Source of the DNA: Notamacropus eugenii
Lineage: Eukaryota; Chordata; Mammalia; Diprotodontia; Macropodidae
Assembly (NCBI RefSeq): GCF_028372415.1
Contig: NC_092872.1
Coordinates: forward strand, 11,135,001-11,199,000
DNA: 64,000 nucleotides
Direction of reading: 5' to 3'
Every line of letters starts with the position of its first letter. The first letter of the stretch is position 1. Shown one piece after another: positions 1 through 64,000 of the stretch. Position numbers and translations under genes: made by a program. Under the pieces are notes generated by a model, which saw only the letters and a list, made by a program, of their open reading frames with translations, was not told where the DNA came from and ran no database searches.

Positions 1-52
1 GTTGGTCTAGACAATCCTAAAGGTTCTTGACAGTTCTAAATCCCATGATGTC

Positions 53-200
53 AGGGCAGCTAGATGGTAGAGTGGATAGAGCCCTGTGCCCGCAGTTAGG
101 AATGTCTGAGTTCAAATGTGACCTCAGACACTTGACACATTTTCTGTGTGACCCTGGGCAAATCACTTAATCCTGCTTGTCTAGAAAAAAGAAATGAATA
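53..200 (+). repeat. MAR1/WSINE-type marsupial SINE
   Basis: The stretch has the order typical of marsupial tRNA-derived SINEs: a 'ggcagctagatggtagagtgg' head, then 'gagttcaaatgtgacctcag', then 'tgtgaccctgggcaaatcac'. It is followed by a short A-rich tail. Family assignment is from recognition, not from alignment. Confidence 0.8.
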
Positions 201-17574
<17,374 letters not shown>

Positions 17575-18289
17575 AGGGTCTCCCTGACCACCCCTTCCCA
17601 TGTACCTCAAAGACTCAGAGAATGTCCAGAGGGGCTCTAGAAGTTATAGGCCCCACCCCCTCATTTGACAGAGAAAGGAGGGGAAAGGACTTGCCTGAGA
17701 TAACACCAAAAGTCAGCAGCAGAGACAAGCCTAGAACTCAGGCCTCCTGGTGTCTGGTCTGGGAGTCATTTCTAGGGCTCTCTTTCCTTCCAAGAATCCT
17801 GCCTCTTCCACAGGCCAATGGCCCAAGCAAAGTTGTCACGTGGGCCTGATTTCCTCCATGTCCTTCCTTGTTTTATCTTCCCCCACCCCAGATCTTGTCC
17901 ATTCCAGGACCTGCTCTGTCCTCCATGAGGGTGGGGGGCTTCCTAACTAAGCTGATTGTAGTAACTTCCATTTCCAGGCCTCTTTAGGAATGATGAAGCA
18001 CTTTTTGTCACACCCCAATGAGGGAGATTGCCATTCTTCCCATCGGAGGAACGGTATGCTATAGTGGGTGACATGTTAGGAGTCAAGAAGACTTAGTTTA
18101 ATATCCTACTTCTGAAAGGTGCCAGGTAATCAAGGGCCAGTCACATCAGAGATGGACAAAGAGATGGAAAGTAGACCTTATGATGAAAAAAGTATGGGAA
18201 TTAGGGTGGAGACAAGAAGGCCAAGAGATGATGTCAGCATTGTCAGACTCCATGAAATTTTAAAGACTAACTCTAGTGGCTCTCAGCCC

Positions 18290-18670
18290 CTGAAGGTCCT
18301 TCCTGCCACCCTCATCCCTGCCTCAGTGGTAAGGACCTTTCCTCTTGGACATCACATCACACCTTGCTTTGTACCTCTCGTGTTCTCACTACATCATACT
18401 GTGTATTGTGGTATTTGTGTTGGTGTCTTGTCACCCTACTAACCACCAGCTCTGCAAGGTCGGAAGCATGGAGATTTTTAAGCTTTGTATTTCACCCAAT
18501 ACCAAGTGCAGAGATCTCAACATGTACATGCTTAGTAAATGCTTATTGAAGTAAATGTCTTATCTCTTCTACTAGACTGTAGAAGTCATGAGGATGGAAT
18601 ACTCCTCTTATTTTCTTCAGTACACTAAGCACACAATATGTATTTAATAAAAATTTGTTGAATGAATGAA
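18290..18670 (+). repeat. L2 3'-end sequence in or behind the TMIE 3' UTR; contains a candidate poly(A) signal
   Basis: L2-type tail text is seen twice ('gcttagtaaatgcttattga' and 'aataaaaatttgttgaatga'). AATAAA occurs at 18646-18651 and again at 18735-18740. Either could end the TMIE transcript, about 1.1 kb behind the stop, but the first is also a normal part of the L2 tail. Confidence 0.5.
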
Positions 18671-20089
18671 TGATGAATGGGATTTTTATAGTAGTAGGGT
18701 GGGGGTGGGGCATATTCCAAGTAGGATTGTCACCAATAAAACTGTGGAACCAGAAATGATCCTGGCCCTTTTAAGAGAAGAGGGTCTGTGAGGAACAGTA
18801 GTGAGAAATCAGGCTAGAAGTTTAGACTGGGGACAGAGTATAGTGGGCGGGTTAAGAAGTTTGGACCTTACCCAATGTGGTGTGGTCAGTCACTACAAGT
18901 CCTATTATAAGAGAAACATATGACAGAAATAGTCTACCAATGGATATGGCTAACACAGAGATGAGCTGGTTAATATGGGCCTTATCCAAAGTTGAACTCT
19001 AACTGGGACATTTATATGGGTGGATCTTTTAAAAACACATATATTTTTAAAAAATCCTACAAGGACATTAATCAATACTTTGTTCCACGTTATGTCTCCT
19101 AGTGGTGTTGGTATATAAGGCACAGTCCACCTTCAGAAGCCCTGAAGATAGAGGCTGTGTTTCATATGTGATCTATCCTTCATCCAATAGAAATTCAACT
19201 GTTTTTCCCTCTACCACTGGCTAGGGCCCTTGAGGATTCTTGCAAGAATTGTATATTAATAGGGGACCAATAAATACCACATTATTCTGACTATAGGTCC
19301 TTTCCTCCTCCCATCTGAAAAAAAATTGGCTTGTATGAAACCTGGATGCAATTTATACCTGGTGTTATTTTTCCTCATCTTGGATTTCAGACCAGCTATT
19401 TGAGAATTAACACATTCAGAGGGTCTCTGGATGGAAAGGCCAATGAGTAGTAGGCTAGCTTTATTGTATAATTCAAACATATAGCATCTCCCTCAAGATG
19501 GTAGAAGCAGCTCTGGTCAACTGCCCTTTGAAATTCCTCACATGACCCCTCTTCCTCCCTTGGAGGTGGGGCAAATGTATGCTGGCCCTGGGAACCTTCT
19601 GAATGAAGCGTAGACTTCTGGCTTTGCTTACCTCCAGCCTCTTCTGGTGCTGAGATGTTTTCTGCCCCTGAGGAGTCTGGGAAGAAGAAGTACCAGTAGT
19701 GTTCTCATGACCTGTTTAAGGGTCATATTCCTATCTCATCTTCCAGGACAGCCCTGTACAGGGCACCTCTGAGGGAACTAGGGGAAACTCGATACTCATG
19801 ATCTTATCTCTGGGAGCTGCAGAAACCCTGGATGAATACTGCGAACTTGAAGCCACGGTGTTTGTAGAGTAAAGACTAATGGTTATCTTCCCCAGCAGAC
19901 ACCTGGATAGAATCTAGTAGAATTGTGAAGGACCTTAGAATATAGATCACAGGATGTCATATATGATCAAAGGATGTTTTGGACCTCAAAATATAAAACA
20001 GAAAATGTTAGAGATAAGAGGGACTTTAGAACATAAAGCATAAAATATAAAATGTTGGAACTAAAAATAAGTTTAGGACAACCACAAAA

Positions 20090-20790
20090 CACCGTGCTGA
20101 CCAAGTAAATCAACCGTCACCACCCTAACCACCACTTCCCCTCAAACTCTGACGGAGACAGCCCAAGAGCCCTGAGCCCAAGAGCCCTGGGAATAGCAGG
20201 GCTCTTCCCCCATCCTTCTTCCCCTCTCCCCTCCCCCTGCCTCCACCCAAGACCCTACCAGCCCTACTCTAGTCATCATCACTGAGGGGAGCAATCCTTA
20301 AGAATGGTCCTGCCATCTTTGATATCACTACCACCATCTGCTAAACAACTGCCATTGATGAGCAGGTAATCCTAAGAGCCCTTGGAATAGTAGCAAGGCC
20401 CCCCACCCTCATCCCCGCTATCATAAGCCTACTTCTCACCCAGCTCTCATAGGCATTATCCAAGGAATCAATCCCCCACTATCAGAAGTCAGTCATCCCT
20501 ACCCACCCACAAATCAAGCAAGTCAGCTGGTAATCAAGGCATCAAGGTCCCTTGAGAGAGAGAGAGACAGGAGGCAAAAAAACCACCATCACCACTTCCC
20601 GTCCGATCTGGATGGAGATATCACAGGGCTCTGACCTTAGGAGCCCTGGGAATAACAGTATCCTCCTGCTCCCAGCACCACCATCCCTGCTTCCAAGCCA
20701 GCCCCCAGAGCTGGCACAGAGAGAATCTACTCTGGCAAAGTCGCAGCCTGGCAAACCCATCCTCCTGGGCTGCAGCCCCTGCCTCCTCAG
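20090..20790. repeat. Degenerate tandem repeat, about 230-bp period
   Basis: Three diverged units are suggested by repeated phrases: 'agagccctgggaatagcagg' (about 20180), 'agagcccttggaatagtagc' (about 20375) and 'ggagccctgggaataacagt' (about 20640). Each is preceded by a 'caccactt' or 'actaccaccatc' segment and followed by ccccatcc-rich text. Confidence 0.45.
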
Positions 20791-21019
20791 CATTCATGGC
20801 TACTGAAAACCCTTAAATGAAAGTTCTCACTATGAAAGCCTTTGGTGCTGGTCAAAGTTTTAACATCAGAAGGGGATCTAGTTTCCCTCAGAGGGCATGA
20901 TGTTAGAGAAGATTCATTGAGATCTGTTTCTTCACTGCCCTCCCACCCCCACAAAAGGCCATGAGCCTTTTCCATCTGTTTTGTAGCAAAAATCTCCATT
21001 ACTCATTCCCCCCATCCCA

Positions 21020-21150
21020 CTCCCATTAACTCCATAAGAATTGAGTTCCTTGTAGGCAGGGACCATCTTGCATTTTCTATCCCTATCTCCAGCACTTAGT
21101 ATATGCTTTGCACATAATTAAGTGCTTTTTAAAAAATGTTTTTTCATTCA
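21020..21150 (+). repeat. L2 3' end
   Basis: It reads 'gagttccttgtaggcaggga', 'ctccagcacttagtatatgc' and 'ttttcattcattcatgg', the usual L2 tail. Confidence 0.65.
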
Positions 21151-22684
21151 TTCATGGAGAAAGAATGTCAGAATTGGGTAAGATCTTAGAATATGGGATT
21201 TAGAATGTCAAGCTAGCAGTTACAAATAGAGGAGGATTGTCCAGACTCAGAGAGAGGATGAAATTCACCCAAGATCCCATCTCGAAAAGGGGAGATTTGG
21301 AAACAGAAGTCCTATACACAAATCAGTAGCTCAACCAGGAGAGAATTGTCGGTCCTTGGACACTTGGGGGCCCATTTGAAGAAATGGGAGCTTTTAGACT
21401 CACCCCCTTAAACAGACCTTTCCTCCACTGCTTCCATGGCAGAGATAGCTTTCTGTGGATATTTTCACCCCCCATCCCTGTTGGGGGTTTGGGGTTTCTT
21501 CTCTCTCCCCAAGACCACAGTCCTTCTCTGAACAAACATTTCCTGGGGTGTCAGCCTCCCTCCCCTGCATCCTTGGTGGTGTAGCATGTGCATAGTCAGC
21601 TTTTTAGAAGCCCAGAGCTTGCTGGGTACAAATCTTCAGTTGGTAAAGGGGCCAGAAACTGCCCCTTGCAGGGAGACAAAGGCTGCTACTGAGGAAGCCA
21701 CCCACTATGCTGAATCTCCTGTCCTTGCCCCACCCCACCTCCCAAGAGGAAGCAAGCCTATGAAAATTTTCTAGTTTACTTTTTAGTTTCTTCACTCAAC
21801 TTCCAAGAAGTTCAGAAAACTGATTACAGGTTGGCACATGGTAACTCTTGCGACAAGCAGATACTTTGGGGGAAGTAACTGTAAAGGGCTAGATGCCAAA
21901 CCCTTAAAGCATCCCATTAGAGTTGGAAGGACCCTTAAGGATTGTCTCTTTTCCTTTATAGAGGAAGCAACTGAGGCCCCAGAGAGAGGCAGCTAAGCTG
22001 ACCAAAGTCACTTTTACTGAAACTGAGACTAAGCTGAGCCGTCAAATAAGGTCCAGATCTTATAGTCAGAGACTGCGAGAGTGCAGGGGACCTTGGAATC
22101 CACCTTGGCCCACCCCCGCACTTTACACTTGGTGTCATAGCAGCAATTAGGGTACAGGGGCACTGTGTCCTGACTCCTCCTGCATCCCTCCTTCAGACAG
22201 CTTGTGAAAATACAGCCTTCCCCAGGGCAATGCAGATATAGCTCTCATTCTCAAACATCCTCTCAGGAGCTCCCCATCCTCATCAGAGCTTGGACAAGTA
22301 ACTGAATTAGAAGGGGGTACACCCTAGGCTTGAGCTCATCAACATGCCTAGTCTCCTACCAGGAATGTTTGAGCAATTGCTGTGCAAAGAAAGGATCTTG
22401 GAGTTAGGGTCATGGGCAAGAAGGCAGGGCTCTTTGGCAGGGAATGCTTTGCTCCGCCCCCTCTGGGAGTGAATTATGCTGAAAGTCAGCTATGAAAGAG
22501 AATTCCTAAGCCTAGAGAAACATGGGCCTCTCAGGGGATAGACAAGCCCCTGTCTCCTGCATAACCTTTGAAAGGTCACCGTCTTCCCCATGGCGAGATG
22601 CTGGAACCCAGAAGGTAATGGAAAGATGCCCAGTGAGTATAAGTTGTAGAATGTAAGCAACCAAGATTTGTATGTGAGTAAGCC

Positions 22685-22900
22685 GGTGGTACCACAGGTA
22701 GAGCACAAAGCCTGGATTTGCGATGATCTGAGTTCAAATCTGACCTCAGACACTATTAACTATGTGACCCTGGGCAAGCCATTTAGCCCTTATTTACCTC
22801 AGTTCCTCACCTGTAAAATGGGGACACATTGGAAAAGGAAATGACAAACATTCTAGTATGTGGTCACGTCAAACTAGATGTGGCTGCCTGACTGAACAAG
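22685..22900 (+). repeat. MAR1-type SINE
   Basis: The parts 'ggtaccacaggtagagcaca', 'ctgagttcaaatctgacctc', 'tgtgaccctgggcaagccat' and 'acctgtaaaatggggacaca' are in the expected order. Confidence 0.8.
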
Positions 22901-23129
22901 TCTCAGACCACTGAATAATCTGATGATCACACTGGTACCCCCAAGGCATTGACATATTCACAAGAAGACCACCAGTCCAAGGGATGGGTTCTCTTTAGGG
23001 CAAGTCTAGGAGTACATCTGAGAAGAAAGCGCCTGGGGGTGCCAATTCCAAATTGGTAGCTTTGGGAAGGTGGAGTTCTAAGGGAAAAACTGCCATCTTC
23101 TTTCTGAGTTAGAGCAGGATCCCAAGAGA

Positions 23130-23340
23130 GGAATCATCAAAATCCAATCTGGAAGAGAATCCTGGGGGCATTTAATCTGATTCCCTATATGAGCAAAACA
23201 GAATCTCCTTTACGGAATCCCCAACACAGCTTTATCCAGCTTTGGTTTTAAGACCTTCAGTGATGGGGAATTCACTACCTCACAAAGCAATTCACTCCAT
23301 TTTGGCACTTTGCAGAGTTCATCTTGCTTCGTTTAATTAA
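23130..23340 (-). repeat. CR1/L3-like fragment
   Basis: It reads 'ggttttaagaccttcagtga', 'tggggaattcactacctcac' and 'attcactccattttggcact', related to the fragment at 7755-8100. Confidence 0.45.
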
Positions 23341-23389
23341 AAAAATTACTTGGGACAGCATTTCTGTGCCTCTGCTAGCAGTAGGATAG

Positions 23390-23550
23390 TTGAAGAATTG
23401 TGAGGTAGTAGAAAGGGCCCCTGGGATCAGAAGACCTGTGTTCAAATCTCACTTATGATACTGACGACTTGTGCGACCAAGGGGAAAGTCATTTAATTTC
23501 CTGGGCCTCGGTGTCCTTGTCTCTAAAGTGAGGGTCTTACCTTCTTAGAT
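23390..23550 (+). repeat. MAR1-type SINE, diverged
   Basis: It contains 'tgtgaggtagtagaaagggc', 'gtgttcaaatctcactta' and 'cctgggcctcggtgtccttg'. It lies immediately left of the HAL1 insertion site. Confidence 0.65.
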
Positions 23551-24591
23551 TATCTTGTGTCAGCTCTGCATAGATATAGGGTGTCCCAGAAGTCTCCGTG
23601 CCATTTTTTTTTTGAATTTAACTTTTAACATTCATTTTCACAAAATTTTGGGTTACAAATTTTCTCCCCTTTTATCCCCTCCCCCCCCAAATACCAAGCA
23701 TTCTAATTGCGCCTGTGACCAATCTACTCTCTCTTCTATCATCCCTCTCTGCCCTTGTCTCCATCTTCTCTTTTGTCCTGTAGGGCCAGATAGCTTTCTA
23801 TACCCCTTTACCTGTACTTCTTATTTCCTAGTGGTAAGAACATTACAGTTGATCCTAACACTTTGAGTTCCAACGTCTTTACCTCCCTCCCTCTCCACCC
23901 CTTCCCTTTGGAAGGCAAGCAATTCAATATAGGCCAAATTTGTGTAGTTTTGCAAATGACTTCCATAATAGTTGTGTTGTATAAGACTAACTATATTTCC
24001 CTCCATCCTATCCTGTCCCCCATTACTTCTATTCTCTTTTGATCCTATCCCTCCCCATGAGTGTCGACCTCGAATTGCATTCTCCTCCCCATGCCCTCCC
24101 TTCTGTCATCCCCCCCACCCTGCTTGTCCCCTTGTCCCCCACTTTCCTGTATTGTGAGATAGGTTTTCCTACCAAAATGAGTGTGCATTTTATTCTTTCC
24201 TTTAGTGGAATGTGATGAGAGTAGACTTCATGTTTTTCTCTCACCTCCCCTCTTTATCCCTCCACTAATGAGTCTTTTGCTAGCCTCTTTTATGAGAGAT
24301 AATTTGCCCCATTCCATTTCTCCCTTTCTCCTCCCAATATATTTCTCTCTCACTGCTTGATTTCATTTTTTTTTTAAGATATGATCCCATCCTCTTCAAT
24401 TCACTCTGTGCACTCTGCCTCTATGTATGTTTGTGTGTGTGCATGTGTGTGTGTGTACTCCCACCCAGTACCCAGATACTGAAATGTTTCAAGAGTTACA
24501 AATATTGTCTTTCCATGTAGGAATGTAAACAGTTCAACTTTAGTAAGTCCCTTATGACTTCTCTTTGCTGTTCACCTTTTCATGGTTCTCT

Positions 24592-25680
24592 TCATTCTTG
24601 TGTTTGAAAGTCAAATTTTCTTTTCAGCTCTGGTCTTTTCATCAAGAATGTTTGAAAATCCTCTATTTCATTGAAAGACCATTTTTTCCCCTGAAGTATT
24701 ATACTCAGTTTTGCTGGGTAGGTGATTCTTGGTTTTAGTCCTAGTTCCTTTGACTTCTGAAATATCCTATTCCATGCCCTTCGATCCCTTAATGTAGAGG
24801 CTGCTAGATCTTGTGTTATCCTGATTGTATTTCCACAACACTTGAATTGTTTCTTCCTAGCTGCTTGCAATATTTTCTCCTTGACCTGGGAACTCTGGAA
24901 TTTGGCCACAATGTTCCTAGGAGTTTCTCTTTTTAGATCTCTTTCATGCGGTGTTCTGTGGATTCCTTGAATATTTATTTTGCCCTCTGGTTCTAGAATC
25001 TCAGGGCAGTTTTCCTTGATAATTTCATGAAAGATGATGTCTAGGCTTTTCTTTTGATCATGGCTTTCAGGTAGTCCCAAAATTTTTAAATTGTCTCTCC
25101 TGAATCTATTTTCCAGGTCAGTTGTTTTTCCAATGAGATATTTCACATTATCTTCCATTTTTCCATTCTTCTCTCTTTGTTCTGTGATATCATGCTTTCT
25201 CGCAAAGTCCTTAGCCTCCATCTGTGCCATTCTAATTTTGAAAGAACTATTTTCTTCAGTGAGCTTTTGAATCTCCTTTTCCATTTGGCTAATTCTGCTT
25301 TTGAAAGCATTCTTCTCCTCATTGGCTTTTTGAGCCTCTTTTGCCAATTGAGTTAGGCTAGTTTTCAAGGTGTTAATTTCTTCAACATTTTTTTGGGTCT
25401 CCTTTAGCAGGAAGCTGATCTGCTTTTCATGCTTCTCTTTCATCTCTCTCTTTTCTCTTCCCAGTTTTTCCTCCACCTCTCTAACTTGATTTTCAAAATC
25501 CTTTTTGAGCTCTTCCATGGCCTGAGCCCATTGGGTGGGCTGGGACACAGAAGCCTTGATTTCTGTGTCTTTGCCTGATGGTAAGCATTGTTCTTCCTCA
25601 TCAGAAAGGAAGGGAGGAAATGCCTGTTCTCCAAGAAAGTAGCCTTCAATAGTCTTATTTCTTTTCCCTTTTCTGGGCAT
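24592..25680 (-). CDS. HAL1/L1 ORF1 protein, intact 362 codons
   Basis: L1 ORF1p is a trimeric RNA-binding chaperone that coats LINE RNA in cytoplasmic particles. The frame runs from MPRKGKRNKTIEGYFLGEQ to a stop without interruption. Residues of about 50-165 are a long heptad-rich coiled coil (for example EELKKDFENQVREVEEKLG). A basic/RRM segment follows (RRDNLKILGLPES at about 190-205), then the C-terminal domain (ILQAARKKQFKCCGNTIRI). Length and order fit the ORF1 family. It has no reverse transcriptase, so mobility would have depended on an L1 partner. The initiator ATG is at 25678-25680. Confidence 0.9.
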   Translation of the reverse strand: MPRKGKRNKTIEGYFLGEQAFPPFLSDEEEQCLPSGKDTEIKASVSQPTQWAQAMEELKKDFENQVREVEEKLGREKREMKEKHEKQISFLLKETQKNVEEINTLKTSLTQLAKEAQKANEEKNAFKSRISQMEKEIQKLTEENSSFKIRMAQMEAKDFARKHDITEQREKNGKMEDNVKYLIGKTTDLENRFRRDNLKILGLPESHDQKKSLDIIFHEIIKENCPEILEPEGKINIQGIHRTPHERDLKRETPRNIVAKFQSSQVKEKILQAARKKQFKCCGNTIRITQDLAASTLRDRRAWNRIFQKSKELGLKPRITYPAKLSIILQGKKWSFNEIEDFQTFLMKRPELKRKFDFQTQE

Positions 25681-26526
25681 TTTCCCAGCCAGTGACTTGA
25701 CCTCTGAATATTCTCCTCACACCCACCTCGCCTCCTGATCCTCCCAGCCAGCGTTTGGGGACTGAGATTCAAATGCTGCTTCCAGCCTTAGGGCTTTTGG
25801 CGGGGGCAGGGCTGCTATTCAGTATGAGATTATGTTCAGGTGGTCAGGTCGGGGCAGGGCCACCTCTCAGGCTCAGTTCCCTCAGGAGGTTTATGCACAG
25901 ACCTTCCACAATGGATTCAGGCTCCCGCCCGCTTGGGGGGCCCCCGGTCTGCAGCCGCCTCTCAGCTTCTACCTCCCGGGGGGTCCTGAATCATGGGGGC
26001 ACCCCACTCCCCTCTCGACCCGCCAAAGAGACTCTCTCACTGACCCCCATCACCTTTGGGCAAAGGGACTTGTGCGGCCGCTGGAGATCCCGTCCCTGAA
26101 GCCTGCTCGGGTCTGTTTCTATTGGTGCCGTGGCCGCAGCAGGTCTGGGCTGGGCTGGGCTCCGTGTCTGCAGTGCGACGGACCTTTTGCGAGAGGTTTG
26201 CAGGTCCCTCTGTGGGTGGAGGGACCCGCGTGGCCGCTGGAGATCCCGTCCCCGAAGCCCGCTCGGATCTTTTCCTCTCGGTGCTGCGGTCGTGGCAGGG
26301 CTGCCCTCAGCTCCCAGTCCCGGCACCCAGTCCGCAGCTTGAAGGACCCCCCGCGAGAGGTTTGCAGGTCCCTCCAGAACAGAAATCTCCCTCGCTCCAA
26401 TATTCCATGGCCTCTGGGTGCAGAATTCACCGTGAGTTACTCCCCTGTAGCCAGTTCTGTGGGTTGTGGGTTCAGAGCTATGTGTATGTGCGTCTTTTTA
26501 CTCCGCCATCTTGGCTCCGCCCCCCT
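25681..26526 (-). promoter_or_regulatory. HAL1 5' UTR with L1-type internal promoter and YY1 site
   Basis: About 845 bp of GC- and CpG-rich sequence precede ORF1. At the very start CCAAGATGGCGG (minus strand, 26503-26514) is the YY1-binding motif known to position transcription initiation in L1 5' UTRs. Open frames of up to 236 codons across this region are composition effects. Confidence 0.7.
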
Positions 26527-26599
26527 CTCTGTGCCATTTTAAGCATTATTTATTAGCCTAAAGTGGCACGATGGCCTTTGGGACATATACATCTTCTCC

Positions 26600-26712
26600 A
26601 TACTTAGATTTTACATTCTGTCTCCTCATTAGACTGTGTGTTGTTCTTTGTATCCCCAAAGCTTGGCACAGGGCCTGGCACATAGTAGGCCCTTAATAAA
26701 TGACTGACTGCC
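26600..26712 (+). repeat. L2 3' end
   Basis: It contains 'gtccccaaagcttggcaca'-like text, 'gggcctggcacatagtaggc' and 'ccttaataaatgactgactg'. Confidence 0.7.
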
Positions 26713-27309
26713 CAGTCTACTAGACAGAGGGAGCTGTTTTTCTAGATGGCCTCTGGGGCCCCTCCCAGCTCTAAATATTTGATTCTTCTCAAATTATCAT
26801 ATAATACCAATGTAGGAGGTGAACTAAGATATGGACACACAAACTTCAAAATAGCTTATTCTGTGCTGAGGTTTCCTTCCCATGCCCTTTGAAGTCCCTG
26901 AGCTTATTATTGTTATTTTCATAAATTTGTCTTTCCCTGGTGAAAAAAAGCCCACTTCCTGGCCTTAGAATGGGTGCTGAGCAGGATGGGGTAGTGGGAA
27001 GAAGCAGGAGGAATTCTGATACCTGGGGCCGATTCACTGCAGGAGTGGGGCAACCCTAGGGGCTGAGATACCTCAGACCTGGTGAGAAATGGTACATGGA
27101 GATTGCTGCCCCAGGTCAGGTGACTCAAGGCTGGGCAGTTCCGAGCAGCATAGGGCAGGCAGAAGTCCGATCCTGGAGAAAGCCACGGTAAAGAGGGAGA
27201 GCTTAGAGTCAGAGCCAAGGCCCCAAAACATTATGCCAACAATTCCTTTTAGGAGTATCAGGGTCATTTTGCTGGATCTGTGATGAAATCCATGGTAGTA
27301 TTCTTTCCA

Positions 27310-27510
27310 CATTTCTAAGTTCAAATCCACCCTCAGATACATATTAGCTGTGTGACCCTGGGCAAGTCACTTAACCCTGTTTGCCTCAGTTTCCTCAACT
27401 GTAAAATGGGGATAATTATAACACCTACCTCTCAGGGTTATTAGGAGAAACAAATGAGATATTTGTAAAGCACATGGCATGCTACCTGGCGCACAATAAG
27501 AACTAACTTC
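27310..27510 (+). repeat. MAR1/MIR-type SINE
   Basis: It contains 'taagttcaaatccaccctca', 'tgtgaccctgggcaagtcac', 'cctcagtttcctcaactgta' and 'caaatgagatatttgtaaag' in order. Confidence 0.85.
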
Positions 27511-28164
27511 AATTTCTTTCTTCTTTCATTCTCTCCCTTCCCATGATGTGCGCTACAAGCCATCCATGCTTGCTTTTGTCCATGCTTTCCCATAGATTCA
27601 CCAGATGGGGCTCACCTCATGAACTGGGGGTTTTCTGTGAGTTCTTCTAACATCTTTGGGATTCTATGACTCACGGTCATGTCACATTACCATAAAATTG
27701 GTATTGGGCCAGAACTGGTCCCTTTGGGAAAGGGCCAGTGCTTTGTTAGCTTCTCCCTGAAACAAAGGGCCACCTTTTTAATATTAATAGTCTTTGAATC
27801 CATGATATCATCATCATCATCATCGTAATAACAGTTAACATTTTTCGAGAGGATTGGACAGTACCAAGATAATCCCAATAGAGCTGTTATCTCATAGATT
27901 CGGTTGTTCCTTCCAAAAATGCAAATTGTAACCTATGTGTGGGGCTCCTTGTCTTCCCAGGTTATCATCTCCCATTTTACAGAGAAGGAAACTGAGACTC
28001 CTAGGAGTGAAATGACTTATCTAAGGCACACAGAGAGGAAGGGCCATAAGGAAGACAGATTTCCTTCCTTCAAGAACAGAAAACTCATTCTACCCCGTTA
28101 AGATCCCCTTCCGTCTCACTCCTAAAACAAAGATGAATAAATTATATTGTCCTAAGAAGGGAAA

Positions 28165-28325
28165 ATTTATTTATATTTATATAGCATCTATTATATGCCA
28201 GGTACTGTGTTAAATTCTTTTTATAAATATCATCAAATTTGGTCCTCACAACAACCCTGAGAGGTGGGTGGTGTTATTATCCCCATTTTACAGATGAGAA
28301 AATTGAGGCAAATAGTCCTATAGAC
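28165..28325 (-). repeat. MIR-type SINE, reverse orientation
   Basis: The + strand reads 'tatagcatctattatatgcc', 'ggtcctcacaacaaccctga' and 'ccccattttacagatgagaa'. Confidence 0.75.
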
Positions 28326-29934
28326 TCACCATTGCCAAGGGGGTACTTGGTTTCTGAGTCACAGCTAGGCTTCCCATAGAAAGGGATGAGTCCAAGATCA
28401 GTCATGTCACAGAGATCTTGCCTGGAAGAGATCTTGACTCAAGGATCCCATTTGACAGAGGGGGAAACTGGGGCCTGAGAAGGACAATGACTTTCTTAAG
28501 GTCACACAGTGCATTATTGGAATAACTGACTAGAACCAGGCTCCCAGGGCAATATGTTTCCATGACTTCCCATCTCCCTTCCCGTTTTAAAGTTTCTGTG
28601 ATCTCTAGATGAAATTCAGTTTAAGGTCGATTGACCACAAGAGGCTGTGGGGAACCGGACCCCGGTCCCTTCCATGGTGGGAGAATGTCTGCAGAAGTAG
28701 GAGATAAATGATTTCAAACAGGTCTGTGGGGGTGGAGGGAGGGATACCTCCCTAGGCCTCCATAGGATGGCTGGAGATGGGACAGAAAGAGGGCAGGGAT
28801 GTGCCTGTGCAGTCCATAAGGCAGGGGTATTTCATAGGGCATGTTTGGACTGGACCTGGGCCGAGGGGAGCTAGTAGATGGTGAATGAGCCCCAAGGAAG
28901 AAGGAGGATAAAGACTGCTAAGATCTCCTCCTTTAGGAGACAATGAGTTGGGTTCCAGGGATGGTGGGGTTGTGTGTGTGTGTGATCATTCCGAACTCCT
29001 AGCTGTGTACTAGTTATCTCTGGTCATTTCAAAGACCAAGCTTTTCTCCTGGCTCGAGATGGAGCCCTAACCCAATCACAGTATAAACCCTACCCTTGAC
29101 CTAGGCAACGCAAGCTGGCACCTAGAATCAGGAGGCACCTGAGATGAAACATGTCTCTGACATTTACTAGTTACATGACTTTGAACAAGCCCCTGAACTT
29201 TCCTGCTTCCCTCATCTATAAAATGGGAATATTGATCCCTACCTTACAATTCTATTAGGAAGCTCCCGTAAGTACAGTGGTTTGCAGCCTTTCCATGGCG
29301 CTACTCATGAATGTCCCCTGTTATGATTACTACAGACCACAGAATGAACTGTGTCCCTGGTCACAGGCTGATCAAAGCTATAGACTTACCCCTAAGTTTG
29401 GCCAGTAGAAGTGAGATCTAACCCCAATCACAGACTGAGTCCTAACCTCATTCCTTCATTCATTAGTCCATTCAATAAACATTGACAGACTCCTTTCTTT
29501 GTGCCTCACCCAGTACCATGTGCTGTGGGGAGACCTGAGAATCTGACCCTTTAATAATAATCTCCTTTGAAATGTGGCTGATGATCAAGGTCAAGTTCAC
29601 TGAGCTCTCCTTTCTGGAACTCACTTTTTTTTGAAAACTAGGAGAATGTTTGCCCTTTTCCACACCTGATGTATCTTTCCCACTTGAAACAGTTTCTCCA
29701 AGATTACTGAAGGTACATGGTAATCACGTTTTCAGGGGTTTCCTGCAGCCTCAACTGTACACTCTCTGGGATAAAGGACACAAACTGATTTGGTTCCTAT
29801 TATATTAACATTAGCTCCCATTTGTACAGCAATTCAGAATTTGCCGAATGCTTTCTTTGAGTATTTCAAGAGGTAGGTAGGGCCAAGGACTTCTAGCTCC
29901 ATTTTTCAGGTAAACTGAGGTTGTAAGAGTAGAT

Positions 29935-30182
29935 TTTTTTGGCGTCAAATTGTTTCAGTCATGTCCAACTCTTCATGATCCCTTTTGTGGATTTCTTGGC
30001 AGAGATACTGGGATTTGCCATTTCCTTCTCCAGCTCATTTTTCAGATGGGGAACCTGAGGCAAACAGGGTTAAGTGACTTGCCCAGGGTCACACAGCTAG
30101 TAAGTGTCTGAAGCCAAATTTGAACTCAGGTCTTCCTGATCCCAGGCCCAATCCTCTATCCATTGCACCACCCAGCTGCCCC
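29935..30182 (-). repeat. Marsupial SINE, reverse orientation, well preserved
   Basis: The + strand reads 'cagtcatgtccaactcttca', 'gacttgcccagggtcacaca' and 'gaactcaggtcttcctgatc', and ends 'ccattgcaccacccagctgc', the reversed head. A short MIR-like piece lies just left, at 29800-29930. Confidence 0.85.
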
Positions 30183-30864
30183 TGAGAGTAGATGAGACTG
30201 GGACAAATCCAGGAAAGCATGATCAGGATGGAGGGGAGGGGAGTTTGAAAACCACATTTTATGAGGATCACTTGAAGGAATGGGGTATATTTACCCTTGA
30301 AAATAGAGGTGACTTGGGGAACTAGGAGATGATCATTGTCTTCAAGTGGTATGGCATCTGGGAAAAGGAGCAGGGTTTGAAATTATGAGAGCCTAATTTG
30401 AATCCTGGCTCTTTTACTTGGTATCTCTATGACCTTGGGTGAGTAACCTCTCTGGGCTTCAGCTTTCTCATCTCTAAAGTCCTTTCCAACTCTGCTCACG
30501 CTATGTTCTTCTCTATGAACAGACTTGGTCTTGGCTCCAGAAGACATCCACAATGGTTGAAAGTAGCAGGGAGGCAGATTTCAGCTGGACATGAAGAAGA
30601 ATTGCCCACTCGCTGATCTAATGATTAGGGGCTGCCCAGGAATGAAATGGGGTGTTTTCAGGAGGTAGTGAGATCCCCATCACCCGTATGGCTGGATGCT
30701 AGGAAGTATGTAGGACTACTGAATGTTAGGCAGAGATCCCACTCAATGTCCTCTAAGGCCCTCTCCAGCCAGAAGGAGCCTCTAACTTGCCCACAATCAC
30801 CCAGGTATAAAAAAAAATGCAGAGCCAGAGTTGGAACCCAGGTATGTGAGCTACCAATTTCATG

Positions 30865-31110
30865 CTTGTGGTGCAGTGGATAGAGCACCAGGTCTGGAGT
30901 CAGGAAGACTTCTCTGAGTTCAAATCCAGCCTCAGACACTTACTGTGTGACCCTGTTTGCCTCAGTTCCCTCATCTGTAAAGTGGAGATAATACAGCACT
31001 TGCCTTCCAGTGTTGTTGGAGAGACTGAATGAGGTTATAATTATAAAAGCACTTAGTACAGCACGTGGCACTAGGAAGTATACAGTAAGCACTGCATAAA
31101 TGTTAGATAT
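30865..31110 (+). repeat. MAR1-type SINE with MIR-like 3' half
   Basis: The head 'gtggtgcagtggatagagca', the core 'ctgagttcaaatccagcctc' and the tail ending 'agtaagcactgcataaatgt' are well preserved. Confidence 0.85.
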
Positions 31111-31454
31111 TATGACGAATAATATCTCTTCATTTTTCTCAGATTATGCTGATAAAGCCACTAAGTCCCTTCTCAGAGTAATATTTTAAAATATATAAAA
31201 TAGAATGCATAAATTTACAAAGGAGACCAATTATACTGAAACACAGACAGATACAAGCACACGGATTCGTGGACTGCCTGAAATCCATCCCCAGACCTCC
31301 AAGGTGCCTTTGGGAACCAGGTGGAGAACCTGTGCTCTACGCTGTTGTCCTCAACCTTGAAAACCATTAACCCTGCATCAGTGCTGGAGGATATTGCTGT
31401 TATGGATGGGCAGGAGAAGCTCAAAGTTGGTGCCTTCCCAGGGAATGCGAGGAC

Positions 31455-31860
31455 ACCACTAGTTAGGCACAAGGGCCAGAGCGCTGGATCTGAATTTCGG
31501 AAGGACTTGAGATCAGATCTGGCCTGAGCAACTGACAAACTGTAGGACCTTGGTCAAGTCACTGAACTGCCTGCCTCAATTTCCTCATCAGCAAATAATG
31601 ATAACAGCGGCACTCGCCTCTCAAGGTTATCGTGAGGATGTGGGCAAGCCACGTAACCCGTTAACCTCAGTTTCCTCATCTGTCAAATGGGGACAATACC
31701 AGCACCAGTTTTCCAGGGTGGTTGAGAGGCTCAAATGATTTAATAATTGTAAAGCACTTGCCACAGGGCCTGGCACACAGCAAGAGCTGTGTGTTAGCTA
31801 TTCATTATGATGATGACGAAATAGTATTTGTAAAGTGCTGTATGAATGTTAGTCATTAGG
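31455..31860 (+). repeat. Two overlapping MAR1/MIR SINE copies
   Basis: The first copy starts 'aggcacaagggccagagcgc'. A second 3' half begins near 31640 ('gtgggcaagccacgtaaccc') and ends 'cacagggcctggcacacagc'. This suggests nested or tandem insertion. Confidence 0.7.
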
Positions 31861-32399
31861 GTTCTTTTCAGGCACGTTGAGGGTGGCAAGTCACCCCTTG
31901 ACTGTACTACAGATGGTTGTGGAGAAAGAAAGTGGACCTTGAGAGAGTCCAGGATTCTCACCCAAGAGCGCTGAGGACAGCGGTGCCCCCCATGCCACTG
32001 GTACTGCTTCCGTCCTGGGCTTCGTTGCCAGCATTTGAAGGGAGCAGTCCCTGCAGAGAGGGGACTCACCCTTCTCGCCACCACCGACACAAATCAGCGA
32101 CCAGCTAGGGGCCCTTAGATCACTGGTTGGTCCCCATTTCAGCCCAGAAAGGAAATAGCCTCTTTGGTGATGTAATCTGGCAACAGCCTCAGTAGGTGCC
32201 AGTTCCCCCCACCCTTAGCAACCACAGTTACAAGAAAGCTCTTGCCACCAGAGTCCTTGGTGTGGAATTGGTTCAGCATAGATAGGGTTTTATCAGTGGA
32301 AATGACAGGAAAGAAGATGCTAACATCTGCTTTGTGGCTGCCCCATAAGGACTGACCATGGGACTAATTAATAATGGAAATATCCTATATGTGATCTCT

Positions 32400-32520
32400 C
32401 CCCCATTATAGTAAAGATGCTTGGGAGCAGACAGCCTCAGATTTTCTATGTGTATCTCTAACATTTAGCACATGGCTATGCTTCATAAATGCTTTTTCAT
32501 TCATTCATACATTCGTTCCA
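32400..32520 (+). repeat. L2 3' end
   Basis: It reads 'tgtgtatctctaacatttag', 'cacatggctatgcttcataa' and 'atgctttttcattcattcat'. Confidence 0.6.
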
Positions 32521-33054
32521 CAGGAGCTGAGCTACCCTTTTCTTTCCGCAGAGACACCAGTGTGTAACTTATCTTCTTGACCCTTCCCCTCCCCAAAAGC
32601 TCACCCAAATCTCTTTTTGTCCCTTTCTCAGTTTTCTCAGGTCTTTCTTCTACCCCAGGCTTTGGCCTTCTCTGTTCTGCTCTCACCAGCCTCTCTCATC
32701 TACTGGTCTTCATCTTTGGTTATATTCCGCTTCTCCCACCTTCTATGCCTGTTCTGCTTGGCTCTGAGCTCATTTGAGGATTCCCTGGGCAGCTACGTTT
32801 GGTCTCTTTAGATACCTGCCCCTATTCCTTCTTATGAGGATCATTTCACTAAACCTTCATTCTGGAGTTTCTAATCCCTTCTTCAAGTTAAACCCAGTTT
32901 AACACTAATTCTAAGGGTCAGGGCATGGGGAAGAAATCAGCTGATATGTAGTAAAAAGTTGGCCAGGGATGCTTTGGAAGGGATGAGTACTATCTGGATA
33001 CTGAATCAGGTCAACAGGGGGAGAGAAAACTAAACATTGATTTCACATGTATCC

Positions 33055-33572
33055 ACTCCCCTCTCCCCTAACCCCTAAAACATCTTCTCACTCTGTAGTA
33101 AATATTAATGGTGCATCTGAACTGTGTATATGCACAGATGGTCCCAGGAAGGGTGGGAGGAAAGCTTTAGAATAAGAGGCAGCAAGGAAAGATGGAGATT
33201 CATCAAAGAGGCCTATGATGGAAGAAATTTCCCCCTTCATGTTCTGGGGTGCGGGTGGTAAAAAGCAGTCTCAAGATTCCATGATGCTTTGAATCAGGAG
33301 ACCTAGGTTCTAATCTCATCAATGCTACTAATTCACTCAGTGAATTTTGGGCAAGAAATTCTTCTGGATCTGAATTTTTTCATGTGTAAAATGAAACCAC
33401 AGGACTAAGTGATCTCCATGGTCCATTTCAGCTCTGACATTTGGGTTTCTATAATCAAACATAAATAAGACAACCCGGTGTTAACTCTTACATCCTAATC
33501 AATCCTAGAAGAAAAAGGTCCAGGGGCTTAAAAAGGTTAGTGTGTGAGTGTTTGAAAGGACAGAGAATCAAT
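33055..33572 (+). repeat. 518-bp near-identical direct repeat, copy 1 (likely source)
   Basis: The stretch from 'actcccctctcccctaaccc' to 'aggacagagaatcaat' is present again at 36787-37304 with a constant offset of 3732 bases, so there are no net indels. I counted four base differences, all transitions. Copy 1 lies in intergenic DNA behind PRSS50 and includes an old SINE-like part (about 33290-33460). Confidence 0.95.
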
Positions 33573-33599
33573 CAATTCGTCAATGAATGAATTTATTGA

Positions 33600-33702
33600 G
33601 TCCTTGATATATGTATATTATATATCTATTATCTATGTATATATGTATATATGTATGTATCTATATATGTGTGTGTGTGTATATATATATATATATGATG
33701 CA
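33600..33702 (+). repeat. (TA)n/(TG)n/(TATG)n microsatellite
   Basis: Imperfect tatatg, tgtg and tatata units. Confidence 0.9.
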
Positions 33703-34222
33703 GAACTATGCTGACCTCTCTCTATTCAGGCCCTTTCCCCCAGATCTGTCTCCTTCTGCTTGAGTTACATGGCTACCCTCTTTCTATCAGTTTCTAAAAC
33801 CATTCTTTCTGATTATTCCTTTCTCCAGAGTTCTCCAATGGTCTCAGGGTTCTTTCCTACCCTTCACAATGAGGCCTATGGGACCCAAACCCACAACTCT
33901 GGTATCCTATCCTTTCCCAAGGACCTACTCTTCTCCCTCCAACCCCACCTCCTGCCCAATCTGCCACATATATCTTCAGATAGCTCCTTGACCTGCCCAT
34001 TCAGCCTTAGAAATCAATCTTCCAACCTCAGCCACTCCACCTCCTGAGCCTCAGCTATGTTAGAGAATAGGAGGTTAAGGAGGGGGGTGAAATCCTCAGG
34101 GAAGTAGCAGGAATTCAGGAGTTGCTAAAATAAAGGGAAGGAAAGTTTCCAGGAATAGTAGGGGACTGAAAGTGGGGGGGGGGGCAATGGAGGAGGAATT
34201 CAGGGAAGGAGAGGTGAGGAGT

Positions 34223-34468
34223 TCATAGGGCCATCATGAGAGAAATAGGCAATAGCAGGGATAGGGGGGTGATCCCGGAGGAGGTCATGAGGGTGGAGGC
34301 TGCGTAGTTCAGCTCTGCTATCTCCTTTTCTATCCAGAGGGCGTACTCGCTGACCCGAGAATAGACACCTGGGGTTTCCAGATGAGCACATCCCAAGGAC
34401 CAGCTCACTACCCCCACTTGGAACCACGTGAAGTCATATTCACAGACGAGCGGGCTCCCATCATCTCC
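34223..34468 (-). CDS. PRSS50: PRSS50 exon 6 (position-195 region, C-terminus, GPI-like tail)
   Basis: The acceptor 'ctctctccacag' ends before 34468; TGA is at 34223-34225. It encodes [16 protein letters not shown], the SWSLGC segment, [18 protein letters not shown] and the hydrophobic tail. The codon at the catalytic-serine position is GAT (34460-34462). Usual SWG is SWSLGC here. Confidence 0.92.
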   Translation of the reverse strand, partial: GDDGSPLVCEYDFTWFQVGVVSWSLGCAHLETPGVYSRVSEYALWIEKEIAELNYAASTLMTSSGITPLSLLLPISLMMAL

Positions 34469-36731
34469 CTGTGGAGAGAGAAGAAGGGCAGTTATTGATG
34501 AGGGCTGGGAAGGGGAATGACTTGAGGTCCACATGGCCTTGTAACAGATGGATGTCTAGGCAGCACATGAGCCTGAGTGGGATACAGTGACTGTTTGCAT
34601 GGCTGTGCTGCATGCGACTACAATTCTGGGATGATACAGTACCGTTTGCCCTGGGCACACTGAAAGAAATCCCATGGGTTTGGGAAAAGTCAAAAAATTT
34701 GGCTACAGAAAATACTCTTTGGGAGCCTCCAGGAACAGAGAGTAGAAGTGGCTGGAGCCTGAATCCTTGCTGAAGAGACTGGAGAGAGCTGTCATGGTGT
34801 TTTGCAGTGAAGAACATGGCATTGTTGAGGAGAACAAGATTCCCAGTTCTAGGCACCATACTTCCATTCCTCTTACAGCCTCTGGATTCTGCTGGGGGCT
34901 TCTACAAGACACTATCCCCAGTTATGGGGGAAGAGATGAGAGAGCAATCTCTCCCCTCCATCCCCTGAGGTGCTCTATCAAGGGTACAAGGAAAAAAGGA
35001 CAAACTCAAGGCCTGGCTTCTTCCACTAAAACTAACTGTCTTCACTCTCTCAGAAAGGGACCAACTCTCTTTTTATCTACACCACAAAAGGCATGGTCAT
35101 TGATTGCAGTCCTGGGTCTCAGTCTCAGGGAAGGGAAGGGCACTGATACACCATACAGCCATATTGAAGCTAGAACCCTGGTCACAGTTCCAGGGTGGAA
35201 AAGAGTGCCTGTGGTCACTCACAAACCACACCACAAATCCACCTTCCTGGATCATGCCACTGTAGAAGAACAAAAAACTTACAGGTCCCCAGAATTATCT
35301 CTGAAAACAGCTGCACAACAAACCTGGAGCTGGGGATAGCACCCCCTCCCCTCCAGAAGCAGAGCCCCGTTTTAGCATAGAGTTAAAAGTCAAGAAATAG
35401 GCTGGGGGAATGACAAAGGTCCTGACTAAAGAAAGTTACCATGGTGACAGGGAAAATCCAAACACAAACTCCAAAGACAACAACCAAGTCAAAACTGCTA
35501 CATCCAAAACCTCAAAGAAAAATACGAATTATCCTCAGGCCATGGAAAAATTTTAAAAAGGATTTTAAAAATCAGGTAAGAGAGACAGAGGAAAAATTGG
35601 GAAGAGAAATGAGAGTGGGGAGCACATGAACCACTGGAATTGGCTCAAAGAGGGAATACCAGGCACATTCAGTTGGGGGTAGAAATCTGTCTTAGCACAC
35701 AGGAAAGTAGGAGGTTACGTAGGTAAGGGAGGGTTGATAGAAGGGAGGGCAGATTGGGGAAGATAAAGTCAGAAGCAAAACACTTTTGAGATTGGACAGG
35801 GTGAAAGGAGAGGAATAAGGATAGACGGGAGAGGGTAAATAAGATGGAGAGAAATATATAGCAATCATCACTGTGAAAAAATAATTTACAGCAAGTAAAA
35901 ACTTCATTTTTCAAATATATAGGAACTGAGTCAAATTTATGGAAATAAGAGCTATTCCTCAAATGATAAATCATCAAAAGATACGAACAGGTGATTTTCA
36001 GACAAATTAATGAAAGTTATCTATAGTGATATGAAAAAAATGCTCTCAATAACTACTGATTGAAGAAATGCCAATTAATGCAACTCTAAGCTACCACCCA
36101 CAACTGTTAGACTGGCTAATAGGGCAGAAAAGGAGAACAACAAATGCTGGAGGGGTTGAGGGAAAATTCAGAAATTAATGCGCTGTTGACGAAGTTCTGT
36201 ACTGATCCAACCATTCTGGAGAGCGATCTTGAACCATGTCCGAAGGGCTATGAAACCGTGCATGTCCTTTGGCCAAGCAACATCACTACTATGTCCCAAA
36301 GAGATAAAAATAAAACAAAAAGGAAAAGGACCTACATGGACAAAAATATCTATAGCAGCTGTTTTGGTGGTGGCAAAGAATTGGAAATTGAGGGGATGCC
36401 CATCAACTGGAGGATGACTGAACGAGCTGTTGTATGTGAATGTGATAAAATGCCATTTTGTGTCTAAGACATAATGAGCAAGATGCTCTCAGAAAAATCT
36501 GGAAAGACTTCTACGAATTGGTGCAAAGTGAAGTAAGCAAAACCATGATATACAGAAACAGCAATATCTTAGGATAATGAACTATGAAGAACTTAGCTAT
36601 TCTAGCAATACATGGATCCAAGACAACACTGAAGGACTTATGATGAAAAATGCTGTCCATCTCCAGAAAGAATTGCTGGTGTCTGAAAGCAAATAAAAGC
36701 ATACTTGCTCCTTTGATCTCTTTATTTTTCT

Positions 36732-36772
<41 letters not shown>

Positions 36773-39700
36773 CCTTTCACAGCATGACTCCCCTCTCCCC
36801 TAACCCCTAAAACATCTTCTCACTCTGTAGTAAATATTAATGGTGCATCTGAACTGTGTATATGCACAGATGGTCCCAGGAAGGGTGGGAGGAAAGCTTT
36901 AGAATAAGAGGCAGCAAGGAAAGATGGAGATTCATCAAAGAGGCCTATGATGGAAGAAATTTCCCCCTTCATGTTCTGGGGTGCGGGTGGTAAAAAGCAG
37001 TCTCAAGATTCCACGATGCTTTGAATCAGGAGACCTAGGTTCTAATCTCATCAATGCTACTAATTCACTCAATGAATTTTGGGCAAGAAATTCTTCTGGA
37101 TCTGAATTTTTTCATGTGTAAAATGAAACCACAGGACTAAGTGATCTCCATGGTCCATTTCAGCTCTGACATTTGGGTTTCTATAATCAAACACAAATAA
37201 GACAACCCGGTGTTAACTCTTACATCCTAATCAATCCTAGAAGAAAAAGGTCCAGGGGCTTAAAAAGGTTAGTGTGTGAGTGTCTGAAAGGACAGAGAAT
37301 CAATGAAAATACGTACACATATTTAACCTATACAAAATTGCTTGCCTTCTCAATGAGGGGGGAGGAGAGGGAGGGAGAAAATTTGGAACCCAAAATTTGA
37401 AAAAAAAAGAGAACATTAAAATTATTTTTTACATATAATTGGGGAAAAATAAAATATTAAATTTTTTAAAAAAGAAGACTGCTTGAGAGAAGTCTGTTGT
37501 TTTCACCCCTAGAGCCTAGCATAGGATTTTGTAACATACTAGGCATTTAATAAATGTTTCAAGAATGAATGAACTGAGAAATTAGCAAAGTTGCAAGAGA
37601 TGCAGATTTTGGTACAATCTGAAGGAAAACTTCTTAACAACTAAAACTGTTCAAAAGGAAAAGGAGCTAGCTGCCATGGGAGACAGTGAGTTTGTCTTCC
37701 CTACTATGTCGGACCCGTTCAAGGGAAGGGCTGGATAATGCATCTCCAGGGATTCTGTAAGGGGATTCCAGCTCAGACCTTGGATTAAACAACAACAACG
37801 GTGGAAAGTAAGAATAATAATAGTCCCTACTTCTCACAGCTGTTATGAAGATAGGCACCACATAAATGCTAGCTATTAGCTGGTGCAGCAGACTGAGCAT
37901 TAGTCCTGGAATCACTAGGACCTGAGTTCAATTCCAGACTCAGACACTAAGCAGATGTGTGATCTTAGAAAGTCTCTTCACTTCTGTTTGCCTCAGCTCT
38001 GATTATCATCAGTGGAAGCTGTAGCCATGTGATGATAACCATGGCTGTCCCCAACAATAACGGTTAGCATTTGTAGAGTATAATGCTGACCATTCATGAC
38101 AGTAATCCCATCATTTTATAGTGCCCTAAGGTTTGCCAAATGCTTCATGAACGTAATCTCATTTTATCCTTACTATAACCCTGAGTAGGAGGTGCAAACC
38201 CTCATTCTACAAATGAGGAAACTGAGGCAATCCGAGGCTAAAGTGACTTGCCCAGGGTCACATAGCTGGCTAGATTTGAACTCAGGGCTTCCTGTCTCCA
38301 GTCTCCAGAGCTCTATGTGCTGTGGGTCTCATAGATACTCTCTGAAGTTCTAGAATTCTGTTCCACAGTCTGTCTCTAGACACCTACGTTGTGTGATGTT
38401 TCTAAATCTACCCCAAGCTCCTAGGATGCCTCCCAAAGTCATTTTCGTCTCTGACAATGAGTAAGTGCCTTGAGAGATGAAGGGTGGGGGTGGGGCTGGG
38501 GAGTGGGTACCAAGGGAAGGGCAAGTTTCTTTCCATGGCTTGATCAGGCTATAAACATTCATTAAGCATCTCCTCGTACTGCACTAAGCACAAGGTCTTC
38601 CACAAAAAACTCACAGTGCAGAAGTCTTTTCCTCGGGAATAATCGCTACACAACATGTTAGAGGAGATGATACGGACGATGCTGGGCACTTCTGAGATGT
38701 CATGGTAGTGGGAGTCACAGTCGTCATTGCCCAGGATGGTGATCTCGGCTTCCTGAAGCACCGGAGAAAGCTGTGCTGTAGGGGTTTTGGGTGGGAAAGA
38801 CCTCAGTGGTTAAAGCGTCCTGTGTTCCATGATCCCCCTGCCATACCCCATAGGGTTTCCCCCACCCCATTGAGACCATCCCAAAGGCCACAAGGTAGCT
38901 AGCAGGGATGACACCACTAGTCCACCTAGCATTTAGAGCACAGACATGCTAATAACCTCCTTCAGTCACTGTAGTCAGTCTTGAAGGTTCAGGAAAGAGA
39001 GAGCCAAGATCCTAACCCTCTCTCCTGTTCTGCCACCACAGTTCTAACAGTTCTAAGTCCTCAGTTCTCATCTTCACCCCTGGTTTCCACTGGACTCTAA
39101 AAAGGAAGGGGAAGAATGTGCACTATGAAGTAGACATCTAAGACCCCATCTCCATGCTGGGTCTGTCAGTGCTTGAAGACAGCCATCCAATATAAATCTC
39201 TTCTTAGGCTATGGACGCCATACTCTATCAAGTGATCCTTAGGTGACATCATTCCCAATCTAACAAAAGCAGGCCTTTGAGGGGTAACTCATAAATTGGA
39301 GCAAATGATTCTGACTGTGAAAGGATGGGAACTGTTATATTTATCCGCTGGCATTCCAAACCTATCTCCTAAAGGGAATGAGGTAATAAGATACTTAGCT
39401 AGCCAGGGGATTGTATAGCAGTATGGGTAATTCCTTACAGGTTGGCCAGGCCTTTAGGAGGCTTTTCAATCAGTACAGAATGAGCCTGAGATTGTAGAAT
39501 GGATCAATGAACTTAGTCCAGGGAAATAAGAAACATTTTTCAATGCTAACATAAAGGGGAGAAAGAACATAGGAGCCTCACTCTGAGACAGTCCAGGGGA
39601 CTCTAGACTTCTGAAGAGCTTACTACATTTTAGGGTCTCTAGTCTGGAACCAAGCAGACTTCTCTCTAAGACTGCATGTGAGCACTAGCTTTAGAATCAG

Positions 39701-42700
39701 ACAACCTGGGTTTGAGTCTTAGCTCTGCAACCTAATATGCGTGATCTTGGAGAAGTCATTTCTTCTTCTGATTCTGTCTCTTCCTGACTCGTTAGGTGAC
39801 CTCTAAGACCTACAACTGGAACTTGATGGAATAGGACATGCTTAGCCTGAGAGGAGATTTACAGGGGTAGAGGAAGAGAGGACGGCTGTCTTCAAGCACT
39901 GAAAGACCCACCATAGAGATGGGGGATTATATATGTTATAGGGCCTAGCACAGGGTCTTGCAATATAATAGACATTTAACAAATGTTTGGGGAATAAATA
40001 AACTGAGCAATTAGCCAAGTCGCAACAGATGCAGGTTTTAGTATATACAATCTGAAGGAGATCTTCCAACTAAAGCTGTCCAAAAGGACAAGGAGCTGAC
40101 TGCCTTCCCTGTTACACTGGAGGTCTTCCAGAGAAGAGGCCTATTAATTAGTCTAATAATTAATCTTCAGGGATTCTGTAAGGGCATTATCGCTCAGTTA
40201 TACTTTGGATTAAATAATAGCAACTATGTCAAATAAGTATAATAACAGGACCTACTTCCTAGGGTTGTTAAGAAGATCATTTGTAAAGTACTGGCACAGA
40301 GGAGGCACTAGGGAAAGGACCTTCTAAGATCACTGAGAGTAGATAAGGAAACTGAGGCCCAGGTCAAAGTCACATCTTAGCACTGAAATGCAGGTAGATC
40401 CTCTCACCTCAGAGCTACCTCCTGCTCCTTTTGGCTCCTCCTTGCCCCTCTCCCTTTAACCCTAAATCATGGGTTTATCGGTTGTGATTTGAATAGGACC
40501 GAAAAAGAAAAACCCCCTAAAAACAATAATCCTCTCCATTTAAAAAAGAAAAAGTCTGATGCCTGAAATTCCATCATTAGAGAACTATTTCTTTTGTTAA
40601 GTCATGTCCTGCTCAACCTCCTCTGCTCAACCACAAATGCTCCTGAAGGAAGGAAGCTCTCTCTAGGCCCTTAGGTCTTCATGTAAACTTTCCTGGGATG
40701 GAGGAGAGAGGGACTACTAAAGGGGGAGGGAGGGCACTGGCAACTGGGATCAAAGCATGACATACATAATTTGGTTCCAGGAAACATGTTAGAGAAGGGT
40801 CTCAGGAACCAGCAGTGACCCGGGTAAAGCAGAGGGCCATGGAGAGCATACAGAGTGGAACAAAGCTGCCGTAAATCAACCTGCAGCTGACTGCGATACT
40901 ACAAACCAAAACAGGGAGGGAAGTGTGGCTGCTGGGATTTATTCAGAAAAGGTAAATACCCTTTCTGGGCAAATAGTAGACAAGCGAGGAAGTAGGTCAG
41001 AATGATTGATAATAAGTACAATTAGATTAGTCAAGAAGTAGGCAGTAGGTCATGGACTTAGACGATGGAGTGGGCACAGTGAGGGCTAAGGTGGAAAAAC
41101 CCAAGACCAGTGAAGACCCAGGCAGAAGAATAAGGCTATTCCTTCATCCCATGGGGTTATTTCCTTACGGTCTTCTCCCTCTACGGGTATTGTGGTCTGG
41201 CCCCAGCCTGTTAGCCAGCAGAAGGATCCAGCTCTCACTTCCATTGAGGGGGGGGCAATGCAGACAGGAGCGATGTATTCGGTGAATTTCACCCTCTGGG
41301 CCAGCTTGAGGAGAGCTACATTGTTCTCACGGCCTATCCACGACCAGTATCTGGTCTCCTCGTAGTTAGGGTGGATTACCACTTCTTTGACTGGTACCCG
41401 GACAGCCAGTAGAGTGTATCTTTCCTTGAGCTCTGCGGTCCCCATGTAAACAGTATAATTATCGTTGCTGTTGGAAAAAGGGAAGACGTTAACACTGTCA
41501 TTACTGCATTGAAGTAGAGGGAGTATTGGACTTTGCAGGGGTGGGGATCAGAAAACGTTGACCTTGAGTCCTGGCTACACCATTTGCTAGTTGGGAACCT
41601 TGAGTCATGGCTGTTCCACTTGTTGGCTGGGGACCTTGAGTGCTAGTTACACCATTTGCTAGCTGGGGACCTTGAGTAAGCTACTGAACCTCTTGGAACA
41701 CAGTTTACTCATCTGCAAAATAAGAGGTATTGGACTAGACCAGAGATGGGGAGCCAAGGCCATAGGTTCCTCACCCCTGGACTAGACAATTCACTCTGCA
41801 AGTTCTGTGACTTGAATGAAGGCCACAGCACCATGGCTTCTGAGAATGAGGTATGGGGGTGGGATTTCAGAGTCACAGAATCTTAAACACCAGGAATTTT
41901 CTTGACAGCTGCCCCGGTATGTGGTCATCCAAACTATTTTGAACACCATCAGTAACAGAGAGATCACTCTGAATCCAGACAGTGCCAATGTTGTAGAGTA
42001 TTGATTATTAGAAAACTCTTCCTTTTATTGAGTCAAAATCTGTTTCCTTTTATTTTCCAACCACCACATTTGTTTATGACCACTGGCATCAAGTAGAATC
42101 AAGATTCAGAATTTGTTGAAAATGCTCATCTTCAAAGTAGTGAATTCCACCAACTCAGAGGGAGGTAAAGTCACAGGAATCTGCCTCTGGCTTTATGCTG
42201 TTCCATGTGTTTGACAATGCACTGGGGTAAAGGCATAGATGTCAGATTTCTGACATAGAATCAGAGAATCTCAGAGCTGGAAGGGACCTCAGAGGCATGA
42301 ACTCAATCTGGGGGCAGTGAGGTGGCACAGTAGATAGAGCACTGACCCTAGAGTCAGGAGGTCCTGAGTTCAAATCCACTCTCAGACACTTACTAGCTGT
42401 GTGACCCTGGGCAAGTCACTTAACCCCAACTGCCTCAAAAACAAAATTCAACCTGGACCTGAACAGAAGCTCTCTCTATAACCTAACCCTGTTAATAATC
42501 ACCTAACCTCTGTTCTAAGAACTCAACTTCTATACACCGCTCCTAGGATAAAGGAGAACAAATCTAATCTCATTTTCATTACAGTCTCTCAAGTATTTGG
42601 AGATGACCATGGTGAGTCCCTTCCCCTATGATGCCCCCCAAGTTTTCATTAAGATAAATATTCCCATTTTTTTAGCCAATCCTCATATGAAATAACCTCA

Positions 42701-45700
42701 GGACTTTGTCCACCTTGGTCCTCTTCTGGATGCCAAGCTTGGCAATATCTTCCCTAAAATGTGGCCCCCAGAACTGAACATAATAATCCAGATGTGGTCT
42801 GAGCAGGGCAAAGGGGCAACAGAGCCCTCCCCTCTCTAGTCTGATACACTATGCTTCTCAGAGCAAATTTAAGATCGCGTTGGCATTTGGGATTGCCTTA
42901 TCATTGTTGTTTCATATTAAACTTGCAAATATCTTTTTTTTTTAATTGAGGAAGAAATTAAGGTCCAGGGAAGGTGTCATTTAAATCCAGGTTGTCTGAT
43001 TCCAAATATAACATTTTCCTCATTGTACTCCTCTTGAAGCATTTTGTTTGGTCCTCGGTGCCACATTGTAGGAAGGAAAAATACAAGAGAGGTTTAACAG
43101 GATGATGTACAGACTACCGATCACGTCACCTGAGGATCTGTCCAGTGAACCAGAGGTGCTTATAGACTGAAGACGCAGAGAAGGACATAACATAATCTTC
43201 AAAAAATTTCAAGAATTAGTTTCGAATGGCTTCGAGGATTTACCTTTATCAGCCTGGCTGTGAATGGGTGGAGTGGAAAAGGAGGGCACACAAGGAAGGG
43301 CAACTGAGGGGTAGATTTTGGCTTAGTACATGTGTCTCCCACGTTTAGAATGCCCTCTCCCCTTCCTCACTGCTGTTTCCTGGCTTTCCTGGTTTCCTTT
43401 AGGATGCAGCAGAAGGCCTTTCTGGAGCCCACTCCTCCCCCCTCAGCTGCTAGTGCCCTCCACTCTCCAATCACCTCTCATCTACTAGGAAAAGATCCTG
43501 TATGTGCTTGGCTACTAACATAGGGTTTCCCCCATTCGGATGTTAGCTCCTTGGGGGGGCTGAGTCATGTTTTATTTATTCCTCCGCTCACTTATTCATT
43601 CATCTATCGACTCATTCATTTATTCATTCAGTCATTTTTTTATGAATTTATTCTTGCCCTTTGCTTCTCTGGTGCTTACTTAGCACAGGGTCTGGCACAC
43701 AGGAGTTGGCTGGCTTAAGCTACAGTCTTAATCCTGATCTAAAAGTTAGAGTTGTCAAAAAAGTAGACAGACTGACTTGTGAGAGGTAGGGTTGTTTTTT
43801 TAATTTCTCATTTGAGCAGGTGCTAGATGACCATGGGCTGGAGATGTCATAGGGATTTTAAAGTCTTTTCTACTGAGAATCTGTGATTCTAAATTGTTTG
43901 AAAGTCAAGTTGGAACCTCTCAAATGATCCTTTTAACTAGAATGAACAAACCCCCTGCAACTGTATTGCTAAAAGTCCATGCCACCTCCTCTGCCTGTAG
44001 CCTGACTTCTCCCTACCCCTGCCAGAAGTATGACACAGCACTCACTCTGACCTTTCCAGAATCTTACCCATTTTTCAGGTCACCTTTCTTTCACCCAAGC
44101 TCCTCCCCCAGCTATCCTGTTAGAGAGGAAAATCGCCTTGGACTTGGAATCAAAGGATTTTCCTAACAACAATATAAAATGGTAGCACAAACGATATTTA
44201 TCCAGACCTACTGCCTGCCTGATTGGCTCACTAAGGACCTTGAAAATGGTTCAACTCACGGATTCAAGCAATTAGCAGCCGTCAGCACCCAGAGGGGGGC
44301 AACTAGGGACCCGCCGCACAGGTGATTGCCGTTTTTCTGAACGCTCACTTGCCACGGCCATTTCCTGTCCATCGCTTCTTCTCCACCTATGACTTTTTCG
44401 AAGAAATATGTATGACCACAGCCTGAAGAGGGAGAGTGAGAGAGCAAGGGTGAGAGAGATAGAGGTGGTAAAAGAAGAGACAGAGAGACACACAGAGAGA
44501 TGAAAAAGAGTTGAGACAGAGATGAGAGAGAACTGAGAGGGAGAGAGGGAAAGAGAAAGAGAGAAGGAAGGAGGGGAGACTGAGAGATAAGAGGGGGGGA
44601 GAGGTGAAAGAGATGAGAGTGAGAGATGGACAGACAGACAGATATGTGAGGGGACCTAGAATCTTGGCTCATCAGACTTCCATTGAAGCCTTAAGTCCTA
44701 TTTAATAGTTACCACTTAAAGAAACAGCCATTTTATAAAGACTGTGAAAATAAAACAGTCCTGGATTTGAGATCAAATGACTTAGGTTTGAATCCTGGGT
44801 GTGACCCAGCAAATCTTCTAACCTCTCTGAGCCCCAACTTGCCCATCTGCAAAATGATGATTTCAGTCCTACCTACGTCATAGACTTCCTAAGTCCACAG
44901 GTAGTGGACATGGGAGACATCAGTACTGTTGCTGATCTCCTTAGCTCTGGGTAGTGACCGCTGGGGATCACCACTCCATGGTGGATCTCAGGAAGCCCCC
45001 TTTGATTGTCCATACTAACAAACAGGGGTAGTGATGTGAGGGGAACCCAGATAGCATGTGGCTGGACTTGAGGCTAGTCAGTTTCTGTTTCCATTTTGTG
45101 AAACCATTCAGTTGAATTTTATTCACCAAGTAGCTAGGAGATGTGGTGCATAGAACATTTGAAATCCTGCCTGAGACACTTCCTGTGTAATTCTGGGCAA
45201 ATCATGTAACTTCTCTCAGATTCCCTTTCCTCAAGCGTAAAATGAGGATAGTAATATTACCTGTCTCTCAGGTTTGTTGTGGGAATCAGGTAACTAGTTA
45301 AAATTCTTCACAAACCTTGTAGCGCTATAAAAATGTTGTTCAGTTGTTTCAGTCACATCTGATTCTGTCCATGGGGTTTCCTTGGCAAAGATGATGGAGT
45401 AGTTTGCCATTTCCTTCCCCAGTGGTAAACAGAGGCTAAGTGACTTGTCCAAGGTCACACAACTAGAAAGTTTCTGAGACTGGATTTTAACTTAGGTCCG
45501 TTGACTCCAAGACCAGCACCCTCTCCACAGCGCCACCTAGCTGTTATTATCAACAAACATTTATTACATTTGAATAAAAGGATTGGGGAAAGAGACCTTA
45601 CTTGCAGCCAAATGATCTAAAGTTTAAATGTCTGTTCTGCCCCTTAATACCCATGTGACCTTGAGCAATCGCTGAACCTCTCTGTTCCTCAGTTTCCTCA

Positions 45701-48700
45701 CCTGTAAAACAAGGCAACTGAACTAGATGAACACTAAGGTCGCTTCTGGCTTTCTCTGAGCCTGTACAGTCATGTGATGTGTTCTGTAAATGTCCCTTGA
45801 GCCAAATTAAGACATTACTCTACGAAGACTTATAGTGTTCTGTATTCACCTGCCTGACTTGAAGTCAACTCCTTTATACCACGTATTTTATGCTGGATAA
45901 AAGGTCTTACCACTGACTCCCACTATGTGGCCATGGGAAAATGATTTTTTAACCTTTCCAGGTCCCTATTTCCTTATCTGCATAATGACAGAGTTGGCCT
46001 AGGTGATCTCCCAGGAACTCCTTTCCTTTCCTCTTTCAGGATTATAGTGGAAGCACCTTTGATCCTAAAGACAGGACCTAGCTCCATGTGGGTATCTCCT
46101 CATTAGGACCAAGATATATATTGGATGAAACTACTTTGTACCATAACGGACTGAGGGAGATCAGAGGTAGACATAGCAGAGAAGGGAATGTCAGGAAAGG
46201 GGAAGGACCCGCATGGAGGTAGAAGGGAAGAACAGTTTCTCCTCACAGATAAGACATTCCCTAAGGTCCAAGACTTTGTCTACTCCATTGGGGGATCCCC
46301 ACAGGCTTGTGGATGGACACTGTCTCCAGGAAGGTCACTATGTTCTTTCTACTAATTTGCAGATTCTTCTGTATGAGTTCAGGCCTTGAAGAAAATGAAT
46401 ATCTAACCATGGATTTAAGGCCTGCAATCAGCTGGATGAGCTGATCTTAAAGTGAGCAGTGACTGTCATTAAAAAGTCTTTTCTCATGTTGAATGTACAT
46501 ATCTTGCTCCCTCATAAAGTCCCTGGGAGAGCTGAGATTTGGCAGGGGTGGGTCAGTTTTAAATTAAAATATTATGATCATGGGATCATACTATGTCAGA
46601 GCTGGAAGGTATCTTAGAACATAACATGTCATAAGGGGGAGTTTAGAACTTAGAATGTTAGTTATAACCCTAACCCTAGCTATGGCTAGGAAGGAACTTA
46701 GAACATAGAATGTCAGATGAGGGAAGGAAGTTAGATCACAGAACATCAGAGGTAGGAGGGAACTTAGAACACAGAATATCAGATGTAGGAAGGAATTTAG
46801 AACACAATGTCAGGTGGGAGGGAACTTAGAACACATGATGGGGAAAAAATTTTTACAACTAGCATGTGTGCTAAAGGCCTCATTTCTAAAATATAGAGAA
46901 AACTGAGTCAAATTTATAAGAATACAAGTCATTCCCCGGTTGATAAATGGTCAACTGATATGAACAAGCAGTTTTCAGAGGAAGAAATTAAAGCTATCTA
47001 GAGTCATATGAAAAATTGCTCTAAATCACTATTGATTAGAGAGATGCAAATCAAAACAGCTCTGAAATACCACATCACACCTATCAGATTGGCTAACATG
47101 ACAAAATAGGAAGATGATAAATGTTGGAGAAGATGTGGAAGAGCTGGAACACGAATTCATTGTAGGTGGAACTGTGAGCTGATCCAACCATTCTGGAGAG
47201 CAATTTGGAACTGTGCCCAAAGGGCTACAAAAATATGCGTACCCTTTGACCCAGCAATAGCTCTTCTAGGACTGTATCCCCAAGAGATCATATAAATGGG
47301 AAAGGTCCCACATGTACAAGGTAGTCAAAAACTGGAAATTGAGGGGATGCCCATCCATTGGGGAATGGCTGAACAAGTTGTAGTACATGAATGTAATGGA
47401 ATACTACTGTGCTGTGAGAAATGATGAACAGGAAGACTTCAGAGAAGCCTGGAAAGACTTATATGAACTGAGGCTGAGTGAAAGGAGCGGAAGCAGGAGA
47501 ACTCTGTACACAGCAACAACCACAGTGAGCGAGGACTGTTTCTGATAGACTTAGCCCTTCACAGCAAGGCAAGGACGGAAAACATTCCCAAAGGACTCAT
47601 GATGCTACATGCCATCCACATCCAGAGAAAGGACCATGGGGTCAGAACACAGAATGGAGCAGACTGTCTTCTCTGCTGTTATGTCTGGCTTGGTTTTTCT
47701 CATGGTTTCTCTCATTTGTTTTAATTCTTCTATATAACATGACTAATATGAAAATGTGTTTAATAAGAATGCATGTAGAGAGCCCACGTAAGACTGTGTG
47801 CCATCTTGGGGGAGAGGGAAAGAGTGGGAGAAAATTTAAAACTGATGGAAGCGATTGTTAAAAATTGAAAGCAAATAAACTAACAAGTGGTGGAGGAAAA
47901 GGCAAAAAGCAAAAGAAAATGTGTAATAAAGTTTAGGTATAAAGGGGAAAAAACACAGGATGTCAGAACTGAAAGGACCCTTAGAACCTGGGATGTCAGA
48001 GCTGGGAGGGTCCTTAGAACCCAGGATGTCAGAGCTGGGAGGGTCCTTAGAACATGCTGGGAGGGTCCTTAGAACGTGCTGGGAGGGTCCTTAGAACATG
48101 CTGGGAGGGTCCTTAGAACCCAGGATGTCAGAGCTGGGAAGGTCCTTAGAACATGCTGGGAGGGTCCTTAGAACCCAGGATGTCAGAGCTGGGAGGGTCC
48201 TTAGAACATGCTGGGAGGGTCCTTAGAACCCAGGATGTCAGAGCTGGGAAGGTCCTTAGAACATGCTGGGAGGGTCCTTAGAACGTGCTGGGAGGGTCCT
48301 TAGAACATGCTGGGAGGGGTCTTAGAACGTGCTGGGAGGGTCCTTAGAACATGCTGGGAGGGTCCTTAGAACCCAGGATGTCAGAGCTGGGAGGGTCCTT
48401 AGAACCCAGGATGTCAGAGCTGGGAAGGTCCTTAGAACATGCTGGGAGGGTCCTTAGAACGTGCTGGGAGGGTCTTTAGAACGTGCTGGGAGGGTCCTGA
48501 GAACGTGCTGGGAGGGTCCTTAGAATGTGCTGGGAGGGGTCTTAGAACATGCTGGGAGGGTCCTTAGGACGTGCTGGGAGGGTCCTTAGAACATGCTGGG
48601 AGGGTCCTTAGAATGTGCTGGGAGGGGTCTTAGAACATGCTGGGAGGGTCCTTAGAACGTGCTGGGAGGGGTCTTAGAACATGCTGGGAGGGTCCTTAGA

Positions 48701-49349
48701 ACGTGCTGGGAGGGGTCTTAGAACATGCTGGGAGGGTCCTTAGAACGTGCTGGGAGGGGTCTTAGAACATGCTGGGAGGGTCCTGAGAACGTGCTGGGAG
48801 GGTACTTAGAACGTGCTGGGAGGGTACTTAGAACATGCTGGGAGGGTCCTTAGAACATGCTGGGAGGGTCCTTAGAACGTGCTGGGAGGGTCCTGAGAAC
48901 GTGCTGGGAGGGTCCTTAGAACGTGCTGGGAGGGTCCTGAGAACCCGCCAGGTCAGAGGTGGGCGGTGCTGGAGGCATCCCCACGCAAAGAGAGGGGGTC
49001 TGGGGCGGGGCAGGAGGGGGGGGCTGGGTGGGGGTGGTGAAGGCGGGAGGGGGCGGGGTGAGCCACGCCCCCGAGCTGGGTCCCTCCCCCTCCTCCTCCC
49101 CTTCCCCCTCCCCCTCCCTCAGACATTACTCACCTTTCTCATCCTGCTGGGTGGGCTGCTCCTCAGCAATGCCCCCTGTGGAGAGAGCACAGGATGGGGT
49201 GGGGGACCCTAGTTAGGGGGCCCAAGGGGCAGGCCCTTCCCCGCCCCTCTACCACCTCCGGGCCGGGCCTCACCCATGGCCTGCAGCAGTAGCGTCAGGA
49301 GGAGCTGGGAGCCCAGGGGAGCCCTGGGCGGGTGGGCGGGGCCCAACAT
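34223..49349 (-). CDS. PRSS50: PRSS50 (TSP50) orthologue, complete, all three triad residues replaced
   Basis: Six exons on the minus strand join in frame to 328 codons: 49274-49349, 49134-49175, 44260-44422, 41169-41467, 38615-38775 and 34223-34468, all with AG/GT borders. The protein has a signal peptide (LLLTLLLQA), a short linker, a zymogen-like [10 protein letters not shown] site (Lys49/Val50), a trypsin-like domain, and a hydrophobic tail ([15 protein letters not shown]) of GPI-signal type; human TSP50 is GPI-anchored and testis-restricted. [17 protein letters not shown] and [18 protein letters not shown] resemble human PRSS50 closely, and the position next to convergent TMIE is syntenic. 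The triad is lost: TAANC (Asn90 for His57), NNVALL (Asn143 for Asp102) and GDDGSPL (Asp250 for Ser195). Human PRSS50, as remembered, keeps His and Asp and has Thr at 195. Asp189 is retained. A pseudoprotease role is inferred. Confidence 0.88.
34900..36786 (+). mobile_element. Internally deleted L1: 5' UTR and ORF1 start joined to 3' region
   Basis: About 34900-35440 resembles marsupial L1 5' UTR ('ctctgaaaacagctgcacaa', 'gttaaaagtcaagaaatagg'). About 35400-35625 resembles the ORF1 N-terminus: a frame reads [21 protein letters not shown], compare KKDFENQVREVEEKLGREKR in the HAL1 ORF1 of this window. From about 35635 the text is L1 3'-region ('ctggctaatagggcagaaaa', 'gatccaaccattctggagag', 'gaggggatgcccatcaactg'), so most of ORF1 and ORF2 is missing. 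Its 3' UTR is interrupted at 36787 and resumes at 37305-37478. It lies in PRSS50 intron 5. The left border is approximate. Confidence 0.7.
36735..36771 (+). repeat. (GT)n microsatellite in L1 3' UTR
   Basis: About 18 GT units after 'tttatttttcttgttt'. Confidence 0.95.
36787..37304 (+). repeat. 518-bp near-identical direct repeat, copy 2, inserted in an L1 3' UTR
   Basis: The L1 3' UTR is read up to 'cacagcatgact' and resumes after the insert at 'aatgaaaatacg'. The other L1 in this window has the uninterrupted version 'catgactaatatgaaaatg' at about 47739-47757. The insert therefore lies between those bases, with about 3 bases (act, aat) shared at each junction. Copy 1 is at 33055-33572. Confidence 0.9.
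37305..37478 (+). mobile_element. L1 3' UTR end (continuation after the insert)
   Basis: It reads 'acctatacaaaattgcttgc', 'cttctcaatgagggg' and an A/T-rich end 'gggaaaaataaaatattaaa', the usual marsupial L1 3' terminus. Confidence 0.75.
37490..37870 (+). repeat. Old duplicated segment, copy A (L2 tail + CR1-like + SINE part)
   Basis: The order L2 tail ('actaggcatttaataaatgt'), 'gcaagagatgcagattttgg', 'ctaaaactgttcaaaaggaa', 'cttggattaaacaacaacaa' and 'ctgttatgaagat' recurs in the same order at 39920-40310, at clearly lower identity than the 518-bp pair. Confidence 0.55.
37875..38310. repeat. Two SINE/MIR copies, one in each orientation
   Basis: A forward MAR1-like copy lies at 37875-38010 ('ggacctgagttcaattccag'). 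A reverse MIR-type copy lies at 38090-38310 ('gtgacttgcccagggtcaca', 'gatttgaactcagggcttcc'). Confidence 0.7.
38615..38775 (-). CDS. PRSS50: PRSS50 exon 5
   Basis: The acceptor 'caaaacccctacag' precedes 38775 and the donor gtgagt follows 38615. It encodes [36 protein letters not shown] and [18 protein letters not shown]. Asp in KDFC aligns with S1-pocket Asp189 of trypsin. Phase 0 at the 3' end joins GDDGSPL of exon 6. Confidence 0.92.
38776..41168 (-). other. PRSS50 intron 4, no exon seen
   Basis: Apart from the old duplicated segment at 39920-40310 and a MIR-like piece at 40320-40400, nothing assignable is seen. Confidence 0.5.
39920..40310 (+). repeat. Old duplicated segment, copy B
   Basis: It contains 'agacatttaacaaatgtttg', 'gcaacagatgcaggttttag', 'ctaaagctgtccaaaaggac', 'ctttggattaaataatagca' and 'gggttgttaagaagatc', collinear with 37490-37870. 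Confidence 0.55.
41169..41467 (-). CDS. PRSS50: PRSS50 exon 4 (position-102 region)
   Basis: The acceptor 'ccctttttccaacag' precedes 41467 and the donor gtaagg follows 41169. It encodes [69 protein letters not shown] and FCWLTGWGQ. The codon at the catalytic-aspartate position is AAT, Asn (41320-41322). Confidence 0.92.
41850..42080 (-). repeat. CR1/L3-like fragment
   Basis: It reads 'catcagtaacagagagatca' and 'ggaaaactcttccttttatt'-like text ('tagaaaactcttccttttat'), related to 7755-8100. Confidence 0.4.
42306..42450 (+). repeat. MAR1-type SINE, the best preserved copy in the window
   Basis: The sequence from 'gggggcagtgaggtggcaca' through 'gagttcaaatccactctcag' to 'tgtgaccctgggcaagtcac' and 'cctcaaaaacaaaa' is almost consensus-like. 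It is inserted in CR1-like DNA. Confidence 0.9.
42480..42900 (-). repeat. CR1/L3-like LINE fragment
   Basis: The + strand reads 'caatcctcatatgaaataac', 'cccagaactgaacataataa' and 'tccagatgtggtctgagcag', antisense of the CR1-type RT C-terminal region. Confidence 0.6.
43330..43715 (+). repeat. L2 3' region
   Basis: It contains 'gaatgccctctccccttcct', 'gctagtgccctccactctcc', 'gatgttagctccttgggggg' and 'cacagggtctggcacacagg', with an attcattcatt run inside. Confidence 0.7.
44260..44422 (-). CDS. PRSS50: PRSS50 exon 3 (activation site and position-57 region)
   Basis: The acceptor 'ctctccctcttcag' precedes 44422 and the donor gtgagt follows 44260. It encodes [37 protein letters not shown] and [16 protein letters not shown]. 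The codon at the catalytic-histidine position is AAT, Asn (44271-44273). Confidence 0.93.
44430..44645 (+). repeat. GA-rich low-complexity tract directly upstream of PRSS50 exon 3
   Basis: Gagaga/gagaca units on the + strand. On the gene strand this is a roughly 215-base CT-rich extension of the exon 3 polypyrimidine tract. Confidence 0.9.
44646..46589 (-). other. PRSS50 intron 2, left part
   Basis: Apart from the SINE at 45325-45545 and MIR-like cores near 44790-44880, 45150-45300 and 45640-45760, no feature is seen. Confidence 0.5.
45325..45545 (-). repeat. Marsupial SINE, reverse orientation
   Basis: The + strand reads 'gttgtttcagtcacatctga', 'gacttgtccaaggtcacaca' and ends 'ccctctccacagcgccacct'. 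Same family as 29935-30182. Confidence 0.8.
46590..46840 (+). repeat. 33-bp-type minisatellite, left part, degenerate
   Basis: Repeating 'gggaacttagaacacagaatatcagat' motifs in roughly 32-36-base units. It is continued on the other side of the L1 by the long array at 47955-48950. Confidence 0.75.
46850..47943 (+). mobile_element. 5'-truncated L1 3' end inserted in the minisatellite
   Basis: It starts in the L1 3' region ('ttttacaactagcatgtgtg'), continues through 'gatccaaccattctggagag', 'ggggaatggctgaacaagtt' and 'gatgaacaggaagacttcag', and ends with A-rich sequence. The 10-mer GGGGAAAAAA at 46840-46849 recurs at 47944-47953 and may be the target-site duplication. No intact frame remains. 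Confidence 0.75.
47955..48950 (+). repeat. 33/22-bp minisatellite, about 1 kb
   Basis: The array starts with 33-base units ('gggagggtccttagaaccca' plus 'ggatgtcagagct') and passes to 22-base units ('gggagggtccttagaacatgct' class, variants acgtgct and gggtctt) that are 11 bases shorter. More than 35 units in all, in PRSS50 intron 2 just behind exon 2. Confidence 0.95.
49005..49075 (+). other. G-rich tract able to form G-quadruplex
   Basis: At least six runs of three or more G occur within 70 bases ('gggggggctgggtgggggtg', 'ggcgggagggggcggggtg'), on the template strand of PRSS50 (intron 2, next to exon 2). Confidence 0.6.
49134..49175 (-). CDS. PRSS50: PRSS50 exon 2 (42 nt linker exon)
   Basis: The acceptor 'gtgctctctccacag' precedes 49175 and the donor gtgagt follows 49134. 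With the flanking split codons it encodes [15 protein letters not shown]. Phases 1-1 match exons 1 and 3. Human PRSS50 has a much longer linker here. Confidence 0.85.
49274..49349 (-). CDS. PRSS50: PRSS50 exon 1 (start codon and signal peptide)
   Basis: ATG at 49347-49349 opens [15 protein letters not shown] followed by [10 protein letters not shown], a short n-region and hydrophobic core of a signal peptide. The donor is gtgagg at 49273. I chose it because phase, donor and signal peptide fit exon 2 and the family's exon 1 structure. Confidence 0.8.
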
Positions 49350-49401
49350 CCTCCCAGCTCCGCCCCCGTTGGAAGAGCCGGACCCAGTCCTCCCGAGCTG
49401 C

Positions 49402-50042
49402 CGGACTCCGAGAGCCTCCCCGCGGAGCCCCCTGGTGGGCGCGCTCGGTAATGGCCTCCCCGCGGAGCACCCTGGTAGAGGCTCTCGGTAACAGCCTCCC
49501 CGCGGAGCCCCCTACTGGGCGCGCTAGGTAACAGCCTCCCTGCGGAGCCCCCTACTGGGCACCCTCAGTAACGGCCTCCCTGCGGAGCCCCCTACTGGGC
49601 ACGCTCGGTAACGGTCCTCCCCGCGGAGCACCCTGGTAGAGGCTCTCGGTAACAGCCTCCCTGCGGAGCCCCCTACTGGGCGCGCTGGGTAACAGCCTCC
49701 CTGCGGAGCCCCCTACTGGGCACGCTCGGTAACGGTCCTCCCCGCGGAGCACCCTGGTAGAGGCTCTCGGTAACAGCCTCCCTGCGGAGCCCCCTACTGG
49801 GCACGCTCGGTAACGGTCCTCCCCGCGGAGCACCCTGGTAGAGGCTCTCGGTAACAGCCTCCCCGCGGAGCCCCCTACTGGGCGCGCTGGGTAACAGCCT
49901 CCCTGCGGAGCCCCCTACTGGGCACGCTCGGTAACGGTCCTCCCCGCGGAGCACCCTGGTAGAGGCTCTCGGTAACAGCCTCCCTGCGGAGCCCCCTACT
50001 GGGCGCGCTCGGTAACAGCCTCCCCGCGGAGCCCCCTGGTGC
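49402..50042. repeat. 40-bp GC-rich tandem array, 16 units, directly upstream of PRSS50
   Basis: Units have the form 'ggtaacagcctccctgcgga' + 'gccccctactgggcgcgctc'. I count 16. A 41-base variant with 'gcaccctggtagaggctctc' appears five times, spaced two or three units apart, giving a higher-order pattern. It begins about 50 bases upstream of the start codon. Long minus-strand frames through it are repeat artefacts. Confidence 0.95.
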
Positions 50043-50600
50043 TGGATGCTCACAGGCCGTGATCTGTTCAGGCTTCCCGGGGTGCCAGAGACCTCTGGGT
50101 GCCCTCTTTGCCCCCCTCCTCCTGAGAGCTGTGCCCCAGGGGTCCGGTCCGTGGCCGCCGTGACGCCGCTGCCCCTGCCTTTCCTCCCCGGGGAATGACC
50201 GGAGTCCCAGGGCTCTCCTCCTGCGTTTGGCTGGGCATAAAATACCTGTGGCTCCCCCTCCCCCCAACTTTTCCAGGAGCTTGGGGCGGCTCCCCTCCTC
50301 CACCCCGCCCTGGGGAGTGGGTGGAGAATAGCTCCAGGCCAGGGGAACTGTGCAGGCAAAGGCGTGGAGGGGGGAGATTAAGTGTTCTAGGGAGCATTTA
50401 GGGTTAGCACACTGTGAGCCCAGGCCAGAGAGGCACAAGTCCCGGTGTGAGACCTTCCTCCGCAGCTGCATGTGCCTGTGCGTGGACTCAGGTCCTCCCC
50501 AGGACAACACGGGCCCCTGGAGAGTGGGGCGTCCGTCCCCGTATCCACCTCCTGGTGCAGAGGCTGCTGGTCCAGCCCTGTGGAGGGGCTGCCCCTTTCC
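50043..50600. other. GC-rich unique sequence upstream of PRSS50
   Basis: No gene or repeat is recognised. Open frames on both strands look composition-driven. Confidence 0.5.
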
Positions 50601-50601
50601 C

Positions 50602-51275
50602 CAGTGGTAGTAGTGGTGGTGGTAGTAGTAACTGGTAGTAGCAGTGGTAGTAGTGGTGCTGGTAGTAGTAGTGGTGGTGGTGGTAGCAATGGTAGTAGTG
50701 GTAGTGGTAGTAGTGGTGGTGGTAGTAGTAGTAGTGGTGGTGGGAGTAGTGGTGGTGGTAGTGGTAGTGGTGGTAGTAGTAGTGATAGTGGCCGTAGTAG
50801 TAGTAGTAACTGGTAATAGTGGTGGTAGCAATGGTACTAGTGGTAGTGGTAGTGGTAGTAGTAGTGGTGGTGGTAGTAGTGGTGATAGTGGCCGTAGTAG
50901 TAGTAGTAGTGGTAGTAGTAGTAACTGGTAATAGTGGTGGTAGCAATGGTACTAGTGGTAGTGGTAGTGGTAGTAGTAGTGGTGGTGGTAGTAGTGGTGA
51001 TAGTGGCCGTAGTAGTAGTAGTAGTGGTAGTAGTAGTAACTGGTAGTAGTGGTGGTAGCAATGGTAGTAGTGGTAGTGGTAGTAATAGTAGTGATAGTGG
51101 TAGTAGTAGTAGTGGTGGTAATAGTAGTAGTAGTAGTAAGTAGTAGTAGTAGTAAGTAGTAGTAGTGGTAGTAGTGGTGGGAGTAGTAGTAGTAGTAGTA
51201 GTGGCAGTAGTAGAGTGGCAGTAGTAGTGATAGTGGTAGTAACAGTAATACTAGCAGTAGTAGTGATAGTAGTAG
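50602..51275. repeat. (GTA/GTG)n trinucleotide tract with 115-bp higher-order units
   Basis: Imperfect gtagtggtg repeats for about 670 bases. The marker 'aactggta' recurs at about 50630, 50808, 50923 and 51038, the last three exactly 115 apart, together with 'gatagtggccgtagtagtag'. The long frames here (poly-Val, Ser/Gly, or Tyr/His/Thr) are not genes. Confidence 0.95.
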
Positions 51276-51389
51276 TATGGGTGGAGATGTGGAAAGAGTT
51301 CTCCCAGGCGTGGGGCATGGTCTGCACAAGGGAGGAAACAAGCGTGTACCGACTGTCTGCTGTGTTCCAGGTGCTGTGCTAAGCGCTTT

Positions 51390-51600
51390 ACAGATATTAT
51401 CTGATTGGATTCTCACAACCAATCTGGGAAATAGATCAGGAAGCACTTTACAGATATCACTTCATTTGGCCCTCGTATTTGTTTCTCCTCTGGGAGACAG
51501 GTACTGTTATCACACTCATTTTACAGAGGAGGAAACTGAGGCAGAGGTTAAATGACATGCCCAGGGTCACTTAGCTAGTAAGTATCCCAAGCCAGATTTA
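51390..51600 (-). repeat. MIR-type SINE, reverse orientation
   Basis: The + strand reads 'gtgctgtgctaagcgcttta', 'cattttacagaggaggaaac' and 'catgcccagggtcacttagc'. Confidence 0.8.
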
Positions 51601-52089
51601 AACTATCCTCTATGCCAATGAAATAAGGCTGTAAAAGTAAAAGTAGGTGGAAGTTAGATTGTAGAAGTCTTGGACTGCTCAGTTATGCATTAATGTTTTA
51701 TCTGAGCGATGATGGGAGATATTTTTGAGTGGCACAGTGACCTTTTCACTCAATTCAAGCTTCTATTAAGTATCTACTGCATACAAGGTGCACTGCTGGG
51801 GGCTGGGGCAAATTGTCCTCAAGAACATAGTCAAATCTACACAGGGGTGTGCTGGAACACATACCAGCTGAGAGAGCTGATGGTTAAATTTTCAGAGGAA
51901 GCATTTACAGCTCAGAAGTCAGCAAATGCTACTAATTAGGATTGATTTGTTGATCGTCCAGACTTAGGAAAGTGATGGAGAAAACTTTAAAAATACAGAT
52001 TAATCTTGAAAGTGTGTTGTGCTCTTTTGGAGAACTGCTTGTTAAATAGTTAACAGCATACCTGAGGACCTGTGCATTAGAAACAGGAC

Positions 52090-52270
52090 TTTTAGCAGCT
52101 AGGTGGCACAGTATACCAAGCGTAAGACTTGAAATTAGAAAGTCCGAATCCCACCTCAGACACTCCCTAGCTGTGTGACCCTGGGTAAGCCTCTCTGTGC
52201 CTCCGTTTAATAATAGCTAAAAATAGCACCTATCTCACAGAGTTGTTTGTGAGACTTGCGGTAACTCAAG
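52090..52270 (+). repeat. MAR1-type SINE
   Basis: It contains 'agcagctaggtggcacagta', 'cgaatcccacctcagacact' and 'tgtgaccctgggtaagcctc'. Confidence 0.8.
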
Positions 52271-53009
52271 AGTTTGAACAGTAAATAAAGGAAGAAATGA
52301 CTTCCAGTCCTGGGAAGAAAGATCACAGGCCTCTCTCTATGCATACAAAAAGCACATGAAACACCCTCTCTCCCCACTGCACTCACAATTCTCATCTCAT
52401 CGATAAGGAAACTAGCCCCCAAAAGTGTGATATTCAACCCAAGACAACACAGCAAGATGGTGGCAGAGGAGACAACCTACTCCATTGAGTTCTTCCTGAT
52501 TCCTCCACTTTCCAATCTATAAGTGATTACTCACTCCCTCGTCTGAGCTCACGTTATTGTACTTTGCTTACAATTGGTGCACCATTCATCTGTGCATGCA
52601 CGCAATGCAGAGGAGAGAACCTTAGAATGGACTTTAACACGACTGCAGAATTTCAAGAACTGCATTCAAGCCCAAAGCTAGGAGTGATTTCCCAAGTTCA
52701 CACATCGAGTTATGGCTAAGCAGGGATTTGAACTGAGGTCTTTTAACTCCAATCTAGGATTCTTTCTGTTGCATCCTAGGATTTCATTGGCTTAGGAAAC
52801 ACTGAGGTGAGGAAACTCCCCTTATCAGTTCAGGTGAGCACCTTCTCTGTAACTTACAGTCTTCGAGAGTTGCCCAGGACTCTGAGAAGTTATGTGACCT
52901 GCCATGGCTTACACAAATCAGAAACAAGACTTCAAGACTGGCTCCCTATCCACTGCTCTACACTGCCTATCCTTCTACATTATAGTCCTACAAGTCTTTG
53001 ATGATATTC

Positions 53010-53420
53010 CCCCCACCTGCAAGCCTTCTCTTTTTAGGGCTAAATTTCCCCAGTTCCTTCAACAGCTACTCTTTAGGGTCTCCAGTCCCCTCCCTGGTCA
53101 CTCTCTAGTAGATGCTCATCACTGAGTCTGGTACCCAGAACTGAACATAATCCTCCAAATGTGGTCTGACAAGGGCAAAGACAGGTGGGACCAACACTTC
53201 CATGGTCTGGGAAACCATTTCTCAATACAGACTAAGGTCACCTTCATTTTCTTGGCTGCCAGATCACATTGTTGACTCATCCCTTTTAAGGGCCCCCACA
53301 TCTTTTCCAGATGACTTGCCATCTAGCCATGCCTCCTCCATCTTGTATGATGAAGTTGAGTTTTGGAAAGCATTAGACTTTACCTTTATCCCACCTGCTC
53401 CTTTTCATCCCAGACTCAAT
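53010..53420 (-). repeat. CR1/L3-like LINE fragment
   Basis: The + strand reads 'cccagaactgaacataatcc', 'tccaaatgtggtctgacaag', 'ttggctgccagatcacattg' and 'gatgacttgccatctagcca'. Confidence 0.65.
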
Positions 53421-54001
53421 GATCTCCAGCCTTTTACCTGTCGAGAGCTAACCACACACGCAAGGATTTCAGATCTTTCCTTCCTTCTGGATCAAAGCTG
53501 AGGTCCTTTCTCCCACCTCTTTGCTCACCCATCCCATCCTCCCCATTCCAAGAAATGAAGTGACAGACAACTCTTTGTTGCTCTCTCTAAGTTTAACTGT
53601 AGCTCTTTTCATCCTTACTCTGGAGGCACACACGCTTTCTTTGGAGGTTCCCCCAAGGTAACCAAGGGACACAGGGGATCTTCTCCCTCCTGATAAGATG
53701 ACACACTGACCCCCCTCTCCCAAATCCTTCTGCCGGGGCCCCTCTTCTCTCCAACCTTGCCCCCTGCCTCACAGGCCCCAGATGAGTTTGTGACCCTAGC
53801 ATCTGATACAACGTCTTGTCTCATCCACCTCCCATGTTACTCACTTCCCTCTATCTCAACTACTTCCCTTTTTGGGGCCCAGCTCTATGAGAGGCTATGA
53901 AGCCCAAGGAAGAGGAGTAAAGTCCTCTGGGAAACAGCAGGAGGATAGCAGGAGACTGAGGAAGACCTGGAGAGAAGTGAGGAGAGTGTTTCCCAGGGCC
54001 T

Positions 54002-54091
54002 TCAGAAAAGATAGGGCAACAACCCCAAAAGGAGAGTGATCCAGGAGAAGTCCAGGAGAGGGGAGGCTGAGACTTTCATGTGGTTTGTAAT
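54002..54091 (-). other. In-frame hydrophobic tail behind the PRSS45-like TGA
   Basis: Reading on in frame after TGA (54092-54094) gives ITNHMKVSASPLLDFS, then WITLLLGLLPYLF and a second stop at 54002-54004. This has the look of a GPI-signal tail of this family (compare [15 protein letters not shown] in PRSS50). It would follow the Trp that normally stands at the TGA position. Confidence 0.6.
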
Positions 54092-54226
54092 TCACTTCGA
54101 GAACTTGCTGACACGGACATAAACAGTTGGCACCTCAGCTTGGGTACAAGTTTTCACCCAACTCATCACCCCTACCAGCATCCAGGTCTTCTTGGCTTCA
54201 CACACAAGGGACCCTCCATGATTACC
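54092..54226 (-). CDS. PRSS45: PRSS45-like exon 6 (position-195 region, ends at TGA in place of Trp)
   Basis: The acceptor 'ctctttttcccaag' precedes 54226. It encodes [32 protein letters not shown] and [12 protein letters not shown], then TGA (54092-54094). The codon aligned with Ser195 is CAT (54218-54220) and that aligned with Asp194 is AAT. Confidence 0.78.
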   Translation of the reverse strand, partial: GNHGGSLVCEAKKTWMLVGVMSWVKTCTQAEVPTVYVRVSKFSK

Positions 54227-57200
54227 CTTGGGAAAAAGAGAAGAATTAACCACAGGGATCTCAGGGTTGGGGATTCCAGGCCAGCTGGACCCTAGATTCA
54301 GAACAATAGGGTTGAGGGTGGCATAGGGAGGAATACACTACTCTGTCCCCAGGAGTCTCATGGAAATCATCGTGGAGGGGCTTTTGGGGAGGGAAAGCAG
54401 ACACCAATGGACCACAGCATCCCCATTAGGGCCAGGGTAATTAGAAGATGGGGGCTCCACAAGAAGGAATGGTTAGGAGACTCTGGGCTTGGAGGAGTAC
54501 TCTCATTTGTCTGTTTCTGGAGTTATCCAAACAAGGCAGCATATAGCTGCTGAAGGGACTAAGGACCTTGGAGGTCCTCTAGGACAATCCTTTCATTGTA
54601 TATTCAAGAGAACCCTGGCATCAAACACTGACAGGTCACCCAAGTAAATGGCAGAGATGAGATCTGAATGAGAAGATCAGGGATTCAAAGATGGGAGGAA
54701 CCGTAGAGGTCATCCAGCCCAACCAAAGTTGAGAACCAGAGAGGTTATCGACTTACTCAAGGTCAACACAGAAAACCAATGACAGAGCCAATACTGGAAC
54801 CCAAGTCTTCTTCCTCCAAAATCACCACTTTCCACTGTAGCTCAGCTGAGTAGAGTCATGTATCATCAGAAAAAATCCTATCTAGGGCAATGGATATGAA
54901 CCGAAAGATAGAATCTGAGGGATGAAGGATCATTTAGGACACTCCTAACTGATAAAGAACCTAATTACCTCCTAAGGCAGCTCATCCCATCACTGGGTAA
55001 GTCTATTATGACATTGTTATATGTTGACCTAAAGGTCTTAATTCTGCACTCCAGAGCTAAGCAAAATGAATGTAAGACATCTTCCACATGGGAGGCCTTC
55101 AAATATTTCAAGACAATAATTATGTTCCTTCCCAAGTCTTCTCTTCTTGAAGCTAAATAAATGTCCCTATTTCCTTCATTCGTTCCTAATTTTTCAGGGC
55201 GTCATTTTCCTCCTCAACAGCCTGGTTCCTTTCTTTCTGGATTTTCTCTAGCTGATCAGTCTTCATTTTAAAAATGGTCTGAACGGAGTAAAGGACAATG
55301 GGACCGTCACTGCCCTTTGCTGAACCCTGGCTTCCTATTAATACACTCTAAGATCACATGAGCATTTTTAGTTTTCATATCACATCATTGACCTGCATCA
55401 TGCTTGCAGACCACAAGGACTCCCAAGATCGTTTTCTCTTTTCCCAGACACAACTACTTGTGCTGTTAATTTATTGAACCCAAATATAGGACTTTACGCT
55501 ATCTTTTGACTATTATGCTACTTGTTAGCTGTCTCTCCCAGCTCTGTTACCTTCAAGGTTGATGAGCATGACATTTGTGACATAAACCAAGTCTTTGATA
55601 AAATTATTGAAGAAAATTGCACCAGGGAGAAAATTCTGGCTTCTCTTGTGTTTGATGTCCATGCATTACTTGCTACTCTTTGGATCCTTCCATTCAAACA
55701 GTTCTAAATCCATTTAACTATAGCATTCATCCAGCCCTCCTTTCTCCATCTTGACCACAAAAACAACTTTCTCAAGAGGTGCTGGAGAATGCCCTGCAGT
55801 CCAGCTGTATTCTAATATGCACAATCTAATAATTTAGAGATCAGAGTGGAAAAGGAAATGAATGAAGCTAGTCTGGCAGAATTTTTTCTTAATCAACCCA
55901 TACTAGGTCCTAGGGATTACCACTTCCATTTCTAAATGTTCAAAAGCCACTCATTGGATAATGCCTTCTCTAATTGTTTTATTGTCCATATCATGTCTAA
56001 GGAAGCCATGAGACTTGGGCCTCTGACCTCTGACTTCAGAAGACACAGAGAACTCACCTGGCATAAAGTTCCATTTTTTTGGCCTATAACGCAAACCACA
56101 GATCCTACGATGAAAGGGATATATCGGGGTGAAGGGGGAATAATATGGTAAAGCTGGTCACACCTCTTGTGGTTAACGATGAATACTTTTGTCTCCTGGA
56201 GCTCTGAGGATAATGGCTGATCTGCCTTGGGAAAACAGGTTAGTGGCCAGAAGTTGAACACTTTCCTCTTCCCCCTATCGCCCTTCAGGGACTCCTTTGC
56301 ATTCACTCCTTCATTAAGGAAATATTGATGACCTTCCACCACAAACCCCATATGTTCTTAGAGGCCCTATGGCACTCAGTCACACCTGGGTAATTCTAGA
56401 CTGGACACAGAGCACACAAAGACAGACCATGGAGTTGAACGCGATGAGTACAGACCTAACAAATTACATTTATATACACATCAATCTGAAGAGGAAAAAA
56501 ATGCATTTCTTTAGGTTTCAAACACTGTGTGACAAATATAATGCAAAAATAAAGAACTTTTGAAAAGTTCAAAACACATTTATGGAGCAGCTACATAGGT
56601 ACTGCTTGATAAATTCTTGTGGATTGCGTGGCATAATGGGAAAACTCTTTCCCATTTCCTGACCCTCCCCCCCTTCCAAGAAGGTCAGGCAAATTGAGCT
56701 CCAGACAAGACCCAGCACCAACTAGTTATAGGAGCTTGGACAAATTATCGCCTCTCTCTGGGCCTCAGTTTCCCCACATGTAAAATGAGGGGATTAACTG
56801 ATTCAATGATTTCTAGGCGAGTTCCAACCTGTAGTATCTGTGTTCTATGATATTGTACTGACCTGAAGGGGAAAGAGGAAACTAAGCAGGGACTGATGAT
56901 ACGAGAAGGGATGTTTGACTGAGAATGCTTCCAAAGGACTTTCCCACTTTGGAGTTAGAGAAGGTCCAAGGGGAAGAAAATGGCTGAATTCCTTTCGCTT
57001 GGCTATGTACAATTGTACAATGATTTTCTTTCCTTCTCTACCCTCTCGAGGGAGGTGGTGTGGGAGGGAGAGGAAATAGATTTTTAGCTAGTTATTTAAA
57101 ATAAAATAGAACTTTGTAAAGGAACTAAGCATTGTTTAGTTGTAAACCAAAATGAGACTTGGGAAAAGATAAAGGCAAAGAATGCTTGCTGCCTTTTGGC

Positions 57201-60200
57201 TGAAACCTTGGCCTGATTTCATTGCATGGAACACAAAGCAAGCCGGTGACTAGAAAAGAAATTGCCAGGTCCCCGAGAGGAGCCAGAGAGGGCATGAGGG
57301 GAGCTAGGCATGCCTGTGACCCAAAGGCCTTTCCACAACAAAACCTTCTGCACTGGTGGCTTAAATACGAACTAGAAGGGGGAGAGAGGGTTACCGTAAA
57401 TGATGAGAACCCTGCTCCAGCCTAAGATGAAAATCCCTCTCCTTTCGAAGGTATGGGACTTAAGCTCACATTCCGGCTGCTTTTCACTATTTACAAAATG
57501 CTTTCCATCCCTCTACCCCCTAAAGTAAATAATGCAAGAATAATTCTTCAACGCTTTGATGTGACCATTATCTCACTGATTGGGGTACTCCCTCCAGTGA
57601 CTGGAGAGCCTCACCTCGCCATGCCCTCTCATTGCAGACTCTGCCCTCCCCTAAATCCTCCATGGGGGTGGAGGAGGGTGTTGGCTGGAGGGAGGGCTTT
57701 CCCTAGATTTCTTGAAACTCTGTGGTTGACAATGGAGGACAAAGGCTCTTGGGTTAGCTCTCTTGCACTCCCTTTCCTTTTCTGATATCCCTTGGGTCAA
57801 TTCTCTTGCTTTTGACAATTTTTCAAAGGAAAAAGCTAAACTTATCTTAGCCTTGGAGTCAGACAATTATGGGAGGATTCTAGCCATATACCAGAGCCTG
57901 CTCAGACTCATCATATATCTCACCATTGCCATTTGACTGACATAGCTATAACTACTTAGACTCATGGTCATATGACATCACCAGAAGAATACTGATTTTT
58001 TAAAAAAAGGGTGTGTTTTTGTTTCAGGAAGAGGCTTGGAGTTACCAAAAGTTCCCAAAGTCAATCCAGCCCATTCTCATCCTCCTATTAATTCTGAGCC
58101 AAATTCATTATCTGTCTTCAGTATCTATCCAAGATTTACACACTGATAGACCAGCTCCATTGCCCATCCAACTGCATAGCACTATTCATCCACTTGGTTT
58201 CCAAGTGTGAATAGATAGAGCCAAACTCTTTTGAGTGGTTATAAATCTCATCGAGAATTTTGTTTTACTAACAAATGACAAGATTTGTCCAGGGTCACAT
58301 AGCTAATAAGTGCATTTGGATGGCTAGGACTTAAGGCCAGATTTCCTGTTTCCCAATCCTGGGCTCTTTCCATTATATCATTCTGGTGACCTCCAAGTTC
58401 CTTCCTAGCATTCTACTTGTCTCAGTCAGCACTGTTCCAGGGAAGTCCTAGCTGTGAATGCAAACAGTCTGGGACAGGACAAAGATGGGAGGAAAGCTAG
58501 AGGAGACCTTAGAGGCCATCTGGACTAGCCTTTCATTTTTACAGACAAGGAAACTGAGACCCAGAGAGATTAACTGATTTGTCCACAGCCCCAGAGCTAT
58601 TATTTAAACCCAGGTGGTCTGATTTTAAATCCAGCTTTCATTATACTTATGAAGAGTCTGGCCTGTCTGTAAACTTCTCAGAAGTCCTGGGATCTGCCCA
58701 GAGTAACTTCTGACCATCATCTATAGCTTAGGAGTTAGAATCCCAGGATGTCAGTGTTAGAAGAGGCCTGATTGGTGACCATGTGGTCTGACACAGGAAG
58801 CAGCTGAAACATAGAATAACGAAGCAATTGCCACCAACATTGAGCCTAGGGATGAGTCAATGCAGTGTAATGGAAAGAACTCTGGCCTGGGGGTCAGGTG
58901 GGAGTGTGGTAAATATTTAATAACCAGCTCTCCAGAGGGAAAAAAATGTATGCAGGACATACATTTAAGTTTAATGTGACTCAATAACACTTTCTCCCTC
59001 ACTTTCTTAAATCTAGACAATCAACAAAGCGATAAATCGAGCGTTTGACAATTGAGATGCAAATGCTTATGTTGAAAATTTAATAATTGTATCTCAGAAG
59101 TTCATTTGAGCTGGTTCCGGCATGCCACTTGTATCAGGAGACCTGGTTTTGAGCCTGGGTCCTATCAGTCACTCACTCAGTAAACATTCATTAAGCTCCT
59201 GCTCTGTGCTAAGCACCCTAATAAGCACAGAGGATCACAAAAAGAGCGCATGGCAAAATCACAACATGGGAACTTGGAAGTATTTTCAACCCTTCTGGAT
59301 TAATTTCCACATCTGTAAAATGGAAATACCAATACTTATCAAATCTACATCAGAGCCATTGTGAGGGAAACTCTGACAAGTGCTATATATCTATGAAGTG
59401 CGGTCACTTTTAACTAGTCAAGAAGGAACCAAGTCAAGAGCCCAAACCCAAGTCTTTTGCCTTTTTTGTGAATTTCAACAGCATTGATTCTTGAAAAGAA
59501 AATGCCAACATAAGGCTGGGAAGAGGAGCTGCAGCCAGAGGTAGATATTGAGGGCTGAAGTCCAAGAAAGGGAAGAAGAAGAAGGCACTGAATAATTCTA
59601 CAGATAAACATGGCACCCTGCACCAACAGCAGCCATTTGGAGCTTTGGGGCCATGGTTATCACCATCCCTCTGGCCTTTACGGAGGCTTTCGTTGGAAAA
59701 TCCCAGGTCAGTTGGGGCACTCTAGTAGCTGCCTCAATGGTGTAATTAAACAGATGGAATGGAACAATATGACTCTTTATATTCCTGATTGGGGGTAGAG
59801 GAAAGAGGGAAACTTTCATAGGAGCATTGGGATATGAATTAAGAGTTCAAAGAGACCTTAGAGCTAATCAAGTTGAAACCTCTCATTTTACAGAAGACGG
59901 CCCCCCCCCCCAAAATTCATTGACTTGCCCAAGGTCACCCAGCAAATAACTGTCCAAGGCAGGATTCAAACCCAGGTCTCGTTGGATCACTGTATACCTC
60001 CCTTCACCTTTATAGCTTCCTCTCATCTCTCCCCATCCTGTCACCCAGCACTGGGTTCCAATCTTCAAATCAAGCAGGGAATGAGGTAGACAGATAGGTT
60101 GGACATATTTGGTGAAGGGCACAGAGAAATTCAGGCAGAGGAGGGCAATGTCACCCATTATTAAGGCCCGACTCCTGTACTTTGGATGAAGGAGAATGTC

Positions 60201-61045
60201 CATGACAGGGATTTCTTGGGAAGTGTTGGAGTTATTAGGATAGAGATTCGTGTCCCCCATCATAACTGAGTAATCGAAATTGCTGTAGGAAAGAAAGAGA
60301 ATTAAATGTACCTTTACCTTGGGACCAGCCAAATATGTGCGGGTGCCCCAATGACTCTACCAGCCCCTCAGGCTCTACCATCTCCCTAGGTGGGAGAAGA
60401 AAGCCAACAGTGATAGTGAGACAGGGTAGCAGTGAGAGTGGAGAAGGGGGCTGAACTAACTGAAATGCCCACTCTGTCTTGTGATGGGGCTCTTGGTTTT
60501 CCCTCTCCCCCAGTTCCCATATGGAAGCCTCAGTCCTGTCCTGAAGCTTTCCCAGAGATAATCAAGTTTCTCCCTACATTGTCTCATAGCAATGATGGAT
60601 GAAGTGTCTCTTCACCCTCATTTTTCACACATGATGCCATGCCCTTCTCTAGTCAGTGAGGTCAGTGCTCAGTTATTATGTGTGTTTTGAGTAACCACAA
60701 TTGGATAGAAATCTCCCTGTGAGTCAGGACCAGATCTTTATCTCCTAAAGAATAGATAAGGTTCAGGATTCATGGAAGTCCCATCTATTGTGTGAGTGAC
60801 TGAATGTTTAAGGGCCTCCTATCAAAACCCTTCCAGTGCTTTTCAGACTAGATATCAGTTACAGAGCTATAACTAGGGATTTTTGCTCCTAGGATACAGA
60901 ATACCTAAACTTACCCCCAGTTGAGCAAGGCAGGTGGTGGTAGTTGTGGTGAGACTGTGTGTGGGCAAGAGTACAGGGCTGCTGCTGAGAAGGGGAGAGA
61001 GAAGAGAGAGGAGAAATAGAGAGATAGAAACAGAGAAAAAGAGAG

Positions 61046-61119
<74 letters not shown>

Positions 61120-61729
61120 CTGATAACCTTTGGGTAGCTTCCAATTTTAACTTGTTATCCTTGCAAAGTGCTTTATTTCTACCATATTATTTCTATTTGT
61201 GATTTCTACCACACTGAAGGGCTGTGTCCTGGGGCAAAGCCCTGATTGTTCTACACCAGTTACAATGCTGATCAGCTGACTCACCTATTGATGCAGTGGG
61301 CAGCCGTCACCACCCATTCTCTGGCCAGGAGGGCCCCTCCACACACATGGTGCTCATTCTGTCTCAGGCTTACTTGCCATGGCCACTTGCGCTCCATAGA
61401 ATCTTGCATATTTATGGTCTCCATCCAATTAGGTTGGTCACAATCTAGGGGAGAAGAGGAAGGGGATGGAAACAAACACAGAAGGAGAGGGGAGTGAAAG
61501 ATAGGGAGAAGAGAGCAAGGAAAGAAAAAATAGAGAAAAGGAAAGGAGAAAGAGAAAGATAAAAAGGAAGGTAAAGAAAGAAAGGAAGAGATTAGTGAGA
61601 TAGAAAGAAAAGACAGAGAAAAAAGATGGGAGAAAGATGGAAAAGGAGATAAAGAATTAGTGAGAGAGAAAGTGAGAGAAAATAGGAGGAGGGAGGACCA
61701 GACAGACAGACAGAGACAGAGACAGAGAC

Positions 61730-61805
<76 letters not shown>

Positions 61806-63341
61806 AATGTCAGAGGTTGAGGACCCCAGAAAATGAGGGACTCACTGTATCCTCAAGGCTAAAGGGGCTACTTGCACCAAAAGGAGTTTTGGAATGAATG
61901 TTGGTCCTCAAATGCGGCAAAAGAAGGACCCTGGTCTGAAAGCACCTAGTGATTGTAACCAAAGGGAGTGGATCATTTTGTGGAGCAAGAGAATTCCAGG
62001 CTGTGGCAGAGCAGTTCATTTGGTGTGGATTGGGAAGTCATTTAGGACAAATGAGTCCATGTGAAACTTGGGAAGTATGTGTAGAGAGGGACACAGTGGA
62101 AGAGAGGGCTTGGGTATCATCTGGAAGAAAGTTAACTTCCTGGGCTCTGACTGCAGAAGGGTTATGTGTGGGAATCTGTATTCTGGTGTTCCCTGCCCCC
62201 ACCTCCATCCTTCCATAGAGAGCACCATCAAGCAGAGCCATGGTGAAAAGTTATTCATCAGATTTGGACTCCTGTCATTGGTCTGAATTAAGAATCACCT
62301 GAACTTTCCTAGTTCAGTTTAGGCAGAGTGGGTTGGCTGGATAGATGGGGACCTAGACTGCTAAGGGCACTCCCATCCAACTAGTTACCCAGGCTCAAGA
62401 CCTCAACATTATCCTTGACCCATCCCTCCAGCTCCCTCATCTCATATATCCAATCTATTGTCAAAACCCATTGTTGCCGTCTCCATGACATCTCTTGTAT
62501 CTGTCCCTTTCTCAGATCCTTATTACTTTTTCCTATCCAATGAAATATCTGTAAAGTGCCTATGGGCACGCAGAAGGCACTTAACCAATGCCCGCTCCCT
62601 TCCCTCCCTTACTTTCCTTCTCCCTTGGACTATCGTAACAGTTTCCTATTTGGTCTCCCTCCCTCAAATCTTTCTCCATTCCAATCCATGATCCACTCAG
62701 CTGCCAAAGCTGTCTCTGACAAGGCAGGTCTGACCATGTCACTCCACTACTCAGTGGATGGCTCCCTATTACTTCTAGGGTCAACTGATTTTTAAAGCCC
62801 TTCTCAACTTGACTCTAACCTGCCTCTCCATCCTTATCATATACATTAATCCTCTGACCACTTTACGATTTGGCCAGTGGCTTTTTTCTCCTCATACACA
62901 GAACTCTATCTCTGATCTCTTTGTCTTTGCACTGACTGGAGGGCACTTTCTTCTCACTTCTGCCTAGAATCCCTTGCTTCCATAATGGGAGCCCAGTAAG
63001 ATGCTTTTTGTTCTGGATGGTAGATCTCTCATTTCTAGATGGTAGATCACTCATTCTCAATCTTCTAAATGCTAGGCTTCTATAGACCTCCCCCATTAAG
63101 CCAGATTTCACAGTCTGACTGCCCCTGAGATCCCCTTAGCCCCAGACTCACATTTTCTTTGTATTTTCCAAGTACAACCCCAATAGAAGTCCTGCCCTAC
63201 CACCCCAGAAGGACAGCTTGGCTTCCCCAAATCCCAGGTCCCTCCCAGAAATGGAGACAGATATTCTTGAGCCTAGACATCTGTATTCCAATACGGGACA
63301 GGTGATTTCCTACACACCTTGTTGTAGGACGTCAGAGTAAC
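54092..63341 (-). CDS. PRSS45: PRSS45/PRSS46-type trypsin-like gene, exons 2-6; probably inactive
   Basis: Five exons on the minus strand join in frame: 63318-63341, 61285-61444, 60008-60282, 56058-56221 and 54092-54226, with the phases of PRSS50. Exon 1 (signal peptide) is not in the window. The protein reads [47 protein letters not shown] (His57 kept), [20 protein letters not shown] (Asp102 kept), [39 protein letters not shown] and [10 protein letters not shown]. There is no IVGG activation start. Ser195 is His and Asp194 is Asn. TGA replaces the conserved C-terminal Trp. Text such as [10 protein letters not shown] and [14 protein letters not shown] is closest to PRSS45 as I remember it; PRSS46 is the alternative by position. 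Pseudoprotease or young pseudogene cannot be separated here. Confidence 0.72.
54920..55760 (-). repeat. CR1/L3-like LINE fragment, the longest in the window
   Basis: The + strand runs through 'caaatatttcaagacaataa', 'cttgaagctaaataaatgtc', 'gatcacatgagcatttttag', 'cccaaatatagg' and 'gttgatgagcatgacatttg', matching the antisense of the CR1-type region in order over about 800 bases. It lies in PRSS45-like intron 5. Confidence 0.6.
56058..56221 (-). CDS. PRSS45: PRSS45-like exon 5
   Basis: The acceptor 'ttttcccaaggcag' precedes 56221 and the donor gtgagt follows 56058. It encodes [34 protein letters not shown] and [21 protein letters not shown]. Thr occupies the S1-pocket 189 position. Phase 0 at the 3' end joins exon 6. 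Confidence 0.85.
56222..60007 (-). other. PRSS45-like intron 4
   Basis: MIR-like pieces lie near 58270-58340, 58490-58640 and 59160-59230. The stretches 56400-58250 and 59250-59990 show no gene or clear repeat. The A/T-rich end near 57060-57120 could be an old retroposon tail. Confidence 0.45.
60008..60282 (-). CDS. PRSS45: PRSS45-like exon 4 (Asp102 exon)
   Basis: The acceptor 'tttctttcctacag' precedes 60282. The donor gtgaag follows 60008 and is chosen because its phase 1 fits exon 5. It encodes [69 protein letters not shown] and [18 protein letters not shown]. Asp of MGDIALL is the catalytic aspartate. Confidence 0.85.
60283..61284 (-). other. PRSS45-like intron 3 with (GA)n microsatellite
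   Basis: A GA dinucleotide run lies at 61049-61116, with purine-rich flank from 61000. No exon is seen in the rest. Confidence 0.7.
61285..61444 (-). CDS. PRSS45: PRSS45-like exon 3 (His57 exon)
   Basis: The acceptor 'cctcttctcccctag' precedes 61444 and the donor gtgagt follows 61285. It encodes [37 protein letters not shown] and [15 protein letters not shown]. Catalytic His is present. INMQ stands where trypsins have IVGG, and no basic residue precedes it, so no zymogen cleavage is expected. Confidence 0.88.
61450..61801 (+). repeat. GA-rich tract with terminal (GA)n, upstream of PRSS45-like exon 3
   Basis: Aggaaa/gagaaa sequence from about 61490 with cagaca and gagaga runs at 61705-61800. 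On the gene strand it is a CT-rich stretch next to the exon 3 acceptor, as in PRSS50. Confidence 0.9.
61802..62354 (-). other. PRSS45-like intron 2, nothing recognised
   Basis: Unassigned non-coding sequence without clear repeats or exons. Confidence 0.45.
62355..63130 (+). repeat. L2 (LINE2) 3' region, about 775 bp
   Basis: It runs through 'ggtctgaccatgtcactcca', 'ggctccctattacttctagg', 'ctttgcactgactggagggc' and 'gcctagaatcccttgcttcc', collinear with the L2 3' half in sense. It lies in PRSS45-like intron 2. No intact frame. Confidence 0.8.
63318..63341 (-). CDS. PRSS45: PRSS45-like exon 2, 24-nt micro-exon
   Basis: Between acceptor 'ctccctaccttccag' and donor 'gtgtgtag' lie 24 bases. In phase 1 they read (G)YSDVLQQ and join (D)CDQPNW of exon 3. 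PRSS50 has a small linker exon of the same phase at the same place. The call rests on splice sites, phase and position. Confidence 0.55.
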
Positions 63342-63344
63342 CTG

Positions 63345-63735
63345 GAAGGTAGGGAGAAAGAAGAACAAAGATAAGAGGTGAGATAATTGTTGGAAGTGAG
63401 AGGACCAGGATGGGGTGAGTCAGAAGTAGGGCTGAGATAGAAAGAAAGGAAAAACAACTGGAGGGAGGGAGATGAGAGAAGGTGTCAGATAACAGGAAAC
63501 CAGGAGAAAGTAGGGAAGTTACAATTGAGTGGATGTGAAATTACTGGGAAAGGGTAAGATAACAGGGAGAAAGTTGGATTTGGGGAAGAGGCTGGAATAA
63601 GAGAAGGGAAATAAGATGAGGAGAGGGCGGAAATCAAGAAAGATAAAAGGGTTATAGGCATGAGCTGAGATAATGAGCAGGTGAAATCACTGGGAAAGAG
63701 GTGGAAGAGGAGATGACATAGAGACTGAAATTGTG
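63345..63735 (-). other. Purine-rich sequence, exon 1 not found
   Basis: A/G-rich DNA without a signal-peptide frame followed by a phase-1 donor, so exon 1 of the PRSS45-like gene is probably right of the window. Confidence 0.5.
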
Positions 63736-63739
63736 TGTG

Positions 63740-64000
63740 TGTTCATCCTTCATTGCTGAAGAAGACCATGCCATCAGAGAAATAATGACATGACTTGCAC
63801 TTGACTTTGTTTTGAGGGAGGGAGGGCTGTGCAGGTCACCAGCCTCACTTCTCTTCCAGAGCCATCTGAATCCAGTGAGCAGATATCCATCAGGATGACT
63901 GGAGATGACCCAGGATGAGGCAACTGGGGTTAAGTGACTTGCCCAAGGTCACACAGCTAGTGAGTGTCAAGTGTCTGAGGTGAGATTTGATTTGAACTCA
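63740..64000 (-). repeat. Marsupial composite SINE, runs off the window
   Basis: The + strand reads 'cattgctgaagaagaccatg', 'gacatgacttgcacttgact', 'ggctgtgcaggtcaccagcc', 'gtgacttgcccaaggtcaca' and 'gatttgaactca', the reverse of a well-known marsupial SINE. The head lies beyond 64000. Well preserved. Confidence 0.85.

What the first reader, a model, noticed from the sequence alone, without database searches (positions are those of the whole stretch)
34460..44273. PRSS50 with all three catalytic triad residues replaced but an otherwise intact gene
Seen: the six-exon frame is open with good splice sites, yet His57 is Asn (44271-44273), Asp102 is Asn (41320-41322) and Ser195 is Asp (34460-34462). 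Known: human PRSS50/TSP50 keeps His and Asp and uses Thr at 195, and is regarded as a threonine-type enzyme. Inference: in this marsupial lineage PRSS50 has become a non-enzymatic, probably GPI-anchored protein, or is early in decay. Three triad changes without any frame break favour maintained non-catalytic function.
Basis: partly seen in the sequence, partly recalled or inferred. Interest (0 to 1): 0.85.

Follow-up and report, generated by a model that had tools for sequence, protein, structure and literature searches.

The report
Wallaby sperm-protease gene turned non-enzyme
A wallaby gene that looks like a testis protein-cutting enzyme has lost all three residues needed for cutting yet stays intact, and its relatives suggest that this protein has been losing the cutting machinery by different routes in marsupials and in placental mammals.

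Summary
In detail: a minus-strand gene of six exons (49349 to 34223), 328 open codons, consensus splice sites, and Asn, Asn, Asp at positions 57, 102 and 195. It is the tammar wallaby PRSS50 orthologue, next to TMIE, with no second copy found. The state is no assembly error: Asp195 is in 9 of 10 marsupial species (bilby: Tyr). His57 and Asp102 are lost together in 6 of 9 species and kept together in opossum, wombat and koala, so the nucleophile went first. Fold, cysteines, activation site, Asp194 and a hydrophobic C-terminal tail are kept; invariant columns (90 of 253) are about twice the neutral expectation. Best reading: a maintained, probably membrane-anchored pseudoprotease.

Unexpected: placental PRSS50 looks damaged by the opposite route. 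Ser or Thr stays at 195, but Gly193, Asp194 and the activation site are gone, and 102 is Asn in 46 of 85 species (at least 13 changes). The "threonine protease" label needs a new test. Against that, His57 and a hydroxyl at 195 are conserved in placentals, and activity has been reported for human TSP50. Not available here: dN/dS, expression data, assays.

The parts
49274..49349 (-). PRSS50 exon 1: start codon and signal-peptide-like N-terminus ([26 protein letters not shown])
   Evidence: Read, joined; resembles the Dromiciops N-terminus MLGPARTPGAPLGSLPLLLMLL. RefSeq P0001 uses the repeat upstream instead.
49134..49175 (-). PRSS50 exon 2 (phase 1 to phase 1)
   Evidence: the same residues ([13 protein letters not shown]) are in P0001
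44260..44422 (-). PRSS50 exon 3: activation site and position 57
44391..44396 (-). Lys15-Val16 codons (AAA GTC): predicted zymogen-activation cleavage site K|VIGG
   Evidence: read; basic residue followed by V/I in 8 of 9 marsupial rows
44271..44273 (-). Codon 57, AAT = Asn (canonical His)
41169..41467 (-). PRSS50 exon 4: position 102 and the PRSS50-type WSWIG loop
   Evidence: loop shared with placental PRSS50
41320..41322 (-). Codon 102, AAT = Asn (canonical Asp)
38615..38775 (-). PRSS50 exon 5
34223..34468 (-). PRSS50 exon 6: position 195, C-terminal hydrophobic tail and stop
34463..34465 (-). Codon 194, GAT = Asp, kept (partner of the new N-terminus in canonical zymogen activation)
34460..34462 (-). 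Codon 195, GAT = Asp (canonical Ser nucleophile)
34226..34273 (-). Last 16 residues, hydrophobic, ending at the stop: GPI-signal-like tail
   Evidence: mean Kyte-Doolittle 1.99 in tammar, 1.56 to 2.98 in the 15 rows tested; GPI attachment itself not tested

Best explanation
This is the tammar wallaby orthologue of PRSS50 (TSP50). It is kept as a secretory-pathway, probably GPI-anchored pseudoprotease: a folded chymotrypsin-like domain that binds partners but cannot cut. Shown here: an intact six-exon gene, orthology, no second copy found, Asn/Asn/Asp at the triad, and Asp195 in 9 of 10 marsupial species sampled. Inferred in order: the nucleophile was lost in the marsupial stem (Ser to Asp needs at least two base changes), after which His57 and Asp102 had no catalytic duty and were lost together in later lineages. 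Inferred mechanism: marsupial PRSS50 keeps a basic residue before V/I16 and keeps Asp194, so cleavage by another protease could still insert the new N-terminus and reshape the old active-site face. That would be a proteolytic switch controlling binding rather than catalysis, as in HGF and MSP. By analogy with mouse Prss50 knockout data the function probably lies in sperm-tail and centrosome formation.
Against: No expression data, no dN/dS and no biochemistry. The protein evolves fast: tammar-opossum 61% against 84% for prostasin, so much of it is loosely constrained. Absence of stops in the other marsupial rows is ascertainment, since they are database proteins and broken copies would be missing; the wombat entry is itself named LOW QUALITY PROTEIN. 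The neutral simulation covers only the protease-domain columns and its mutation model is my choice. The bilby row has Tyr195 and an altered activation site, which looks further degraded. The adjacent PRSS45-like gene has a premature stop, so protease genes do decay at this locus. The switch idea is untested; wombat and koala have Gly and the glider Asn at 189.
Confidence: 0.75

Rival explanations
1. Early decay: PRSS50 is dispensable in marsupials and drifts; the open frame is only not yet broken.
For: Fast evolution, degraded bilby copy, LOW QUALITY wombat entry, stop in the neighbouring PRSS45-like gene.
Against: Excess invariant columns, 90 of 253 against 17-22% expected under neutrality at matched identity, and an open tammar frame where 95-97% of neutral rows would carry a stop; GDDGSPL motif shared by 9 of 10 species.
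Confidence: 0.13
2. Hidden paralogy: an ancient marsupial duplication left a His/Asp copy in opossum, wombat and koala and an Asn/Asn copy in the others.
For: Holding the three His/Asp species together is not rejected (p-AU 0.191, log-likelihood 6.8 lower).
Against: Diprotodontia as one clade fits as well or better (p-AU 0.687, log-likelihood 2.4 higher). One PRSS50-like locus among the scored candidates in tammar and one per species in the listed protein hits, apart from a truncated koala isoform (hits clustered at 90% identity). Both groups share Asp195, so neither would be an active copy.
Confidence: 0.06
3. Position 195 is used as a charge or phosphate site rather than as a nucleophile: in placentals a Ser/Thr-Gly-Glu motif (Ser-x-Glu, the recalled pattern of the secretory kinase FAM20C) can be phosphorylated, and the marsupial Asp imitates the phosphorylated state.
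For: Of 114 rows searched by motif (P0121-P0234), the 195 motif was found in 93, and all 93 have Ser or Thr at 195 and Glu at 197; marsupials have Asp at 195.
Against: The kinase motif is recalled, Thr is a poor fit to it, bilby has Tyr, and an active-site residue may be inaccessible. No phosphorylation data seen.
Confidence: 0.04
4. Assembly or sequencing error at the three codons.
For: The window and the tammar protein entry may share one assembly, so their match is not independent.
Against: The same residues occur in 5 (position 57, Asn) and 6 (position 102, Asn) of 9 and in 9 (position 195, Asp) of 10 marsupial species, tammar included.
Confidence: 0.01

Closest known systems
PRSS50 / TSP50 of placental mammals ('probable threonine protease')
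   Same: One orthologous clade, same place beside TMIE (human order recalled), WSW[IV]G loop, hydrophobic C-terminal tail
   Different: Placentals keep His57 (82 of 85) and Ser/Thr195 (84 of 84 readable) but have Glu at 193 (83 of 84), Asp at 194 in 0 of 84 and no R/K-V/I activation site in the alignment; marsupials keep these three features and lose the nucleophile
Serine pseudoproteases PRSS23 and PRSS35 (PMC13194640, passages)
   Same: S1 folds without detectable (PRSS23) or expected (PRSS35) catalysis; both lack the Ile16-Asp194 switch, as placental PRSS50 does
   Different: Marsupial PRSS50 has the reverse combination: switch kept, triad lost
HGF and MSP (named in PMC13194640, passages; further details recalled)
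   Same: Cleavage-activated pseudoproteases: a zymogen-like precursor gains biological activity on cleavage
   Different: Multi-domain receptor ligands; PRSS50 has one protease domain and a probable GPI tail, and no receptor is known to me
PRSS37 and other sperm pseudoproteases (PMC9114714, passages)
   Same: Inactive protease folds needed for male fertility
   Different: Not claimed to be orthologous; PRSS37 was not compared here
PRSS45-like gene next door
   Same: Adjacent paralogue, nucleophile also lost (His in tammar, Pro in opossum)
   Different: Keeps His57 and Asp102, lost the activation motif, and in tammar carries a premature stop

Membership tests
PRSS50 orthologue | Falls in the PRSS50 clade of a tree with other trypsin-like proteases | tested here: met
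   34 PRSS50 rows one clade, 100/98, triad columns dropped
PRSS50 orthologue | Position next to TMIE, with PRSS45 on the other side | tested here: met
   TMIE exons by tblastn with a recalled human sequence; PRSS45-like exons; the human gene order is recalled, not tested
Chymotrypsin fold (S1A) | Pfam Trypsin match and chymotrypsin-like structure | tested here: met
Active S1 serine (or threonine) protease | His57, Asp102, Ser/Thr195 | tested here: not met
   Asn, Asn, Asp
S1 zymogen with activation switch | Basic residue 15 followed by V/I16, and Asp194 | tested here: met
   K|VIGG and Asp194 in tammar; site pattern in 8 of 9 and Asp194 in 10 of 10 marsupial rows; cleavage itself not tested
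GPI-anchored protein | N-terminal signal and hydrophobic C-terminal tail without cytoplasmic part | tested here: inconclusive
   Sequence pattern present; no predictor and no experiment
Serine pseudoprotease (maintained) | No catalytic triad but purifying selection on the fold | tested here: met
   Protein level only: 90 of 253 invariant columns against 17-22% in neutral simulation; dN/dS not available
Serine pseudoprotease (maintained) | Absence of hydrolase activity in an assay | not testable with these tools
   needs a recombinant protein
Pseudogene | Frame breaks or lost splice sites | tested here: not met

The most novel reading that the evidence does not exclude
PRSS50 stopped being selected as a protease in both therian lineages and broke by complementary routes. 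Marsupials lost the nucleophile and later the His/Asp pair while keeping the activation switch, so that cleavage still works as a conformational switch. Placentals kept a Ser/Thr at 195 and His57 but dismantled the oxyanion hole and the switch, with Asp102 flipping to Asn again and again. 'Threonine protease' would then be a misnomer for the whole family, whose fertility role rests on binding.
Probability: 0.45. Interest if true: 0.75.

Novelty: new variant of a known kind. Interest (0 to 1): 0.6.

Why it matters
PRSS50/TSP50 is described in print as a testis protein, up-regulated in breast cancer, that works as a threonine protease (PMC3344824, passages), and as a gene needed for the mouse sperm tail (PMC11506864, passages). 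A mammalian clade in which the gene is kept with no usable active site, and a second in which residue 102 is Asn in about half the species, is a natural experiment: whatever PRSS50 does in all mammals is unlikely to need classical catalysis. It makes directly testable whether the T310A effect reported for human TSP50 reflects lost binding rather than lost cutting. In the passages I saw, that paper attributes the effect at least partly to lost interaction with the NF-kappaB:IkappaB-alpha complex.

Tried and rejected
Rejected: assembly error (shared by independent species); misplaced exon boundaries creating the odd codons (phases and splice sites agree); identity as PRSS45 (databases name P0002, P0003 and P0007 'putative serine protease 45', but they group with PRSS50 and the opossum PRSS45 row P0023 does not); second copy in the tammar genome (none among the scored candidates).

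Led nowhere: a search for monotreme PRSS50 with a marsupial profile listed none in its best 120 of 154 hits; only the 7991 candidates sharing most words were scored, and placental PRSS50 was not listed there either, so absence is not shown. No marsupial DNA other than the tammar's was at hand, so dN/dS was not computed; one search is a protein-level substitute. The primary paper on the mouse knockout is not held. Searches for PRSS50 with 'marsupial' and with 'pseudoprotease' returned no papers; this covers only the held open-licence library, and of the 84 papers that hold PRSS50 I saw 30 in a listing and passages of one (PMC11506864). A search for TSP50 with evolution, ortholog and catalytic (at least three of four terms) listed nothing on point in 10 of 31,458.

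Rows dropped: of 114 rows P0121-P0234, 85 were kept as one row per species; duplicates, fragments and unnamed rows were dropped. In one search, 29 of the 114 rows missed at least one of two motifs. The koala isoform P0016 (truncated) was left out of counts; P0013 (dunnart, partial) counts for 194 and 195 only and was not in the trees.

Full report
Observation. On the minus strand of the window a six-exon gene runs from 49349 to 34223. Exons 3-6 carry the protease domain with consensus acceptors and donors and matching phases, and codons 57, 102 and 195 read AAT, AAT and GAT. Exons 1 and 2 lie at 49274-49349 and 49134-49175. The joined coding sequence is 987 nt with one terminal stop. The protein is a trypsin-family domain and is identical over 92% of its length to P0001, named probable threonine protease PRSS50 of Notamacropus eugenii. 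P0001 has a different N-terminus that reads the GC-rich tandem repeat at 49413-50037. Exon 1 proposed here instead gives a signal-like start resembling that of Dromiciops. The window is C1:11135001-11199000 of its assembly.

Identity. A 54-row tree built without the triad columns puts 9 marsupial and 25 placental PRSS50 rows in one clade (100/98), with the placentals at 100/100 and the marsupials at 94/75. TMIE exons lie on the plus strand at 2849-3091 and 13121-13291, and a PRSS45-like gene follows on the other side; the human order is recalled. A search of the own genome with wombat PRSS50 finds the four window exons (79, 55, 69 and 47% identity) and nothing else above 53% among the listed matches (only the best candidates are scored). 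PRSS50 therefore appears to be single-copy.

Marsupial comparison. Position 195 is Asp in 9 of 10 species (tammar, monito del monte, brushtail possum, Tasmanian devil, wombat, opossum, koala, glider, and dunnart as a partial row) and Tyr in bilby. Position 57 is Asn in 5, Ser in 1 and His in 3 of 9; position 102 is Asn in 6 and Asp in 3 of 9. The His and Asp species are the same three: opossum, wombat and koala. On a recalled species tree the 102 pattern needs two changes if regain is allowed and three if not; position 57 needs three and four. Nucleophile loss is thus read as the oldest event. Gene-tree tests reject neither Diprotodontia as a clade nor a His/Asp clade (p-AU 0.687 and 0.191).

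Background. Of 259 other trypsin-like domains aligned, 234 have all three positions; 212 are His/Asp/Ser, 3 have all three replaced and 2 have Asp195. The sample is hits of my own queries, not a random one. A PRSS42-like gene 33-40 kb past the window end (L019) keeps His, Asp and Ser, so loss is not a property of the region.

Placental comparison. In 85 placental species position 57 is His in 82, and 102 is Asn in 46 and Asp in 39. Among 84 with readable residues, 193 is Glu in 83, 194 is Asp in none, and 195 is Ser in 51 and Thr in 33. On a species tree typed from recall 102 needs at least 13 changes and 195 at least 7. A motif check without an alignment agrees: 102 is Asn in 54 and Asp in 49 of 103 rows found, out of 114 searched. 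No R/K-V/I activation motif appears among the 12 commonest contexts printed in the alignment (most often EQDPTLRDP, 27 of 114; 20 of 114 rows are gaps there). [quoted passage not shown] Results against a family-wide loss: His57 and a hydroxyl at 195 are conserved in placentals. PMC3344824 (passages) calls T310A of human TSP50 protease-dead, citing an earlier paper that I have not seen; its own reported effect includes lost interaction with the NF-kappaB:IkappaB-alpha complex. In its main text 'casein' and 'zymogr' occur 0 times.

Mechanism. The best reading is a membrane-anchored binding protein with a cleavable switch and no catalysis. Steps shown: sequence, orthology, distribution of the changes; the fold is predicted. 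Steps inferred: order of loss, GPI anchoring, cleavage at Lys15, binding as output, a sperm role from mouse data (PMC11506864 passages). Reproductive pseudoproteases are known (PMC9114714 passages). I rate non-catalytic maintenance at about 0.75 and the switch itself at about 0.35.

Novelty. Searches for PRSS50 with 'marsupial' and with 'pseudoprotease' returned no papers in the held library. The protein is a new variant of a known kind, the serine pseudoproteases. What is unexpected is the opposite pattern of loss in the two therian lineages.

Noticed in passing
window 54092-61444, minus strand: PRSS45-like gene: exons 61285-61444, 60008-60282, 56058-56221 and from 54226; codon 195 is CAT (His, 54218-54220); an in-frame TGA at 54092-54094 cuts off the C-terminal tail while the sequence after it still reads like the opossum protein.
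   Followed up: partly
window 49413-50037: GC-rich tandem repeat (40/121/202-bp periods) just upstream of PRSS50 exon 1; the RefSeq model P0001 reads it as an apparently false N-terminus in place of the signal peptide.
   Followed up: partly
window 48034-48944 and 50603-51277: 22-bp minisatellite of roughly 32-41 units in intron 2, and a long AGT-type trinucleotide array upstream of the gene.
   Followed up: no
window 2849-3091 and 13121-13291, plus strand: TMIE coding exons (recalled human query).
   Followed up: partly
L019:2485-9464, minus strand: PRSS42-like gene 33-40 kb beyond the window with an intact His/Asp/Ser triad.
   Followed up: partly
window 33088-33480 and 36820-37212: Two near-identical repeat copies, seen as matching ORF translations, on either side of the last PRSS50 exon.
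   Followed up: no
protein entries P0002, P0003, P0007, P0013: Database names disagree: marsupial PRSS50 genes are labelled putative serine protease 45 or serine protease 30-like (P0013 by identity only).
   Followed up: yes
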